Assembly: GCF_000143985.1 (NCBI RefSeq)
Contig: NC_014364.1
Location: 2,728,001-2,792,000 of the forward strand
Direction: 5' to 3'
Source of the DNA: Sediminispirochaeta smaragdinae DSM 11293
GTDB lineage: Bacteria; Spirochaetota; Spirochaetia; DSM-16054; Sediminispirochaetaceae
Length of the DNA: 64,000 bases
Position 1 is the stretch's first letter. Every line of letters starts with the position of its first letter. Below, piece by piece: positions 1 to 64,000 of the stretch. The notes under the pieces were generated by a model that did no database searches, had not been told where the DNA came from, and worked only from the letters and a program-made list of their open reading frames with translations. The position numbers and the translations under genes were made by a program.

Positions 1-890
1 AACATGGACAGTAATGTTTCGGGCTGTAATATCCTATTGGATTTGCCGGCGCTACAATTCAGTAATTCTCTTAGAAAAGTATCCATATCCACTGCGGACA
101 GAAGTATCGAGCCCGCGGGAATATCCTTGATAAACCACATGAGGTCTTCCGGTTCTCCCCTTGTAAATCCTCCTGATACATTGGGCTCGTCTTTTGAAGA
201 AAGCATGACAAGGGAATCATGCATGCCAAGAGGGGTAAAAATATGATCCGTGATATATTCTTCGTAAGTAGATCCTGAAACTCTTCCAATCAACTCTCCC
301 AAAAGACTGAAACCGGAGTTGTTATAAGCAAAGACAGTACCGCTGTCCCATACCATATACTCTTCAGAAAGCATGTTGGAGGTATCCATAAACGCATCGG
401 GATCCGGGGCCTCCAGGGTAAAGTCCTTGAAGTATGCACTGGGGAGTCCTGAATGGTGAGTAAGAAGATTCCGGATTGTAATTTCCTTATTTACGGTTCC
501 AAAGGATTTTGGGTGAAACTCCGGAAGATATGTCCTGATATCGGCATCAAGATCAATTGTGCCATTTTCTTCCAATTGCATTATGGCAATAGCCGTAAAG
601 ATTTTGGTAACGGAACCAATCTGAAATAATGTATGCTCGGTCACGGGCAGCTGTTCGGGAACTGTTTCCCGGAGCCCGAATCCTCTGGTCACAATAGACT
701 GATCACCGTATACTACCGCGGCTGTAAGCCCGGTAATTCCCTGTTTGTCTATCCGACTTTGTATCAGCTGTTCCACTACCTGCGCTTTGTCTTTCTTCGC
801 AGAAGAACTGACACAGCTTACAGACGATATAAGAATGATCAAAAAAAAGATCAATCTAAAAAATACGACACCATGTTTAATGTCTTTCAT
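1..890 (-). CDS. Beta-lactamase-family serine hydrolase lipoprotein (3' end outside window)
   Basis: This is a class C beta-lactamase/penicillin-binding-type serine hydrolase, probably anchored on the outer face of a membrane. Reading leftwards from ATG at 890, preceded by AAGGAG, the protein opens with a hydrophobic leader ending in a lipobox (SSVSC, Cys26). The family nucleophile motif is visible as S93-V-T-K96, and a Y-N-N match to the YxN motif follows near residue 173. Such proteins hydrolyse peptides, esters or beta-lactams; the substrate cannot be told. The frame is open to base 1, so the C-terminal part, including the expected KTG/HxG motif, lies outside the window. Family is confident, exact function unknown. 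Confidence 0.88.
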   Translation of the reverse strand, partial: MKDIKHGVVFFRLIFFLIILISSVSCVSSSAKKDKAQVVEQLIQSRIDKQGITGLTAAVVYGDQSIVTRGFGLRETVPEQLPVTEHTLFQIGSVTKIFTAIAIMQLEENGTIDLDADIRTYLPEFHPKSFGTVNKEITIRNLLTHHSGLPSAYFKDFTLEAPDPDAFMDTSNMLSEEYMVWDSGTVFAYNNSGFSLLGELIGRVSGSTYEEYITDHIFTPLGMHDSLVMLSSKDEPNVSGGFTRGEPEDLMWFIKDIPAGSILLSAVDMDTFLRELLNCSAGKSNRILQPETLLSM

Positions 891-1017
891 ACAATTATTA
901 CTCCTTAAGAATTAAAATTTTCATTTTAAAAGTAGGCTTAAAGAGTGTGGAAAGTAATCATCCGTTGTATGAGAAAGGAGGTATTTTTAGGATGATTTTT
1001 GTATGACTTGGTTGTTT

Positions 1018-1890
1018 TTACTTCGTAACAAGCGTATGAAGCCCGGATTTTCCCTGTGAACCCGTTTTTTTGTAAATTCGGGAAACATGAGTTTTAACCG
1101 TAGGCATAGTGATCCCCAGATGAAAGGCAATTTCTTTATAAGAATAGGATTTAAGAAGAAGTTCTGTAACTTCTGCTTCCCGCTTGGTTAGATTAAACTT
1201 TTCCTGAATATCGATTAGGGAGACCTTTCCATCCTTTTTTCTCTGCACAAGGTAAGAAATAGAAAAGATCATACTTGATATGGTTAAGAAAAGATAAAAA
1301 TTGGCATCGGCAAAATGGATAAAAAAATCGGGAATGGCAAAGCGCTGTAGTATTATGAGAAGAATATTCCCTCCGAATCCTATTAGTCCTGCAATCTGAA
1401 TCTTTCGTATAAATGGGTTGTCAATCTTAATGGTAAGAAGATAACACCAGAGGAAGACCGGACTAAAATATATTATTAAATCCCAAACAGGTCTTCTTTG
1501 AGCGCCGGGGAACATATGTATTACATCTATAACTATAACGAAAAAAACAACAAATACGGCCCTGCAAAGTATACCAAATACTGAGTACCTGGGAGTTCCT
1601 AAAGATTCAATAAAAAGCAAAGAGACGTAGAAAGTAGCTATGGCGGAAAGAACCTGGATCAATAGGAATATGCCTGAAACGATAGAGGATGTACTAAAAG
1701 CTTTAACCTCATTTACATATCCAAGAATTCCCATAAGATAGTTTAACGAAACTGTTATAACAATCATAAGGGCAAATCGCAGACGTTTGGAGCGGGGAAA
1801 CACAGAGCATAAGTAGAATAATATGATAAGTGCACCTGAACCAGCAGATATTGCAAAAACTTGAAGAATAAAATCAGAAAAGTGGTCCAT
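1018..1890 (-). CDS. Membrane-bound LuxR-type transcriptional regulator
   Basis: The 290-residue protein has about six to seven hydrophobic segments over its first 215 residues and a C-terminal LuxR/GerE helix-turn-helix at roughly residues 230-285 (LTKREAEVTELL, followed by SYKEIAFHLGITMPTVKTHV). This architecture is a membrane sensor fused to a DNA-binding domain. No receiver domain is present, so control by a partner kinase is not suggested. The neighbouring serine hydrolase gene points the same way, with about 130 bases between them, so joint transcription is possible. No clear Shine-Dalgarno precedes the ATG. Ligand and targets are unknown. Confidence 0.85.
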   Translation of the reverse strand: MDHFSDFILQVFAISAGSGALIILFYLCSVFPRSKRLRFALMIVITVSLNYLMGILGYVNEVKAFSTSSIVSGIFLLIQVLSAIATFYVSLLFIESLGTPRYSVFGILCRAVFVVFFVIVIDVIHMFPGAQRRPVWDLIIYFSPVFLWCYLLTIKIDNPFIRKIQIAGLIGFGGNILLIILQRFAIPDFFIHFADANFYLFLTISSMIFSISYLVQRKKDGKVSLIDIQEKFNLTKREAEVTELLLKSYSYKEIAFHLGITMPTVKTHVSRIYKKTGSQGKSGLHTLVTK

Positions 1891-2226
1891 AGGTAATATT
1901 ATATCCTCTTACTATTAATATTGCTATCAAATCGGCATTAGAATTGTGTCTTGTTTTCAGGAACCTTTAAAAGTTTTTGTAAAGGCCTTTGCTGGCTTGT
2001 TTCTGGAATTGATATTATTTATAGAGAGAAATGCTATTGGCCGGGACTCCTTTTAGCCCCCCCCTTTTATGGAGTGACAAGTTGTTTGTGTGGGTTCTCT
2101 ATCAAGTATTTGGACCGGTGTTTTGCTTATGATTTAAGACCGCTTTTTTATCTATTTTCCCTTAACGATCACATGCAGTTCTCCATAGTTTCTTTCTGTA
2201 TTGCCGTATATGGCTCTGTAACCGAT
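1891..2226. other. Intergenic stretch without recognisable gene
   Basis: No credible gene was found on either strand. A plus-strand open frame crosses it but has no ribosome binding site, has irregular composition and runs over a C-homopolymer near 2060. It also overlaps the better-supported small minus-strand gene next door. Confidence 0.5.
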
Positions 2227-2457
2227 TCAATAATCTTTTGGTTTCACATCGGAAGGAAGGAGGGCCGTGACCTTTTTGGGAGTAATCCTGACAATATCCA
2301 AAGGAATAGACTTTTTATCTGAACCCATTAATACCAGTTTGTAATCGGCTTCGTATTTATATATTTTAAAACCGCTTCCCCTAAGTTCAAAAGCACCGTG
2401 TGCTGACAATTCTGATAACCGAAAATCCTCTGTGAAAAAACCTTTCTGTTTCGACAT
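2227..2457 (-). CDS. Small hypothetical protein, 76 aa
   Basis: The short frame is preceded by a strong AGGAGG seven bases before the ATG at 2457, which is the main reason to call it. The product is soluble, mildly basic and lacks a signal peptide or membrane segment. The sequence alternates charged and beta-prone stretches (residues about 28-66), compatible with a small beta domain. I do not recognise the family. It stands alone: the next gene on the same strand lies about 340 bases downstream, and a decayed GH114-like gene lies to its right on the other strand. Confidence 0.6.
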   Translation of the reverse strand: MSKQKGFFTEDFRLSELSAHGAFELRGSGFKIYKYEADYKLVLMGSDKKSIPLDIVRITPKKVTALLPSDVKPKDY

Positions 2458-2686
2458 ATTATACCTCCTGGATAATAGAAGAATAGCAGATTTTATACTT
2501 TATGAAATTTATGGATTTTTTAGATATATACTAGTTTTTGATTAATGTTTGGTAATTCTTATAGTATCAAAGGCTATCTATAGGTAGTAGAACTTAAAAA
2601 GCTTCGCATATTTCATAGTTTTGATCTTAACTATGCACTATGGTGACTATGCTACTGAAATATTTTTGCATATGAAAGGACGAATA

Positions 2687-3527
2687 ATGAATAGATTCCT
2701 CTATATACTCTATCCTTGTGTGGTCTTCTTATGTTGTTATCGGGCTGTGGTAATGGTAGTACAGATTCTATTTGGGATGATCCTGATGATTATCGCCAGG
2801 CAATGCGAGGGTTTGTTGAGGAGATCAGTAGCTATGCAAAAGAATTAGATTCTGACTTCATCATAATTCCCCAGAACGGACATGTATTACCGAGGCTAAC
2901 GTAGCTACACCCGTTAGTGATAGAGATGAAATGATTTCATTCATGGATATTGCCGAGGCCAATGATGTAGAAGTTCTGACAACTGATTACTGTTGGGATA
3001 CTAGTAAAATGGATGACTCATATAGCAAAAATGCTGCAAAGGGGTATATTTCTTTTGCTGCTGAGCAAAGAGAATTGGATGCCATCCCGATATATCCTAG
3101 TGACCCTTACAATATGAATGAGTCAAGTATTATAAATCTTTCGAACGCAAAAAATTTCTTATATTTAATAAACCCTTCGGACAATGAAAGTGATTTTCCG
3201 AATACGGCTACATTTTTAAGTGTTCTTCAGGCGAGTAATTACGATGTTCTGCTTATCGATTTGTTTTTTGATGGGACAGAGGAAAGTGAGCTTTCTGCTT
3301 CTGAGGTAGCTGCATTAAGAGCGAAAGCGAATGGAGGAAGTAGAATCGTACTTGCATATATGAGCATAGGTGAGGCTGAAGACTATAGGTATTACTGGAA
3401 GAGCTCATGGAACGAGGATAATGATAAGCCGGTTATGAATACTTTGAAGATCAATAGTGCACCCAAAATGGGTATGCCCTATATCCGATTCTGGCTCAAA
3501 ACACCAGCGAAACTGCTTTTGTTCTAA
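2687..3527 (+). pseudogene. Broken GH114-like (endo-alpha-1,4-polygalactosaminidase-type) lipoprotein gene
   Basis: Three frame segments join into one protein. The ATG at 2687 (AAAGGA upstream) starts a signal peptide. The frame then shifts near 2716 into LLMLLSGC, a lipobox, and shifts again near 2888 into the frame that runs to 3527. Each shift fits loss of one base. The last segment carries family features of TM1410/GH114 proteins (KNFLYLINPS, YDVLLIDLFFDG, ANGGSRIVLAYMSIGEAEDYR). After about residue 240 the family resemblance stops and a short unrelated tail follows, so the C-terminal part is missing. Intact relatives are thought to cleave galactosaminoglycans outside the cell. The gene is almost certainly inactive unless the shifts are assembly errors. 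Confidence 0.8.
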
Positions 3528-3540
3528 CCCATAAAGGCAA

Positions 3541-4452
3541 TCACCATTGTGAGAATACGGCATCACTTTCAAGCTGTTCTTCTATGCCATCTTCAAGCAA
3601 AGGGAAGAAATCAAGACCGGTTGCCTCTTCTACCTGATCAACTGAAACGGCAAAATCGGAAAGGGGCTCGCTGCTCGATTCATTCGGGAGAATAAAACCT
3701 ATATAGCCTTGAGGTCAGGCTCTACATAATCAAGCAAGACTTTGTAATACCTTTTCGGCACACTGACGCCATTTCCACCGATCGTCTGATAAGGTCCGTC
3801 AGTCAGTATCGGTCCGGTAACAACGCAAACGGCCCGCTCTGCCGTGGCTTCATCGCGAACCCATTCTTCAAGTGTTTTCCATATGCCACGATTTAAAGCC
3901 AGGAGCCTGCGGAGACATGTTTGAGAGATAGAATGAGTCGTTCATCGATGCCCTGAACCTTTATAATCAGATATAATCAGATAATGAGGCCGAACCGGTT
4001 ACAATATCAGAATCAGCTCGGAAATTGTCATTTCGATCGAAATTTCCGGCGACTTCCTCCGCTGTCAGAACATAAGCAACCCATACTGCTTGTTCGTTCT
4101 CTTCCGAGTATAAAAGGGAATAACCGGTATGATGAACAATCTTTACCGGGGTTTCGCAGTATGGAAGTGCGAGAGCTTCAAGATCAATCGAGCTATCTTG
4201 TGTGGTAGTATTTCCCAGGCTATTAGAGCTTACTAAGGTCGGTGGATTGCACCTGCTACATGGTTCATAGCCTTGTGCTATTGCTTCCGATGATGTAATC
4301 GGTATCTTTGAACTTCGGAGAGAAGAACAACCATCAAGGTGATACTTCATGCCCGATTTCGTGATGTAGACTATAAAATCTCCATTCTCAGAGAAAGCAA
4401 CGTCAGGAAGTAAAACCAAAAGGCATAGAACTACTGATATAATCCGTTTCAG
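3541..4452 (-). pseudogene. Broken secreted DNA/RNA non-specific endonuclease (NUC1 family)
   Basis: The frame starts at a CTG at 4452 after AGGAGAG, possibly a mutated ATG, and encodes a signal peptide. A Cys-rich segment (ITKSGMKYHLDGCSSL to PCSRCNPP) follows, of the kind fused to secreted nucleases, and then the nuclease domain start (VWVAYVLTAEEV). After LSDYI a stop interrupts. Downstream, SMNDSFYLSNMSPQAPGF, the FNRGIW region and PILTDGPY are recognisable but split: an extra A in AAAT at about 3890 and an extra TA at about 3705 shift the frame. The segment that should carry the catalytic DRGH motif is absent. Two exact tandem copies of ATAATCAGAT (3963-3982) sit at that junction. Loss of the active site makes inactivity likely even if the shifts were sequencing errors. 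Confidence 0.85.
3963..3982. repeat. Tandem 10-bp repeat at a gene deletion junction
   Basis: ATAATCAGAT occurs twice without spacing, exactly where the nuclease gene loses its catalytic segment. Repeat slippage or end joining may have produced the lesion; that is inference. Confidence 0.7.
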
Positions 4453-4556
4453 AAATCTCTCCTACTTTTTTGAGGAATTCACCGGTCCTTTCCTTGATTT
4501 ACGGTCATATCAGGTTCCATAATATCATAATTAAAGAAAAGAAAGGTCAATTTAAG

Positions 4557-4914
4557 ATGATTGAATTAGGCAATAGGCTCTACCTTTCAGGGGGAGCAGA
4601 CCCTACCCTGTCATGGCTCAACGGGAACCCAGGCTATGAAGTAACAGTGGCCGGTTACATGCCCAACCGAGGGAAAGAAACTGCGCTACTGGTAAAATTC
4701 GACGACTTCATCATTACTGAACACGGTCTTAAAAGGCTCTACGCCGTTCATTGAGTTGAGGTTAGAGGATACCACATGGCAGGAAGGCGCTATTGTCCAG
4801 ATAGAACTCTGCAATTTTCTGCCGGCCAAGAAGCCAAGACCTGAGCGCCAGTGTGGGCACTGGGTAGAAGCAAATGCGGTTGTAAATTTTAAAAAAACTT
4901 ATAAAGCCATATAA
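4557..4914 (+). pseudogene. Hypothetical small protein gene, probably split by a frameshift
   Basis: A 65-residue frame starts at ATG 4557 and ends with TGA at 4752-4754. One base later another frame (TTG 4756) stays open for about 52 codons to TAA near 4914 and reads like a natural continuation (GAIVQIELCNFLP, then CGHWVE). The two parts together would give a protein of about 118 residues, so a one-base lesion at 4751-4756 is likely. I do not recognise the family. A more degraded copy of the first part lies at about 6600-6790, with matching words such as CTGTCATGG and TCAACGG. No strong ribosome binding site is seen. Confidence 0.5.
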
Positions 4915-5056
4915 GAATCCCTAAAAGGCATTTCCAGGAGAATTTCGCGTTACCACTTACGTGACCCAAATAAGCCCGTAAAAAGAGTTTTATAGTGTTG
5001 CTAACCAACAAGTAAACCGTTATACTACGCTATATGTGGTGTATATTTATTTTTCG

Positions 5057-5082
5057 ACCTGGTTCAAATCCAGTATCGCCCA
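5057..5082 (+). tRNA. tRNA 3'-end remnant (T arm and acceptor 3' strand only)
   Basis: CCTGG-TTCAAAT-CCAGT (5058-5074) has the invariant T-loop form GG-TTCAAAT-CC. It is followed by ATCGCCC and a discriminator A (5075-5082). An intact tRNA would need GGGCGAT some 65-80 bases upstream; none is present, and no D or anticodon arm is seen. An intrinsic terminator follows at once, as after real tRNA genes. This is the pattern left at one edge of an element integrated into a tRNA 3' end. The amino acid identity cannot be read. Confidence 0.6.
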
Positions 5083-5104
5083 TGAGTAAATCGTTACAAT
5101 ATAA

Positions 5105-5146
5105 AAAAAACACTATTCCTTGAAAGCGAGGGAATAGTGTTTTTTT
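5105..5146. terminator. Bidirectional intrinsic terminator
   Basis: CACTATTCC (5111-5119) pairs perfectly with GGAATAGTG (5131-5139) around an 11-base loop. An A run precedes and a T run follows, so it can work on both strands. It lies just after the tRNA remnant. A decayed copy is at 7062-7093. Confidence 0.85.
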
Positions 5147-5239
5147 ATAGTCTTTTCTTTTGTACCTGATTTGTACCATTTTCGCGGTTTCTCTCTTTCA
5201 TAACTAGTAAACGGTACGCAGAAATACAAAGACTTAATC

Positions 5240-5440
5240 TCAAGAAATACATTTTGCCATCGAATCTACGAAAACTCGGTAGCGCTTAGAAAGTTTCGCA
5301 CTTTTAGATTTGGTCCTCAAGTGGATCTCTCTCATGATCCTTTCCATTGGATTATTGGTCCTGATCCTTCTCCAGTGCCGCTACTCCTCTTAAAAGTGCT
5401 GAGTTCCGCATAATAGGGCGCTCTTTGTGGACAAGGCTTA
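5240..5440 (-). pseudogene. IS256/Mutator-family transposase C-terminal remnant
   Basis: Read leftwards from about 5377, the sequence gives HWRRIRTNNPMERIMREI and then ends at TGA 5242-5240, about 20 codons later. The RTNNPxERxNREI-type stretch is characteristic of the C-terminal part of IS256-family DDE transposases. Upstream, a shifted frame still shows an YYA-like piece (about 5420), as expected before HWRRIR. The rest of the transposase and its terminal inverted repeats were not found. This is a dead fragment and a sign that mobile DNA has passed through the region. Confidence 0.75.
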
Positions 5441-5567
5441 TTATAGAATGTCTTCATTATAATTTTGTCAGACGAAGCTGGCAAGATTGTGATTAAAATG
5501 TAATAATCTGGAATCGGTTGCTTGACTGAAACCATAAGAACAAACACCACAGGAGAAAAAGAAGAAC

Positions 5568-6539
5568 ATGCAAAAGGGCCGAATCAAAAAGTTCTTTGTA
5601 AGTGCTTTTATCTTGGCAGCGGGAATTAGCAGTGGTTTTGCAGAAACATATTGCAATACGCTGCTTGCATGGAATGACGTGCAAAATAGCCACTATGGTA
5701 CATACACAAAAGATGACACAACGCAGATTGTGACCGACAAAAATCTAAATGTCCGTAGCGGCCCCGATACCAATTATGAAAAATTGTTTCAGCTGAATGC
5801 CGGCAACAAAGTAGTGGTACTTGAAAAGACCGATGCAACATTCAAGGCGGAAGGTGCCGTTGCTTATTGGTATAAGATTGAATGTGATAAAGGCTCCGGT
5901 TATTTATGTGCGCGTTGGCTGAGTAATAACTGGGCGCAGGGAGACATTGACGGAGACGGAGACGGAGAAAACGAATATCTTGCTGTTCAATTTTTTAATA
6001 ACATTCCACCTGAGTGCGACCACCCCGAAGACGATGGTTATTCATGTTGGATTAGCAGCTGCATGTATATTGATGATGAGGTGGTAAGCATTCAAAAAGA
6101 AGTCCCCGTAGATAAAGAACGCAGTGATGAAATCCTTGGTCTTGACGGATTTTACGTCGTTGAAAATGCCGGCCTTAATCCCGCCGTTTCTGTTATTGCC
6201 GTTATGAGCTCGGCACACTACGGTGCAGGTTTCTATCAAGAAATCCAATTGTATTATTATAAACCAGAATCAAAAACTTTTGAGAAAATAACACAGTTTC
6301 ATGGCGGCTGGGAAGGATATGACGGTAATTATGCCACAGTATATTTTCCGAGCGGTAGGTTGGAACTCTTTTCTGAACCGGTTACATGTATAAGCTCCGA
6401 ACATGGAGAGAGAAATCATCTACTGATTAATAAACGTCATTTTAAGGGAGGCTTGCAGGATGTGCCGTCTCCGTCAGACAATGATGAAAATGAAGACTGG
6501 ATTTGGAACGGTGAAGTGTTCCTTAGAAACGAGAGATAG
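5568..6539 (+). CDS. Secreted SH3b-domain protein with Asp-rich motif
   Basis: The 323-residue product starts with a signal peptide (residues 1-25, ending GFAE). A bacterial SH3 domain follows at about residues 50-120 (NLNVRSGPDTNYEKLF, later YWYKIECDKGSGYLCARWL); such domains bind peptides or cell-wall material. Directly after it comes DIDGDGDGENEY, a calcium-loop-like motif of the FG-GAP/VCBS type. The remaining 185 residues match nothing I recognise. AGGAG lies 12 bases before the ATG. It sits between an IS256 remnant and a decayed repeat copy, so it may be recently acquired cargo. Extracytoplasmic location is likely; function unknown. Confidence 0.75.
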   Translation: MQKGRIKKFFVSAFILAAGISSGFAETYCNTLLAWNDVQNSHYGTYTKDDTTQIVTDKNLNVRSGPDTNYEKLFQLNAGNKVVVLEKTDATFKAEGAVAYWYKIECDKGSGYLCARWLSNNWAQGDIDGDGDGENEYLAVQFFNNIPPECDHPEDDGYSCWISSCMYIDDEVVSIQKEVPVDKERSDEILGLDGFYVVENAGLNPAVSVIAVMSSAHYGAGFYQEIQLYYYKPESKTFEKITQFHGGWEGYDGNYATVYFPSGRLELFSEPVTCISSEHGERNHLLINKRHFKGGLQDVPSPSDNDENEDWIWNGEVFLRNER

Positions 6540-6599
6540 TATGTACGTTTCATGCATACCTGTGAATCACATATACTAGCACTATCCGGTAAGCAGCGG

Positions 6600-7112
6600 A
6601 AAGAGGCTCACCGCTCGATCTTCGGGAGAGCATCCCCTACCCCTGTCATGGATCAACGGAAAACCAGGTTATGAGAGTTATGAGATACCGTGGCCGTTTA
6701 CAGCCTGACCGGAGAAGAACACCGCGCTGTCGGACCAATTCGGGGACTTCATCACCGCTGAACATGGAATTACTGGGTTATACCGGTAAGCGGATGGCCT
6801 ACCATAACATTGGCTTTTACCTGTAGGAAAATGCCAAAAGCAAGAATAATGCATCCTAAAATCACGATAAGGAATTTGATGATATACGATGGTAAAATCA
6901 TTCTTTCAAATATTCTTATTCCGAGATCGATGAAGACACCAAAAGTTGGCCAGCAAGGATTTGTGCTAAGATACTCATCTTAAATTCTCTACCCAGGATT
7001 ATTATCTCAAACAGCAAAAATATTACCACTTACGTGACCAGAATAAGACCGCAAAAGGAAAGATATGCCTTGAAAGCAAAGGGATAGTATTTTTTTATAT
7101 TCTTTTCTTTAC
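6600..7112. repeat. Copy 2 of the duplicated module, degraded
   Basis: Bases 6600-6790 resemble the small gene at 4557-4754 (shared CCTGTCATGG, TCAACGG, AGGTTATGA-like and GACTTCATCA words) but no frame survives. TACCACTTACGTGACC recurs at about 7023, and the terminator block recurs at 7062-7100 with broken pairing. The tRNA remnant present in copy 1 is missing. The YczE-like gene fragment on the other strand lies between the first two blocks. Confidence 0.6.
6784..6980 (-). pseudogene. Fragment of a YczE/YitT-type membrane protein gene
   Basis: Leftwards from 6943, the frame reads FGVFIDLGIRIFERMILPS, then a hydrophobic helix (FLIVILGCIILAFGIFLQV) and KANVMVGHPLT. This resembles the second and third membrane segments of YczE/YyaS-family proteins. 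The upstream piece starting ATG 6978 (MSILAQILAGQ) is one frame away, so a frameshift near 6943 joins them. About 60 of the usual 200 residues remain. It is a gene remnant with no expected function. Confidence 0.55.
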
Positions 7113-7840
7113 AATTTAAGCCTATTTTTTATGTTTTTTATTGGTTTTAGAATTTTCTCTCTATGCTCGCTTAACCTTTTGTTCAGCAACAAGCCACTTT
7201 CACCATTAAACGGGAGTAAAAAATGGGTCCGGTTTTTGATACCTTGTTCAAAACGGTCGCGTAGTTCGATCTTCAATCTCTCATACTCTACGTGCCACTT
7301 ATGGCCGCTAGCAATAACCGACATCTTGATTCGATTTGCAAGGTTGAATGATACAACTACATCAACACCGAAAACGCCAAAAAAGATTCCCACAAAGAAG
7401 ACTAAATCATAACGGATTAATAGTGAAACGATATTTTCTTTTAGTACAGGATAAATAAGATAGTAAAAAAATGTTCCGATAAGGGTCCAGAGGAAACTAT
7501 AAAAGGGGCAAACAAGCCCCATTATATTTAGTTTTTTTTGTCTGTAATCCCACAATCGAATCTTAAAGAAATTTAAGAAAAAGAGTCCTGTGAAAAACTC
7601 AAGTGTAGTAAGAGATAACAGGAAAATAGGAATCAGGTATACAATGTCGATCTTCAAAGAAGATAGGAAATAGAGAACAATTGTACCAAAACCATATAAG
7701 GGAAGCCAGGGGCCGTTAAGAAAACCCGGATTTATCCATCTTTTGGCTAAACCAAAATATCTTCGCCACAATAGCTCTATGCACCAACCGAAAATTGTTC
7801 CGCACATAAATAAGAATGTCAGCTTTATAGTAAATTCCAT
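7109..7840 (-). CDS. Putative ABC transporter permease-like membrane protein (CmpB family, PF06541)
   Basis: The 243-residue protein has five to six hydrophobic segments in the first 165 residues and a charged cytoplasmic tail. The family hallmark near the N-terminus is present: GWCIELLWRRYFG followed by KRWINPGFLNGPWLPLYG. Proteins of this family are annotated as ABC permeases, but transport has rarely been shown. No ATP-binding partner is adjacent. The gene ends at the edge of the repeated module copy 2, whose decayed terminator may once have served as its terminator. Family assignment is good; function is tentative. Confidence 0.75.
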   Translation of the reverse strand: MEFTIKLTFLFMCGTIFGWCIELLWRRYFGLAKRWINPGFLNGPWLPLYGFGTIVLYFLSSLKIDIVYLIPIFLLSLTTLEFFTGLFFLNFFKIRLWDYRQKKLNIMGLVCPFYSFLWTLIGTFFYYLIYPVLKENIVSLLIRYDLVFFVGIFFGVFGVDVVVSFNLANRIKMSVIASGHKWHVEYERLKIELRDRFEQGIKNRTHFLLPFNGESGLLLNKRLSEHREKILKPIKNIKNRLKL

Positions 7841-7939
7841 AGGCTACTTTAATCTGTGGAAAGGAAAAAGTAAATAACGAGGTTTTATCCTATTACCAGA
7901 GAGTGCTGCGTAGATGAGAGCCTCACCATTGTTACCCAA

Positions 7940-9139
7940 TTATGTAATCCAATCCGGCAAAATTTCTTCGATCTCAATCTCAAAGGGCCGCCAGAAGACT
8001 TCCACCTTTGTCCAAATCCCAGCCTCATCGCCTTCTCTATCTCCCCATACTTCATAACGCGAAACAATTTCTCCAGCTGGACGCGAATAGGTTATTTTCC
8101 CATGCGTCGTAATATTTGCAGAGTGGCTTGATTCTACGTTTGGCCGATATGATACTATTCTCCATCCATCGGGTGGCGTATAAGCAGCAGCCCAATCGCT
8201 CCATCCTTCAACTTCTGTCCAGTCACTTCTTTCTTCTCTAGCATGCATATAAACACGAGTTTGAATTGTATTTTCATATAATCGACTTTGAGCCTTGCAG
8301 ACAACACTCATGTGTTTATCACTTTTGGTATTAAAATCCTTATCCCCCCTCCTTACTTTGGGAGGCATATAGCTAGTACGACCTATATCAACCCGCTCAC
8401 TTGTACGATTGGGTTGCCAAGGCAATACAACAGCCTCTGGTAATAGTCCAGGGTAATCCGTCCATGTAGTGCAGAGTTTTACAACACGTTTTTCATAAAG
8501 TGTCTTTGCGATATCTCTAAGATTTATTGTAATTTGATAATGTGTTGTTCTAGCAATATAGTTTTCATCAATTTGAGTTACGGTACCATCTGTTGAAAGC
8601 ATTTCAAATTCCAACAATGAACCAGCAGAATCCTTTTTATCCATGTCATAACCGGACAAAGTAATCGTTCCCCATCCATCCGGATTTGCTTTTAGATCAA
8701 TAGCATCTGGGGTCATTTGACAAAAAGCTGGTGCCAATGGTGGTAGCGTAGTTCCTCTTAGCTGAGCTTTGAGTTGTTGAAGTGATCGAATGGCTCGATC
8801 GCCTAAAAAATCAACATTACATCGAAATTCTATACCTGCTTCAGCTATACTACGAGAAGCAAGCTGCTGAGCATCTTGTCGGATAGTGTTGGATATGTCC
8901 TTGGGAAGGTTCGCTGCAACACGCTGTAAAACAGTTTGCCAAGATGCGGACTCAGATGTTATATCTTCTATCCCGCGATCAATAACACTTATGGCTTCAT
9001 CTATTGAATCACAACTACCACAACTTGTAAGCAAAGCCACTGAAAGACCTATAAGGAAAATGGTTTTAATACCTTTTAGCAAACTTTTGTGCTCAAAGTC
9101 ATTCCTACACTTTCCTATCACGGCTTTTACGTCTTGCAT
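7940..9139 (-). CDS. Hypothetical lipoprotein, 399 aa
   Basis: ATG at 9139 is chosen because GGAGG lies eight bases upstream; a start five codons earlier would overlap that signal. The N-terminus has a charged region of about 25 residues, a hydrophobic stretch and a lipobox (LLTSC, Cys near residue 40), so the protein is probably membrane-anchored outside the cytoplasm. The first half is helical and charged; the second half is beta-rich with many Trp and Tyr residues. I do not recognise a domain. It is flanked by unrelated genes and appears to be transcribed alone. Confidence 0.65.
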   Translation of the reverse strand: MQDVKAVIGKCRNDFEHKSLLKGIKTIFLIGLSVALLTSCGSCDSIDEAISVIDRGIEDITSESASWQTVLQRVAANLPKDISNTIRQDAQQLASRSIAEAGIEFRCNVDFLGDRAIRSLQQLKAQLRGTTLPPLAPAFCQMTPDAIDLKANPDGWGTITLSGYDMDKKDSAGSLLEFEMLSTDGTVTQIDENYIARTTHYQITINLRDIAKTLYEKRVVKLCTTWTDYPGLLPEAVVLPWQPNRTSERVDIGRTSYMPPKVRRGDKDFNTKSDKHMSVVCKAQSRLYENTIQTRVYMHAREERSDWTEVEGWSDWAAAYTPPDGWRIVSYRPNVESSHSANITTHGKITYSRPAGEIVSRYEVWGDREGDEAGIWTKVEVFWRPFEIEIEEILPDWIT

Positions 9140-9442
9140 CTCATGAACCTCCATATTACGTTTCTCTAACCTATCAACCTCCCTGGTAAAAGAATTTAGC
9201 AGTAACTAAATCATTTCTTTTTTGTGTGCAGTTTGCAAATTTTCTTTAAAGATTAATCGTTTAACAGAGGAAATAAAACTCTAACTTTCAGGATTAATAC
9301 TGATAATATCCTTTGCTGCTATAATAGATTGCTGGACAGAGTCTTCTCCTGATCTTATTTCCGCTACCAGTTATTTTTGCTGAAACACCGGGACTCGGGG
9401 CTATGGTTCGTATGGGGGAAACGATCCCCCATACGGCTATGA
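9140..9442. other. Intergenic stretch between lipoprotein gene and the large catabolic operon
   Basis: It should contain the promoter of the lipoprotein gene and the 3' end of the long minus-strand operon. The only clear element is the inverted repeat at 9409-9435. A minus-strand open frame reaching in from the cyclophilin-like gene lacks coding features. Confidence 0.4.
9409..9435 (-). terminator. Perfect hairpin at the 3' end of the catabolic operon
   Basis: CGTATGGGGG (9409-9418) pairs with CCCCCATACG (9426-9435) around a 7-base loop. It begins eight bases beyond the stop codon of the last operon gene. No T run follows on the minus strand, so it may protect the transcript end or be a Rho-associated terminator rather than a classical intrinsic one. 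Confidence 0.55.
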
Positions 9443-9811
9443 TCAGATCTTTTCGACCCGAACCGAAATAGAACCGCCCATTTTTTTCAAGGGGGAAACA
9501 TCTCCCTTTAGCATTCCAAAAGGGTTTCCCTCCGAAGCCATTCTGGGCTCGTTGCCATGGCTCACGGGAGTGGGACCGAAAAAGATGCAAAACGCCGATC
9601 CCGAAGGCCAGTACGCTAATTCTCCAACTTTCATTTCGTCGGTCGCATCATCGGCCAGGGGAAATCTCGCACCAATGGAACCATAGTATTCATCTCCCCA
9701 TCGACTCATACGAATAATCAACGGGAGCATTTCTGCGATTTTCCGGCCAGTCGGATTATCATACAACCGTCCGGAAAATTCTTCATTTTCGATAATAAGT
9801 TTAATTTCCAT
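9443..9811 (-). CDS. Cyclophilin-like fold protein
   Basis: This 122-residue soluble protein matches the small bacterial cyclophilin-like fold family (formerly DUF369-type): MEIKLIIENEEFSGRLYDNPTGRKIAEMLPL at the start, a YYGSIGARFPL segment, GELAYWPSGSAFCIFFGPTP in the middle and a beta-strand ending in SVRVEKI. These proteins share the cyclophilin barrel but usually lack the proline-isomerase active site; a ligand-binding or isomerase-like role is only inferred. GAGAGGTAAAG precedes the ATG. It is the last gene of the long minus-strand run, 15 bases after the glycosidase gene. Confidence 0.78.
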   Translation of the reverse strand: MEIKLIIENEEFSGRLYDNPTGRKIAEMLPLIIRMSRWGDEYYGSIGARFPLADDATDEMKVGELAYWPSGSAFCIFFGPTPVSHGNEPRMASEGNPFGMLKGDVSPLKKMGGSISVRVEKI

Positions 9812-9826
9812 CTTTACCTCTCATAT

Positions 9827-11848
9827 TCACTCGATTTTGATTGCTTCAAATGAAGTTAATGTATCAAGATAAAAGTAAATTTTATTTCCTTTTAATTCAT
9901 AGTTACATTCTTTTCCCGTGAGCATGCTTTTAACCGAACTCGGTTCTTTACTGCAAGGAACGGCTACATATATATCGTGCAAATCGACCGGCTCGAAATA
10001 CGAATTATTGAAGTAGCCGGTTCCATTGATAAGATGTACATAGCTTGCAGAATCATCCTTTTTTTTGTTCCACGTTATCTCTACTGCCGGCGGTGCATTG
10101 CTCTCCACAGGCTCGTATCCCAAGGTATTTTCGAGCAGGTCAGCCATAAAGTTATCCATGCTCGGGAATCCAAAGCGCTGGAATTCATCTCCGGGATACC
10201 AGGGGATATATACAGCCCTACCCTTGCCGTAATTATTGATGGTAAAAGCAGGATAGTCGGTTATGTTTGTATGGTACGCATTCTCGGGAGGAGCAAACCG
10301 ATGAGGAGGGATCAGCCTCATATGTTTTTTAACACTATCATTGTAATCGGCATATATGTAAGTATTATGCAAATACACATAATCGGTCTGACCAAAGCGG
10401 GGAAACCCTTTTTTGGATGAGAACGAAAAATAGGCCGAAAGTATATCATTGGTGATTTTACCGATACGCCTGATTCCCAAAGATGTAAGGGCCGAGCCTG
10501 AACGCCGGTTATTGCTCTTGTCGAAGAAACCGGTAGTACCGACACACACTACAGTTCCTCCGCTCTGGACAAACTGATCCATCTTTTCAGCCGTCTTTTC
10601 GTCAAGCTGATTAACATCAGGAAAGATCAAAAGGCTGTATGTATCGAGAGAACGTTGATCCAGCACCTGGTCTTCGATGCAATCAAAAACGTGGTGATGC
10701 TCACTCAATATATTGAACCATCCGATATATTCGTCCAGTTTTTTCATGGACAGAAAACTATGGAGCCCTCCGATAGGTTTGATAAGCGCTATCCGCGCAT
10801 TTGTTTCAATATCAACATAATCGTCTTCATTATCCTCATGATATTTAAACATGCGCTGAACTTCGGTATACCCCGATTTGTCTCCGTGTGTATCAAGCCG
10901 ACCAACCATATAATAGTCCGATGTACCACCATTGGCCAGCGACTGCGCAATTCTCAATCCTTGTTGATATGGCGACACAGACGAATGACGGTAGATCATA
11001 TCGATAAAATCTACACTGGTTACCGACGCGATCCTTTCGGGATACGACGTCTTCTCCGTTTTTATGATCTCAGAGGCTTTATAATGGTAATTTTGCTTTG
11101 GGTTCTCCAAAAACGTACCAGCTTCTCCGCGGAGCATATCTCGACGGGGAGCAAAACAGAGATCAGGCTTTTCTTCCGCAACCATCTCTTTGATATGTTC
11201 ATAGTACGCTTCGGTAGTCTTCTGCTGAAAAACCATGTATTGCTGAAAAATCGGATCATTTTCATTTTCTTCAACGGGAAGTTTTTTCCCGAACATCTCA
11301 TGGAAACGTCTCTGGCAGTTTTCGCACTGGCAAATGCCCTGCCAGCCATGGGTATAATCATAGGCGACAAAATAACCACCCATATTCATGAAAATGCCAT
11401 CAGGATTAAGCTCACGGATGATTTCACGCATGATGCTGATTGCATGTCTCTGTTGATATTCACTATTAAAGCATACATGGATGTTTCCATAGTAATCGAT
11501 GATTTTTCCTTTTGGACTTACATATGCCCAATCGGGATGATGTTCGTAAATAGGAGTGCGTACTTTTGAGAAATCCACCCGACTAAACACCCGTATTCCT
11601 TCGCTCTGGCATGCCCTGATGATCTCTTTCAGGCTATCTCCGGTCAGGTACTCATTCTTAAAATGAAAAGGGAATTTTGTGTCATAGCTGGCGACAATAC
11701 CACCGGTATTAATGATAGCGGCATTGGCATGAAACGCCTTCATGTCGGCAACATATTGCTTTGCGCTGATGTCACGCATATCAATTTCACGCATATTCGT
11801 CTGCACGATTCGCCACGGACGGTCTTGCCACCAAAATTTTGAATTCAT
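9827..11848 (-). CDS. Cytoplasmic GHL6-type glycoside hydrolase-like protein
   Basis: The 673-residue protein has no signal peptide. Its first about 340 residues look like the hypothetical glycosyl hydrolase 6 (GHL6) TIM barrel: ANAAIINTGGIVASYDT, the DGIFMNMGG strand, and a Cys cluster C-x-C-x2-C (ICQCENCQRRF) of the type seen in this family. A beta-galactosidase-trimerisation-like Rossmann domain follows at about residues 350-590 (LLIFPDVNQLDEKTAEKMDQFVQSGGTVVCVG), then a beta domain. A paralogue with the same layout lies two genes upstream (12933-14981). The substrate is unknown; the neighbouring importer suggests that the glycoside is taken up intact and cut inside. Confidence 0.78.
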   Translation of the reverse strand: MNSKFWWQDRPWRIVQTNMREIDMRDISAKQYVADMKAFHANAAIINTGGIVASYDTKFPFHFKNEYLTGDSLKEIIRACQSEGIRVFSRVDFSKVRTPIYEHHPDWAYVSPKGKIIDYYGNIHVCFNSEYQQRHAISIMREIIRELNPDGIFMNMGGYFVAYDYTHGWQGICQCENCQRRFHEMFGKKLPVEENENDPIFQQYMVFQQKTTEAYYEHIKEMVAEEKPDLCFAPRRDMLRGEAGTFLENPKQNYHYKASEIIKTEKTSYPERIASVTSVDFIDMIYRHSSVSPYQQGLRIAQSLANGGTSDYYMVGRLDTHGDKSGYTEVQRMFKYHEDNEDDYVDIETNARIALIKPIGGLHSFLSMKKLDEYIGWFNILSEHHHVFDCIEDQVLDQRSLDTYSLLIFPDVNQLDEKTAEKMDQFVQSGGTVVCVGTTGFFDKSNNRRSGSALTSLGIRRIGKITNDILSAYFSFSSKKGFPRFGQTDYVYLHNTYIYADYNDSVKKHMRLIPPHRFAPPENAYHTNITDYPAFTINNYGKGRAVYIPWYPGDEFQRFGFPSMDNFMADLLENTLGYEPVESNAPPAVEITWNKKKDDSASYVHLINGTGYFNNSYFEPVDLHDIYVAVPCSKEPSSVKSMLTGKECNYELKGNKIYFYLDTLTSFEAIKIE

Positions 11849-11871
11849 TTTACAACTCCTCTTCTGATTCT

Positions 11872-12924
11872 TTATAAGATTGCCAAGCCTTCGACATTAA
11901 GCGCCTTGGCGCATTGATTCAGCTTATCAAACAACTCACCCGATATATCAATGGAAGCCGATCGCTCAAATTCAACCTTGTTTTTGTAGGAGTGTTGCCC
12001 TGGGATATGAATACTCGGGGCCCGCGCATCAATCCTGTCTATGAGATCGGAACTGCGGCCGATATAGCTGTCCATATCCATAAGTGCATCCGCTTTAATG
12101 GCAACGGCAGTATGGGAGCTAGACTTCCACGCCATATCGGGGCCCTCCTGCTCATCAAGTACAGGCCCCTGTGAAAAAACTCCAGTCAGGAGTTCGCATA
12201 GAATGGCAAGCCCAAACCCTTTATGTCCGCCGATAGGATACTTCGTACCACGTAAAAGTTGTTCGGCGTCAGAGGTAGGCCTTCCGTCGGGGCCCACTCC
12301 CCACCATTCGGGGACAGGTTGCCCCCCTTTCGCCCTGCGAAGAAGCTGTTCCCCCGATGCATACGCAAGACAAATATCCAGAATCACCGGCCATTCACGC
12401 TTCGTTGGAAACGCGAAACCGACCGGCGACTGACCTATCACCTTTCCATCCGTTCCGGGAACTCCCATTGAAGGAGGCCCCTTCGCAATGACTATACCAA
12501 TACATCCACGCTCCGTAGCCTGCGTCGTATAGGGCGAGCTTGCAAGGTAGTGGTTGGAATTGCGGACCGTGGAGAACCCTATACCGTGGTCCTGCGCAAG
12601 AGAGACGGCCCGTTCCATCAGAAATGTATTGATAAGTTCTCCAAGGCCGTTGTCACCGTCCCAGCTTTCCATACATCCATAGGAAGCAAGTAATGAAAAT
12701 TCGGGATTGACGGTGATCTTTCCGCTCATCAGCCGTTCGACACGACTCGGGAAATTATGGATATCGTGGTGTCCGACACCACGTTTTGTGATCTCTATGT
12801 ATATATCCACGACGGTCTCAATGTTTGATTCCGTCATTCCTAATTTTTTTAGGATATTATGCATAAAGACTTTTAACTCATTAAATTTTACCGTATACAT
12901 TGGCATCTCTTTTCCGATTAACAT
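11872..12924 (-). CDS. Ldh/AllD-family NAD(P)-dependent dehydrogenase (malate/L-lactate/ureidoglycolate type)
   Basis: This 350-residue enzyme belongs to the type-2 malate/L-lactate dehydrogenase family, which includes ureidoglycolate dehydrogenase AllD and 2,3-diketogulonate reductase. Recognisable parts are HHDIHNFPSRVERL near residue 54, GFSTVRNSNHY with the catalytic-type His near residue 130, the cofactor segment around ILDICLAYASGEQLLRRA, and GGHKGFGLAIL. It lies between the two GHL6-type genes with gaps of 8 and 23 bases. A start at ATG 12903 (MYTVKF) is also possible. In allantoin degradation AllD makes oxalurate, the substrate of the FdrA-type complex; FdrA and an AllG-like protein are encoded in this same operon, but the true substrate is unknown. 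Confidence 0.85.
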   Translation of the reverse strand: MLIGKEMPMYTVKFNELKVFMHNILKKLGMTESNIETVVDIYIEITKRGVGHHDIHNFPSRVERLMSGKITVNPEFSLLASYGCMESWDGDNGLGELINTFLMERAVSLAQDHGIGFSTVRNSNHYLASSPYTTQATERGCIGIVIAKGPPSMGVPGTDGKVIGQSPVGFAFPTKREWPVILDICLAYASGEQLLRRAKGGQPVPEWWGVGPDGRPTSDAEQLLRGTKYPIGGHKGFGLAILCELLTGVFSQGPVLDEQEGPDMAWKSSSHTAVAIKADALMDMDSYIGRSSDLIDRIDARAPSIHIPGQHSYKNKVEFERSASIDISGELFDKLNQCAKALNVEGLAIL

Positions 12925-12932
12925 GCTTAGAT

Positions 12933-14981
12933 TTAAATCAACTTGACCAAAAGCATGTCCCAGGCATCCAGCCGTTCGAGATTCACTTTCAGCAAATCCC
13001 CGTCAATATTGAAGTCGACTCCACACTGGGCTATCTTTGAGACCACGGCTTTGACCTTTCGACCGCCAAGCTTGATTTCAGCTCTGATATTGTAGCAAGG
13101 GATAGTGTCCTGTAGCGGGCGTTGTCCAATACCGTTCACCAAGTGGAGCATCAGTCTGTCTTCTTTGCCGAAGACCGACATGATGACTCTCTTGGGAGCG
13201 TCAAGTCTGATCATTTTGTCGTCACCGAGCATATATTCCACATAGCCACGAATCATCGTGAACATATCGTCCAGTGCATATTCCCTGATAAGCCTGCTCG
13301 GCTCATAGGAAATAAACATAACCTTCCCCTTTTTGTAGTTGCTTACCATGCACAAGGGTATGTTTGTATGAGAAACAGGCAAAGACGCCCGCTCAGGGGG
13401 CATACCGGCGGTAGCGACACTCGCAAAGGGCGGTACCCACGTCACAAGGATATCTGTTTCCTCACCGGGCTCACAGAAACCGACCTTGCCACGGAGAGGT
13501 ATCAGGCCAGCGTCGCCTAATGTATTCTGAATCTCCTTCCCCGCCGGCTCGATTTGAAGATACGTGGCTTCCAGGTCCTCGCTGGAAACAATCGTGTCTT
13601 TGGTCCCAAGTAGCCCTTTTACTTCGGCCAGTTCCGTGTCAGTCGTACCCTCTATGATCAACCTTCCGCCGTTTGCCACATATCTTTCAAAAATAGATTT
13701 TGAGCCCTCCGGATATTTGAACTGTTTCGGTATAATCACCACGGGATATTCCCTGATGCGGTCGTAGTCGAGTTGGTAGTGCGCAAGCATATCGAAATCG
13801 ATGTGTGCACACATCAAGGCCTCGGCCCAGCCTTGTACGTAGATTCCGCCGTCGCTGAGGAGCATGACGTCGCATACACTTTTTGCGCCATTCATATCGT
13901 CCACGATTTTCTCGGTCATCCGATTGAATGTTTCGATCGTGCGTAACATGCGTTTATCGGAGATCGTATCGGTAAAGCCGGTAAATGTTGTCCAGTACGT
14001 TCCCCCATTCGCAGGGATCTGAGCAGCCCAATACAGAAACTCGGCCTCCGGCATGCATGCGTGCCTCCAGTCCATTCCGGGACAGGTATGAATAATCCCG
14101 ACCGGCGGCGGAAAGTCCTCGACCGTGCGGCCCATTTTCATGCGCAATGAAGGCGTATTCCATTCCGGAAGCTTATGAACCCCCAATGAGAGCACATCCT
14201 GCGCCTCGGTACATAGGGTGTTCCCTTCTTCGCCCATGTTTTCAAGATTATCCGCAGGGAGTGTGAAACCAATGCCAATATCCAGATCAAAAGGCCAGTA
14301 ATAACGGAGGTAGGGCATATCGGGTTTCATTTTCAAAAGGGTATCTTTTAATGCATGGTGGGTGATTTTCGCCTGAGATGTAAGCCAGTCCGGCTCCAGT
14401 AAGGACTTATCATCCGGCATCGGCTTACCGTATTTCTCCATGTAATTCTTTTTGCATACATCGCACCAACACCCGGGGCCAGAGGCCCCCATCATGATAA
14501 ATGCACCGTCCAAATCGTATGTTTTGAAGGCCTCCGTGATAACACGCAGACCATTCTCATTACTGAACCCGCTGTTGGGACAAGATCGATACAATGTATG
14601 CCACAGTCCCGGGCGGTCGTCACCCAAAGTAACGGGAGACCCGTCAGGACGCCTTGCCGCCCATTGCGGCTTTTGATAATACACATCCTCCTCCATGCAG
14701 GAAAATGTGGCACGTGCAAGCACCTTTATATCGCGTGCATGGCATTCATCGACGATTTCTTTCAGTATATCCCTATCCTCAGGCAAGAATTGATTGACCG
14801 TACAATGCTGAATTGATGTGCGATACCACACAACACTGTCCGCAACATTGATGACAACAGTATCGCCTCCCATTTCCACAGTCTCCCGGGCAATCCGTGC
14901 CGCATCCATGAGTGGTGTATCTTTTATCTGAAGATTGTACTGGACAATTCTTAATTGCTTATGCCACCATTTCTTTGTCAT
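12933..14981 (-). CDS. Second cytoplasmic GHL6-type glycoside hydrolase-like protein
   Basis: The 682-residue protein is a diverged paralogue of the one at 9827-11848. It starts similarly (WWHKQLRIVQYN against WWQDRPWRIVQTN), has a barrel strand DGAFIMMGASG and the Cys cluster GCWCDVCKKNY. The middle holds a trimerisation-like domain (VIIPKQFKYPEGSKSIFERYVANGG, GRLIIEGTTD). There is no signal peptide. Divergence across most of the length suggests two linked glycosidic substrates, or two subunits, rather than a recent duplicate. The gene starts 35 bases after the acetate-kinase-like gene. Catalytic acids cannot be assigned by eye. Confidence 0.77.
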   Translation of the reverse strand: MTKKWWHKQLRIVQYNLQIKDTPLMDAARIARETVEMGGDTVVINVADSVVWYRTSIQHCTVNQFLPEDRDILKEIVDECHARDIKVLARATFSCMEEDVYYQKPQWAARRPDGSPVTLGDDRPGLWHTLYRSCPNSGFSNENGLRVITEAFKTYDLDGAFIMMGASGPGCWCDVCKKNYMEKYGKPMPDDKSLLEPDWLTSQAKITHHALKDTLLKMKPDMPYLRYYWPFDLDIGIGFTLPADNLENMGEEGNTLCTEAQDVLSLGVHKLPEWNTPSLRMKMGRTVEDFPPPVGIIHTCPGMDWRHACMPEAEFLYWAAQIPANGGTYWTTFTGFTDTISDKRMLRTIETFNRMTEKIVDDMNGAKSVCDVMLLSDGGIYVQGWAEALMCAHIDFDMLAHYQLDYDRIREYPVVIIPKQFKYPEGSKSIFERYVANGGRLIIEGTTDTELAEVKGLLGTKDTIVSSEDLEATYLQIEPAGKEIQNTLGDAGLIPLRGKVGFCEPGEETDILVTWVPPFASVATAGMPPERASLPVSHTNIPLCMVSNYKKGKVMFISYEPSRLIREYALDDMFTMIRGYVEYMLGDDKMIRLDAPKRVIMSVFGKEDRLMLHLVNGIGQRPLQDTIPCYNIRAEIKLGGRKVKAVVSKIAQCGVDFNIDGDLLKVNLERLDAWDMLLVKLI

Positions 14982-15016
14982 ACATCGCTACCTCCATGTC
15001 AGATTTCAGGCTTTTA

Positions 15017-16204
15017 TCAAGTTGTATATTCGTAGGTTCGTTTGGCGATTCCCAATTCTTCGTCGGTAGGAATTACACAGATCTTTACCGACGAGGTGCT
15101 TCCTGATAGGTCCATGGATCCACGGCACATCCTGTTTTTCTGTTCGTCAAGGGCCACACCCAGCACAGATAGTTTCCTGCAGACTTCTCTTCGGACCATA
15201 TCGGATTTTTCACCGATTCCACCGGTGAACACGAGGTAGTCAAGACCACCCAAATCAACATAAAACGCACCTATGTAATGCACTATCCCGCTGATGAAGA
15301 CATCGATCGCAAGCCGCGCCCGGGAGTTGCCCTTTTCAGCCGCTTTTTCTATGTATCGTAGGTCGTTGCTGATACCCGAAATACCAAGGAGCCCCCCCCG
15401 TTTCTGAAATCCATCTCTGATTTCATCATCGGAAAGCCCTTCATGGGCCAGGAACTCATACAGGTCGCAATCCATATCCCCCACTCGGTTCGCATGAATC
15501 AAACCTGATTGCAGCGACATGCCAAAACTCGTATCCACGCTTTTCCCATCTTGTATGGCGCAAACGGATGAACTCCCACCCAAATGACACGATATGGCGC
15601 GATAACCAGTCGAGCAGTCCTCATTCAACTTGTCCGCTATATATGCGTGGGACGCACCGTGATATCCAAGCCGCTGTACACCATATTTTTCATACCACTC
15701 GTACGGAACCCCATAGAGGCGCCGTTCAAGGGGTATATTCTGATGGAATCCGGACTCAAACGTCCCTACAAACAACACGCGAGGCAAGACTTCCCGCATT
15801 GCGCTGATGGTCTCCAGATAAGCGGTATTATGGAGCTTTGCCAGTACCAGCCATTCCCTCATACCGTCCATTACCTCATCGGTAAGCTCATGGACCCCAA
15901 AATGATTTTTGGACAATGTCGCCTTGTAGCCGACCCGATCAATTTCTCCTATTGAGGAAATCACACCGTTTTCCGTATCGGTCAAGTATTCGAGGAAGGT
16001 ATTGATCCCCGTTCTGTAATCGGGTATATTCACCTTTTCCCGGTTGATCTCGTGACTATTTCGGAAGTTCTTAAACTGAAATACTGCATCGTCGACACTA
16101 CCAACGCGCTCAACTTTACTCTGTGCCAAAAGACGACATTCAGGCATCGCATACAACTTAAATTTCAGCGAAGTACTGCCGACATTACAGACCAGGATCT
16201 TCAT
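15017..16204 (-). CDS. Acetate/butyrate kinase-family (ASKHA) acyl-phosphate kinase-like protein
   Basis: The 395-residue length and the motifs MKILVCNVGSTSLKFKLY, GYHGASHAYIA, DTSFGMSLQSGL, FTGGIGEKSD and IPTDEEL place it in the acetate kinase family. Compared with Methanosarcina acetate kinase, R90, H182, R240 and E382/E383 align with catalytic R91, H180, R241 and E384. The residue aligned with D148 is E150 (FESGFHQ instead of FDTAFHQ), and the HRVVHGG substrate loop is replaced by DRVGYKATL. It may therefore use another acyl or carbamoyl phosphate. In allantoin-type clusters a carbamate kinase occupies this position, so ATP formation from the product of the FdrA/AllG-like proteins is a reasonable inference. 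Confidence 0.85.
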   Translation of the reverse strand: MKILVCNVGSTSLKFKLYAMPECRLLAQSKVERVGSVDDAVFQFKNFRNSHEINREKVNIPDYRTGINTFLEYLTDTENGVISSIGEIDRVGYKATLSKNHFGVHELTDEVMDGMREWLVLAKLHNTAYLETISAMREVLPRVLFVGTFESGFHQNIPLERRLYGVPYEWYEKYGVQRLGYHGASHAYIADKLNEDCSTGYRAISCHLGGSSSVCAIQDGKSVDTSFGMSLQSGLIHANRVGDMDCDLYEFLAHEGLSDDEIRDGFQKRGGLLGISGISNDLRYIEKAAEKGNSRARLAIDVFISGIVHYIGAFYVDLGGLDYLVFTGGIGEKSDMVRREVCRKLSVLGVALDEQKNRMCRGSMDLSGSTSSVKICVIPTDEELGIAKRTYEYTT

Positions 16205-16247
16205 TTTTCCTCCTTGTACGAAATGAGCAATCAGATTGATTATTTGC

Positions 16248-17129
16248 TCAATATATTGTATCCCCGGCGACCTTCTCGTAATACTTTGCTATCGCACTAT
16301 GATCGCACTGTCCAAGCCCATCGGCACGTAACGTCTGCATCATTTCCATAACCTGCACGGTCAGCGGTAAGGGGGCTCCCTTTGCATGAGCCGTTTCAAT
16401 CGCGTTGTTCAGATCCTTTATGTGCAGGTCTATTTTGAAACCCGGATTTGTGTTATTTTCCAGCATCATCGGGCCTTTTGCATTCATAACGGTACTACCG
16501 GCGAGTCCCCCCTTGATCGCCTGGAACACGGTATTCGGATCTACTCCGGCGCGCTTTGCCAGCATAAAAGCCTCCGATACGGCGGCAATATTAACGGCAA
16601 CAATAACCTGGTTGGCGAGTTTTGTCGTATTACCGGCTCCTGCCCCACCACAATACACGACATCGGATCCCATAAGGGTAAGGATACCCTTGCATTCATC
16701 AAATAAATCTTTATCCCCCCCGCACATAATCGATAGAGTACCGTCGACGGCCTTTGGTTCCCCACCGCTAACCGGTGCTTCCAACATTCGCACACCTTTT
16801 TCCGCGCAGGATGCCGCAATCTCCTGTGACGCCAACGGATCGATCGAGCTCATGTCGATAACGATCAATCCCTGTTTTGAACCACTCAGTACTCCATCTT
16901 CACCGCATACGACGGTTTTTACATGTGGAGAATTCGGAAGCATCGTGATCACGAGGGGGCATTTCCCAGCCACGTCCGCCGGAGACTTTCCAGCACTCGC
17001 ACCCAATTCTTTGAGAGAATCGATACTCTCTTTATTAATGTCGTGCACAACCAGATCGTGCCCGGCCTTGATCAAGTTGCGCGCCATCGGTTTTCCCATA
17101 ATGCCAAGTCCGATAAATCCAATCTTCAT
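16248..17129 (-). CDS. GarR/GlxR-like beta-hydroxyacid dehydrogenase (tartronate-semialdehyde reductase type)
   Basis: This 293-residue member of the 3-hydroxyisobutyrate dehydrogenase family has an N-terminal Rossmann motif (GFIGLGIMGKPMARNLIKAGH), the substrate segment APVSGGEPKAVDGTLSIMCGG and the catalytic lysine in NTTKLANQ near residue 170. GlxR of allantoin/glyoxylate pathways reduces tartronate semialdehyde to D-glycerate, and this protein resembles that branch. Its ATG overlaps the TGA of the phosphopantetheinyl transferase gene (ATGA), implying translational coupling. With the hydroxyacid dehydrogenase at 26304-27272 it suggests that the imported substrate yields C2/C3 oxoacids. Confidence 0.88.
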   Translation of the reverse strand: MKIGFIGLGIMGKPMARNLIKAGHDLVVHDINKESIDSLKELGASAGKSPADVAGKCPLVITMLPNSPHVKTVVCGEDGVLSGSKQGLIVIDMSSIDPLASQEIAASCAEKGVRMLEAPVSGGEPKAVDGTLSIMCGGDKDLFDECKGILTLMGSDVVYCGGAGAGNTTKLANQVIVAVNIAAVSEAFMLAKRAGVDPNTVFQAIKGGLAGSTVMNAKGPMMLENNTNPGFKIDLHIKDLNNAIETAHAKGAPLPLTVQVMEMMQTLRADGLGQCDHSAIAKYYEKVAGDTIY

Positions 17130-17710
17130 AACTGCTTCTCCTTTTTCAAATTCGAAGATAATACCCAGTTGATATCCGGTATTTCTTTTTCATCTTTCAC
17201 ACAAATTGCCGCCCGCCACTTTTTTCCCGAAAAAGTTTTGAACGAAAACCCCTTTCTATTCGACGTAACCGTTTGCCCAACTCCGATATCAAATACCGTT
17301 GTTTTCATGGCCGTTTGGGGGTGATACGTGATACCTTCACCGGTACATTTCACGTAACTCTCCTTCAGGGTCCAAAGGGTATACATCAGCCCAATCTTAT
17401 CGGAGCTGTCACGATACCGTGTCAGCTCACTAAGATGCATGATGTACGGTGCCAGTACGGCTTTGCTGAGCACCACCTCCTCGATGTCGACACCAATCGG
17501 CGTATCTGCCAACCCGCACAGTACATACGAACCGCTGTGGCTGAGGTTGAAATGACACTCAGGATGGTCCGGGAACCAAGGCTTGCCCCCTTTCGTGAAA
17601 GCAATATCCGGTAGTAGCGTCATATTCCAGATTTGCCCTATGGCATATTGCAGCAATGTTCTTGCCGTTTTTCTTCCATCCTCACTACCGATCGTCGCAA
17701 ATAACCACAA
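17126..17710 (-). CDS. 4'-phosphopantetheinyl transferase (Sfp/AcpT-type)
   Basis: The 194-residue protein has the family signatures: a CHFNLSHSGSYVLCG segment, the Mg-binding GVDIEEV (near residue 73) and WTLKESYVKCTGEG (near residue 112). Such enzymes move phosphopantetheine from CoA to a serine of a carrier protein. The start is a TTG at 17710 with TAAGG eight bases upstream; a stop in frame just above excludes a longer protein. The gene lies 54 bases after the short FdrA-like gene and overlaps the next gene. No carrier protein is encoded nearby, so its presence in a catabolic operon is odd. It may act on a carrier elsewhere in the genome. Confidence 0.87.
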   Translation of the reverse strand: MWLFATIGSEDGRKTARTLLQYAIGQIWNMTLLPDIAFTKGGKPWFPDHPECHFNLSHSGSYVLCGLADTPIGVDIEEVVLSKAVLAPYIMHLSELTRYRDSSDKIGLMYTLWTLKESYVKCTGEGITYHPQTAMKTTVFDIGVGQTVTSNRKGFSFKTFSGKKWRAAICVKDEKEIPDINWVLSSNLKKEKQL

Positions 17711-17764
17711 AACAGAACCTTACCCCTACGTACATGACCTTCAGCGTATAAACACGCTTACGGA

Positions 17765-17944
17765 TCAACTGCCTCCCAACATCGACAAAATGTCCTGCAT
17801 TTTCTTGTCCCCACCGGCCAATGGTTTCCAATCGACCTGTGCGACCGTAACTCCCTGCTTTACGAGGGCATCGCCCATTCGTCTGGTGCCCACATTGATT
17901 ACAACCAACGGAGAACCGAACAGCTTTTGGATCTTGTCACTCAT
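17765..17944 (-). CDS. Short FdrA-like protein, 59 aa
   Basis: The product (LFGSPLVVINVGTRRMGDAL, then GVTVAQVDWKPLAGGD) resembles the small fdrA-domain proteins that accompany FdrA and DUF1116 genes; the same element also appears within some longer family members. ATG 17944 with GAGAGG upstream overlaps the FdrA stop codon by eight bases, so the two are translationally coupled. A small subunit of the FdrA/AllG-like complex is a reasonable inference. It may take over part of the role of AllH, which has no homologue in this window. Confidence 0.75.
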   Translation of the reverse strand: MSDKIQKLFGSPLVVINVGTRRMGDALVKQGVTVAQVDWKPLAGGDKKMQDILSMLGGS

Positions 17945-19493
17945 TCCTGTTCCTCTCATTTTTTACGCGGATAATTTCACCGGCCAACAGCGCCGCACGA
18001 TAGTTTGTGGGGCAGACCAAAACGCCAGCGTCCCGTAGCATGGATTCCTGGTGGTCAAGATTCTGGAGGTCGGCATCGGTCCCACAAACGGACGCTACTA
18101 CAGCCAACTTGCCTCCCCGCTCCCTGGCCAATTTCATCGCGCCTTTTATGTCCTCGATCACGTCTCCCACCGGATCGATCGGTCCGGGAGGGGTCAAAAC
18201 AAAATCCAATAGAAGAACGGCAACCTCCGGGTCCCTCGCCTCCTTCATGATCGCCGGCTTTCTGACGCTCGGCTCCATGGTCGGGTGAGGACGACCACGG
18301 GTGAACTCTTCTTCACCGTAATCAATCACACTGTTCTTAACGCTTTTATATGAATCTTTCAGACGAAGTTCGGGCGACAGCGGTGCATTTGAAAAGATAT
18401 CCCCTATCTTCTCCCGCATGACCCGCATGGCTTCATCACAATAGGTGCCCCCAAGAAAGGCACCCCGAACATACTTCTGCTCGTTGTTCATCTCTTTGGC
18501 GGTTTCAGCCGCCAGCGTCATCAGATCTTTTTCGCTGCCGAGATCAAGCTTCTTGCCGATAAGCGCCAATGCTTTTCGTGCAGCGTCTTCCAGGTTCGAT
18601 GCCCAAATAGCGCCGGATTTTTCGATCTCGTCTTTGCTGCATCCCATAAAGTAGATGACTACCGGCTTTTTACAGCAAGATACCCGGTCAAGTACACGTT
18701 TTAGAACGGTATCGCCTGGCTTTCTTGATACCAATACGATGTACTTTGTTTCCGGATCGTTCTCCAGCGCGTCGATTCCCATCAGCATCGTGATACCACC
18801 GATGGGATCTTTGGTGTCGTTGCCCCCTGTTCCGATTGCCTGAGAAATCCCGCTCCCCACCTTATGCATCAAAGCGCCAACAAGCTGAATTCCTATACCA
18901 GAAGCCCCGCACAATCCAAAGGGCCCTCTATTATTAATAGAACCCAGAACGAAGGCTACGCCGTTTAAATTAACGACGCCGCAGTCGGGTCCCATACACA
19001 AGAGTCCCTGCTTCCGGGCGAGTTCTTTTATGGCACGCTCATCTTCAAAAGATACATTGCTGCTGAAAATGATGGTATGAAGACCAGCATTCAGCGCCTT
19101 TTCAGCCTCACCACGGGCGTATTCACCCGGAACCGAAATAATACACACGTTGGCGGACGGGTTCTGCTCCACAGCCATGGTAAGTGTCGGGTATGTTGTC
19201 TCTTTTTCGCCTGATTTTTTTCTGTGGTTTATTAATTCCTCTATTTTAGCCAGACTTTTGCGAAAAACTTCCTCGGATGCCGTGGAAACCGCAATGATCA
19301 AATCACTTTCAGACGCGTTGTTGATCTCATCATTGATCATATCAAGATCGCGCAGTACGTCCTTGCCAACCTGTGTGCCCATAGATACGTACGCCTTTTC
19401 TACGCCCTCAATCTCCAAAAGCACTGACGTTGTATAAAGGGTTTGTATCGAATCAAAGTATTGATTACTCCTTATTTCCGAGAAAACAGCCAT
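17937..19493 (-). CDS. fdrA: FdrA-family acyl/carbamoyl transferase subunit
   Basis: The 518-residue protein is related to succinyl-CoA synthetase alpha. The central nucleotide-binding-type part is seen in GLLCMGPDCGVVNLNGVAF, GLCGASGIGIQLVGALMHK and GISQAIGTGGND, and a C-terminal part lies at about residues 410-510. In E. coli, FdrA (AllF) with AllG and AllH forms oxamic transcarbamylase, which turns oxalurate plus phosphate into oxamate and carbamoyl phosphate. The start at ATG 19493 (AGTAGG upstream) lies one base after the stop of the DUF1116 gene; a longer frame exists but would overlap that gene. Tight coupling on both sides supports a complex. Confidence 0.88.
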   Translation of the reverse strand: MAVFSEIRSNQYFDSIQTLYTTSVLLEIEGVEKAYVSMGTQVGKDVLRDLDMINDEINNASESDLIIAVSTASEEVFRKSLAKIEELINHRKKSGEKETTYPTLTMAVEQNPSANVCIISVPGEYARGEAEKALNAGLHTIIFSSNVSFEDERAIKELARKQGLLCMGPDCGVVNLNGVAFVLGSINNRGPFGLCGASGIGIQLVGALMHKVGSGISQAIGTGGNDTKDPIGGITMLMGIDALENDPETKYIVLVSRKPGDTVLKRVLDRVSCCKKPVVIYFMGCSKDEIEKSGAIWASNLEDAARKALALIGKKLDLGSEKDLMTLAAETAKEMNNEQKYVRGAFLGGTYCDEAMRVMREKIGDIFSNAPLSPELRLKDSYKSVKNSVIDYGEEEFTRGRPHPTMEPSVRKPAIMKEARDPEVAVLLLDFVLTPPGPIDPVGDVIEDIKGAMKLARERGGKLAVVASVCGTDADLQNLDHQESMLRDAGVLVCPTNYRAALLAGEIIRVKNERNRNE

Positions 19494-19494
19494 C

Positions 19495-20748
19495 CTACTT
19501 AGCTCCCTTGACTTTCTCACTCAAAGCAACAAGACCTTCCTTGAAGCATTCGATCGGAAAATCACAAGAACCAGCAGTGCCCTGCCCACCGGCCTTAAGC
19601 GTCCCGCCGCCGTGGCTTGTCGGGACAATATTCAGTCCGACGACCTTCCGCATATCAACACCGACGGGGAATCCCCTGAAATCATCCCACGGGATCGGCG
19701 CAAATTTGTGCTCGCCCAGACATACGGCACGAGCGTTTTCCGTACGACGCTTGGCCTCACTGAAATCATGGCCCGTCAAACGGACATATCCAGGCCCCGC
19801 GACCGCCGACATGCCGCCCAATCCGTAGACCTCGGTTACACAACTGTCACCCAGGAAGCCGAGCATGTCATCTGCCGTATAAGACGGGTTGAGAAATTGC
19901 CCAAGGATTTTCGGCGCCGGCGTGGTAAACCACTCATCTCCCGTCCCGCTGAATTTGAGGCCGAATTCGACCCCGTTGCCGCCCATGCCGACCATTACCG
20001 TCGACATCGGGATGTTTCTGGCGGAATAGATTACGCTTTCCGCCCCAGCCATCATCACGTGCAGGAAAAACCGGTCATTGGCGGTGTATTCCTTGATGAT
20101 ACGGTCCTTTTTCGGAAAATCTGAATCGAGCATGAATGGCAACAGATGCAGTGCCATAAACATCGACGCGGCAGGTTGGCGATTGTGATTTTCATCCCCC
20201 ATACCGGCGGTCTTTGCGAGAACCATATGCAGATCCACGCCACGGGCCTTGCGGACCGTCTCTCCAAGGGCAGGGCCGTAATAGTCGCGGAACCACTCCA
20301 ATTCGCGCTGGATTTCGTCGTCGTAAAAACCCCAGCGTAATACGTGCAAAGAGGTTCCCGGATGGGGTACACAAAATCCTTTACCACCAAAGGTTTTATC
20401 TTCGCAGACAATCACCGGCATAGAAGCCGAGGTGGCCATCGCGGCACCGCATGCGCAACTGTAATCCTGCGCTGATGCGACCTCAATCTCGCCGTTCAGC
20501 ACCATATTCCATGCCTCGTCGGCATTCTGTGCCAGTCCTTCGTATATAGCTGCACCGCAAAGCGCGACTTTTACCGGATATACAATCTTTTGCACGTCTA
20601 TAGGCGGCCCTGCAATCAGGATCGTGTTACTCTTCATATTGGGAATCACATCACCGGCAGGCTGCACATCGGTCCATACAGGGCGTCCTTTTACCAGAAC
20701 ATCCACTGTCTTCTTGTTGGCTTCCTCTATCTGTGTTTCGATGTTCAT
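19495..20748 (-). CDS. DUF1116 (AllG/YlbE-like) protein
   Basis: The 417-residue protein shows the DUF1116 pattern: VQKIVYPVKVALCGAAIYEGLA, DYSCACGAAMATSASMPV, KTAGMGDENHNRQPAASMF, VMVGMGGNGVEFGL and PTSHGGGTLKAGGQGTAG. In E. coli, AllG works with FdrA (AllF) and AllH in oxamic transcarbamylase. Here it is immediately followed by FdrA. The conserved AGMGDENHNR-type motif is intact, suggesting an active protein. A good ribosome binding site (AAGGAG) precedes ATG 20748. No AllH homologue (DUF2877) is present, so the complex would have a different make-up. Its real substrate is unknown. Confidence 0.87.
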   Translation of the reverse strand: MNIETQIEEANKKTVDVLVKGRPVWTDVQPAGDVIPNMKSNTILIAGPPIDVQKIVYPVKVALCGAAIYEGLAQNADEAWNMVLNGEIEVASAQDYSCACGAAMATSASMPVIVCEDKTFGGKGFCVPHPGTSLHVLRWGFYDDEIQRELEWFRDYYGPALGETVRKARGVDLHMVLAKTAGMGDENHNRQPAASMFMALHLLPFMLDSDFPKKDRIIKEYTANDRFFLHVMMAGAESVIYSARNIPMSTVMVGMGGNGVEFGLKFSGTGDEWFTTPAPKILGQFLNPSYTADDMLGFLGDSCVTEVYGLGGMSAVAGPGYVRLTGHDFSEAKRRTENARAVCLGEHKFAPIPWDDFRGFPVGVDMRKVVGLNIVPTSHGGGTLKAGGQGTAGSCDFPIECFKEGLVALSEKVKGAK

Positions 20749-20805
20749 TACTTCTCCTTAAAAATCGATAGTTGAGATTATAAAAATGTAGTTATTAGGA
20801 AATTC

Positions 20806-21756
20806 CTAATCTACAAGAATGCAACGCACAAAATGACCACTGGACACCTCTCTAAACTGCTGCACTTCCTTGCATCTTTCAGAAGCAAACCTGCATCGTG
20901 ATGTAAAACGGCATCCCGGGGCGGGGTCTATCGGATTTCCCACCTCACCCTGGAGCAAGTGCCGTTCCCGGTTCTTTCTGGAAAGGTCGGTTGTGGGTAT
21001 CGCGGAAAGCAACGCCTTTGTATACGGGTGCAGATGATTGGAAAAAAGTTCATCGCGCGTAGCGTATTCAACGACCTGACCGAGATACATGACGGCGATA
21101 TAATCGCTTATGTGCCGTACAACGCAGAGATCATGCGTGATAAACATATAGGCGAGTCCCCTTTGATCCTGCAAATCCATGAGCAGGTTCAATATCTGCG
21201 CTTGAATGGATACATCGAGCGCAGATACGGGCTCGTCGCACACAATGAAGTCAGGGTCCACGGCCAAGGCTCGAGCCAGTCCAACCCTCTGACGCCGACC
21301 ACCGTCAAGTTCATGCGGATAGGTATTTACATATCGCTCGGGGAGTCCGCACAAATCCATTATTTCTTTCACCGTTTCTTTTATCTTTTTCTTACCTTTT
21401 ACATTACCGATCACTTTCATCGGGTCCGATATGATTTCGGATATCGACATTCGTGCATTGAGCGATGTAAATGGATCCTGAAAAATCATTTGCATCTGCG
21501 CACGCATTGTTTTCATCTGTCTGCGGTTATAGCCGACGATATCACTGCCGTCGTAAAGGATTTCACCTTCCGTGGGTTCAAGCAGACGTAGTATGGTTCT
21601 CCCGAGTGTCGACTTCCCACAGCCGGATTCTCCAACAACGCCGAGAGTTTCGCCCTTTTTGATCGTCAGGTTCACATCATCGACGGCGTGGAGAAGCCCA
21701 GCCCGCGTCTTAAAATACTTTTTCAGTCCCCGTGTCTCAATCAATGGTGCTTCCAT
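20806..21756 (-). CDS. Oligopeptide/dipeptide-type ABC transporter ATP-binding protein (OppF/DppF-like)
   Basis: This is the second ATPase of the Opp-type importer, 316 residues from ATG 21756, three bases after the OppD-like stop. Walker A is GESGCGKST, Walker B is [12 protein letters not shown], and the signature is the variant LDGGRRQR instead of LSGGQ. The C-terminal oligopeptide-ABC domain has the usual spaced cysteines ([14 protein letters not shown]). It energises uptake together with the OppD-like ATPase. The altered signature occurs in other OppF-like proteins as far as I know, so loss of activity is not implied. Confidence 0.92.
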
Positions 21757-21758
21757 GG

Positions 21759-22742
21759 TTACTTGTCCCCCTCCATATCGCTGAACAGAAAGCACTTGAT
21801 GCTGTGTGTCCCTATCGCATAAGAGGGTGGAACATGGGTTTTACACTCCTCCATACAATACTTACACCTCTCGGCAAATTTACAGCCGGCCGGAAGATTG
21901 GTAGGATCAGCCATAAAACCAGGTATGGGAACCAGCCGCTCCGTGTCGCACGTCAGATTCGGAATACTGTTGAACAGCCCTTCCGTATACGGGTGGTTGT
22001 GATCGCGTGTGAATACATCTTCGATCGTGCCCTTTTCAATGATTTCGCCGGAATAGACGATAGCCACATTTTCACAGAACTCGGCTACCACTCCCAGGTC
22101 GTGCGTTATGAGAATCATTGAGGTGTCAAATTTGTCCTTCAGTTCCTTCATCAGCTTGAGGATCTGGGCCTGGATCGTGACATCCAGCGCAGTCGTCGGT
22201 TCGTCGGCGAGCAGCAGCTCGGGTTCCGCCACCAACGCCATTGCGATACCGATCCGCTGCTTCATGCCGCCGCTGAACTGATGGGGGAATTCGTCCTTAC
22301 GCTTGGCCTGAATACCGACGAGTCCGAGGATCTCGTCAACCTTTTGGTCCTTTTCATTTTTGTCCATATCCGGAAAATGCAGGTCGAGGACTTCGAGGAT
22401 CTGGTCACCGACAGTGATGATTGGATTCAAGCTGGTCATAGGATCCTGGAATATCATCGATATCTTTGCCCCACGTAGTTTCATCATTTGATGCTTACGC
22501 GCTTTAAGTATGTCGAGGCTGTTGTACGTAATAGTGCCTTTCGTAACCTGCCCTACCTTTTCCGGGAGCAATTTCAGAATACTAAGCGCCATAGTAGTCT
22601 TACCGGCGCCCGTTTCTCCTACAAGTCCGAGAACCCCGCCCTTTTCAAGGGTCAGATTCAAACCGTTTAGCGCGTGCACCACTGCATCATCGGTGTTGTA
22701 TTGCACATGCAGATCTTTTATTTCCAAAATAGCGTCACTCAT
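21759..22742 (-). CDS. Oligopeptide/dipeptide-type ABC transporter ATP-binding protein (OppD/DppD-like)
   Basis: The 327-residue ATPase carries Walker [10 protein letters not shown], signature FSGGMKQR and Walker [13 protein letters not shown], followed by the switch histidine region ([10 protein letters not shown]). The C-terminal extension with spaced Cys residues ([15 protein letters not shown]) is typical of Opp/Dpp ATPases. The gene lies 11 bases after the OppC-like permease gene and is part of the complete five-gene importer. The substrate class of Opp/Dpp/Nik-type systems includes peptides, opines, glycosides and metal complexes. Confidence 0.93.
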
Positions 22743-22753
22743 ATATGCCCACC

Positions 22754-23641
22754 TTAAACCTTTGACCGGGGGTCCATCGCATCACGAAGCCCGTCACCCA
22801 TAAAGTTGAGACACATAACGCACACTACTATGAACAGCCCCGGTACAAGCCCAAGATGCGGGTAATAGCGTATGTTGATGCGATTCTCAGCCAGGATGGT
22901 GCCCCATTCGGGTGTAGGAGGAGCCACGCCGATACCCAAAAATCCAAGCGAAGCGATCGACAAAATGGTAGATCCAAGTGAAAGTGTGGCACTTATAATG
23001 ACAGGCCCCAATCCGTTGGGTATGATATGCTTGTATATGATCCGCGGAGAACTTGACCCATAACACCGGGCTGCCTCTATAAATTCCTGACCACGCAACG
23101 ACAGGATAGAAGATCTCACCACCCGAGCAAACCGCGGGAACGCGGCTACAGAGAGTGCAATTACCATTTTGAATGTGCCCTGTCCGAGTGCCGCAGAGAC
23201 GGCCATTGCCAACAACATTCGAGGCACGGCCATGAACACATCACAGAACCTCATTATGACATTATCAACCCAGCCGCCAAAATATCCTGCCACGCCGCCG
23301 AGAAGGACACCGAGGGCAAGGGCCATAGCCACGGTGATGAGGCCGGCAAGTAACGATATCCGTCCCCCGTATATGATCCGGGCAAACAGATCGCGACCCA
23401 ATTGATCCGTTCCCAGGATATGACCATCGGTACCGGGAGTAAGGAAGCGATCTTTTATACACTGTGTATATACCGTTTCGTAGTCTATATACAGAGGCGC
23501 GGTAAGACTGGCTATGACAAGAATCATAATGACAACCAGCCCAATCATTGCAAGTTTGTTCTTTCTGAAACGGAACAGGACAAGCCCCCACGACCCTCTA
23601 TTAACAATGGAGCCTGAGCTCTTGATATTCTTTCTTTTCAT
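22754..23641 (-). CDS. Opp/Dpp-type ABC transporter permease (OppC-like)
   Basis: The 295-residue permease has six predicted membrane helices, the OppC-type N-terminal segment (LFRFRKNKLAMIGLVVIMILV) and GTDQLGRDLFARIIYGGRISL. The EAA-type loop, where the ATPase docks, is visible as EAARCYGSSSPRIIYKHIIPNGL. It forms the channel with the OppB-like protein encoded just upstream (gap 20 bases). Confidence 0.93.
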   Translation of the reverse strand: MKRKNIKSSGSIVNRGSWGLVLFRFRKNKLAMIGLVVIMILVIASLTAPLYIDYETVYTQCIKDRFLTPGTDGHILGTDQLGRDLFARIIYGGRISLLAGLITVAMALALGVLLGGVAGYFGGWVDNVIMRFCDVFMAVPRMLLAMAVSAALGQGTFKMVIALSVAAFPRFARVVRSSILSLRGQEFIEAARCYGSSSPRIIYKHIIPNGLGPVIISATLSLGSTILSIASLGFLGIGVAPPTPEWGTILAENRINIRYYPHLGLVPGLFIVVCVMCLNFMGDGLRDAMDPRSKV

Positions 23642-23661
23642 TGAAATAGATCTCCCCTTTG

Positions 23662-24591
23662 CTATGACAAATAGCCGTGCTTAACTCTTGGATCCACAAC
23701 GGCATACAAAAGGTCGACAAGCAGATTCGCAAACCCGACAAAGCATGCGATGATGATCACTATTCCCGTGACTACCGGAACGTCACGCAGCTTGACGGCA
23801 CTGATCAACAGTGAAGCCACTCCCGGTATGGCAAACACCGTCTCCGTTACAATTGCACCGCCGAGCAATAGCGCGAAGCTCAAGCCAAGCTGCGTAATAA
23901 CAGGTAACAGACCGTTTCGCAGCACATGTTTGATAATGACCCGCCTTTCGGACGCACCCTTGGAACGAGCGGTTCTCACGTAATCCTGTTTAATAACTTC
24001 GAGTATGCTTGTACGTGTCATCCTGACTTGACTCGCAAGTTGTGCTGCCGCAAGCGTTATCGCTGGTAAAACGAAGTGTTTCAGCGAGCCAACACCGGTG
24101 GCAGGGAGCCAGCCAAGTTTCAAGGCAATATAAACCTGCGCCATAAGGCCGAACCAAAAGGAAGGCATCGACGTAAAGATCATCGCCACTACCATGCTCG
24201 TATAGTCAAACACGCTGTTTTGCCGCACCGCCGCAAATATTCCGAGTGGGATTCCGACCAAAGCCGATATGGCCATAGCCATCATGCCGAGCGTCAGGGT
24301 GTTTGGAAGACGAGCACCAAATTCCGAAAGAACGTTAAACTTATTGTACCAGGAGAATCCAAAATCTCCCTGTACAACGCCTTTCATATAATTCACATAG
24401 CGTACAAGTAGAGGATCATCGAGGCCTAATTCAGCACGCTTAGCCGCTATAGCCGCCGGCGATGCCTCTGTCCCCAAAATCAGCTGGGCCGGATCCCCCG
24501 GTGCCAAGCTCATAATGAGGAATATAAAGAAACTGATTCCTAAAACAACTGGTATGACAAAAAGCACACGCTTAAGGATATATTTTACCAT
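23662..24591 (-). CDS. Opp/Dpp-type ABC transporter permease (OppB-like)
   Basis: From ATG 24591 (GAGG eight bases upstream) the protein has 309 residues and six membrane helices. Typical elements are the first helix followed by LAPGDPAQLILG, GDFGFSWYNK and the ATPase-docking loop DYVRTARSKGASERRVIIKHVLRNGL. It pairs with the OppC-like permease. The gene is separated from the binding-protein gene by 124 bases that contain a long stem-loop. Confidence 0.93.
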   Translation of the reverse strand: MVKYILKRVLFVIPVVLGISFFIFLIMSLAPGDPAQLILGTEASPAAIAAKRAELGLDDPLLVRYVNYMKGVVQGDFGFSWYNKFNVLSEFGARLPNTLTLGMMAMAISALVGIPLGIFAAVRQNSVFDYTSMVVAMIFTSMPSFWFGLMAQVYIALKLGWLPATGVGSLKHFVLPAITLAAAQLASQVRMTRTSILEVIKQDYVRTARSKGASERRVIIKHVLRNGLLPVITQLGLSFALLLGGAIVTETVFAIPGVASLLISAVKLRDVPVVTGIVIIIACFVGFANLLVDLLYAVVDPRVKHGYLS

Positions 24592-24611
24592 GATGTACCT
24601 CATCAAAAATT

Positions 24612-24675
24612 AGAAAGGGATTCTCCGAAGTTGTTGAGTAACTGCCTCCATACATTATTTCGAGAATCCCTTTCT
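24612..24675 (-). other. Long stem-loop between binding-protein and permease genes
   Basis: AGAAAGGGATTCTC (24612-24625) and GAGAATCCCTTTCT (24662-24675) are perfect 14-base inverted repeats with a 36-base loop. No T run follows. Such hairpins after a binding-protein gene usually protect the upstream mRNA and lower permease expression; here that is inference. Confidence 0.75.
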
Positions 24676-24715
24676 GTTCACCCATGGGAGTTAATGGCTC
24701 CGGATGTGGTCTTAT

Positions 24716-26284
24716 TTACTTCCAACTCCAGTCATTAAAGAAATACAGTCCCGTTAAAGCCCTGGGTTCTACGCCCTGCATATCTTTATTAAATGCAACA
24801 ATACTCAGATCGTAATACAACACTACCCGATACGCATTCTCGATGATGTTATTACATGCCTGTGCATATATGTCTTTTCTCACTTGAGGATCGATTTCGA
24901 CTCTCCCGGCATCCAATAGACCTTCCAGTTCATCGTTGTAACAGCCCATATCGTATCTAGTGCCAAGTACCTTTCGATTGAAATAGGTGTACAATCCGTC
25001 TGCATCAAGAATCGATATACCTCCTGCCCGCTGGTATGCACCAAAATTGCCCGTTCCATAGTATGTAAGCGCAGCGAAAGAAGCTGCATCAAGGGCGTTT
25101 ACCGAGCACTTGATACCAACCTCAAGAAGCTGGCCCTGTACGATTTGTGCAGCCGCTTCGTCCCTTGAACCTGAAATGACCGCAATCATGAAGTCTTCAC
25201 CATGATAGTTTGATTGTGCCAGGTATTTCTTAGCTTGTTCAGGATCATATGCTACCTTGATAACATCCGCCGTTTTAGGTCTTCCGGAAAAGGAAGGGGC
25301 TACGAAGATATCGCCGACCGTTGCCAAACCTTCGTATACCCCGAGAACAATCTCCTCTTTATCAATGGCACACTGTACCGCCTTTCGAAAGTTGACATCG
25401 GCAGCAACTCCTTTGGCACAATTAAAGGCAATTGTAGCAATTGACGACGCCTCACAAATCGACCACTTGACAGAACTGTCATCGGGAAGCTGCATGAGCG
25501 GGGTAAGGTTGGCATTCAGCAATACATCGATCTCTCCGTTTTCAAGCGCCAGCATCTGGGTATTGGCATCCGTCATAATCCTGTAGGTAATATGTTTGAT
25601 AGGCGGCTCTCCACCCCAGTAGTCCTTGTTTGATTCAAGTGTAATGTGGTTGCCCGCAACACGTTCCACAAATTTATACGGTCCCGTTCCAACCGGAGCG
25701 TCGCTGTATCCGTCTTCACCTATTTTTTCATACAATGCCTTTTCAAAGACCAAAGCAAAACGAGACGAAAGGCTGTTGAGGAATGCGCCATATGGGGCTG
25801 TCAGATGTACAACTACAGTAGCCTCGTCGATTACTTCCGTGTTGTCATAGTTGATGAGAAGCGTCCTACCCATCGCCGTGGAAGCGGCAGTATTGAGAGA
25901 AAAGGCAACATCCTCAGCGGTCATGGGATTCCCGTCATGAAACGTAACGTTCCGGCGAAGGTTTAGTGTATAATCCTTCCCGTCCTCTGAAATTTCCCAG
26001 CTTTCGGCCAATAAAGGTTCTTTACTTCCATCCGGCATCAGTTTGATGGGAGTCTCATAAATATTGTGCAGTATCGGAACCTCGTCCATGTTCGTCAGAA
26101 GTGTGCTGTGAGCAGGAAAGAACAAATCCGGCTCGGCAGCGTTTGCGATGATGACACTATCCTTTTTTGAGGACGCTCCGTCGGGTGCTCCCGATCCGGT
26201 TGCCGTTCCTTCGCCGCCTGAGCATGCACTCAACATCATCACAAGCCCCAGGGCCAGAAGCTCAAATGTTATACGTTGTTTCAT
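24716..26284 (-). CDS. Family 5 extracellular solute-binding lipoprotein of the Opp-type importer
   Basis: This 522-residue protein is the ligand receptor of the importer. It has a signal peptide ending in a lipobox (MLSAC, Cys21), the family 5 core (AESWEISEDGKDYTLNLRRNVTFHDG), and GTGPYKFVE near residue 200. AAGGAG precedes the ATG at a good distance. Ligands of the family include peptides, opines, glycosides and nickel complexes. The adjacent cytoplasmic glycosidases favour a glycosylated or carbohydrate-like ligand, but this is inference. It is transcribed after the hydroxyacid dehydrogenase gene (gap 19 bases). Confidence 0.93.
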   Translation of the reverse strand: MKQRITFELLALGLVMMLSACSGGEGTATGSGAPDGASSKKDSVIIANAAEPDLFFPAHSTLLTNMDEVPILHNIYETPIKLMPDGSKEPLLAESWEISEDGKDYTLNLRRNVTFHDGNPMTAEDVAFSLNTAASTAMGRTLLINYDNTEVIDEATVVVHLTAPYGAFLNSLSSRFALVFEKALYEKIGEDGYSDAPVGTGPYKFVERVAGNHITLESNKDYWGGEPPIKHITYRIMTDANTQMLALENGEIDVLLNANLTPLMQLPDDSSVKWSICEASSIATIAFNCAKGVAADVNFRKAVQCAIDKEEIVLGVYEGLATVGDIFVAPSFSGRPKTADVIKVAYDPEQAKKYLAQSNYHGEDFMIAVISGSRDEAAAQIVQGQLLEVGIKCSVNALDAASFAALTYYGTGNFGAYQRAGGISILDADGLYTYFNRKVLGTRYDMGCYNDELEGLLDAGRVEIDPQVRKDIYAQACNNIIENAYRVVLYYDLSIVAFNKDMQGVEPRALTGLYFFNDWSWK

Positions 26285-26303
26285 CTTTTTCTCCTTTTTA
26301 TTT

Positions 26304-27272
26304 TTACTCTGGATTTACGATATTCGTCGGTTGTCCCAGCTGATACTGTGCAAGATTACGCACTGCGACATCCATCAGGCGCTGCCTGCTTTCTTTTGAT
26401 GCCCAGCTAATATGCGGTGTAATGATGCAGTTTTTGGCCCGAAGCAAAGGGTTGTCTTCCTTTATAGGCTCCGTCGATACAACATCCAAACCCGCGCCAT
26501 ACACCTTTCCGCTATTCAGCGCATCGGCCAAGTCCTGTTCAACGATCAAGGGGCCACGACTGTTGTTCAAAATAATCACGCCGTCTTTCATCTTTGCGAT
26601 ATTGACTTTATTGATGATGCCCTCTGTTTCGGCAAAGAGAGGACAATGTAAAACAACGACATCAGATTGAGCCAACAGGGTATCCAAATCAACATAGGAT
26701 ACCACCTGCTCGCCGCTTGCATTGGGAAAGGAGTCATACGCAATAACCTTCATGCCCAGCGCACCTGCTATCTTCGCAGTGGCCTGTCCAATACGACCGA
26801 GCCCGATAATACCCATGGTCTTTCCCGCAAGCTCAATCAGGGGATAATCCCAAAAGCACCAGTCGGCATTTTGTGTCCAACGGCCTGCATGAACCGCCTT
26901 ATCATGGTGTCCCACGTGATGACAGAGTTCCAACAGCATCGCAATAGCAAATTGCGCTACCGCTGAAGTGCCATACGCCGGGATATTGGAAACAAGAATT
27001 CCACCCTTGCTCGCCGCCTTTACATCCACAACGTTGTAGCCGGTTGCCAAAACTCCAATGAATTTGATTGAAGGACATGTGGCTATCGTCTCGGCACTAA
27101 TCGGTGTTTTGTTGGTATACACTGCTTCACAGTTTGCAATACGGCGCTGAATCTCCGCTTCGTTATCCACCGGTGTCCGGTCGTACACGGTCAAATCTCC
27201 CAGCGTTTCGAGGGCATCCCAGCTCAGGTCCCCTGGGTTTTCCGTATAACCGTCTAATACAACAATCTTCAT
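26304..27272 (-). CDS. D-2-hydroxyacid dehydrogenase (hydroxypyruvate reductase/glycerate dehydrogenase type)
   Basis: The 322-residue NAD-dependent enzyme has the Rossmann motif GIIGLGRIGQATAKIAGALG and the catalytic triad of the family: Arg in NNSRGPL, Glu in STEP and His in TPHISW. The overall form is closest to glycerate dehydrogenases, which interconvert hydroxypyruvate or glyoxylate with D-glycerate or glycolate. It lies 12 bases after the sugar-isomerase-like gene at the head of the operon. Together with the GarR-like reductase it points to C2/C3 oxoacid intermediates. Confidence 0.88.
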   Translation of the reverse strand: MKIVVLDGYTENPGDLSWDALETLGDLTVYDRTPVDNEAEIQRRIANCEAVYTNKTPISAETIATCPSIKFIGVLATGYNVVDVKAASKGGILVSNIPAYGTSAVAQFAIAMLLELCHHVGHHDKAVHAGRWTQNADWCFWDYPLIELAGKTMGIIGLGRIGQATAKIAGALGMKVIAYDSFPNASGEQVVSYVDLDTLLAQSDVVVLHCPLFAETEGIINKVNIAKMKDGVIILNNSRGPLIVEQDLADALNSGKVYGAGLDVVSTEPIKEDNPLLRAKNCIITPHISWASKESRQRLMDVAVRNLAQYQLGQPTNIVNPE

Positions 27273-27284
27273 GCCTATCTCCCC

Positions 27285-28181
27285 TCAATCCTTTAACAAG
27301 GCCCAGGCTCTGTTAATGACACGCTTTGTGTTCGCCAGAATCAGATCCTCTTCCTCGTTATCCCGAGGCTTGACCTCGAAGGAGAGTACATAAGGGTTCT
27401 TCTCGTCAAAAAATCCCTCGTCACGTAATACAGCAAAGAATTCCACAAGCTCAGGTACGTCGTTCGCGCTTTCCGGAAATCCAAACCGGGGATGCTGGTC
27501 GCCATACGCCTCCGCCCCAGGCCTTGCAACTGCATTCCCTATATGAAAATGATTGATATAAGGCCTCAACGTACGGATTACAAACCTGCTGGATTCATAG
27601 GTAATAGGGAAATGTGACAGATCGACAATCAAGCCAAAGTTATTGCATCGACAACGCATCTCCGCCGCAAATTTTGCAGCATACGGCGCGGGACCAATCA
27701 ACGCCGCCTTATCCAGATCAAAATCAAATACCTCAAGATTTACCGTCATATTTTTTTCCGCAGCGTACTTACAGACGGCTTGAGTAGTCTTTGCCAACTG
27801 CGCATAGGCTTGTTCCTTGGTGGCTTCCTCCCATTTGCCTGCCAGGAAAGCAACACCGTGTGCTCCCAAAACATATGCTTCGTCTACTGCTTGCAGCAGC
27901 GTCTTTTCGGCTTCAATGCGCTGGCTTTCATCGATGGCATTCGGATTGAGCTTTTTTCCAAGTAATCTGGTCTGTCCGCCGTAACAAACCGTAAGATGAC
28001 TTTGCTCAAGTATTTTTTTTGCCTTTACTCTTGTTTCTTCATTTTGAAATTCGCATATTTCTATTGCATCAAAAAAATCATCGCATGCAATCTCACGTAT
28101 TGAATCCAATACATGCTTTCTTGGATGACTCATCCACTGAATCGTTCCTATTTGAAAATATTTATGGATTGAATCTCTCAT
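27285..28181 (-). CDS. Xylose-isomerase-like TIM-barrel protein (sugar phosphate isomerase/epimerase family)
   Basis: First gene of the long operon. ATG 28181 is preferred over upstream starts because GGAGG lies 11 bases before it and the family fold begins here; the open frame extends 210 bases further but looks like leader. The 298-residue product has the metal-site pattern of the AP-endonuclease-2/xylose isomerase-like fold: Glu in NLEVFDF, Asp in VDLSHFP, His in NHFHIGN and Glu in SFEVKP. Such enzymes isomerise or epimerise sugars or keto-acids; hydroxypyruvate isomerase is one member. The exact reaction cannot be told. Confidence 0.82.
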   Translation of the reverse strand: MRDSIHKYFQIGTIQWMSHPRKHVLDSIREIACDDFFDAIEICEFQNEETRVKAKKILEQSHLTVCYGGQTRLLGKKLNPNAIDESQRIEAEKTLLQAVDEAYVLGAHGVAFLAGKWEEATKEQAYAQLAKTTQAVCKYAAEKNMTVNLEVFDFDLDKAALIGPAPYAAKFAAEMRCRCNNFGLIVDLSHFPITYESSRFVIRTLRPYINHFHIGNAVARPGAEAYGDQHPRFGFPESANDVPELVEFFAVLRDEGFFDEKNPYVLSFEVKPRDNEEEDLILANTKRVINRAWALLKD

Positions 28182-28296
28182 GAAAACAAATCCTCCATTT
28201 GTGTCAATACCACAATGTTCCTCATAGACGCTGCAAACCCGGATAATCCTCACGTATCTGTTGTAGATGCCAAAATTGGTCAGTGCACTTTCATTC

Positions 28297-28325
28297 GTTA
28301 TAACACCGGTTATGGCATACGTCAA
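28297..28325 (-). promoter_or_regulatory. Sigma-70-type promoter for the catabolic operon
   Basis: On the minus strand TTGACG (28325-28320) and TATAAC (28302-28297) are 17 bases apart. Transcription would begin about 110 bases before ATG 28181. A weaker pair, TTGTCA (28461-28456) and TATGGT (28438-28433), lies upstream and overlaps the regulator's own promoter. Confidence 0.6.
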
Positions 28326-28454
28326 CGAAAACATTTGTGGATTTTCGGTGTATAAATGCTCTTGAATAAGCGTTTCATAGCCAAAATGCACATATTTTTA
28401 GGTAGAAGTAGATGAATATATACTTTCTATGTACCATAGATAGTTATTTTGCTA

Positions 28455-28495
28455 TTGACAATTGATCAGGACAATATATAATTAATATTAATTAT
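28455..28495 (+). promoter_or_regulatory. Consensus promoter of the GntR gene overlapped by an 18-bp palindrome
   Basis: TTGACA (28455-28460) and TATAAT (28477-28482) are 16 bases apart. The perfect palindrome ATAATTAATATTAATTAT occupies 28478-28495, covering the -10 region and start point. This is a good place for autoregulation, but AT-rich palindromes can arise by composition alone. Confidence 0.65.
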
Positions 28496-28533
28496 GATAA
28501 TATTATGATAATCTATAAAGAAAGGCGGAAGTG

Positions 28534-29214
28534 ATGACCGAAGGGATGGAAGGCACATGCAGTGTTATCGTAGATTATGTAATCAATCAGATTGCTGATA
28601 AAAATTATGCCGTAGGTGATAAACTTCCCCCCGAAAGGGACTTGGCCTTGCAGTTGGGCATTAGTCGGGCCACGGTACGGGAAGGAATAAAAGTATTAAA
28701 CTATCTAGGTTTTATTGATAGCACACAAGGCTCCGGCAATTACATCACGGACACCTATGAGAAAACCACGGCAAAAATTATGTCGGTCATGTATGTGCGT
28801 GGCGACGTTAGTTTCCGAGATTTCACGATTTTTCGTCAAATGCTGGAACTACAGGCATTCGATTTAGCAATCGATCGTGCGACCGAAGATCAAATCACGG
28901 AAATGAAGCAAATAGTCGATCTATTGGATCTCACGAAAAACAGTGATTTAATTTTTCAATTAGACATTCGTTTCCATACCCTTCTTGTCGAAGCCTCACA
29001 CAACTCTTTACTATTAATCAACTTTAATGCTCTTTCCAGCGTAACGGAAGAATATATGTTTGATACATATCATCACACGGTTACAAAAAAAACCGCGGGT
29101 TTCGAGAAGCTTCAAGGATATCATCACGCTATTGTGAATGCTTTGATAAATAAAGACCGGGAGGCAGGCTCTGCAGCAATCCGGGATCACTTTTCCTGGA
29201 TATCTCCCAAATAA
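28534..29214 (+). CDS. GntR/FadR-family transcriptional regulator (FCD domain)
   Basis: The 226-residue protein has a winged helix-turn-helix at residues about 8-75 (YAVGDKLPPERDLALQLGISRATVREGIKVLNYLGFI) and an all-helical FCD ligand domain. Metal- and ligand-binding-type residues appear in LDIRFHTLLVEASHN and YHHAIVNALINKD. FCD regulators usually sense organic acids or sugar acids. ATG 28534 has AAAGG eight bases upstream. It is transcribed away from the 18-gene catabolic run and is the likely local regulator. Confidence 0.9.
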   Translation: MTEGMEGTCSVIVDYVINQIADKNYAVGDKLPPERDLALQLGISRATVREGIKVLNYLGFIDSTQGSGNYITDTYEKTTAKIMSVMYVRGDVSFRDFTIFRQMLELQAFDLAIDRATEDQITEMKQIVDLLDLTKNSDLIFQLDIRFHTLLVEASHNSLLLINFNALSSVTEEYMFDTYHHTVTKKTAGFEKLQGYHHAIVNALINKDREAGSAAIRDHFSWISPK

Positions 29215-29266
29215 GCAGCAAAAATATATTTCGATTTATTAATTTAATGCATACATGAGGATACAT

Positions 29267-30211
29267 ATGATAACGAATAAAGGAACGACCGGATCGAATT
29301 TTAAAGGAGTCGCTTTTCTCGTCCTGGCTCTATTCATCATATCTATGCAAAGTATTGCCGTGAAAGGACTCGGGGGCGGCTATCCCGTCTTGGAAATGGT
29401 GATTTTTCGTAATCTGGTTGCCTTGCCATTTACCTTGTTTTTTCTGAGAGGAGAAGGAATAAAAGGCCTGCCTAAGACAAAACGATTTCGACTGCATTTC
29501 ACGCGAGGCATCTTTCTTTTTATTTCCTACACCACCTATATGATGGGTTTGGTAGCTCTCCCTCTGGCTCAGGTGGAATCGATCCGATTCTCAGGGCCTA
29601 TTATGATCACCGTCTTGTCTGTATTTATACTAGGCGAAAAAGTCGAATTTCGGCGCTGGGTGGTGTTAATAATTGGCTTTCTGGGGGTTCTCCTTATCGT
29701 TCAGCCAGGTTCGGCAACTTTTAATGTAGGTGCAATTTTTATTCTCATAAGCGTACTCTTTTATGCGTTTACCGTTATCACAACCCGGAAACTGCAGACT
29801 ACCGAAAGCAGCGCTTCTATGGCATTTTTTAGTTCCCTCGTGTATCTCTTCGCTGCTACGGCCATCGTTCCCATAACTCTTGCCGTAGGGGAAATCCCCA
29901 ATGCCAATCCCAGCGTTGCTTTTTTGTTTGCAAAGTGGTCTTTGCCATCTCTCCGGGATGGAATTATCATGGGGGGCTTAGGACTTGTCTGGGCTGCCTG
30001 GACCTATTTCATGGCTCGCGCTTATAGCCTTGCACAAGCGTCGATGATTGCCTCTTTTGAGTATTTGTCTCTGCCCATAAACACGCTCTGGGGATTTCTT
30101 TTTTGGAGAGAAATTCCAACGTGGACAACCCTGGCAGGGGCATTCCTTATTTTATGTAGCGGAATGGTTGTTTTGTATCTTGATAAGAAAAACAGAGAAT
30201 CAATAAACTAA
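29267..30211 (+). CDS. EamA/DMT-family transporter
   Basis: This inner-membrane protein has about ten hydrophobic segments in two EamA repeats; the first contains FLVLALFIISMQSIAVKGLG and VEMVIFRN-like sequence, and the second starts near FILISVLFYAFTVITTRKL. The ATG at 29267 has AGGA five bases upstream and is better than the ATG four codons earlier. DMT proteins export or import metabolites. The gene lies 52 bases after the regulator gene, so the two are probably cotranscribed. It may handle a pathway metabolite or product. Confidence 0.88.
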   Translation: MITNKGTTGSNFKGVAFLVLALFIISMQSIAVKGLGGGYPVLEMVIFRNLVALPFTLFFLRGEGIKGLPKTKRFRLHFTRGIFLFISYTTYMMGLVALPLAQVESIRFSGPIMITVLSVFILGEKVEFRRWVVLIIGFLGVLLIVQPGSATFNVGAIFILISVLFYAFTVITTRKLQTTESSASMAFFSSLVYLFAATAIVPITLAVGEIPNANPSVAFLFAKWSLPSLRDGIIMGGLGLVWAAWTYFMARAYSLAQASMIASFEYLSLPINTLWGFLFWREIPTWTTLAGAFLILCSGMVVLYLDKKNRESIN

Positions 30212-30438
30212 TAGGCAAAGCGTCGAATATTGGTCTCGGACATGCACTTTTCAGAACAGTGATAGCCAAGGATTGGGATGAATAATCCACAGGGAATCAC
30301 CTTTTCCAGAGTAAACCTATGCCTAAGCTTGAACTCACTATTTTGGTTTGATCTTAATCCTTTTACCCAGAAAACATCCGCTATTCCTCGGCCTGCTCGT
30401 AGATATTGATAAAGCTGCTGTCTGCTGTTTCTCAATAT
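30212..30438. other. Intergenic stretch without supported gene
   Basis: Two gene ends converge here. A 75-codon minus-strand frame is open but has no ribosome binding site or family resemblance. No clear intrinsic terminator was found. Confidence 0.4.
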
Positions 30439-31425
30439 CTATAAAATTGCTTCAACATCCCTTCGCATACTAGCAAGGTCTTCGGAATCAATGCTTATAT
30501 TACCGCCGCCGACATTTTCTTCGATCTGAGAAATCTTCCGTGCTCCGCAAAGAACATTGACGTTGTTCCCGGTCCCTTGGGACAAGGTCCAAGCCAGTAC
30601 CAGTTCAGTCATGGAGCATCCGTACTTTTCGAATAGGGGCTGCCACTTTTTTTTCAGTTCAACGACTTTCTCCAGATTTTCCTTCTCATACCACTTAATC
30701 TTTTTCTTGGCGAGTCCCATGTTCACCGTGCTGGCGGGAGTGTATTTGCCGGTAAGCACGCCACGCTCCAGAGGAGAGTAGGCTTGGAAGGTAACCCCGT
30801 GCTCTTCACAAAAGCCGAAAAACGTTTCTTCAACCACGCGATCCAGTATACTGTATTTTTCTTGGATTAAGTCGAGCTGGCCATTATTGACGTATTCTAT
30901 AAACTGTTCACTGTTCAGGTTTGAAGCGCCTATAGCGCGGATTTTTCCCTGCTGTTTCAGTTCCATGAGGTACCCCATTGTATCGCTGATGGGAATAGGA
31001 TACTCCTCTATGGCTTGCCAGTGAACAATGTAGATATCAATATAATCAGTCTGTAGGCGTTTAAGGCTCAAGTCGATCTCTTCCGACAGGCGTTTGGGGC
31101 TGGCATTGCGGACGATCTTAACTCCATCCCGCTCCATCAGAAAGCCTCCCTCGTCGATATCCCAACGTATTCCGCATTTTGTGGCGAGCACGTACTGGTC
31201 CCTGTGTCCTGCAAGCGCTTTCCCGACAACTTCTTCACTGTGGCCGAGGCCATAGGCTGGCGCTGTATCGATCAGAGAGATACCTAGTTCCCGAGCCCGG
31301 TGAATTGTTTTTATGGACTCATTATCGTCACTAGGGCCCCAGCTGCTGTCGCCACCGATGGCCCATGTCCCGAGGCCAAGAGCAGATGCTTTGATTCCTG
31401 ATTTTCCAATTTTCATTTGCTTCAT
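30439..31425 (-). CDS. Aldo/keto reductase
   Basis: The 328-residue NADPH-type oxidoreductase has the AKR fold markers: GLGTWAIGG at the start, the Asp/Tyr pair in LIDTAPAYGLGHSEEVVG, Lys in YVLATKCGI and His in IYIVHWQ. These are the catalytic Asp-Tyr-Lys-His residues. AGGG precedes the ATG. The gene is separated by 285 bases from the Gfo/Idh gene and runs in the same direction; sugar or sugar-derived aldehydes are likely substrates, though exact specificity cannot be read. Confidence 0.92.
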   Translation of the reverse strand: MKQMKIGKSGIKASALGLGTWAIGGDSSWGPSDDNESIKTIHRARELGISLIDTAPAYGLGHSEEVVGKALAGHRDQYVLATKCGIRWDIDEGGFLMERDGVKIVRNASPKRLSEEIDLSLKRLQTDYIDIYIVHWQAIEEYPIPISDTMGYLMELKQQGKIRAIGASNLNSEQFIEYVNNGQLDLIQEKYSILDRVVEETFFGFCEEHGVTFQAYSPLERGVLTGKYTPASTVNMGLAKKKIKWYEKENLEKVVELKKKWQPLFEKYGCSMTELVLAWTLSQGTGNNVNVLCGARKISQIEENVGGGNISIDSEDLASMRRDVEAIL

Positions 31426-31507
31426 TCTGTTTCCCTCTTACAACAATGCTTTATTTATTATCATTTTAAACCGTACCGGAAATCCCGGAGACTGTTTTCG
31501 TTGAGTC

Positions 31508-31522
31508 CGACCACTCTGGTCG
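31508..31522. repeat. Short perfect inverted repeat
   Basis: CGACCA-CTC-TGGTCG lies in the 285-base gap between the aldo/keto reductase and Gfo/Idh genes. No T run follows. It may be an operator or a weak transcript-end hairpin. Nothing else in this gap (31426-31709) was recognised. Confidence 0.4.
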
Positions 31523-31709
31523 AATCTCTTACACTTTCATAATACATCATCTCAAACTCTTTTTGGGGAATATTCCTATTGGTTCAAGAATTCTGCCTTG
31601 AATTCCCATTAAGCAGATCCAATGGCCGTTTGCTTCAGCATCAGGAATTGTTGTTTTAACGCCTTACCGCGAATCGCACCTTTCACACCTAAATTCGTAC
31701 ACTGCTTTC

Positions 31710-32720
31710 TCATTTTTTTCGATAAAAATCTGGACATTCCATATGGGAAATAGGAACCCGCTCCCCCGTGTCACGGGCCTGCGATAGGGCTTCGGTTACA
31801 ACTGCAGTGATATAACCATCCCAGGTCGACGGCCCTCCGACCCGGCCCTGCTTTACCGCAGAAACCCACTCTTGAAATTCAACTTCGTAGGCCTCTTTGA
31901 AACGTGCCTTCCAGTCGGAAGAAATGGCGCTCGCTTTTTTCCCGTTGTTTTTTACCAGAACTTCAGGAGGAGAAGGGAGAGAAACAATTCCGTCTTCACA
32001 TACAACCTCACAATTAATATCATATCCATATTGACAATTAATAAAAATTTCGACAGTTATCAAGATTCCGCTCTCGGTACGAAGAATAAGAAATTGCGGA
32101 TCATGGAGATCACTTCCGCTATGCCTGCTGTTTTTTGCCATAAGCACTTCGCATGATACATATTCCTCCCCAAGCAACCAGCGGCAAATATCAATTTCAT
32201 GCGAGGCACTGCTTTGGATTGCCATGGGAGTAGTGAAACCGGGGATAGCGGCATTGCGATGTGAGCAGTGGAGGACCAATGGCGATCCATAGCTTCCCGA
32301 CTGCAAAAGAGTCCGTACGGCCCGATACCCCGGATCATATCTCCGCATAAATCCGACCTGAACGAGCTGTTTTCCTCCTGCAATCTCCGCATCGAGGATA
32401 TGTCGGCCATCGGTCGATTTTGGGGTCAGAGGCTTTTCGCAGAACACAAATTTTTTCGCTTCGATGGCCTTAAGCACGTAGCGCGCATGGGTCTCATCCG
32501 AAGAGGACACGACAACGGCATCTACTTCACTCGATTCGATGAGCTGCTCCCCACTGGAAAAAACGTTTACGCCAAAACTTTCGCCCAAGGATCTGGAAAC
32601 TTTTTCATTAATCTCAAAAATTCCGGTTACCGTCGCGCCCTGGACCTTTTCGTTAATACGCTTCACATGATCCTGACCAATTGCCCCACAGCCAATAATT
32701 CCGATACGTAAATCACTCAT
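31710..32720 (-). CDS. Gfo/Idh/MocA-family oxidoreductase
   Basis: This 336-residue enzyme begins with a Rossmann motif (RIGIIGCGAIGQDHVKRI) and carries the family's CEKPLT near residue 97, where the lysine is catalytic, then the beta-sheet substrate domain. Members oxidise inositol, glucose or related cyclitols and sugars. ATG 32720 has AAGGAG nine bases upstream, overlapping the end of the preceding gene, which indicates coupling. Partnered with a hydroxypyruvate-isomerase-like protein and an aldo/keto reductase, it belongs to a sugar or polyol route under the LacI-type regulator. Confidence 0.92.
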   Translation of the reverse strand: MSDLRIGIIGCGAIGQDHVKRINEKVQGATVTGIFEINEKVSRSLGESFGVNVFSSGEQLIESSEVDAVVVSSSDETHARYVLKAIEAKKFVFCEKPLTPKSTDGRHILDAEIAGGKQLVQVGFMRRYDPGYRAVRTLLQSGSYGSPLVLHCSHRNAAIPGFTTPMAIQSSASHEIDICRWLLGEEYVSCEVLMAKNSRHSGSDLHDPQFLILRTESGILITVEIFINCQYGYDINCEVVCEDGIVSLPSPPEVLVKNNGKKASAISSDWKARFKEAYEVEFQEWVSAVKQGRVGGPSTWDGYITAVVTEALSQARDTGERVPISHMECPDFYRKK

Positions 32721-32721
32721 C

Positions 32722-33519
32722 TTAGAAAACTCCTTCACACGCTTTCAGAATTGCCGTCACCGCATTCTTTGTCCCATTTTGAGGATATAATTCAAAACCA
32801 ATTACACCGCTATAGCCGATCTTAGCCAAATGCTTGAAGACATTATGATAGTTGATGGCTCCTGTTCCGGGCTCGCCTCTTCCCGGAGCATCGGCAACAT
32901 GAATGTAACCCACCGCATCAATATATTTTGAAAGGGTTTCGCAGATTTTTCCCTCGTTCAGGTACATGTGGTACGCATCGTAAAGAATCTTCATATGAGA
33001 AGATCCGGTGGCTTTGACCAATTCAACTGCCGTCTGTGTTTTTGTCAAAAAGTTCCCAATGTGATCAACAACAACATTGAGAGCCTCAAGCACAAAGGTA
33101 ACCCCCGCCTTCTCAGCAAGAAGCGACATTACTTTCAAATTATCAAACATCGTCAATAACTTTACCGTATCAGAATACTCTTCAAAGAAATCAGCAGCCC
33201 ATTGAGGATCGTCCGCCAATTCATTCGAATGGATCACCAGTCTTGGAGATCCAAGAAAGTTTGCTGCATCAATTGATTTTTTGATATAGTCAATATATTC
33301 CTTCTTTTTCATGGGATCACACATCGAAAAGGGACCATCACCACTCATTGTTGAAAGTGACAAATCACTCTCTTGTAAGAGAGCCTTCACACGAGGTAAG
33401 TCCTTATCCTCCCAGCCCCAGAATTCAATATAATCAAAGCCATCCCGCTTTGCTGCAAGAAAACGTTTTTCCCATGGAAGCTCCGTATACAACACTTCAA
33501 TATTGGCAGATTTTTCCAT
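32722..33519 (-). CDS. Hydroxypyruvate-isomerase-like TIM-barrel protein
   Basis: From ATG 33519, which follows AGGAGG at ideal distance, the protein has 265 residues. YIEFWGWEDKDLPRVKALL near residue 25 is typical of the Hyi/hydroxypyruvate isomerase branch, and later metal-site residues occur in VTFVLEALNV (Glu), KILYDAYHMY (Asp/His) and IGFELYP (Glu). The reaction could be aldose-ketose or keto-acid isomerisation. Its stop codon lies one base before the Gfo/Idh start. It is the first gene leftwards from the LacI-type operator region. Confidence 0.88.
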   Translation of the reverse strand: MEKSANIEVLYTELPWEKRFLAAKRDGFDYIEFWGWEDKDLPRVKALLQESDLSLSTMSGDGPFSMCDPMKKKEYIDYIKKSIDAANFLGSPRLVIHSNELADDPQWAADFFEEYSDTVKLLTMFDNLKVMSLLAEKAGVTFVLEALNVVVDHIGNFLTKTQTAVELVKATGSSHMKILYDAYHMYLNEGKICETLSKYIDAVGYIHVADAPGRGEPGTGAINYHNVFKHLAKIGYSGVIGFELYPQNGTKNAVTAILKACEGVF

Positions 33520-33587
33520 TCTTATCCTCCTATGTATGACATAACGTGCATAAAACAAAGCATCAAAACATAATATATTGCATTATT

Positions 33588-33730
33588 ATGCATCACAAAT
33601 AAATATACACAATATATAGTCTATATAATTATTGATATTATAAGGACTTTTTAGCATTGTCAACTGTTTTACTACGCATCATTACGCATCAGAACAAATT
33701 AACACTGAGTATTAGTATATGTGATGCGTA
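33588..33730. promoter_or_regulatory. Repeated TACGCATCA motifs, candidate LacI-type operators
   Basis: TACGCATCA occurs at 33673-33681 and 33683-33691, its reverse complement TGATGCGTA at 33722-33730, and a one-mismatch form TATGCATCA at 33588-33596. They lie between two divergent transcription units. The inverted copy is six bases upstream of the -35 box of the regulator gene, so repression or autoregulation is plausible. Confidence 0.6.
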
Positions 33731-33735
33731 TTTCA

Positions 33736-33764
33736 TTGACATATGACTGTAGCGCGTTTACAAT
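33736..33764 (+). promoter_or_regulatory. Sigma-70-type promoter of the LacI-type regulator operon
   Basis: TTGACA (33736-33741) and TACAAT (33759-33764) are separated by exactly 17 bases, about 40 bases before the coding region. Confidence 0.75.
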
Positions 33765-33803
33765 GAAGAATAACTAAGTGCTTGGAGCTGCATTCTGATT
33801 TCA

Positions 33804-34817
33804 ATGAGAGAACTGGCGAAACTGGCCGGAGTAAATCAATCGACTATTTCAAGAAGTCTCAACAATCACCCCGGTGTCTCTTCGAAAACCAGAAACCGAA
33901 TAGTTGAACTGGCCAAAGAACATGGATACTACACGGACCAGAACTCACCGATAAGACAAACAAAAGAGAAACATGTCATTGCCGTTCTCCTGGCCGACAA
34001 TTTTTTTACGAACTACAACGACCACTTTCTTGAATCGCTTTTTATTGCCGTCTTTGAGGAAATTGATAATGCAAATTATCTTCCACTAATTGTCTACGAT
34101 CAATATAAAAGCAAAGGGATAAAAAAAGTTGAGAAGCTCTTGTCGATTGGTAATATTGCAGGAGTCATCATCATAAATCGGGAATATTGCACCGAGATCG
34201 ACGAGTATTTAAAAAAAGAGCATGTTCCACATATCTATATGCACTACTTTGATAGGACCTCGTCTGCAGAAATTAATATTATTGATATGAACCATTTTCT
34301 GGGAGGATATATAGCAACGAAGTATCTACTCGAATTAGGTCATACCAATATCCTTACAGCAACTTCATACGGCCGGGAGTTCGAAGAGCGCAGTTCTGGT
34401 TTTACAAAGGCCATGAATGATGTCGGTATAACAGTATCAAAAAATGATGTTATGTATGTAGATCATAATTTTGATGCCGGCTATCGTTTCGGCCTCAATT
34501 ATAAAGAAAAGCTTAGAGAATACAGCGCATTATTCATACAAAACGATTTAGCCGCCATCGGATGTATTAGTGCCCTGTATGACGAGGGGATAAGCATTCC
34601 CCAAGATCTTTCCGTTATCGGATATGATGATATCGATGCGGGAAGGTTTTGTCGACCGACCCTCTCAACTGTACGCCAGTCTGTTCGGGAACTCGCAAAG
34701 GCAGGAGTTAATCGCATCACCCATCTTATAGCATCACAAGAGACAAGCCTCATGCAGGTCTTTTTGCAACCAAAACTTATCGTAAGGGAATCTACAACAC
34801 AAAAGCGAAAATCATAA
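33804..34817 (+). CDS. LacI-family transcriptional regulator
   Basis: The 337-residue protein has the LacI DNA-binding headpiece at its very start (RELAKLAGVNQSTISRSLNNHPGVSSKTRNRIVELAKEHGY) and a periplasmic-binding-type sensor domain (VIAVLLADNFF to DLSVIGYDDIDAGRF). Usual family members begin a few residues earlier, and the upstream codons CTG-ATT-TCA are in frame, with GGAG seven bases before that CTG, so a non-ATG start is possible. It is transcribed with two transporters. Candidate operators lie just upstream and would control both directions. The effector is probably a sugar or polyol. Confidence 0.9.
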   Translation: MRELAKLAGVNQSTISRSLNNHPGVSSKTRNRIVELAKEHGYYTDQNSPIRQTKEKHVIAVLLADNFFTNYNDHFLESLFIAVFEEIDNANYLPLIVYDQYKSKGIKKVEKLLSIGNIAGVIIINREYCTEIDEYLKKEHVPHIYMHYFDRTSSAEINIIDMNHFLGGYIATKYLLELGHTNILTATSYGREFEERSSGFTKAMNDVGITVSKNDVMYVDHNFDAGYRFGLNYKEKLREYSALFIQNDLAAIGCISALYDEGISIPQDLSVIGYDDIDAGRFCRPTLSTVRQSVRELAKAGVNRITHLIASQETSLMQVFLQPKLIVRESTTQKRKS

Positions 34818-34818
34818 C

Positions 34819-35754
34819 ATGAATAAAAAACAAATCAAGACACCAAAGGAAAATATTTATCTCTGGTCGGTAGCCTTAATCGTTTGCACCATCGCATGGG
34901 GAGGGATTCATCCCGCAACAAAGAGTCTCCTGATCAATAAAGTCAATCCATTTCTTGTCGCCTTCCTAAGATTTCTTGTCGCATTGTTAACTACTCTTCC
35001 ATTCTTTATAACCGATTCGAGAAAGCGCCCACGCCCATCCATAAAAGATACCTTGATACTTTCAGGAATTGGTATCTTCGGGGTAGGATTCTTCTCTCTC
35101 CTTCTTTCTTTTGGGCTGGAATTAACAAATGCCACGAGCAGTTCCATCCTTATAAACTCCCAGCCAATCTATGCTGCCATCCTTTCTGTCATATTTCTTA
35201 AAGAGAATTTCACCTTAAGGCACCTTTTCGGAATCATCCTCGGATCGATAGGCATCCTCTTCGTTGCAACCAGGGGGACCTTTTCCTCGATTGGAATTGG
35301 AGACGATTATCTTATAGGGAACGTACTGTGCATCCTCGGCTCCCTCTGTATAAGTGTATACTATGTAGCCCTTAAGAACTATATACGCACATTCGGCAGC
35401 ATTATTCCAACCTTCATCTCCACTGCGTCGGGAACTGTGGTGCTTCTCGTCGTTGCCATTGCAGGAAAGAGCGATTTCCATGAAGTAATAGAGATGGGAT
35501 GTACCAACTGGATGCTGATTCTTTTTATCGGTGTTATAGCAACGGGTTTTGCGAATATTGTCTTCAATCAATCACTCCATGCAATAGGCGTTATCAGAGC
35601 TACAGGCTTTAAATTCATGGTTCCCGTATTTGGAGTCATCCTTTCGGTTCTCCTGTTGGGGGAACGGGTGAATATTTGGGTCTATACCGGTATCGTCATC
35701 GTCCTTGTCGCCATTTATTTTCTTCAAACAGGAAATCTAAAAAAATCTCGATAG
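34819..35754 (+). CDS. EamA/DMT-family transporter
   Basis: The 311-residue membrane protein has about ten hydrophobic segments in two EamA repeats (first: IVCTIAWGGIHPATKSLL; second around LCILGSLCISVYYVALKNYI). It starts one base after the regulator's stop codon without an obvious ribosome binding site, so translation is probably coupled. It shares the family, but little obvious sequence, with the transporter at 29267-30211. The substrate is unknown; proximity to the polyol-type enzymes suggests a related metabolite. Confidence 0.87.
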   Translation: MNKKQIKTPKENIYLWSVALIVCTIAWGGIHPATKSLLINKVNPFLVAFLRFLVALLTTLPFFITDSRKRPRPSIKDTLILSGIGIFGVGFFSLLLSFGLELTNATSSSILINSQPIYAAILSVIFLKENFTLRHLFGIILGSIGILFVATRGTFSSIGIGDDYLIGNVLCILGSLCISVYYVALKNYIRTFGSIIPTFISTASGTVVLLVVAIAGKSDFHEVIEMGCTNWMLILFIGVIATGFANIVFNQSLHAIGVIRATGFKFMVPVFGVILSVLLLGERVNIWVYTGIVIVLVAIYFLQTGNLKKSR

Positions 35755-35792
35755 GATGGACCTTTATCATCCCAATATAGTAGTATGCGTCA

Positions 35793-36932
35793 ATGAAACA
35801 CTACCCCTCATATACTAAAAACCCAATGTACCGCTACCTGCTTCTTTTGGTAATCGCAGTCGCCATCGGTTTCCAAGGCTGGAGAACTCTTTTCAATAAT
35901 TATGCTGTTGACGTTGTTGGCATTAATGCCTTTCAGATGGGCGTAATTCAATCAGTCCGGGAGATCCCGGGGTTCCTCACCTTTTTCGTGGTCTATCTGC
36001 TGATATTCTGTAGTGAGTATCGTTTTGCCGCCATTTCTGCTGCTCTCCTTGGTCTTGGTGTTTTACTGACGGGATTCTTTCCATCACATACCGGACTTAT
36101 AGGCACAACAATATTGATGTCCGTTGGAATGCACTTTTTTGAAACAACAAAACAATCTCTAACCTTGCAATATTTCGAAAGCAGAAGAATCCCAAATGTC
36201 CTTGCAAGTTTCGCCGCCTATTCGGCATTGGCAAATATCTCCATAGGTATTTTGATCTGGGTTCTATCCAAATTTTTACCGCTTCATGATCTTTTTTATA
36301 TCATCGGAGGATTATTAATCCTCGTAAGTCTGTTTGCATTAACACAGAAGCCGGTAGAGACAATTCTTTATCCACAAAAAAAGCACCTTCTATTCCGAAA
36401 ACGTTATTGGCTTTTTTACCTTCTCAATTTTTTTAGTGGTGCCCGCCGCCAGATATTTGTGGTGTTTGCGGTCTTTATCATGGTTGAAAAGTACCATTTT
36501 TCTGTGGCATATATTACCGCACTATTCGTATTGAACAACATCATCACCTATTTTCTTAGCCCCATCGTAGGACGCGCCATCGGAAAATTTGGAGAACGCT
36601 TCATGCTTACCGTTGAATACGGAACGCTTCTGTTTGTTTTTGCCGGCTATGCTCTCATTGAAAATTCATGGGCAGCCACAATTTTTTATATAATCGATAA
36701 TGTTTTTTTCAGTTTCGCAATCGCCCTGAATACCTATTTTCGCAAACAGGCCGATCCGGCCGATATTGCACCATCAATGGCCGTTGGATTTACCATTAAC
36801 CATATCTCGTCGGTTGTTGTCCCCATCTTTGGAGGCATCCTTTGGATGTATAATTGGAGAATTCCGTTTATTGTTGGTTCAGTAATTGCCCTGTGTTCTC
36901 TTATTTTGTCACAATTCATAAAAAATCAGTAA
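35793..36932 (+). CDS. Major facilitator superfamily transporter
   Basis: The 379-residue protein has about eleven to twelve hydrophobic segments and the two-half layout of MFS carriers, with a charged central loop around residues 190-205. The first membrane segment is followed by NNYAVDVVGINAFQMGVIQSVREIPGF, a pattern seen in metabolite carriers. No Shine-Dalgarno is obvious at ATG 35793. It lies 38 bases after the EamA gene and is presumably in the same transcript. No substrate can be inferred beyond the sugar-like context. Confidence 0.83.
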   Translation: MKHYPSYTKNPMYRYLLLLVIAVAIGFQGWRTLFNNYAVDVVGINAFQMGVIQSVREIPGFLTFFVVYLLIFCSEYRFAAISAALLGLGVLLTGFFPSHTGLIGTTILMSVGMHFFETTKQSLTLQYFESRRIPNVLASFAAYSALANISIGILIWVLSKFLPLHDLFYIIGGLLILVSLFALTQKPVETILYPQKKHLLFRKRYWLFYLLNFFSGARRQIFVVFAVFIMVEKYHFSVAYITALFVLNNIITYFLSPIVGRAIGKFGERFMLTVEYGTLLFVFAGYALIENSWAATIFYIIDNVFFSFAIALNTYFRKQADPADIAPSMAVGFTINHISSVVVPIFGGILWMYNWRIPFIVGSVIALCSLILSQFIKNQ

Positions 36933-36986
36933 CAATTTGCCGCAAAACCGAAAAGTAGCTATCATGTAATATAAAGAGGTACATAA

Positions 36987-37835
36987 TTGCTTTTCAAAAG
37001 CAAGGCCTTTATCGGACTAACGGGGGCATTCTGCGGCGCCTTTTTCCTCTCATTCCTCTCTGGTTTTCAAAAAATGCTTATTCATGCTCCCATCTCCCCT
37101 CAAGGCTTTATTGTTCCGACATTATTCGGCGGTTTCACCGGAACATTGATCGTACTTTGGACACAACGCTTAAAAGAGGCAAACATCACCCTCCAAGCTT
37201 CCAATAACGAAAAAGAACTTCTTTTGAGAGAATTACATCATCGTGTAAAAAATAATTTACAATTAATATCAAGTATCATTCATCTCTCCTCTTGCTCCCC
37301 CGAAGTTCGGCAGGAAAAAGAACAAACTTCCAACATAGAATCACGTATACTCATAATATCGCATATTCAGGAATCAATGTATCAGAAAGAATCCTTGGGC
37401 CAGGTATCAATAGCCCAATTAATAGATACCGTTATCAGTTTTTGCACCATGAGCTTTTGTAGGAAAGATATTTGTATAACAAAACAGATACCGGTTGAAG
37501 AAGTCTGTTCCACTCCTGTTCCCCTAGGCTTACTTATATATGAACTCTTCTCCAACTCGATTATACACGCTTTTCAGGCATCGACACCTTCGCCCAGCAT
37601 CACAATAGCAGTAACGCGGGAAACGATTTCGACGCTATTACTGCGGTTTAGCGATAATGGGCAGGGATTTTCATTCGATCCCCAATTTTCTCAGGAGGGA
37701 GCAGGTATAGGTCTGCAACTTATCACGGCTTTGAGTCGACAACTTAATGGAACGTTTGCTATATGTTCAACACCTCGTAATGGAATGAATTTCACGCTGC
37801 GCTTCCCTACTGTTCCGAATTCCGGTGATTTTTAG
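36987..37835 (+). CDS. Membrane-anchored sensor histidine kinase (HisKA_2 type)
   Basis: The 282-residue protein starts at TTG 36987 with GAGG seven bases upstream. Two membrane helices occupy residues about 8-26 and 40-58. The phosphoacceptor segment is of the HisKA_2 type ([23 protein letters not shown], His near residue 84). The ATPase domain follows, with its N box ([14 protein letters not shown]) and G boxes ([14 protein letters not shown]). No response regulator is adjacent, and no extracellular sensing domain exists, so it probably senses through its membrane part or a partner. It may share a transcript with the MFS gene (gap 54 bases). Confidence 0.87.
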
Positions 37836-37864
37836 GATAAACGCCTGATGTGATCGGCAACGGT

Positions 37865-37905
37865 AAAGCAGGAATAAGGGAGGATATTCATTTACCACCT
37901 GCTTT
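37865..37905. terminator. Inverted repeat between convergent genes
   Basis: AAAGCAGG (37865-37872) and CCTGCTTT (37898-37905) can pair around a 25-base loop in the gap between two convergent genes. There is no clean T run, so terminator activity is uncertain. Confidence 0.35.
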
Positions 37906-37916
37906 CCAAACAGTAG

Positions 37917-39164
37917 CTACTCCAACAGGAAAATCTCAACACGCCTGTTTTTCTTCCGACCTTCCTCGTTATCATTAGAAGCAACAGGCTGAGTTCCCCC
38001 AACCCCATCATAAAGAAATCGACTTTCATCGAGGCCTCGCTGAGACAATTCAGAGATAATGCGTCTGGCCCGATCTACAGAAAGTTCTTTCTGGCTCTCT
38101 TTCGTTCCGACATCGGCTGTGTGCCCGACGACAAGAAAGGATGTGTCACGAATTTGTGATAAAACCCGAGCGAGTTCATCGAGACGAGAGACCTCTTGAG
38201 GAAGGATTTCCGCCTCATCAGGCTTAAAATGGATGTTGGGAAGCGTAAGCACCACCCCCTCAGAACGCTCTTCAACAAGAATGGAGGTATCATCATCTCG
38301 GTCACTACCATCGGAACCTGCTTCATGGACAGCAGTGTTCCCTTCACTCAGATCCGCGATCATTCGATTGAGTGATGCCCCATCAACTCCCGTATACCAA
38401 ATAAGCCGAAAGCCTTCTTCATCGCTTGTCGTTCCATCATCCGCAACCGTACGCCGTATAATCCGTTCTTTCGAGAAAAGCCCACCCTCCTGATCAAGAT
38501 ACAGGAGCATCTCTCCCTTTACTGTCCCAAAGAGCTCATGAAGGGAAGTAACATCTTGCATTCCGGAAGTCTGGTAGGGTTTCAGCCTGAGAGAGTATTC
38601 ATAATTAATAGCCATGACAGGGCGCTCTTCGTACGATCGATTTCCCGTTATGCGATATGTAACCATGGTGGGCACAGGTATCTGTTTTCCTTCCCAGAAA
38701 AGAGAATCCTGGGCAGGGGCCGACCATGTAGAAACCTGATCTTCATCATCTTTTGGGAAACAGGGGATATTCATTCTAACAGGGGGGAGCGCACCACTTC
38801 GAATCCGCATTTCCCCTGAATCATCAATAGTAAAGGCCGTTCGATAGTTGATCTCAAGAGGTACGGCCTGATAGGTTTGCTCACGTCTCAGAGCTCCTGT
38901 CCCAAAATAGACACCCTCATACTGAGGCGGGTAAGAAGCCTCCGACCTAAAAAAACTTCCATGAATCTCCCTGCTGAGGAACCCCTTATATGCCCCATCC
39001 GTCCGTACCGAATAATCTTCTCGAATGGTGACGGTATAGCGGTTTGAACGATGGAATCCTCCGGCCTGCATAGATTGTCCATATAGGCAGAGCAAAGAGT
39101 TCGGCCACAAAAAGATGAGAAGTAAAAAAAGAGGGCCTTTCCAAGAGAAAAACCCTCTCAACAT
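37917..39164 (-). CDS. OmpA-family outer-membrane/periplasmic protein
   Basis: From ATG 39164 (GAAGG four bases upstream) the product has about 415 residues with a signal peptide. The N-terminal 280 residues are beta-rich with no recognised domain. The C-terminal peptidoglycan-binding OmpA domain is clear: LPNIHFKPDEAEILPQEV, LVVGHTADVGTKESQKELS, VDRARRIISEL and NRRVEIFLLE. It would tether the envelope to the cell wall. The gene follows the two flaA genes by 40 bases on the same strand, hinting at a link between flagellar sheath and envelope. Confidence 0.88.
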   Translation of the reverse strand: MLRGFFSWKGPLFLLLIFLWPNSLLCLYGQSMQAGGFHRSNRYTVTIREDYSVRTDGAYKGFLSREIHGSFFRSEASYPPQYEGVYFGTGALRREQTYQAVPLEINYRTAFTIDDSGEMRIRSGALPPVRMNIPCFPKDDEDQVSTWSAPAQDSLFWEGKQIPVPTMVTYRITGNRSYEERPVMAINYEYSLRLKPYQTSGMQDVTSLHELFGTVKGEMLLYLDQEGGLFSKERIIRRTVADDGTTSDEEGFRLIWYTGVDGASLNRMIADLSEGNTAVHEAGSDGSDRDDDTSILVEERSEGVVLTLPNIHFKPDEAEILPQEVSRLDELARVLSQIRDTSFLVVGHTADVGTKESQKELSVDRARRIISELSQRGLDESRFLYDGVGGTQPVASNDNEEGRKKNRRVEIFLLE

Positions 39165-39204
39165 AGTACCTTCGTATCGAGACATACGAACCGGCTTTCA
39201 GAAC

Positions 39205-39945
39205 TTACCAGTTATCCTGCATATCATCGATATCCCGATGCTCTTCGGCAAAAAGATCGGTGGTTGCACGAAGGTCATCGAAATAGATATAGTAAGAACC
39301 GTAGGCTTCCTTTGGATCACAGTCAATGGTGAAACCTTCGATCTTTATCCCCATCTTATTATTGTAGTGATAATCACGCTGAACAATAGAAGTCGGAATT
39401 GCAACAGTAAGCTTCTTCCAACCGGTAAAGTTCAATTTACCCATGGTCACTTCGGCCCTATTCCCGAAATGATCAGACAGGAGCATCTTTAAAACGTGAG
39501 GGCTGTTTCGTCCCACGACCCAGACACTTACGGTCTTACAGATTCCTTCCACAGGCATGGGACGAACAGGGGTAAGCGTGAACTGGCTGTTACCACGCTT
39601 GAAATACTCAACCTTAATACCAAGAACATTACTATCATCTTCGGTAATCCCGGCCTCAGTTTCCGCCTCAAGCGGCTCCTTATCGATGGGAGAACCGGCA
39701 AGTCTTCTCAAGGTTACAAGTCCCTCATCCTTTGACATCGAAGCAGACCAGAAACCGGCATCTTCGAATTTGGAAATAGAGACCTCTTTCAACTTCTGCT
39801 GTGCCGTATCAACCCCGATTTCCGCAGGATTCGGTTCTCCGGCATCTGAAGTTGCCGACTGTGCAACGACAACCATCGGAACGACGGCTACCGCTATCAG
39901 CATGAAAAGCAATTTTCCTGCTAACTTCGTTTTTCTGGTCCTCAT
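39205..39945 (-). CDS. flaA: Flagellar filament outer layer protein FlaA (copy 1)
   Basis: FlaA forms the sheath around the FlaB core of the periplasmic flagellum in spirochaetes. This 246-residue protein has a signal peptide ending near VVAQS and the family pattern NSQFTLTPVRPMPVEGICKTVSVWVVGRN, followed by LNFTGWKKLTVAIPT and YYIYFDDLRATTDLF. ATG 39945 lies two bases after the upstream flaA stop codon, so the two are coupled. Secretion by the Sec route is expected, unlike the FlaB proteins. Confidence 0.93.
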   Translation of the reverse strand: MRTRKTKLAGKLLFMLIAVAVVPMVVVAQSATSDAGEPNPAEIGVDTAQQKLKEVSISKFEDAGFWSASMSKDEGLVTLRRLAGSPIDKEPLEAETEAGITEDDSNVLGIKVEYFKRGNSQFTLTPVRPMPVEGICKTVSVWVVGRNSPHVLKMLLSDHFGNRAEVTMGKLNFTGWKKLTVAIPTSIVQRDYHYNNKMGIKIEGFTIDCDPKEAYGSYYIYFDDLRATTDLFAEEHRDIDDMQDNW

Positions 39946-39947
39946 TA

Positions 39948-40679
39948 TTACTCTACCCCTCCCCAAACTTCATCGACTTTCTCGGGATCGGTCAACTCAT
40001 CACCGTCGAAGCGCGAAACAAAAACATCGGTAAGTACCTTTATCTGGTCAAGATAAAAGTAACAATCATTCACATTTTCCAACGGCTTTGTCCAGAGAAC
40101 AACCTTAACAAGCTGCAAACCCTCAAGATAGGGAGCATAATTTCTCGACTGAGGGATGTAAGAAGGGATATCCACAGTTAGGTTCTTCCACCCGGTATAA
40201 TTCAGACTGCCGAGATTCAGAACATGAACGACTCCCCGCGGGTCCATGATATGGACCTCCAGGTAGTAATCGAAATCAGAGCCCCACGCCCAAAGGTCGA
40301 TATTCTTCACACGACCGGGGATGGAAATCGGATTAGGAACCGTATCCCCATTCTCATCTTGGGTAACAGGAATAAACTCTATGTAGTTATATCCCTTCCT
40401 GTCAAACTTAAAATAAGCGCCAAGGGCCTGCAGATCCAAACCCTCCCGATTCGCTCCGTAAAGCGCTTCAGGCCACGCTTTCACATAGGTCTGCTTCGGG
40501 AACCCTTCGGTGACAAACTTACTTCCCTGAACCAACCAATCGGTGGTCCTCGTTTCCGGATCAAATGATTCCAGAACGTGGGAAACCAGGTTTTCTGTCT
40601 GCTCATCAGCACAAAGCAGGGAGGGCGCAAGAAGAATCAACGCCGAAAGGCACAGAAACAGCAGGACGCCTCGTTTCAT
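39948..40679 (-). CDS. FlaA-like flagellar sheath protein (copy 2)
   Basis: The 243-residue protein has a signal peptide (ends near LLCADEQ) and the same core as the neighbouring FlaA: IPGRVKNIDLWAWGSDFDYYLEVHIMD, LGSLNYTGWKNLTVDIPSYI and CYFYLDQIKVLTDVF. ATG 40679 is chosen for its AAGGAG seven bases upstream. It is the first gene of a flaA-flaA-ompA transcript with a strong sigma-70-type promoter. Having two FlaA types suggests a mixed sheath. Confidence 0.9.
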   Translation of the reverse strand: MKRGVLLFLCLSALILLAPSLLCADEQTENLVSHVLESFDPETRTTDWLVQGSKFVTEGFPKQTYVKAWPEALYGANREGLDLQALGAYFKFDRKGYNYIEFIPVTQDENGDTVPNPISIPGRVKNIDLWAWGSDFDYYLEVHIMDPRGVVHVLNLGSLNYTGWKNLTVDIPSYIPQSRNYAPYLEGLQLVKVVLWTKPLENVNDCYFYLDQIKVLTDVFVSRFDGDELTDPEKVDEVWGGVE

Positions 40680-40729
40680 TCCTAACTCCTTTTTATCTAG
40701 CAAAAAATCATCGCATATCAGTAAACAGA

Positions 40730-40758
40730 ATTATATTTCTTCACATATTCTTTGTCAA
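40730..40758 (-). promoter_or_regulatory. Perfect sigma-70-type promoter of the flaA operon
   Basis: On the minus strand TTGACA (40758-40753) and TATAAT (40735-40730) are exactly 17 bases apart, about 50 bases before the first flaA-type gene. Confidence 0.85.
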
Positions 40759-40801
40759 ACCATTTTCCCGAAAGGAAAAATCAATAGAGTAAGGCCAGTT
40801 A

Positions 40802-40825
40802 TGGGGTCCGCACTTCTTGACCCCA
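40802..40825. promoter_or_regulatory. Inverted repeat upstream of the aldolase gene
   Basis: TGGGGTC (40802-40808) and GACCCCA (40819-40825) surround a 10-base spacer, 60 bases before the aldolase start. It may be an operator or a leader hairpin. Confidence 0.45.
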
Positions 40826-40886
40826 ACGTATCTCCTTGATTAGAGTGATATCATCAGGTTAATTGAATTTATATGAGGAGCGTATC

Positions 40887-41885
40887 ATGATTTCCTACAA
40901 AACATTGGGTCTGTCGAACACGAAAGCGATGTTTGCCGGAGCCATCGACGGCGGTTATGCCATTCCCGCCTACAATTTCAACAATATGGAGCAGCTGCAA
41001 GCCATTATTGCTGCTTGCGTCGAAACGAAATCGCCGGTAATCCTGCAGGTTTCTTCCGGTGCCAGAAAATATGCGAACTCCACCTTGCTGAGATTTATGG
41101 CACAGGGGGCCGTCGAGTATTCTAAAGAACTCGGTTATGAGGTACCAATAGCGCTTCATCTCGACCATGGCGATAGTTTTGAACTTTGCAAAGATTGTAT
41201 CGATAGCGGATTCTCTTCCGTCATGATCGACGGCAGCCACCTTCCCTATGATGAAAACGTCGCTCTTACCCGTAAGGTTGTCGAATATGCTCATAAGCAG
41301 GCCGACTATGTTACCGTGGAAGGCGAGCTTGGCGTCCTTGCAGGCATCGAAGATGCGGTTGTAGCGGAAAAATCAACCTACACCCGTCCCGAAGAGGTAA
41401 TCGATTTTGTCAAGAAAACCGGAGTGGACAGCCTTGCAATCAGCATCGGTACCAGCCACGGAGCAAATAAGTTCACACCGGAGCAGTGTACCAGGAATGC
41501 AGACGGGGTCCTTGTTCCCCCTCCCCTTCGCTTCGATATCCTTGAAGAGATTGAAAAGAAGCTTCCCGGTTTCCCCATTGTGCTTCACGGTTCTTCTTCT
41601 GTTCCCGTAGAATACGTAAAACAGATTAATCAGTACGGTGGAGCATTAAAGGATGCAGTTGGAATCCCGGAAGAACAGTTGCGTAAGGCGGCAAAATCCG
41701 CCGTATGTAAAATAAATATCGACTCAGACGGTCGGCTCGCCCTGACGGCAGCGGTTCGAAAGGTTCTGGCGGAAAAACCTGCGGAATTTGATCCGAGAAA
41801 GTATCTTGGACCAGGTCGTGACGAACTGAAGACAATGTACAAACGAAAGAATATCGAGGTTCTTGGCTCGGCAGGCCACGCTTGA
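40887..41885 (+). CDS. fba: Class II fructose-1,6-bisphosphate aldolase
   Basis: This zinc-dependent glycolytic enzyme splits fructose-1,6-bisphosphate into two triose phosphates. The 332-residue protein shows AIPAYNFNNMEQLQAII, the metal and catalytic site ALHLDHGDSFELCKDCIDSGF with MIDGSHLPYDEN, and HGSSSVPVEYVKQINQYGG. GAGGAG precedes ATG 40887; the ATG eight codons earlier lacks one. It is monocistronic and followed by an intrinsic terminator. Confidence 0.94.
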   Translation: MISYKTLGLSNTKAMFAGAIDGGYAIPAYNFNNMEQLQAIIAACVETKSPVILQVSSGARKYANSTLLRFMAQGAVEYSKELGYEVPIALHLDHGDSFELCKDCIDSGFSSVMIDGSHLPYDENVALTRKVVEYAHKQADYVTVEGELGVLAGIEDAVVAEKSTYTRPEEVIDFVKKTGVDSLAISIGTSHGANKFTPEQCTRNADGVLVPPPLRFDILEEIEKKLPGFPIVLHGSSSVPVEYVKQINQYGGALKDAVGIPEEQLRKAAKSAVCKINIDSDGRLALTAAVRKVLAEKPAEFDPRKYLGPGRDELKTMYKRKNIEVLGSAGHA

Positions 41886-41909
41886 TCGATTTCCACTAAC
41901 GAAGGGAAA

Positions 41910-41940
41910 GGGGCTGTCTGATTGGACAGTCCCTTTTTTT
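41910..41940 (+). terminator. Intrinsic terminator after aldolase gene
   Basis: GGGGCTGTC (41910-41918) pairs with GACAGTCCC (41925-41933), with one G-T pair and a 6-base loop, and a run of seven T follows. Confidence 0.9.
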
Positions 41941-42008
41941 GTAGCACCACTGTATAATGGGTATGTCATATTGCCGATGCAGGCGAAAGCGTTTATGTCA
42001 AAACAGTA

Positions 42009-42722
42009 TTAAATCACCGTATCAACAGGTGATACATCGTCCTCCAAAGGAAGAGGAAGATGCCGAAGCCGAAAAGAGGGCAAGGCTGCCCTGATCGCAA
42101 ATTGTATCATAAGGAGCGAAGCCGCCAGAATAAGGATGGCAAGTATCGATGCAAAAAGATGCTGATTGATCAAAACGAAAGAGGGGCCCAAGGCGATGAA
42201 AAAAGAAACTGCGAGGACTCCTATAACGGAGAGGACCCATCGTTTGCCTCCCTCAAGCTGAACGAAGAGAAGCGAAAAGGCCCAAAGAAATATCATACGG
42301 GCAACAAGTGCAAGTGGAAGGAAAAAAAGTGCAAAACCGTTATACTGCTTAAACCAAAAAACCGCTTCAACACATCCCGAAAACATCGAAACAACGACAG
42401 CATAAAGCAAAGAGGCAAACAAGAGCCTCTCACCGGACAGGATTCGTTCTCTGGCCGATCTCCACAGGGAAAAACCGATAAAAGCTGCCGCCATCGGAGG
42501 CAGGTCAAAAATCAACCATCGCTGTAAGAGATAAGGAGCAAATGCATACGCATTAATTCCCCCGATCCCCCAAAAAATCGAGACTGCCGTACCTATCCAG
42601 AACCACAGGAAGGCTCGAATCCCGGCAGGGAAAAAGAGTTTATCCCGATACCAGCCGGGAAAAAGCCAGAACAATAGCATACAGCCGATAATCGGAACGG
42701 CAAAAATCAAAAATGTTACCAT
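42009..42722 (-). CDS. Hypothetical integral membrane protein, 237 aa
   Basis: The protein has about seven hydrophobic segments and a short charged C-terminal tail. It has no recognisable motif and no signal that assigns a family. A Trp/Phe-rich first half (IRAFLWFWIGTAVSIFWGIGG) is notable. It lies between two strongly transcribed plus-strand units and is read in the opposite direction. ATG 42722 has no strong Shine-Dalgarno. Membrane location is confident, function is not. Confidence 0.65.
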   Translation of the reverse strand: MVTFLIFAVPIIGCMLLFWLFPGWYRDKLFFPAGIRAFLWFWIGTAVSIFWGIGGINAYAFAPYLLQRWLIFDLPPMAAAFIGFSLWRSARERILSGERLLFASLLYAVVVSMFSGCVEAVFWFKQYNGFALFFLPLALVARMIFLWAFSLLFVQLEGGKRWVLSVIGVLAVSFFIALGPSFVLINQHLFASILAILILAASLLMIQFAIRAALPSFRLRHLPLPLEDDVSPVDTVI

Positions 42723-42777
42723 AACTTCTCGAGGCTATCATAAACCAGCATCGGCTGCAACGGTTCGCTATCACCCT

Positions 42778-42806
42778 TTGACTCTTTTTGATGTGAATGC
42801 TATAGT
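42778..42806 (+). promoter_or_regulatory. Sigma-70-type promoter of the infC operon
   Basis: TTGACT (42778-42783) and TATAGT (42801-42806) are 17 bases apart. The leader of about 75 bases contains TATCC-CAAAA-GGATA inside a CCGG...CCGG pair, which might serve translational control; I cannot match it to a known r-protein leader. Confidence 0.65.
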
Positions 42807-42886
42807 AGTTTCCACTTTGAGTTGACCGGTTTTCATGTATCCCAAAAGGATATCTGGAAGGGCCGGATTAGTCATGAGGAGGAAGA

Positions 42887-43417
42887 TTGGCTGCGAAAGA
42901 TTTACGAGTGAACAAGGAGATTCGGGTCCGCGAAGTTCGTCTGATCGATGAAAAAGGAGAACAGCGGGGAATCATTCCGACGATTGAGGCCCTGGAGCTT
43001 GCACGCCAGGCAAATGCGGACCTTGTCGAAGTATCACCGAATGCGGATCCGCCGGTATGTAAGATCCTTGATTACGGGAAATACAAGTTTGATCAGGAAA
43101 AACGGCGCAAAGAATCAAAAAAGAAACAAAAGCAGATCAAGCTAAAAGAGATTCGCATGCAGCCAAAGATCGAAACTCACGATTTGGAGTTCAAGACCAA
43201 ACATATTAAGACCTTTCTCGAAGAGGGAAATAAGGTAAAGGTAACCATTCGTTTCCGAGGTCGTGAGCTTGCACATACCGAATTGGGGAGGGATGTCCTC
43301 ATGAAGGTAAATGAAATTTTGGAAGAGCTGGAAACCGACTTTTCCATGGATAGGAAGCCCATCATGGAAGGTAGGTTCATGTCTATGATCTTGAGCCCGA
43401 AAACGGGTAAGAAATAA
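42887..43417 (+). CDS. infC: Translation initiation factor IF-3
   Basis: IF-3 binds the 30S subunit, selects the initiator tRNA and start codon, and prevents early joining of the 50S subunit. The 176-residue protein has both domains: [23 protein letters not shown] at the start, [15 protein letters not shown] in the linker and [14 protein letters not shown] in the C-terminal domain. It starts at TTG, after GAGGAGG. A non-AUG start is common for infC and lets IF-3 repress its own translation. It leads the infC-rpmI-rplT operon. Confidence 0.96.
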
Positions 43418-43440
43418 ACGAGCACAGGTGAGGAATTGAT

Positions 43441-43641
43441 ATGCCGAAAATGAAAACCCGCAAGTCCGCGGCAAAACGGTACTCGGTTACCGGGTCTGGC
43501 AAAGTCAAGTATAAGAAACAGGGACTTCGCCATATTCTAACAAAAAAATCCACAAAACGGAAAAGAAACCTTCGTCATGCTGGCGTTCTCAGCAAGGCCG
43601 AAACCGAAAAGGCGAAGGGCCTTCTTCCCTATAACTTCTAA
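43441..43641 (+). CDS. rpmI: 50S ribosomal protein L35
   Basis: The 66-residue, very basic protein has the L35 pattern [36 protein letters not shown] and the typical [10 protein letters not shown] stretch. GAGG precedes the ATG. It lies 23 bases after infC and 14 bases before rplT, the usual bacterial order. Confidence 0.96.
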
Positions 43642-43655
43642 AGGAGTTTTTTGCC

Positions 43656-44015
43656 ATGCCCAGAGCAGTTGATGGAACACGAAGACATGACCGACGCAAA
43701 AAGATAACGCGTCAGGCAAAGGGTTACTGGGGTCGTCGAAGCACCAACTTTCGGACCGCCAAGGATGCGGTTGAGAAAGCGGGCCAATACGCATATCGTG
43801 ACCGCAGAAGAAAGAAACGGGATTTTCGTAAGCTTTGGATTGCCAGGATTTCTGCCGCTTGCAGAAACGAAGGGATCACCTACTCTCGTTTTATAAACGG
43901 TCTCATTAAAGCCGATGTCAGAATCAATAGGAAGGCCCTTTCCAATATGGCTATTGAAGACAAAACGGCGTTCTCCGAGCTTGTAAAGAAAGCGAAAGCG
44001 GAGTTGGAGGTATAA
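43656..44015 (+). CDS. rplT: 50S ribosomal protein L20
   Basis: The 119-residue protein shows the L20 hallmark segments: [19 protein letters not shown], then [20 protein letters not shown] and [21 protein letters not shown]. It is an early assembly protein of the large subunit and, in other bacteria, represses its operon by binding the leader RNA. AAAGGAG precedes the ATG. Confidence 0.96.
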
Positions 44016-44018
44016 GTA

Positions 44019-44417
44019 ATGGTTACCTTCGAGCAGATTCAGCTTCTCGAAAGCAAAGTGCGGCAGGCTGTTGATCTCATTGCTTCTCTGCGGGAAGAAA
44101 ATGGTGCGCTGAGGAAGACCCTCTCCAACGATGAAAAGCGTATCGAAGAGCTCGAGGTTCTCATCGATTCATTCAAACGTGATCAGGGAAAAATCGAAGA
44201 AGGCATCATCAGTGCTTTGCAGCAGCTGGATGCGCTGGAAAGCAGTGCCGTCGAAGTGCAACAGCATGACGGCGAGGCTACTTCGACGGCAGAAGCCCCT
44301 ATCGAGGAAACCGAAGGAGAATCCCTTCAGCCAGATATCGCAGAACCGGACATCGCAGAAAGCGAAGATGTTGAAGAACCCGCTCCCGACCGCAACGGGG
44401 AGCTTGATATCTTTTAA
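44019..44417 (+). CDS. Small coiled-coil protein, ZapB-like
   Basis: The first 75 residues form an almost continuous heptad pattern (FEQIQLLESKVRQAVDLIASLREENGAL), and the last 55 are acidic and probably disordered. The position, three bases after rplT and eight before zapA, and the coiled-coil form suggest a division-associated partner of ZapA, comparable to ZapB. The assignment rests on architecture and neighbours, not on clear sequence identity. Confidence 0.6.
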   Translation: MVTFEQIQLLESKVRQAVDLIASLREENGALRKTLSNDEKRIEELEVLIDSFKRDQGKIEEGIISALQQLDALESSAVEVQQHDGEATSTAEAPIEETEGESLQPDIAEPDIAESEDVEEPAPDRNGELDIF

Positions 44418-44424
44418 TCATCGA

Positions 44425-44697
44425 ATGAACAAGGAACCGTTTCATATTTCCATGTTGGGGTCTTCGTTCGCCGTCAGGACGGATGAAGACCCTCGTTATT
44501 TGCGTCAGCTCGTCTCTTTCGTCGAAGAGAAGGTACAACGCATAGAAGAAAACATGGGAAGCAGAGAACCTTTACGTAGCGCCATTCTTTCCAGTATACT
44601 AATAGCAGATGAGCTCTTTCAGGAACGAATGAAATCGGAACGGGCCGAAGAGGCAACCGATCGTTTGATCCAATTTCTGGACGAAGAGCTCCCCTAA
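44425..44697 (+). CDS. zapA: Cell division protein ZapA
   Basis: The 90-residue protein fits ZapA: a beta hairpin start (EPFHISMLGSSFAVRTDEDPRYLRQLVSFVEEKV) and a long C-terminal helix (AILSSILIADELFQERMKSE). ZapA tetramers cross-link FtsZ filaments at the septum. ATG 44425 is the first start in frame after the coiled-coil gene. The 6S RNA candidate begins 14 bases downstream, the same neighbour relation as zapA-ssrS in many bacteria. Confidence 0.85.
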   Translation: MNKEPFHISMLGSSFAVRTDEDPRYLRQLVSFVEEKVQRIEENMGSREPLRSAILSSILIADELFQERMKSERAEEATDRLIQFLDEELP

Positions 44698-44711
44698 AAG
44701 AGAATACTTTT

Positions 44712-44881
44712 CCTGCGATGTACGGGAGGGGATCGTCAATCTCTTGGGACAAAAATATAAAACGGGATTCCTTCATTTCGTGGTTGAATTGACCGTCCTC
44801 GAGACGGACAGGATTCCACGTTGCGGAAACCCACTTGAACCATTGGGTTCAAGAGATTTTTTCTCCAAGCGGCATCGCGGG
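44712..44881 (+). ncRNA. ssrS: 6S RNA candidate
   Basis: The 170-base region folds into a long irregular hairpin with an open middle, the 6S RNA form. CCTGCGATG (44712-44720) closes with CATCGCGGG (44873-44881). AATCTCTTG (44738-44746) pairs with CAAGAGATT (44850-44858). An inner arm has GTGG...CCAC and a CCGTC-CTCGA-GACGG tip. In the 3' strand CTTGAACC can instead pair with GGTTCAAG, like the alternative hairpin that forms when 6S RNA is released from RNA polymerase. The place just after zapA is the conserved location. The alternative reading is an operon-end hairpin, since TTTTTT follows the CAAGAGA segment. Confidence 0.72.
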
Positions 44882-44907
44882 TTTTACTATAGGGGATTGG
44901 AACTATT

Positions 44908-45741
44908 ATGGCATTGATGACAAGCCAACAGATAAATCGATTTTATCAGCATTACAGGGAGATCGATGTAACCTTTAATAAGGATGTTATCAGAGCTACA
45001 GGACTGCTGGCAAAGCACATTTTTCTGAAATTTCTGGGATCACAAATTCCCTGCATTATCTTTTCCGCATCCATGACCGGTGCCAAGGTCATTGCAAATA
45101 TCTCAAGTGAGACATTTGAACGGCTTCGACAGGCAAACAATCTTGTATCGTTACGTCTTTCCTTTCAGGAAAGTGATAAAAACGATCCTCTTGCCTTTTT
45201 CGTCGCATCAAAAATAAGTGGGTTTAACCCTTATAACAAAGAGCATCCCACACTCAATTTTGTTAATCTCGAATTTACCCAGCGCCCGCCGGACGATTTG
45301 ATAGGAATTCTTGGGACCTTGCTGGAGGCCAGTGTCAACTCGAAGAAGCGAAAAGAAGAACGTATTCAGATCGATGCCAACAGCATCCGGAAATTAGGTC
45401 TTACCTCAAAGGCTGGTCAGCTTCGGGTAGAAAGCATCCCTCGCCCCTGCATCATCAGAGACCTCTCATTTTCCGGAGCAAAGGTCGTCGTTTCCGGTGT
45501 TGCGAAATTCCTTTTGGGTAAGGAGTGTCATCTTCACCTTGAAACGGTCGAACAACGGGCCTTCAACCTTCCGGCAACCATCGTTAGAAGTGAAGAAGTC
45601 GAGGGTAGAAAAGATCTTACAGCAGTTGCCATCCAATTCTTAGAGGAGCAGACTCCCATCGAATATAAAGTCATGCTGAATGATTATATGAAGGCTCGTC
45701 CGGTCTCGTCGGCGATGACGAAGAATCAGAAAGAGGCATAG
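44908..45741 (+). CDS. PilZ-domain c-di-GMP-binding protein (PlzA-like)
   Basis: The 277-residue protein has a first domain of about 130 residues related in layout to the PilZ-like N-domain of Borrelia PlzA, then a C-terminal PilZ domain. The c-di-GMP motifs are present: RKEER (RxxxR, near residue 150) and DLSFSGAK (D/NxSxxG, near residue 187). Such proteins bind c-di-GMP and alter motility or gene expression. The neighbouring flagellar genes and an HD-GYP enzyme fit this role. It is followed directly by the TPR gene. Confidence 0.83.
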   Translation: MALMTSQQINRFYQHYREIDVTFNKDVIRATGLLAKHIFLKFLGSQIPCIIFSASMTGAKVIANISSETFERLRQANNLVSLRLSFQESDKNDPLAFFVASKISGFNPYNKEHPTLNFVNLEFTQRPPDDLIGILGTLLEASVNSKKRKEERIQIDANSIRKLGLTSKAGQLRVESIPRPCIIRDLSFSGAKVVVSGVAKFLLGKECHLHLETVEQRAFNLPATIVRSEEVEGRKDLTAVAIQFLEEQTPIEYKVMLNDYMKARPVSSAMTKNQKEA

Positions 45742-46851
45742 ATGGGTGGAAAAGAAGAATTAGAGCGTTTACTGTATATTTCTTTGCCTGAAGACTTTCA
45801 TCGTTCCATTGGGGACTTTTCCATTGATCCGACTATTATGCTACCCGTCGAAGCCCCTCCTGGCATGGGGGAAGTCGTGGACTTTGCCGACCTTTCTTGG
45901 GAGATGATCATTTCGGCCATGTTGAAGATATTGGCATGGGACCCCGCTCACAGCCATGCCGACTACTTCCGAGGTTTTATTCTTGCCCTTCAGCCCGACA
46001 TTGTTTCAACAATGACGGAGGCGGCCATTATAAAAGCAAAGAGGCTCGATTTCGACCTTGCCGAGGAACTTTTTCTTGCGCTCTCCCGTCTCGATCCACA
46101 GGAAGAGAAAACACCCCTTAACCTTGCCCTTCTTTATGAACAGCAGCTTGATCTCTATGTCGATCAGGGACGTATTCCCTTGGCAGAAAACGCCGCAATC
46201 AAGGCGATCAATACCTATGAAAAGGCCCTTGCCTCCTTTCCTCAAAGTCCCGGGGTATGTTTCAACGCCGGCTATTTTTTCCTCAAACTGCGTAAGCTTG
46301 GAAGGGCAAAAATACTTTTGAGCGACTTTCTCTCCCTTGCTGAGGATAATGATCCTCGTAAGCCCAAGGTGGAAAAGGCTCTTGATGAGCTTGAAAGTAA
46401 TGATCAACTCGACCGGCTTTTTCATGAAGCATTCGAAGCCATTAAAGAAAAACACGAAAAGGAAGGCATAGAGAAGATCAAGAGCTTTCTCTCTGCGCGC
46501 CCCGAAGTTTGGAGTGGCTGGTTCTTGCTTGGCTGGGCTCTCAGACGGAGTGGCGACTATACCGCAGGCAAAAAAGCGCTCTATAAGGCCTTGGAATTGG
46601 AAGATAAGGAAGTAGACATCTATAACGAACTTGCCATTTGCCTCATGGAGCTCGGAGAATACGACCAATGCAGGGTTGTGTTGGAAAAGGCCAAGGCCAT
46701 AGAACCGCAGAATGTCAAGATCATATCGAATATTGCAATCCTCGAGTTAAAAACAGATAACAATGAAGAGGCCCAACGCTGTTTCCGTGAGATCCTGAAA
46801 ATTGATCCGCAAGATCCTCTTGCCCTTTACTATGCAAAAGATATCGAATAG
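45742..46851 (+). CDS. Tetratricopeptide-repeat protein
   Basis: The 369-residue protein contains several TPR units, clearest at about residues 255-365 (GWFLLGWALRRSGDYTAGKKALYKALEL, then two more repeats), and a less regular helical N-terminal half. TPRs serve as protein-binding scaffolds. No signal peptide or membrane segment is present, so it is probably cytoplasmic. The start codon follows the PilZ stop at once with AGAGG six bases upstream, so the two are coupled and may act together. Confidence 0.85.
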   Translation: MGGKEELERLLYISLPEDFHRSIGDFSIDPTIMLPVEAPPGMGEVVDFADLSWEMIISAMLKILAWDPAHSHADYFRGFILALQPDIVSTMTEAAIIKAKRLDFDLAEELFLALSRLDPQEEKTPLNLALLYEQQLDLYVDQGRIPLAENAAIKAINTYEKALASFPQSPGVCFNAGYFFLKLRKLGRAKILLSDFLSLAEDNDPRKPKVEKALDELESNDQLDRLFHEAFEAIKEKHEKEGIEKIKSFLSARPEVWSGWFLLGWALRRSGDYTAGKKALYKALELEDKEVDIYNELAICLMELGEYDQCRVVLEKAKAIEPQNVKIISNIAILELKTDNNEEAQRCFREILKIDPQDPLALYYAKDIE

Positions 46852-46952
46852 ATTTCACGTGCCTTTGCGGTGATGGATGATCATGTACAGAAGCGTTTAC
46901 CACCAATATTCCTAACACTACGGAATTTTCTTCATCTTTTTTTCAAAAAAGC

Positions 46953-46980
46953 TAAAGTTTGACCTTCTCCATGCCGAAGC
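46953..46980 (+). promoter_or_regulatory. Sigma-28 (FliA)-type promoter of the first flagellin gene
   Basis: TAAAGTTT (46953-46960) and GCCGAAGC (46973-46980) match the flagellar sigma-28 consensus TAAA...GCCGATAA, with 16 bases between TAAA and GCCG. The -35 part overlaps a 10-base inverted repeat (GTTTGACCTT at 46957-46966, AAGGTCAAAC at 46994-47003). Confidence 0.75.
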
Positions 46981-47100
46981 TTTAGACTGAGGAAAGGTCA
47001 AACCGCGGTAAACTGGCCAGTACCCACCTTCCCTCTTCATGTAAAGCATCGGCGGATCCTGAAAGGGTCTTAAGGAAATCTTTTTTGAATTCGCCGAAAA

Positions 47101-47134
47101 GGAAGCAAGGACGCTTCCGTAACATTCAAGGAGG
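47101..47134 (+). promoter_or_regulatory. Candidate CsrA-binding leader of flaB (copy 1)
   Basis: GGAAGC (47101-47106) and GCTTCC (47113-47118) form a hairpin whose six-base loop is AAGGAC, presenting GGA. A second GGA lies in the Shine-Dalgarno AAGGAGG (47128-47134). A loop site plus a Shine-Dalgarno site is the arrangement of CsrA targets such as Bacillus hag. Confidence 0.65.
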
Positions 47135-47141
47135 ATGTCAC

Positions 47142-48002
47142 ATGATCATTAATCACAACATGAGTGCTGTCTTTTCGCAAAATCGCCTCAAAATTAGTAA
47201 CAACGCAGTAAGCAAAAACATGGAGAAGCTCTCTTCAGGTCTTCGCATCAACCGTGCAGGCGACGATGCATCGGGTCTGGCAGTATCAGAGAAGATGAGG
47301 TCTCAGATTAGAGGCTTGAATCAGGCAAGCAGAAATGCCTCCAACGGCATCAGCTTTATCCAGTCGACCGAAGGATATCTTCAGGAGACTCAGGATATTC
47401 TGCACCGCATGAGAGAGCTTTCTGTGCAGTCCGCAAATGGTATCTACTCCGACGAGGACAGAATGCAGATTCAGGTTGAAATCAGTCAGCTGGTTGATGA
47501 GGTCGACCGAATTGCCAGTCATGCACAGTTTAACGGAATGAACATGCTTACCGGCCGTTTTGCCCGGGAATCGGGAGAAAATACCGTTACAGCCAGTATG
47601 TGGTTCCATATCGGGGCCAATATGGATCAGCGGGAACGGGTTTTTATCGGTACCATGACCAGTGCCGCACTCGGTGTGCGAAATATCGGGACCAATGAAA
47701 TTTTAACCATCGAGACCCCCGAAGATGCAAACCGGGCAATCGGGACCCTGGATTCCGCTCTCAAGAGCGTAAACAAGCAGCGGGCCGATCTCGGCGCTTA
47801 TCAGAACAGGCTCGAACATGCGGTTAAAGGCATCGATGTTGCGTCCGAAAACCTCCAGGCGGCGGAAAGCAGGATTAGAGACACCGACATGGCCGATGAG
47901 ATGGTGAAATATACCAAGAACCAGATCCTTGTTCAGGCAGGAACGGCTATGCTGTCCCAGGCAAACATGAAAACGCAGTCAGTCTTGCAACTTTTCGGAT
48001 AG
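47142..48002 (+). CDS. flaB: Flagellin FlaB (copy 1)
   Basis: This is a core filament protein of the periplasmic flagellum, 286 residues. The conserved N-terminal D0/D1 part reads [19 protein letters not shown] followed by [25 protein letters not shown], and the C-terminal part has [36 protein letters not shown]. The variable central domain is nearly absent, as in other spirochaete FlaB proteins. AGGAGG seven bases before ATG 47142 sets the start. It has a sigma-28-type promoter and a CsrA-type leader. Confidence 0.96.
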
Positions 48003-48080
48003 AGGGCTACACTATAAGTAGTAATCCTATCCCGTAGGATCTTTGAAAACAATCCCTCCGGGTGTCGGAGCGTAGAGTTA

Positions 48081-48105
48081 CCCGATCTCCTTTTAGGAGG
48101 TCGGG
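48081..48105 (+). terminator. Hairpin after the first flagellin gene
   Basis: CCCGATCTCC (48081-48090) pairs with GGAGGTCGGG (48096-48105) with one G-T pair and a 5-base loop. The T run follows only after 10 bases, so it may be a terminator or an mRNA-stabilising end. Confidence 0.55.
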
Positions 48106-48200
48106 ATTACTCCTCGTTTTTCTGCATGAAGGAAGCGAACGGGGCAGAAGAGGCGCGAACTTATTCTTCTGTTTTCCTTCTCAAACGACACCGAATCGTT

Positions 48201-48237
48201 GAAGGCAAAGGATGCCTTCGTTAAATATCAAGGAGGG
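48201..48237 (+). promoter_or_regulatory. Candidate CsrA-binding leader of flaB (copy 2)
   Basis: GAAGGC (48201-48206) and GCCTTC (48214-48219) form a hairpin with loop AAAGGAT, again presenting GGA. The Shine-Dalgarno AAGGAGGG (48230-48237) carries the second GGA. The stem sequence differs from that of copy 1, so the structure rather than the sequence is kept. Confidence 0.65.
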
Positions 48238-48240
48238 TTT

Positions 48241-49086
48241 ATGATTATTAACCACAACATGAGCGCCATGTACGCAAACAGAAGTCTTAGCGTACGTAAC
48301 AGTGAGGTGCAAAGCAACATCGAAAAGCTCAGCTCCGGCATGCGTATCAACAGGGCCGGCGACGATGCTTCAGGTCTTGCGGTATCCGAAAAAATGCGGG
48401 GCCAGATCAAGGGGCTTAATCAGGCTACACGGAACATCGAAAATGGTGTCTCCTTCATCCAGGCAACGGAAGGATACCTGCAGGAAACTCAGGATATACT
48501 TCATAGGCTGAGAGAACTCTCGGTACAGTCGGCAAACGGCATCTATACAGACGAAGACAGAATGCAGATTCAGGTCGAAGTCAGTCAGCTGGTCGACGAA
48601 GTCAACAGAATCGCCAGCCATGCACAGTTCAACGGTATGAACATGCTTACCGGTCGGTTTGCACAGAACGGAGAACAGGTCATGCAGTTCCAGGTCGGGG
48701 CCAATATGGACCAGAGTGAAAGAATTTACATCGGCACCATGACTGCACAGGCGCTCGGACTTCAAGGGTCGCAGGGAACCGAAGAGATGATTTCGATCAC
48801 CTCGGTAGACTCTGCAAATATGGCTATCGGCCAACTTGATACCGCCCTCCGTCAGGTCTCGCGTCAGCGAGCCGATCTTGGCGCATATCAGAACCGCTTT
48901 GAGACAGCCAGTCAGGGTGTATCTATCGCGGCCGAAAATCTTCAGGCTGCCGAAAGCCGAATCAGGGATGTCGACATGGCTTCGGAAATGGTTGATTACA
49001 TGAAAAACCAGATCCTTACGCAGGCCGGCACCGCGATGCTTGCTCAGGCAAATACAAAGACCCAGTCGGTACTTCAGCTTTTTTAA
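48241..49086 (+). CDS. flaB: Flagellin FlaB (copy 2)
   Basis: The 281-residue core flagellin is a close paralogue of copy 1 (same [10 protein letters not shown] start, [25 protein letters not shown], and [26 protein letters not shown] near the end). The two differ mostly in residues 150-200, the short central part. AAGGAGGG precedes the ATG. No sigma-28 promoter is obvious directly upstream, so it may be partly read through from copy 1 or use another promoter. Confidence 0.96.
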
Positions 49087-49103
49087 GTATACCGTTCTTT
49101 TTC

Positions 49104-49138
49104 GGATGAGATTCCTGGACGTTTTCTCATCCTTTTTT
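49104..49138 (+). terminator. Intrinsic terminator after flaB copy 2
   Basis: GGATGAGA (49104-49111) pairs with TCTCATCC (49125-49132), followed by six T. Confidence 0.9.
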
Positions 49139-49140
49139 CG

Positions 49141-49176
49141 GACAGGGGAGGCCGCGCCCCTTCCCTGTCTTTTTTT
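49141..49176 (+). terminator. Second tandem terminator after flaB copy 2
   Basis: GACAGGGGAGG (49141-49151) pairs with CCTTCCCTGTC (49159-49169), followed by seven T. Two terminators in a row shield flaG-fliD from the very strong flagellin transcription. Confidence 0.88.
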
Positions 49177-49193
49177 CTAAAGAGGTGGTTCTT

Positions 49194-49571
49194 ATGGAAC
49201 TCGACATACAGAATCTATCGAATAACGCTGCTCGAATGGAAACGATCCGTAGAAACAGTGAAGCGGCCCAGGCCATGAAGGCTAAGGCGAAAGCTCAGCG
49301 TATTGCGGAAGAACAAAGCAAAAAGGAAGCTGCAGCCGCGCCAATTTCTGAAAAAGATGCGGAAGGTTATTTGAAAGATATTCTCCGGATGACGAGTCTA
49401 TTCGATCGTAAACTTAAATTTATTCTCAACCGCGATCTCGGTACCATAGTAGTAAAGGTGGTGGACCGACAAACCGATAAGGTGATCAAGGAGATACCCC
49501 CGGAGGAACTTCAGCGGCTTCATCGCAGGATGAAGGAGGCCATCGGCCTTCTGATCGACGAGGAGATCTGA
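49194..49571 (+). CDS. flaG: FlaG-family flagellar protein
   Basis: The 125-residue protein has a charged N-terminal half and the FlaG domain at about residues 65-125 (LKFILNRDLGTIVVKVVDRQTDKVIKEIPPEELQRLHRRM). FlaG influences filament length or assembly in other bacteria. ATG 49194 follows GAGGTGG; a start three codons earlier overlaps this signal. It lies directly upstream of fliD, the usual order. Confidence 0.9.
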   Translation: MELDIQNLSNNAARMETIRRNSEAAQAMKAKAKAQRIAEEQSKKEAAAAPISEKDAEGYLKDILRMTSLFDRKLKFILNRDLGTIVVKVVDRQTDKVIKEIPPEELQRLHRRMKEAIGLLIDEEI

Positions 49572-49598
49572 AAGGTCCCCCTTGTTTCGGGGGCTTTT
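49571..49598 (+). terminator. Hairpin between flaG and fliD
   Basis: AAAG..CCCCC (49571-49581) pairs with GGGGG-CTTTT (49589-49598). It ends eight bases before the fliD ATG and follows the flaG stop. It could reduce read-through or mask the fliD ribosome binding site. Confidence 0.5.
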
Positions 49599-49605
49599 AC
49601 AAGGC

Positions 49606-51543
49606 ATGTCTGATTTATCGATACCGGGCGTAAATAGTAAATATAAGACAGATGAAATGATCAAGGCGATCATGGATGCCGAGCGTATCCCCCTCAATCG
49701 CCTTGAAGATCGAAAAGAAGAGTATAAGCAGCAAAAAGATGCCTGGCAGGTGATCAATAGAACCATTGATCGCTTTCGGGATAGTGCGAAAAAACTCTAC
49801 GGCTTTCAAAACCCCTTTCAAAATCTGATTGCCGGTTCCTCTCAAGAAAATGCACTCACGGCAACGGCGGGCCGTCAGGCCGAAGAAGCGACAAGTTCCG
49901 TGGAGGTCATACAAGCGGCTTCCGCCGATCGCTTCGCTAGCGATTCACTACCGAATGACTATCATGTTCCGGAGGGAACATATAGATTTCGGATAGGAGA
50001 CGAAGAGGTATCAGTAAAATTCCGAGGCGGCGACCTTGATTCTTTTGCACAGGCGATAAACCGCCGGGGAACAGGTCTTCTTGCGGCTTCGGTGGTACGG
50101 GACACCTTTGATACAAAGGTAATGGTGATCAACAGCTTGAAAACCGGTGAGGAAAACAAGCTGCTCTTTGATGATGCAACCAAAGCCCTTGCCCTTGATA
50201 TGGGAATGCTGGAAGAACCGGTAGAAGACAGCTTCTCGCTGACACCCAATAAAACGGCAGAGCCAGGAGAGCGTCAGACAGTAGATATCAATCATGCGCT
50301 GACGGGTAAGCAGCAGCTCTCGGTCACCTACACGGTCGAAAACCTACCGAAAGAGGCGTACTCACCCCCATCCCCACCCAGCGGACCATCACTCTCTCCT
50401 CCCGAGGGGCTCACCTACGAAGGAATTACCATCCAGAACAGCGAAAGCCAGGTTGAAGTGCCCCCATGGCAGCCTCCGCCTCCCCCACCCTACAGCGAAT
50501 CAAAGGATATTTTTTCGATTGACGGGAACGCTTTATCACCGATCTCCGGTGAGGATACCGAAGCAACAATCGTATTGGGGAGAAACGAACTTTCCGATTT
50601 TCCAAAAAAACTGGAAATCGACAACGGGGGAAATACCAATCGGAGGATTACTGTCAAAAAGATAGCCATCACCGATCCTGAGGTTAGAGGGGATGCATCC
50701 CCGGCACATGCAATATCTGCCGCTTCAGATTCGATCATCAAAATCGAAGGAATCGAGGTCAGGCGGCCGGATAACGAGATTGATGATGTGATACCCGGTA
50801 TTACTCTTCATATACAGGCCCCTTCCGACGGGCCCGTGGATATTCATATAGAACCCGACCGCGAAACGATCAAAAACGATATCATAGCCTTTGTCGGCAG
50901 CTACAACCAGCTTCTAACCCGCATCAATATCATGACCGATACAAATGAATCGATCATAGATGAGATCGAATATTTCACCGATGACGAACGAAAAACTGCA
51001 CAGGATCAACTCGGAATCTTTCAGGGGGACACCACCTTTATGCAGTTGAAAAATAGGCTGCAGCAGTTGATCATCACACCCTACAAAACCAGTGCAGACA
51101 ATCGACTTTCCATGCTCAATCAGATTGGGATATCGACCAACAGTTCAGGCTTCGGCGGCGGGGTGGATCAAAAAAGGCTGCGCGGTTACCTTGAGATCAA
51201 CGAAGCAAAGCTTGATGAGGTATTGAAATCCGACCTCTTACCCGCAATCAAGGAACTTTTCGGAAGGGACAGCGACGGGGATCTTGTCGTGGACTCTGGT
51301 GTCGGCTATGCTATGGATCAATATACCTCCTACTATACCCAAACAGGAGGCTTAATTGCGACCAGGGTATCGGGGCTAAATGAACGAATAGATGATACCG
51401 ATGATGATATTAAGGAAATGGAAGACGATTTAGAACGCAAAGAGCAGCAGCTCAAGGTGAAATACGGACAGATGGAGAGTGCCCTGAGTACTATGCAGGA
51501 AAACAGCCGTGCCTTGAATAATTTAAACAACTCCGGGCAGTAA
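49606..51543 (+). CDS. fliD: Flagellar hook-associated protein 2 (filament cap) FliD
   Basis: FliD caps the filament tip and folds incoming flagellin. The 645-residue protein has the N-terminal start SDLSIPGVNSKYKTDEMIKAIMDAERIPL and the C-terminal part with LLTRINIMTDTN, the FLID_C core and a final coiled coil (DDIKEMEDDLERKEQQLKVKYGQME). A proline-rich insert at about residues 250-300, including six prolines in a row, makes it longer than usual. The start ATG 49606 has no strong Shine-Dalgarno and lies next to a hairpin, so translation may be tuned. Confidence 0.94.
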   Translation: MSDLSIPGVNSKYKTDEMIKAIMDAERIPLNRLEDRKEEYKQQKDAWQVINRTIDRFRDSAKKLYGFQNPFQNLIAGSSQENALTATAGRQAEEATSSVEVIQAASADRFASDSLPNDYHVPEGTYRFRIGDEEVSVKFRGGDLDSFAQAINRRGTGLLAASVVRDTFDTKVMVINSLKTGEENKLLFDDATKALALDMGMLEEPVEDSFSLTPNKTAEPGERQTVDINHALTGKQQLSVTYTVENLPKEAYSPPSPPSGPSLSPPEGLTYEGITIQNSESQVEVPPWQPPPPPPYSESKDIFSIDGNALSPISGEDTEATIVLGRNELSDFPKKLEIDNGGNTNRRITVKKIAITDPEVRGDASPAHAISAASDSIIKIEGIEVRRPDNEIDDVIPGITLHIQAPSDGPVDIHIEPDRETIKNDIIAFVGSYNQLLTRINIMTDTNESIIDEIEYFTDDERKTAQDQLGIFQGDTTFMQLKNRLQQLIITPYKTSADNRLSMLNQIGISTNSSGFGGGVDQKRLRGYLEINEAKLDEVLKSDLLPAIKELFGRDSDGDLVVDSGVGYAMDQYTSYYTQTGGLIATRVSGLNERIDDTDDDIKEMEDDLERKEQQLKVKYGQMESALSTMQENSRALNNLNNSGQ

Positions 51544-51568
51544 AGCACTATACATGAAGGAGAATGGG

Positions 51569-52480
51569 GTGCAAATTCTGGTTAACAGTGTTCCTTTCGA
51601 TGTGACGATTGAAGATGAACAGACGATAGGGGAAGTTGTCGCCGGCATATCAGGGTGGCTAAAGGGAAATGAGTATTCAATAACGGGAATTGAGATCGAC
51701 GGGAAACGTGCCGACCTATTGGACAAAGAGAGCTGGAGAAATATCTCCATCGACTCGCCTAAAACCATCAATCTCGTGGCTTCATCCTTTCTGGAGCAGA
51801 GAAATGAACACCTAACGATTCTTCTGGATTACATTATCATGTTTAAGCAGGCTCTTGCTTCGGCAAATCTTGAGATTGTTCAGCAATTGCTTGCCGAATA
51901 CGGTCCCGTTAGGGGTTCTGTCGATCCTCTTATCAATCCGGGAGAATCGGGTGAACCACTTGCCGCTCGCTTTGATCAACTCCTCGCCGCATCAGGTCTG
52001 GCACTGGGTAAACCTGGGCCTCAGGCTCTCGCTTTGATTGATTTTTTCAGAAATCTGGAAGTACTCATCAGAGACCGTCTCGACGAAGTTCAGAATCCCA
52101 GAAAGGAACTTGACAATGCGGTTGCTGCACTTCGGGAAATCGTTCCCGTCCTGGAAGATCTTCCTATATTACTTCAGACGGGAAAGGACTCCGAGGCCAT
52201 GCAGCAGATTGTCACCTTTACAGAATTGTACGGAAAGTTGACGCGCCTTTTTCCCTACCTAAAGGCTTGCTGCGATATTGACGTGCTCGAAGAGAAAGAG
52301 TCCCTACGAGTCGGCACGCTCTATCGGGAACTTAATCCCATTCTTGCAGAACTTACCGATGCCTTCGATTCTTCAGATGCCGTGCTCATTGGCGATCTGG
52401 TCGAATATGAAATAGCTCCTCGTATCTCCGGCCTCTGTACGGAGATAGAATCCGTTCTTAAGGAGAATGAAGCGGGATGA
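51569..52480 (+). CDS. Hypothetical protein between fliD and the PilZ gene
   Basis: A GTG at 51569 with AAGGAG six bases upstream is the best start (an ATG five codons earlier has none). The 303-residue product has an N-terminal about 75-residue beta-rich domain (VQILVNSVPFDVTIEDEQTIGEVVAGI) and a long helical remainder, with no signal peptide. I do not recognise the family. It lies 25 bases after fliD and overlaps the YcgR-like gene by four bases, so a flagellum- or c-di-GMP-related role is inferred from context only. Confidence 0.75.
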   Translation: MQILVNSVPFDVTIEDEQTIGEVVAGISGWLKGNEYSITGIEIDGKRADLLDKESWRNISIDSPKTINLVASSFLEQRNEHLTILLDYIIMFKQALASANLEIVQQLLAEYGPVRGSVDPLINPGESGEPLAARFDQLLAASGLALGKPGPQALALIDFFRNLEVLIRDRLDEVQNPRKELDNAVAALREIVPVLEDLPILLQTGKDSEAMQQIVTFTELYGKLTRLFPYLKACCDIDVLEEKESLRVGTLYRELNPILAELTDAFDSSDAVLIGDLVEYEIAPRISGLCTEIESVLKENEAG

Positions 52481-53595
52481 TGTGGGAAACAACACTTCCT
52501 CTTTTGCAATTTGTTCCCACAATCAAAAAAAGCGACCCCAGAACGACTATTATAGGGGTTATCGTTGTCGTAGTTTTTTTTGGAATTCTGCTTCTTGTCG
52601 GCGGCAAAGGCGGTGGCGGAACCAGATCACGAACCGCAAGTAGGGGAAGCAAACGTACATTCAAGCGGCATGCACAGGCTCGAGGTCTCAATAAGAGAGA
52701 AAGTACGCTTCTCATGCAGATAGCACAGGGATCAAACACCTCTCCTTTGCGTTTACTCCAAAGCGGTCAAAGTCTTGATCTTGCATTAAAAAAGACATTT
52801 TCCAGTATTGAAACGGACCCGCATCCAGGTGTGGATAAGGAAGCAAGGAAGCTGGAGCTCTACAGGATCAAGCAGAAACTCGAACGCTCAGGAGGAGGAG
52901 GGACGGGTAATTACGGCTCATCAAAGCAGATTCCTCTGGGCCAGGCTCTCACAATTCAGGACGAGGCTGGAAATCGATTCCAATCCAAGATAAACGGCAA
53001 TCTCCAAAAAAATCTCAGCCTGACAGTTCCTGTTGATAATCGCGGTAACCAGATACGCTGGAAAAAATGGACCAAGGTGAAGGTCTTTTTCTGGCGCTCG
53101 AACGGGCAAGGCTACAGCTTCGAGAGCAAGGTCCTCGGCTATAACCAGTTGAGGGGAGTTTCAAGTCTCTTCATTCAGCATGCAGGAAAAATCAAGAAAG
53201 AGCAGCAACGGCGTTACCGTAGGCGAGAAATGAGTCGACCGGCCTACTTTTACCCCATCAGGGTCTTGGCAGCAGGAAGCGGAAAAAATATGGAAAAGAA
53301 GGCGGTTGTCGAGCATAAGCGTGGTACCCTCGGCACGATCAACGATATCTCCGCCGGAGGCTGCGCAATGAAGAGCAACTATCCCCTTGGAACGGGCGAA
53401 TTGATCAAACTCGAATTTGAGACAGGCCGGGGATCAAACCAAGTCGTGGTGTATGGGAAGGTGCGGAGTCTTTCAAGGCTTCGGCCCATTGGAGGCATTA
53501 TGCACATCCAATTCACCCGGATGAGCAGAAAGCACCTCAATCGAATCAACTCCTACGTCTACGGACTTGAAGATTCCGTCGCGAAAAAACGTTAA
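52477..53595 (+). CDS. Membrane-anchored YcgR-like PilZ protein
   Basis: The 372-residue protein has one membrane helix near the N-terminus (TTIIGVIVVVVFFGILLLV), a Gly/Arg-rich stretch, a YcgR-type N-domain (LTIQDEAGNRFQSKINGNL; FFWRSNGQGYSFESKVLG) and a C-terminal PilZ domain with RRYRRREMSR near residue 245 and DISAGGCAM near residue 289. YcgR proteins bind c-di-GMP and slow the flagellar motor. The ATG overlaps the preceding stop (ATGATG), so the two are translationally coupled. The membrane anchor would place it near the motor. Confidence 0.87.
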   Translation: MMWETTLPLLQFVPTIKKSDPRTTIIGVIVVVVFFGILLLVGGKGGGGTRSRTASRGSKRTFKRHAQARGLNKRESTLLMQIAQGSNTSPLRLLQSGQSLDLALKKTFSSIETDPHPGVDKEARKLELYRIKQKLERSGGGGTGNYGSSKQIPLGQALTIQDEAGNRFQSKINGNLQKNLSLTVPVDNRGNQIRWKKWTKVKVFFWRSNGQGYSFESKVLGYNQLRGVSSLFIQHAGKIKKEQQRRYRRREMSRPAYFYPIRVLAAGSGKNMEKKAVVEHKRGTLGTINDISAGGCAMKSNYPLGTGELIKLEFETGRGSNQVVVYGKVRSLSRLRPIGGIMHIQFTRMSRKHLNRINSYVYGLEDSVAKKR

Positions 53596-53640
53596 CCGAT
53601 AATTGACCAAGACCGGCGATTTCTCCTACAGTATAGCACT

Positions 53641-53904
53641 ATGCAGGTGTTAGGACTAAAAGAGATCCGCAAAAAGGATTTAGCCATCCTTTATCGACGG
53701 GAATTTACCGCAGTAGCTTCAATTAAGCATATAGGGACAGAGGTGCAGGATAAGCGTGTCAGCTTTAGTATCGAACACCTTCCCACAGGCGGAACGCATA
53801 TAGCTGTTTCCTTCCTCGATCACATTGATTACCCTCTTCTGCCGGCAATCAAGAGCATGAAGGCGTATATTGCCGAACAGGAACGTGAGGGAAGACTCTC
53901 CTGA
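53641..53904 (+). CDS. Hypothetical protein, 87 aa
   Basis: The small soluble protein alternates beta-like and helical stretches (FTAVASIKHIGTEV, VSFSIEHLPTGGTHIAVSFL) and contains no motif I recognise. It lies 12 bases before tsaE and 45 bases after the PilZ gene and has coding-like composition. No clear ribosome binding site is seen at ATG 53641. Probably a real gene of the same transcript, role unknown. Confidence 0.65.
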   Translation: MQVLGLKEIRKKDLAILYRREFTAVASIKHIGTEVQDKRVSFSIEHLPTGGTHIAVSFLDHIDYPLLPAIKSMKAYIAEQEREGRLS

Positions 53905-53916
53905 ACGGAAAAACAG

Positions 53917-54345
53917 ATGAAAGAGCATAAAACATCAAGTGGCGAACAGACGCAAGCCTTGGGGGCCGACTTTGCGGCAGGCCTTAGCCCCGGGGCTGTC
54001 GTTTGTATGCACGGCCCTCTTGGTGCAGGAAAAACGACCTTTATACAAGGCGTTGCCTCCTTCCTGGGGATACAAGAAGCGGTGACGAGCCCGACATTCA
54101 CCATTGCCTCTGCGTACGAAGGAAGCCTGCCCCTTTATCATATCGACGTCTATCGCATTGATTCGGTCGAAGAGTTTGAACTGTTGGGACTCGAAGAGTA
54201 TATCTACGGCAAGGGGCTTACCTTTATCGAATGGAGCGAAAAGGTGGAAGAGGCCCTTCCCTCGAGGCTCATTCATATCACTATCGGCATCAATGACGAT
54301 GGGACACGTACCATCGTCATTGGCGAACCTGAGGAGGAGCCGTGA
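53917..54345 (+). CDS. tsaE: tRNA threonylcarbamoyladenosine biosynthesis ATPase TsaE
   Basis: TsaE is the ATPase that drives the TsaB-TsaD complex in making t6A37 on ANN-decoding tRNAs. The 142-residue protein has Walker A (GPLGAGKTT), SPTFTIASAY and the Walker B-like LYHIDVYRI, then LTFIEWSEKVEE. It overlaps tsaB by four bases (GTGA), the common pairing. Confidence 0.95.
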   Translation: MKEHKTSSGEQTQALGADFAAGLSPGAVVCMHGPLGAGKTTFIQGVASFLGIQEAVTSPTFTIASAYEGSLPLYHIDVYRIDSVEEFELLGLEEYIYGKGLTFIEWSEKVEEALPSRLIHITIGINDDGTRTIVIGEPEEEP

Positions 54346-55019
54346 ACATCCTTGCCTTCGATACAAGTGGAGAGGTCTTGTCTATCAGACTTGAAACCTC
54401 CCGGACCATACGAAACCTTGTCATAGACGGTGCCCTTCACCACGCGGAACGGCTCATGCCTGAGATCGACGAGATGCTAAAAAAGGAGGAACTCTCCGCC
54501 GATAAGCTCGACCTCATCGTTACTTCCCGGGGGCCCGGCTCCTTTACCGGTCTGCGTATCGGCATGGCGACCGCAAAAGGGATAGCTGTGGGAGCACATG
54601 TTCCCCTCGTTTCGGTTTCCACCCTCGATGCCATGGCCTGGGGCAAAAAAGATATTGCCACGGCAGTCTTACCGCTTATCGATGCCAGAAAGGGGCGTTT
54701 TTACTGTGCGCTCTACCTCTCTGGAGAACGGGTTACCGACTACCTGGACCTTGATGCTGAAAAGATACAGGGTATCATTCGGGAAAGGATGGAGAAGAGA
54801 GAAAGCGAGCTTCTTCTCACCGGCCCCGGGGCAGATCTATTCCTTGAACAGATAAGCTCCTCTCCCCTTTGGATGCTCGATCCTTATCGGAGAGAAGGAG
54901 TCGGCCTTGCCCTGGCGCGCTGTGGTGAAAACCACTATAATCAGAGGGGAGCCGACAAGGAAGGGACAGGCCCCTTCTATCTCCGACAAAGTGAGGCGGA
55001 GTTGTCGCGTAAAAAATAG
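54342..55019 (+). CDS. tsaB: tRNA threonylcarbamoyladenosine biosynthesis protein TsaB
   Basis: TsaB is an inactive ASKHA-type partner that stabilises TsaD. The 225-residue protein starts at GTG 54342 inside the tsaE stop codon. Typical elements are NILAFDTSGEVLSIRL, SRGPGSFTGLRIGMATAKGIA and LPLIDARKGRFYCALY. Translation is coupled to tsaE. The next gene begins within about 20 bases. Confidence 0.95.
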   Translation: MNILAFDTSGEVLSIRLETSRTIRNLVIDGALHHAERLMPEIDEMLKKEELSADKLDLIVTSRGPGSFTGLRIGMATAKGIAVGAHVPLVSVSTLDAMAWGKKDIATAVLPLIDARKGRFYCALYLSGERVTDYLDLDAEKIQGIIRERMEKRESELLLTGPGADLFLEQISSSPLWMLDPYRREGVGLALARCGENHYNQRGADKEGTGPFYLRQSEAELSRKK

Positions 55020-55035
55020 ACAGAAGAGGGGGCTC

Positions 55036-56127
55036 ATCACGAACGGCAGTGATATCCGACAGGTAGAAAGTATCGGAGATCTCGAAGAGCTTACAGAAGT
55101 CGAAGAGCTAGACGAGATAGCCTCTTCCCTTTCCCCTCATCTCGACATTTCCGATTTGAATACTTCGTCAATGCTGGCGCATACTGTTTTGCCTTGTGCA
55201 GTAATCGACGAAACCCTTCATGTCCGGTGGGCAAACCCCGCCTTTTTTTCCTTCTTTACCGACAGCAGCCCCGGTGTGGGATTGGGGAAGCTCCTTTCTC
55301 CGACGCTTTCGGCTGAGGCCGCCACACTCCTTCTTGCCGAACTGCGAAGCAAAGAGTTGCATTATTCTACCAAGAAAGGGCTCTATCTTCCGAGCAAGCT
55401 GAAACTCCCGGTAGAGTTGAACCTCCTTTTTTCCCCTGTCAGAAAAAAGGAGTCAAAAGAAGTGCCGGAATTCTGGATCATGATGGTGGACGATGTGACC
55501 CATGAACATCGGACACTGCTTAGGGGTACCTTTCTTAGCCTTTTGGAGGCGTCGAAGCTAAAGGATAACGACACGGGATACCATATTAAACGTGTCGGCG
55601 AATATGCCAGACTACTTGCCACGTCCATGGGTGATGATTCTGCTTTTTCGGAGCAGGTCACTCCCGGATTCATCGATGATATCTATTTTCTTGCACCTAT
55701 GCATGATGTAGGGAAAATCGGTACGCCCGACGATATTTTAAACAAAGAAGGCCCTCTGGATGCACGAGAATGGATAATCATGAAAGAGCATACCATCAAC
55801 GGTGCCTATATTCTCAATTCGTATCCCAATATCATGGCAAAACAGATTGCTCTTCACCATCACGAACGATGGGATGGCAATGGATACCCTTATAGCCTTG
55901 CTGGAGATATGATACCTCTTGCGGCAAGAATCGTAACAGTCTGTGATGTCTACGATGCGCTGCGTATGAAAAGGAGCTACAAAGATCCCATTCCTCACGA
56001 AACATCTTGTTCAATTATCCTGCAGGGTGCAGGAACTCAATTCGATCCTGCGATTATAGCACACTTTAAAAAGCTGCGTGACCGTTTTGCCGAGGTACAT
56101 GACCACTTTGATGATGAGTTTTCCTGA
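55036..56127 (+). CDS. PAS-like plus HD-GYP domain protein (c-di-GMP phosphodiesterase)
   Basis: The C-terminal 200 residues carry a complete HD-GYP domain: HIKRVGEYARLLA, MHDVGKIGTPDDILNKEGPL, HHHERWDGNGYPYSLAGD and VCDVYDAL; these residues bind the metals and hydrolyse c-di-GMP. Before it lies a PAS-like segment (LPCAVIDETLHVRWANPAFFSFFT). The start is unclear. The frame reads through from tsaB, AGAGGGGG sits at 55025-55032, but the only starts near it are CTC or ATC (55036); the first ATG is 55171. With the PilZ proteins it forms a local c-di-GMP set. Confidence 0.87.
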   Translation: MTNGSDIRQVESIGDLEELTEVEELDEIASSLSPHLDISDLNTSSMLAHTVLPCAVIDETLHVRWANPAFFSFFTDSSPGVGLGKLLSPTLSAEAATLLLAELRSKELHYSTKKGLYLPSKLKLPVELNLLFSPVRKKESKEVPEFWIMMVDDVTHEHRTLLRGTFLSLLEASKLKDNDTGYHIKRVGEYARLLATSMGDDSAFSEQVTPGFIDDIYFLAPMHDVGKIGTPDDILNKEGPLDAREWIIMKEHTINGAYILNSYPNIMAKQIALHHHERWDGNGYPYSLAGDMIPLAARIVTVCDVYDALRMKRSYKDPIPHETSCSIILQGAGTQFDPAIIAHFKKLRDRFAEVHDHFDDEFS

Positions 56128-56133
56128 GGATTC

Positions 56134-56385
56134 TTAGGACTTATCGGAAGGGTTCTTTTTTTTTCCGGCAAAAAGATCGATTTCAGGGAGATCCGTAACA
56201 TTCGACGTAGCGGCAGCCCGGTTTTCTTCCTGTATGGCCTCAAAGACCTCATGGCGGTAGACCTTGACGTTTCGCGGGGCCTCTATGCCCAGCTTAACCT
56301 GATCACCACGAATATCGACAACCGATATCTCAATTGAGTCTCCGATGATAATCCGCTCATTGACCTTCCGTGCAAGGATCAGCAT
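56134..56385 (-). CDS. csrA: Carbon storage regulator CsrA
   Basis: CsrA binds GGA motifs in mRNA leaders, often blocking translation. The 83-residue protein opens with the invariant [20 protein letters not shown] and has the RNA-binding strand [22 protein letters not shown]. The acidic/Lys tail of about 25 residues is longer than in E. coli and typical of species with FliW. Its ATG overlaps the fliW stop by seven bases. Candidate targets are the two flaB leaders at 47101 and 48201. Confidence 0.96.
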
Positions 56386-56837
56386 GCCGCATTCCTTTGC
56401 CCGGCAAACTCATCCATGATCAGATGCTTGGTACGCCAGTTTGTGTCGCCCGCGATTGCCTGCCGTGCGACCCTCGTTTTTCTGTTGATAATGATAGGCC
56501 CCTGAAGATTCGCCGTCATACCGCTGTGATTGTTCGGTGGTATGGTAACGATGGTGAAAAGCAATAGATCATCGTCATCGCTTCCTTCAAGCCCAATCTC
56601 ATGGTACTCATCGCTCGAAAGAACAGGATCGTAATCGGGACGAAAAATGAAGGGACTAATCAGGACAAAGGCAATCTCGGGGACATCGATCGACTGAAGC
56701 CAATAAAAGGGTTGCTGGATGGCATCGAGCAACACATAACGCTTGAGGGTTTCAAAGCCGAATATGCCCGTAGGAAAACTGATCAGTTGCCGTTCATCAA
56801 CATCGATAAGGCCGTAAGGCTTGGTTTGTACTTTCAT
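56379..56837 (-). CDS. fliW: Flagellar assembly factor FliW
   Basis: FliW binds either CsrA or flagellin; when secretion removes flagellin, FliW captures CsrA and relieves or adjusts flagellin translation. The 152-residue protein has the family form: [41 protein letters not shown] and the LFTIVTIPP and NLQGPIIIN strands. It is encoded between flgL and csrA, the usual order flgK-flgL-fliW-csrA. Confidence 0.96.
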
Positions 56838-56868
56838 GTTACCGTCTCCTTTCTTTCACCGCTTCAGG

Positions 56869-58113
56869 CTACCTGAGAAAATCAAGCAAGGTCGGCTGAA
56901 GTATCTTTCCGGCGGTCTGGAGCGCTGCTTTATGACTCTGCTCCAGAGCGGTAAGATCGGTAATAGCTTCGGCCAAATCAACATCGGTTTCCTGACTGTC
57001 CCTGTTCACTATTTCAGGCCTTTCCTGAGCAATCCGCTGACGGATCAACTGAAGACGCTCATCCCTGGAACCAAGCCCCGACATTGTTTCAATCAAATTA
57101 TCCTGAGCCATGGAAATACCCTTTAAAGCACTTCCCCCAATTTCAATGGTATCACCTTTCAAAAGAGAATCACGCAGATTCATGACCATATCAAAGAGAG
57201 AGCCGCCGGAAAGGCTTGCCCCCCGGGCAAGGTTGTAGGGAGCCTTCCCTATCTCTGCGATAACCCCCAAATCTTTCAAAACCCGTCCATCTCCGACATC
57301 CTCAAGCCAAAGCTGATGCGGCGAAGTAGTAGAGAGCACAAGACTATTTTCCACCGGATCGAGAGATGCCTTTACAGCGGCTGCCGAATCATTGATCTTT
57401 GCAATGATTGCATGAATATTATCCCCGGCAGAAAGCTTGACATATTCATTGTCGATACGCACGAGAGAATCTTCCGTTAAGGTATAGGAGGAAGCATCCC
57501 GTCCGGAAAAGAGCTGCTGCTGTTCCGCCCAGAAGAGATTGTTACCGGAAAACCCGGCCTGAATATAGTTACCGGAGCTTACTTCAGCCTTCGGAGGGGT
57601 AATGGTCCCTATATATTCAACATTGGTAACCCCGTAGCTCCTCCCCCCGTCAAGACTTCCCTGGATGACTCGATAGGCGGGGCTCATGGTCCGGTCACCG
57701 GCGAAAAAACTGGTCCCGTCAGGGCCTCGGGCATTGGCGATTTCGACTAATTCCTTGAGGAGCTGATCAATCTCGCCACCTATCATCCGCTTATCGTCCT
57801 TGTTCAAGGTATCGTTTGCTCCCTTGACGGCAAGTTCACGGACCTGGTGGAGTATATCGTTGGCACTCTTGAGGTAGCTCTCGGCAATTCTTCCCTCATC
57901 AAGAACCATTGCAGCATTCTGATCGAACTGAGAAAGCCTGTCGACCGCCGATTTGTAACGGACCGAATGTGCGGCGGCAATGGGATCGTCCCGGAGATTG
58001 GTAATCCTGCTCTGACTACCAATCTGGTTCTGGACCCTGCTCATCTCGTTGTTACGCCGTCTGAGATAGTACTGCATATCGTAATTGGGTTGATATGTAC
58101 TAACGCGTTTCAT
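56869..58113 (-). CDS. flgL: Flagellar hook-filament junction protein FlgL (HAP3)
   Basis: The 414-residue protein has the flagellin-like D0 ends: MKRVSTYQPNYDMQYYLRRRNNEMSRVQNQIGS at the start and DLAEAITDLTALEQSHKAALQTAGKI near the end, plus a larger central domain with ARGPDGTSFFAGDRT. It links the hook to the FlaB filament. It is 11 bases after flgK. Confidence 0.95.
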   Translation of the reverse strand: MKRVSTYQPNYDMQYYLRRRNNEMSRVQNQIGSQSRITNLRDDPIAAAHSVRYKSAVDRLSQFDQNAAMVLDEGRIAESYLKSANDILHQVRELAVKGANDTLNKDDKRMIGGEIDQLLKELVEIANARGPDGTSFFAGDRTMSPAYRVIQGSLDGGRSYGVTNVEYIGTITPPKAEVSSGNYIQAGFSGNNLFWAEQQQLFSGRDASSYTLTEDSLVRIDNEYVKLSAGDNIHAIIAKINDSAAAVKASLDPVENSLVLSTTSPHQLWLEDVGDGRVLKDLGVIAEIGKAPYNLARGASLSGGSLFDMVMNLRDSLLKGDTIEIGGSALKGISMAQDNLIETMSGLGSRDERLQLIRQRIAQERPEIVNRDSQETDVDLAEAITDLTALEQSHKAALQTAGKILQPTLLDFLR

Positions 58114-58124
58114 CTACTTCACCT

Positions 58125-60008
58125 TTATGCACCCATGCGGTTGATAATGACGTCGAGCATCTCGTCGACCGCTGTAATAAAACGGCTTGCCGCAGCATAG
58201 CCGTGCTGAAATTTGATCATGTTTGCAAGCTCTTCATCAAGGTTGACTCCGGCAATCGACTCCCGCCGATCCGAAAGATCCTTCATAATGGCCTCTTCGG
58301 TTTCCAATGACCGCTGGGCGGTCTCACCTTTTAACCCGACCCTTGCAACGGCACTGGAAAAGTATTCATCAAAACTGCGGTAACTGCCAACCATGACGTC
58401 GCGATCTCGAAGGGCGGCGATAGCCAGAGCGGCAGAACCATCTCCAGGCTGAGCGGGACGCCCGTTTTCACCGAGACCTGCCGCTATCGTTGCAGGCTCG
58501 GCCTTAACCTGGCGATTGATCTCGATCCAGCCGGAAGGATGGCTCAAGGGAGCGACCGCATACCCTGCCCCATCCTCTCCGCCGCGAAGCGCGAGAACGC
58601 CGTCGGCTCCGTCCCAGCTATACGCACCTTCCGGCCCACTTTCCTCTAAGATCCCGGCATATCCGACAAGAAACTGTCCGCTATCCTCGATGCCGCGGAT
58701 CACAAAATCCGGGTTTTCTATGCCAGCCGCGGGGGTCCCTTTTAGAGAAAGTCTGCCAAGACGATCGAAACGGGCAACAACTTCGGAACCTGAGGCATTA
58801 ATGCGTTTTACAATGTCATCTACCGTATCGGTGGGTTCATAATCGATTTCCACCGTGCCATCGCTACCGGACAAGCGGAGGGTCCCGCTTATTCCCACCT
58901 GTTCCTGAGGATTCAGGCTGTTGCTTCCATTGATCCGGTAGATATAGGTCGAATCAAAGGCTCCGTCGCCGTTTCGGTCGTAATTTCCATTGGCATTGGC
59001 CACAAAGGGATACTCGGTAAAGAAATCTATACCGGTCTTCCCGTTAAGACCGTAGCCGGCCCGGTGGACTTCATTCACCATATCCACAAAATTAACGGTC
59101 ATGGTGTCGAGTTCCTGGATCTCTTTGCGAATATCGCCATCCCGAAGCTCAACCATTGCTGCAAGACGTCCGTTTTTCGGTCGGAAATCCTCTCCGGAAG
59201 CCTCCCATACGACCCTGCTGTAGCCTTCGTTTCGGGGATCAGGATCGGCGGCAATCTTCGTTACCACATCCCCCTGAACCAGATGCATTCCCCCGGAATG
59301 AACGGTAAATTCATCGGGATCCCTATCATCCACACTGATGTCGATGATATCCGCAAGTTTTCTTACAAGGAGATCGCGACGATCCAGAAGATCATTTGGC
59401 TCGTCTCCCATCGCCTTTACCTTGATGATTTCACGATTAAGATCGGCGATATCGCTGGTGATGTTATTAACACGGTCCACCGTTACCTGGATATCCTGTT
59501 CCAGCATCTCTCTGATATCCTTGAGTCCCTCATAGCGCCGGTGAATCCCATCCATCAGGGAGTCACCGCGCTCAATGATTGCAAGCCTGGAGGCATTATC
59601 CTCCGGATGCAGGGAAAGGTCCTGCCAGGACTCCCAGAATTTATCCATGAGGCCCCTCACAGAGAGCTCTGAGGGCTCGTTGTAGACCTGTTCCGCCATC
59701 AAAATATAGGAATCTCTCACATCCCAATACCCTTTTCCCGAGGATTGAGAGACGATCCGCCTTTCCAAAATGGAATCATGGGCACGGCTGATCCTCTCTG
59801 TAACAACCCCTTGCCCCATCTGACCTGCAGTCTCCTCTCGGTTGAGGCCGGGGACATAGATCGGTTCGTAGGGAGACATCTCGACTCGCTGTCTGCTGTA
59901 CCCCTCGGTTGCGGCGTTGGTAATATTATGGCCGACCGTGGATAGTCCCTGGGCATGAGCTACGACACTCCGTTTTCCCATCTCAATTCCGGTAAAGGCT
60001 GACTGCAT
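58125..60008 (-). CDS. flgK: Flagellar hook-associated protein FlgK (HAP1)
   Basis: The 627-residue protein begins MQSAFTGIEMGKRSVVAHAQGLSTVGHNITNAATEGYSRQRVEM, the classical rod/hook-type N-terminus, and ends with VNLDEELANMIKFQHGYAAASRFITAVDEMLD. It sits between hook and FlgL. AAGGAGCC-like sequence (AGGAGCC) precedes the ATG. The central region holds the longer variable domain. Confidence 0.96.
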   Translation of the reverse strand: MQSAFTGIEMGKRSVVAHAQGLSTVGHNITNAATEGYSRQRVEMSPYEPIYVPGLNREETAGQMGQGVVTERISRAHDSILERRIVSQSSGKGYWDVRDSYILMAEQVYNEPSELSVRGLMDKFWESWQDLSLHPEDNASRLAIIERGDSLMDGIHRRYEGLKDIREMLEQDIQVTVDRVNNITSDIADLNREIIKVKAMGDEPNDLLDRRDLLVRKLADIIDISVDDRDPDEFTVHSGGMHLVQGDVVTKIAADPDPRNEGYSRVVWEASGEDFRPKNGRLAAMVELRDGDIRKEIQELDTMTVNFVDMVNEVHRAGYGLNGKTGIDFFTEYPFVANANGNYDRNGDGAFDSTYIYRINGSNSLNPQEQVGISGTLRLSGSDGTVEIDYEPTDTVDDIVKRINASGSEVVARFDRLGRLSLKGTPAAGIENPDFVIRGIEDSGQFLVGYAGILEESGPEGAYSWDGADGVLALRGGEDGAGYAVAPLSHPSGWIEINRQVKAEPATIAAGLGENGRPAQPGDGSAALAIAALRDRDVMVGSYRSFDEYFSSAVARVGLKGETAQRSLETEEAIMKDLSDRRESIAGVNLDEELANMIKFQHGYAAASRFITAVDEMLDVIINRMGA

Positions 60009-60017
60009 ACAAGGCTC

Positions 60018-60512
60018 CTATAACTGCCGATTCAGAATCAGGGGGCCGGCCTCACTTTGGCGAGCTCCGCCGTTTTTCGCATAGATTGTTCCACGTCGCA
60101 TTGGACTCATCTCTCCGATGATACCCTTTAGCGTCCCCTGAACGGCCCGCACATAGGCATCGATTCCCCAAACAATCCCGCGCAAATTCACAACTGCCAT
60201 TTTTAGCTCACGAAACAGAGCGGAAAGACGCTCCCGTTCTTCTGCCGGAAGATGAACAGCCACCTGATAAAATCCTGCATCAGGAAGCTCCCCAACCGCA
60301 TCCCGCAGCTGGGCGAAAACCTCACATCTTGTCTGTTCCTGTTTATCAAGCTTATCGGAAAGCGTTTTGGCACTCGCCATCACCTTCTGAAGCTCTTTCC
60401 AGTCTCGCTTGCAAACATGTTGATTCAGTTCCCGCTCCCAGAGAGAAAACTGCAAAATCAGGTCCCGCTCCTGCTCCATACTCTTTTCCAGTTTTTTCAT
60501 CAATGACTGCAT
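60018..60512 (-). CDS. flgN: FlgN-type export chaperone
   Basis: The 164-residue, mostly helical protein fits FlgN by position directly upstream of flgK (gap 9 bases) and by a long coiled-coil first half. ATG 60512 is chosen for GAGGAG seven bases upstream, over an earlier start. FlgN keeps FlgK and FlgL unfolded for export. Sequence identity in this family is low, so context carries much of the weight. Confidence 0.82.
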   Translation of the reverse strand: MQSLMKKLEKSMEQERDLILQFSLWERELNQHVCKRDWKELQKVMASAKTLSDKLDKQEQTRCEVFAQLRDAVGELPDAGFYQVAVHLPAEERERLSALFRELKMAVVNLRGIVWGIDAYVRAVQGTLKGIIGEMSPMRRGTIYAKNGGARQSEAGPLILNRQL

Positions 60513-60533
60513 ACGAACGCTCCTCATCCTTTA

Positions 60534-60561
60534 TCATCGGCATTATTTATGCGACTGTTAA
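60534..60561 (-). promoter_or_regulatory. Possible sigma-28-type promoter of the flgN-flgK-flgL-fliW-csrA operon
   Basis: On the minus strand TTAA (60561-60558) and GCCGATGA (60541-60534) are 16 bases apart, the same spacing as in the flaB promoter at 46953. The -10 part is close to GCCGATAA, but the -35 part is weak. Confidence 0.45.
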
Positions 60562-60603
60562 GAAGAGTTTCACCAGGATTCGAAACACTACAAAAATCAC
60601 AGG

Positions 60604-60632
60604 TTGTCATTATATAGTATTTTTAATATATT
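60604..60632 (+). promoter_or_regulatory. Candidate promoter of trxB
   Basis: TTGTCA (60604-60609) and TATATT (60627-60632) are 17 bases apart. They lie between inverted ACAGGT (60599-60604) and ACCTGT (60634-60639). Confidence 0.5.
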
Positions 60633-60695
60633 TACCTGTAGTTCACATTTTTTGCATCTTATGCTATGCTGAAGGTGCTTTTAGGAGGATTGCGC

Positions 60696-61631
60696 ATGAA
60701 TACCGATTACGATGTAGCGATTATCGGTGGAGGGGCAGCGGGACTCACCGCAGCACAATATGCTGCCAGGGCCAATTTGAAAGTGGTCATCATCGAAGAA
60801 ATGGCGCCAGGAGGCCAATGCCTGATAATAGCCGACTTGGAAAATTATCCCGGCTTTCCCGAACCGATTTCAGGTATAGAATTCTCACAACGTTTTGAAC
60901 AGCAAGCCCGTAACTTCGGTGCCGAGTTCTTGACGGCAACAGTGAGGTCACTTAAAAAAGAGGATAATATCTTCAACATCGAGACATCCAAGGGCATTAT
61001 TACCTCCCTTACGGTTATCGTTGCAACGGGTGCTAAGCACCGTCATCTTGGTATTCCCGGAGAAAAAGAGTTTACCGGCCGAGGGGTGAGCTATTGTGCA
61101 ACCTGCGACGGGCCCTTTTTCCGCAACAAGAAGATTCTCGTAGTCGGCGGCGGAGACGCGGCCTGTGATGAATCGATGTTCCTGGCGAATTTGACCGATA
61201 AGGTCATCCTCATCCATCGGCGAGACCGATTTCGAGCCCAAAAGGCACTTGCCGATCGGGTCGTGGCAAATAAGAATATTGAAGTACGATTCAACACAGA
61301 ACTGAAAGAGATAAAGGGTTCCATGAAGGTTGAGAAAGGAGTCTTTCTCAACAATAAAAGCGGTGAGGAGTATGAAGAAGAAGTCGATGCCGTCTTTGTC
61401 TTCATCGGATCTGACCCGCAGACCGCTATTCTCCCTGAGGTAGAGAAGGACGAGGCAGGGTACATCGTTACAAACCAGTGTATGGAAACAGAGATTCCCG
61501 GACTCTATGCGGTCGGTGATGTGAGAAATACCCCCTTCAGGCAGCTCGTTGTGGCCGCAAGCGATGGCGCAATCGCCACCCATTGTGCATCACAATACAT
61601 TGACGACCTAAAGGGCCAGAGTTACACCTAA
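60696..61631 (+). CDS. trxB: Thioredoxin reductase
   Basis: This FAD enzyme passes electrons from NADPH to thioredoxin. The 311-residue protein has the FAD motif AIIGGGAAGLTAAQYAARA, the redox-active CATC within GVSYCATCDGPFF (near residue 135), the NADPH motif VVGGGDAACDE and the final YAVGDVRNTPFRQLVVAASDGAIA. AGGAGG seven bases before ATG 60696 sets the start; an earlier ATG lacks it. Confidence 0.95.
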   Translation: MNTDYDVAIIGGGAAGLTAAQYAARANLKVVIIEEMAPGGQCLIIADLENYPGFPEPISGIEFSQRFEQQARNFGAEFLTATVRSLKKEDNIFNIETSKGIITSLTVIVATGAKHRHLGIPGEKEFTGRGVSYCATCDGPFFRNKKILVVGGGDAACDESMFLANLTDKVILIHRRDRFRAQKALADRVVANKNIEVRFNTELKEIKGSMKVEKGVFLNNKSGEEYEEEVDAVFVFIGSDPQTAILPEVEKDEAGYIVTNQCMETEIPGLYAVGDVRNTPFRQLVVAASDGAIATHCASQYIDDLKGQSYT

Positions 61632-61637
61632 ATAGTG

Positions 61638-63314
61638 ATGTCGAATCCCCGGGCCGTACTTCTCATTCTACTTTGTTTCTGGCTCCTTCCCTGTTTCGGC
61701 CTTGGGGCGCTCGATTTTTATGACGAGGCTCCAGCGGAAGAACTTTCGAAATCGATTGCCGATGCGATGAGCGACGAGGAACTTGTCGGACAGCTTATGC
61801 TTGTCGGTTATTTCGGTGAGGATCCTTCCAAGGAGATCATCGAATGGGTGGATCGCTATGAGATCGGCGGTATCAAGATTTTCGGCTGGAACGCCGGTAA
61901 TCTCCTCAAACTGGGGAACGCCGTTTCTACGCTTCAACATTTGAGTGAGGAAAATCGATTTTCCATCCCGCTTTTCGTGGCAACCGACCAGGAGGGGGGA
62001 TGGGTTCGTCATGTAAAAGGGGATACAAGTGTAACTCCCGGGAATTTAGCCATCGGAGCTTCAGGGATTGCCTGGGACGCATATAAAACAGGTTATTATA
62101 TCGGCAAAGAACTTCGGGTCCTCGGCATCAACATGAATTTTGCCCCTACCGTAGATGTTTACACAAATCCCAAGGCCGACGTTATTGGTCCCCGGGCCTT
62201 TTCATCCGATCCCGTAAAAACTGCTCAGCTCTCTGTTGCCTATTTTCACGGCATGCAGGAAGCAGGCATCGTCTGCACGGCAAAGCACTATCCCGGTCAT
62301 GGCGCCACGGATAAGGATTCTCACGGAACCCTTCCTATCATCAATGCCGACTTTCAAACGATATGGGACAGGGAGCTTGTACCGTACCGATTTCTCGTTA
62401 AGGAGGGCCTGCCGGCGATCATGAGCGGGCATATCGCCTATCCCAAAATAACGGGCACGGACGAACCTGCTTCCTTGAGTAAAACCCTGCTTACCGGGCT
62501 TCTGCGGGAAAAAATCGGCTTTCAGGGGCTTATTATCACCGACGATATGCAGATGAACGGCGCTGCAGTCTACGGTGGAGTCCCCGCAGCATCGCTTCAG
62601 GCAATTCTTGCAGGTAATGACATGATCATGGTGAGTAGAGATACCGATACCTATCGCAAGATTCGCCAACACATGCTTTCGGCAATGCGTCAATCCCCCG
62701 AAACAACCGCAGTGGTGCGGGAAGCTGCACGAAGAGTCATCGAAACCAAGCTTCGGTATCTGAGAGGAAAAGATGCGGTTCCTCTCCATCCCGACCCCCG
62801 TGAAATTGCCGAGCAGATTCCCGATGCCGACGGCTCCGCTTTTTTTCTTTCCCAGGCACATCGAAGTGTCTCTCTTATTCGCGGCGAGGCAATGCCCTTA
62901 CAGCCACAGGAAGCGGGTAAGGTGCTTCTTGTCGGACAGTTGAACGCCTTTCTCTCTATAGGTGCTACCTTTTTTCCCGGTGCCGACAGCTTTGATTATG
63001 ATTACTCACCCTTTTTCAGCGCCGATCCACAGGTTATAAAACGCTTAAAACAACGTATGGAAAACTACGATACCGTTGTTTTTTGTATAGCAAATCCCAA
63101 CAGCGCCCAGGTTCTCGAAGAACTCAAAGGCTTTGCCGATCGAATTTATGTCATCTCTGTCCTTACACCTATTTACCTAAAGGACATTCCCTGGGTTGAA
63201 AACGCGCTTGCGGTCTATGGAACAGGCAGGCAGTCCATAGAAGCGGGGTTTTCTGCCTTAACCGGGGCCTTTCAGCCAACAGGAATCGTACCGGTTTCCC
63301 TCAACACACAATGA
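61638..63314 (+). CDS. Glycoside hydrolase family 3 protein (beta-N-acetylhexosaminidase-like), secreted
   Basis: The 558-residue protein has a signal peptide (LLILLCFWLLPCFGLGALDF) and the GH3 N-terminal barrel. The NagZ-type acid/base loop is present: KHYPGHGATDKDSHG (near residue 215), and the nucleophile Asp is in LIITDDMQMNGA (near residue 300). A C-terminal domain of about 190 residues follows, so it is longer than cytoplasmic NagZ. It probably removes N-acetylglucosamine from cell-wall or chitin fragments outside the cytoplasm. It starts six bases after trxB and overlaps the GNAT gene by four bases. Confidence 0.9.
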   Translation: MSNPRAVLLILLCFWLLPCFGLGALDFYDEAPAEELSKSIADAMSDEELVGQLMLVGYFGEDPSKEIIEWVDRYEIGGIKIFGWNAGNLLKLGNAVSTLQHLSEENRFSIPLFVATDQEGGWVRHVKGDTSVTPGNLAIGASGIAWDAYKTGYYIGKELRVLGINMNFAPTVDVYTNPKADVIGPRAFSSDPVKTAQLSVAYFHGMQEAGIVCTAKHYPGHGATDKDSHGTLPIINADFQTIWDRELVPYRFLVKEGLPAIMSGHIAYPKITGTDEPASLSKTLLTGLLREKIGFQGLIITDDMQMNGAAVYGGVPAASLQAILAGNDMIMVSRDTDTYRKIRQHMLSAMRQSPETTAVVREAARRVIETKLRYLRGKDAVPLHPDPREIAEQIPDADGSAFFLSQAHRSVSLIRGEAMPLQPQEAGKVLLVGQLNAFLSIGATFFPGADSFDYDYSPFFSADPQVIKRLKQRMENYDTVVFCIANPNSAQVLEELKGFADRIYVISVLTPIYLKDIPWVENALAVYGTGRQSIEAGFSALTGAFQPTGIVPVSLNTQ

Positions 63315-64000
63315 ACTGGAAAAAAGCGGGTCAGCAAGATCTTCCGCGCATCATGGAGTTTCTTGCCCCCAGAGAGTACCGTGCCGCAACCCTTGCCTCA
63401 CGAATCCAGGAATACGGCATACCGAAGCTGCCACCTAAAAAGAGTGGGTCGCTCTGGTATCTCCCTGAAACAGAAGATAACAAAGGGATCAGAGGCCTCG
63501 TGTTGTTCTGTTCGAACGGCCTCTATCTCCCCCTTTTCCATGAAACACATCCCCCCCGTTATGATGAATTACAGGACCTTCTCCTGCGTTTCAGAAAAGA
63601 GTATAGAGCAATCTACTGTCTGTTGGGGCGAGAAGAGGATGTAAGACTGAGCGAAGAAGCTCTTCGGTGTACCGTTTCGGAAAGGAAACTCTTTTACCTC
63701 ATGACCCGCAAACTCGCGGAAGAGGTAGAGGGAGAAAAAGAAAAACGAATTACCATCCCTCGCCTTTCGGTTAGGCGCCTTTCTGCCGATGATGCGGAAC
63801 ACTTTTTCCCCGTGGAGCGGGCCTACCAGATAGAAGAGGTGGTTACCGATCCTCGGCTCTACAACGACGAGGCCGGACTCATCCACTTTAGAAACCAATG
63901 CCGCAGGCAGCTGATTTTCGGTGCCATGGTGGGAAAGATTCCTGTAGCGAAGGCGGGCACAAACGCCATTGCCTTCCGTTATTGCCAAATTGGAGGGGTT
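63311..64000 (+). CDS. GNAT-family acetyltransferase (3' end outside window)
   Basis: The frame starts at ATG 63311, overlapping the GH3 stop (ATGA), and is open to the window end (230 codons). The first 170 residues form an N-terminal domain without a clear motif. Then comes a GNAT-like part ending in AMVGKIPVAKAGTNAIAFRYCQIGGV, which corresponds to the strands just before the acetyl-CoA loop of GNAT enzymes. The acetyl-CoA motif itself lies outside. Substrate unknown. Confidence 0.78.
   Translation, partial: MNWKKAGQQDLPRIMEFLAPREYRAATLASRIQEYGIPKLPPKKSGSLWYLPETEDNKGIRGLVLFCSNGLYLPLFHETHPPRYDELQDLLLRFRKEYRAIYCLLGREEDVRLSEEALRCTVSERKLFYLMTRKLAEEVEGEKEKRITIPRLSVRRLSADDAEHFFPVERAYQIEEVVTDPRLYNDEAGLIHFRNQCRRQLIFGAMVGKIPVAKAGTNAIAFRYCQIGGV

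Follow-up and report, generated by a model that had tools for sequence, protein, structure and literature searches.

A clade of the acetokinase family with an altered substrate site, recurrently encoded with AllG and FdrA relatives, may make ATP from an unusual acyl phosphate

Results

A kinase of the acetokinase family

A gene in the window (the whole 64,000-nucleotide stretch of DNA analysed here) encodes a kinase from a conserved, separate clade of the acetokinase family, and this clade is recurrently tied to AllG/FdrA operons, many of which also carry sugar-acid or glycerate genes. The explanation that we favor, at a rough probability of 45%, is that the kinase of this distinct clade makes ATP from an acyl phosphate released by FdrA-AllG(-AllH), the acyl group probably being carbon-based. 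We use the label KIN both for the kinase of the window and for its clade.

15017-16204, minus strand: KIN, acetokinase-family kinase of 395 aa in the separate K91/E148/G211 clade (reading frame, Pfam and NCBIfam profiles, alignment, tree, model)

The reading frame is intact, with 395 codons. KIN matches the acetokinase family model PF00871 over its full length (residues 2-388 of 395; 320.2 bits, cut-off 22) and the AckA subfamily model TIGR00016 at 315.3 bits, just above the cut-off of 293.4, which bears out its first description as an acetate-kinase-like protein. Profile scans gave no match to the amino-acid-kinase family: PF00871 was the sole Pfam match, and the ArcC models gave none. Both Buk models scored far below their cut-offs (NF002834, 72.7 against 222 bits; TIGR02707, 55.4 against 289.1 bits), and KIN as a Buk was set aside on these scores. 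Among solved structures, M. thermophila AckA and further acetate/propionate kinases are the closest to it; an AlphaFold model (mean pLDDT 94.6) compared with AckA 1g99 gave Z 52.3 and an rmsd of 2.1 over 392 residues.

The substrate site is altered in a fixed manner

Residues are numbered here on M. thermophila AckA, aligned to KIN. According to PMC6461089, Arg91 and Arg241 of AckA contact the substrate carboxylate; with R91A, M. thermophila AckA retains 0.3% of its kcat, and P. gingivalis AckA 0.6% of its activity. The acetate contacts of Salmonella AckA include Val93, Leu122, Pro234, and Arg243 (PMC3475010). In KIN, the catalytic His180, Arg241, and Glu384 are kept as H182, R240, and E382; Arg91, Asp148, and Asn211 are replaced by K, E, and G, at the following codons.

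15923-15925, minus strand: K94, at the place of catalytic Arg91 of AckA (alignment; K in 80/80 relatives)
15755-15757, minus strand: E150, at the place of Asp148 (alignment; E in 80/80 relatives)
15575-15577, minus strand: G210, at the place of Asn211 (alignment; G in 80/80 relatives)

Further, Asn211-Gly212 becomes G210-S211, F179 becomes Y181, P232-L233 becomes L-Q, and the HGG loop is lost. The first-pass annotation was right to place E150 at Asp148, and to match H182, R240, and E382/E383 to catalytic residues of AckA, where they align with His180, Arg241, and Glu384/385. Its choice of R90 as the catalytic Arg, however, fails: in the alignment, where 'EIDRVGYKATLSKN' of KIN stands opposite 'EINAVGHRVVHGGE' of M. 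thermophila AckA, R90 faces Ala87 and K94 faces Arg91. It also overlooked G210-S211, Y181, and L-Q, and the loop that it read as 'DRVGYKATL' in place of HRVVHGG had been taken out of register.

The same residues recur among relatives, taken as the best 80 of 559 genome stretches encoding one and picked by similarity alone. All 80 carry K, E, G, and S at positions 91, 148, 211, and 212 (the residue-table row for one relative, L244, comes from a wrong reading frame; the right one reads GFK, FET, and HLGGS), whereas all 45 canonical enzymes carry R, D, and N at 91, 148, and 211; of these, 32 were picked by name or Pfam score and 13 sorted as canonical by the motif itself. Among the 80 relatives, 74 have Y at position 179, 45 have A at 122, 23 have T at 93, and all have Q or E at 233, P232-L233 being mostly L-Q/E. 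H123, H180, H208, R241, D283, and R285 are present in 80/80, N7 and K14 in 79, and E384 in 77 (some rows are shortened). Because K/E/G/S is fixed in the 80 relatives against R/D/N in canonical AckA, the substrate pocket is re-set in a conserved, clade-defining manner, in keeping with the original claim of an altered site; perhaps it offers room and polarity for a group other than methyl. Decay or damage of an AckA was ruled out as an account of KIN, the signature being fixed in 80/80 relatives.

KIN forms its own clade and usually accompanies another acetokinase

In a careful tree of 50 chosen sequences, among which PduW is absent, a 100/100 branch split the KIN clade (37 rows) from AckA/TdcD (13 rows), so that KIN forms its own clade. 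One KIN row comes from Candidatus Poribacteria, and two come from genomes of the window's phylum besides its own. A quick tree of more sequences, which used Buk as its outgroup and from which 29 of 122 rows were dropped beforehand, agrees, except that its Poribacteria row is unresolved. On these two trees KIN falls within no known AckA or Buk clade, the placement that would have spoken against the annotation. L202 and L248, both divergent members, carry K, E, G, and S yet retain the HGG loop; hence the core signature may have come first. Among 392 genomes of the window's phylum, 17 match the kinase at E 1e-87 or better, and four of these (the window, L211, L218, and L219) are clade members by motif.

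The 44 KIN genomes searched cover 44 of the 80 loci. Of these genomes, 40 contain a further acetokinase match that scores 400 bits or more; all 30 that were motif-checked read R/D/N. The four genomes that lack such a match are G395, G417 (which has a 185-bit fragment), G425, and G430; in G437, KIN itself scores 423 bits, alongside an AckA of 528. The window's genome encodes, besides KIN, a canonical AckA (469.7 bits); two Buk-like genes lie elsewhere in it, and an ArcC-type carbamate kinase lies at a separate site. On the 40/44 count, KIN as a stand-alone housekeeping acetate kinase was set aside. One genome, G403, carries two clade kinases: the divergent L202:8214-9413, in an operon with AllG, FdrA, AllH, and glycerate kinase, and L031:1238-2419, with no AllG nearby.

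KIN might still be an ordinary second acetate/propionate kinase with conservative substitutions: it scores above the TIGR00016 cut-off, has the fold of AckA (Z 52.3), and with K and E preserves the charges of R91 and D148. We nevertheless find this quite improbable, given that (i) R91, D148, and N211 are replaced in 80/80 KIN, (ii) R91A leaves just 0.3-0.6% of AckA activity (PMC6461089), (iii) KIN occupies a separate clade, and (iv) a further acetokinase match, scoring 400 bits or more, is present in 40/44 KIN genomes.

The window operon and its relatives

KIN lies in a run of minus-strand genes that ends, probably, at a divergent regulator.

9827-11848, minus strand: GHL6 protein b with a GH42M domain (Pfam)
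11872-12924, minus strand: Ldh_2-type dehydrogenase (PF02615, 278.3 bits; under every NCBIfam cut-off matched)
12933-14981, minus strand: GHL6 protein a, putative glycoside hydrolase (PF14871, 138.3 bits; also directly after KIN in L245)
16248-17129, minus strand: GarR-like 2-hydroxy-3-oxopropionate reductase (NF008592, 461.3 bits, cut-off 397)
17126-17710, minus strand: 4'-phosphopantetheinyl-transferase-like reading frame, between FdrA and GarR (ACPS, 41.4 bits)
17937-19520, minus strand: FdrA/AllF-like subunit, 527 aa (NF004760, 381.1 bits, under the cut-off of 433; Ligase_CoA, 89.1; many columns in common with E. coli AllF)
19495-20748, minus strand: AllG-like subunit, 417 aa, on a branch apart from E. 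coli AllG (PF06545, 234.9 bits, cut-off 27)
20806-26284, minus strand: Opp/Dpp-type ABC importer, OppF, D, C, B, A (OppA by SBP_bac_5, 284.1 bits; B, C, D, and F named from reading translations)
26304-27272, minus strand: D-2-hydroxyacid dehydrogenase (profile scan; a 497-bit relative lies directly after KIN in L035)
27285-28391, minus strand: AP_endonuc_2, xylose-isomerase-like TIM barrel (profile scan)
28531-29214, plus strand: GntR/FCD regulator, divergent, probable cluster end (profile scan)

FdrA and AllG are thus neighbors of KIN, as the annotation had reported. The AllG is the only one in the window's genome, in which a PF11392 profile search found no AllH, and the genes scanned in the operon include no sugar-acid dehydratase, SDR, or glycerate kinase. 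The phosphopantetheinyl-transferase-like frame overlaps GarR by 4 bases; a search of the 80 relative loci with the proteins of the window gave no match for it, and its membership in the system is doubtful. GHL6b is present in 18/80 KIN relative loci. The closest syntenic relative, L245 of genome G488, reads OppABCDF-AllG-FdrA-KIN-GHL6a-GHL6b, which is the window order minus the GarR, phosphopantetheinyl-transferase-like, and Ldh_2 genes; its Opp genes precede AllG in the order of the window, and an 88-bit GntR relative is divergent upstream of OppA.

Beside the cluster, 30439-33558 (minus strand) and 33804-34817 (plus strand) encode an aldo/keto reductase, a Gfo/Idh/MocA oxidoreductase, a second AP_endonuc_2 TIM barrel, and a LacI regulator, in what looks like a separate sugar cluster. 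Farther on, 39205-40703 (minus strand) holds two genes for the FlaA flagellar outer-layer protein, as expected in a spirochaete.

Neighbor genes of the relatives were called with a rough gene caller and grouped in Louvain clusters, which were named from Pfam scans of representatives. FdrA occurs in 28/80 and AllG in 27/80 KIN loci, counts that include near-copies (e.g., L026-L029) and cut contigs; many of the genomes are incomplete MAGs, in which absences weigh little. On the 50-row tree, the label "linked" needs at least four changes on starred branches, gains and losses being undistinguished; two rows so labeled are L044, where AllG is on another contig and AllH adjoins KIN, and L063, where AllG is ~11 kb off. 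With near-copies counted, GarR is found in 12/28 FdrA-linked KIN loci against 0/52 others, and glycerate kinase in 10/28 against 2/52. AllH adjoins KIN in L044, L054, L065, L067, L089, L202, and L248. We take it as likely that KIN is served by FdrA/AllG in the window operon.

Several relatives bring in sugar-acid genes. L067 reads SDR, flavoprotein, IlvD/EDD, FdrA, AllG, KDPG aldolase, KDG-type kinase, KIN, AllH; L065 has the same content, and L069 stops before AllH. The order in L248 is SDR, IlvD, flavoprotein, FdrA, AllG, KIN, and an AllH-like gene (38.8 bits), and that in L204 is SDR, IlvD, flavoprotein, FdrA, AllG, the genome of L204 carrying KIN and AllH on a separate contig. IlvD/EDD and SDR are accordingly in a row with FdrA-AllG genes in all five distinct IlvD loci, the SDR matching generic SDR models only, under their cut-offs, and the flavoprotein matching a broad family only. 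L058/L209 and L063/L205 have a UxaA/GarD-type dehydratase instead of IlvD (with TRAP transporter genes in L205), and L202 reads GHL6b, GarR, AllG, FdrA, KIN, AllH, glycerate kinase.

KIN stands where E. coli has AllK

In E. coli the order is allF-allG-allH-allK. KIN stands where AllK would be expected, beside FdrA in 28/80 loci, and no locus holds both: AllK-like genes occur in 4 of 147 loci (L151, L246, L251, and L252), none with KIN, in a count that rests on one E. coli query and on a set including some overlapping stretches of the same contig. AllG loci thus have KIN, AllK, or, in many cases, neither. G488 holds both AllG types, one with KIN and one with AllK. Two AllK loci have further context: L246 carries a gene like allC, and L251 matches a purine permease weakly, at 28 bits. 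In L246:8155-11175, FdrA and AllG are apparently fused in one 1007-aa reading frame, beside AllH-, AllK-, and AllC-like genes. Thirty other AllG-bearing genomes of the phylum sample (L126-L154 and L121) have no KIN near AllG, and in the stretches read, some on contigs of ~3 kb, just L151 has AllK near AllG; two of the thirty, G323 and G345, have KIN elsewhere in the genome.

The AllG of KIN operons is itself distinct. In a tree made by a quick method, with long branches flagged and 10 near-copies dropped (71 to 61 rows), a starred branch sets the KIN operon types (27 rows, 23 distinct) apart from E. coli and 33 other AllG; the AllG of L247 and L248 are absent from this tree, and L203, L204, and L205 among the KIN-type rows have KIN on another contig or ~11 kb away. 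Three of the 33 other-branch AllG stem from KIN genomes (G417 and G432), and these two, of 16 KIN genomes with AllG, have only other-branch AllG. Many AllG and FdrA columns are common to all groups; at seven columns of AllG and two of FdrA the KIN types are fixed for a different residue, the switched AllG columns including N116D, N190Q, M315A, and N380H/T381G (E. coli to KIN type).

The annotation had set KIN in place of a carbamate kinase. As a matter of position this stands; carbamate chemistry need not follow from it, since many operons have sugar-acid or glycerate genes and ArcC is found elsewhere in the genome. A stricter form would have KIN as a carbamate kinase by non-orthologous displacement, FdrA-AllG splitting a ureide to carbamoyl phosphate and KIN replacing AllK. 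The core complex is as in E. coli, with many AllG/FdrA columns in common; the operon place of KIN is comparable to that of AllK, the two never share a locus, and the carbamate kinase assay described in PMC9843812 is unable to separate carbamate kinase from acetate kinase activity. Yet no KIN locus had a match to allB (partial query), allC, or allE, and the single allD-family match among them (115 bits) is in L044. The neighbors of KIN are often sugar-acid or glycerate genes, its operons have their own branch of AllG with switched columns, and the window's genome already has ArcC; displacement is, on balance, unlikely. Given that FdrA/AllG serves KIN, we lean toward a carbon-based acyl group rather than carbamoyl.

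KIN without AllG

Of the 44 KIN genomes, 28 have no AllG, so KIN must have some role without it: either a wider substrate range or a second role where AllG is missing. The part of the AllG-free contexts that was read (18 loci, with a few Pfam scans) gave no common partner. KIN adjoins glycerate kinase in L014 and L024, where the genome has no AllG, and Opp-like genes are near KIN in L228 and L229. In L035:8825-12217, from a genome with no AllG match, an iron alcohol dehydrogenase, KIN, and a D-2-hydroxyacid dehydrogenase stand in a row. In L227:2584-9424, the clade kinase follows, as read by eye, an apparent 2-oxoacid dehydrogenase E1/E2 and two glyoxalase-like proteins.

These 28 genomes, and the contexts in L035, L014/L024, L227, and L228/L229, would suit a short-chain hydroxyacyl- or acyl-phosphate kinase whose substrate has another source, AllG/FdrA being one context of several. 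Against it, the FdrA/AllG linkage recurs over the KIN tree, and in 396 genomes of one family window-type AllG (>600 bits) occurs in three, all with KIN, which itself occurs in five. This draw is centered on G394, found through KIN, and includes G395, also found through KIN; taking both searches as the same draw, the overlap has a Fisher p of 9.7e-7, and without the center 2/2 remain (p 7.7e-5). Six further genomes of the 396 with other AllG lack KIN at the threshold, one of which, G725, has a divergent KIN in the operon (L248). We judge a substrate from another source to be an improbable general account, about on a par with displacement.

Discussion

A possible phosphorolytic route

We return to the favored reading, in which an FdrA-AllG(-AllH) complex would release an acyl phosphate and KIN would act as an acyl-phosphate:ADP phosphotransferase (acyl phosphate + ADP to free acid + ATP), in parallel to the use of carbamoyl phosphate by E. 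coli AllK. The genes scanned in the window operon include neither a dehydratase nor an SDR nor a glycerate kinase, and the genome has no AllH match; for the window, therefore, good support extends only to the general reading, in which KIN acts on an unusual acyl phosphate that FdrA/AllG makes.

Oxamate is an isostere of pyruvate. The E. coli AllFGH enzyme, assigned in 2024, interconverts oxalurate + phosphate and carbamoyl phosphate + oxamate (PMC11326118). In KIN operons FdrA-AllG would probably act on a carbon substrate and not on a ureide: acylpyruvate phosphorolysis would be the carbon counterpart of the oxalurate reaction, with each N replaced by C. We postulate two steps, (i) R-CO-CH2-CO-COO- + Pi to R-CO-OPO3 + pyruvate, by FdrA-AllG(-AllH), and (ii) R-CO-OPO3 + ADP to R-COO- (glycerate, lactate, or glycolate) + ATP, by KIN. 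In the non-phosphorylative Route III, an acid-sugar dehydratase (IlvD/EDD and UxaA/GarD are among the classes) and an SDR 4-dehydrogenase make 2,4-diketo-3-deoxy acids, which an FAH-type hydrolase splits to pyruvate and lactate or glycolate (PMC6336799, PMC11199699). These 2,4-diketo-3-deoxy acids are the acylpyruvates of sugar acids. In the five IlvD and SDR operons the likely substrate would be such an acid, which corresponds to oxalurate with carbon in place of nitrogen. Since these operons have dehydratase and SDR and the loci no FAH gene, we propose that FdrA-AllG(-AllH) may cleave with phosphate there and KIN may collect the acyl phosphate as ATP. A hexonic substrate should yield glycerate, which in window-type operons would be processed by GarR and the glycerate kinases.

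The FAH search of the 147 loci, which found none, was made with one E. coli YcgM query and no positive control. By PF01557, 14 of 21 AllG-KIN genomes lack an FAH-family gene, including four of the five IlvD genomes; the other seven have one, each outside the operon, and include the window's genome and the UxaA-type G419 and G424. Also against the scheme, three IlvD operons carry a KDPG aldolase and a KDG-type kinase, an existing route from 2-keto-3-deoxy acids, and the flavoprotein beside FdrA is left unexplained. We put the 2,4-diketo acid route in the IlvD/SDR operons at slightly under an even chance, and lower for the window. The more specific proposal is an undescribed pathway in which AllF/AllG(/AllH) relatives would cleave 2,4-diketo-3-deoxy sugar acids with phosphate, not water, to pyruvate and glyceroyl, lactoyl, or glycoloyl phosphate, from which KIN would make ATP and a hydroxy acid; in this full form it is speculative, and we would not bet on it. 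Titles and abstract openings in the open-access library searched yielded no acetate-kinase relative coupled with FdrA/AllG or with diketo sugar acids.

If such a pathway exists, anaerobes would save energy that the hydrolytic Route III gives away. More broadly, should the favored reading hold, (i) a class of kinases labeled acetate kinase by generic models would act on another substrate, (ii) AllFGH would be one branch of a wider acyltransferase family, and (iii) substrate-level ATP formation in gut and halophilic anaerobes would include a site that has gone unrecognized. Whether or not the specific route exists, metabolic models should not treat AllG-linked "acetate kinases" as acetate kinases before they are tested, and the K91/E148/G211 signature makes KIN-type kinases easy to find.

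Comparison with known systems

KIN shares with Buk the ASKHA acid-kinase fold (Z 29.7), and differs in giving a partial profile match far under the Buk cut-off (72.7 against 222 bits). As in Route III, dehydratases of the IlvD/EDD and UxaA/GarD classes and an SDR lie beside the core genes in relatives; unlike Route III, the operons show no FAH-type hydrolase, with FdrA-AllG(-AllH) and KIN standing there instead, and the window operon shows neither dehydratase nor SDR among the genes scanned. Like E. coli allFGHK, KIN operons have an FdrA-AllG pair (the window's AllG matching PF06545 at 234.9 bits), a kinase in the operon, and, in several relatives, AllH. They differ from it in that the kinase is of an unrelated family, AllG is of another branch, and no allantoin genes were found in KIN loci; in the window, moreover, FdrA is under the NF004760 cut-off (381.1 against 433) and AllH is absent from the genome (PF11392). 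The closest likeness is to AckA (M. thermophila 1TUU/1G99 and E. coli) and TdcD/PduW, with a full-length fold and Z 48-52 for the best of these. Unlike AckA, KIN has R91 replaced by K, D148 by E, N211-G212 by G-S, and F179 mostly by Y, and has lost the HGG loop (kept in L202 and L248); and, unlike AckA/TdcD, it forms a separate clade in which FdrA/AllG are frequent partners.
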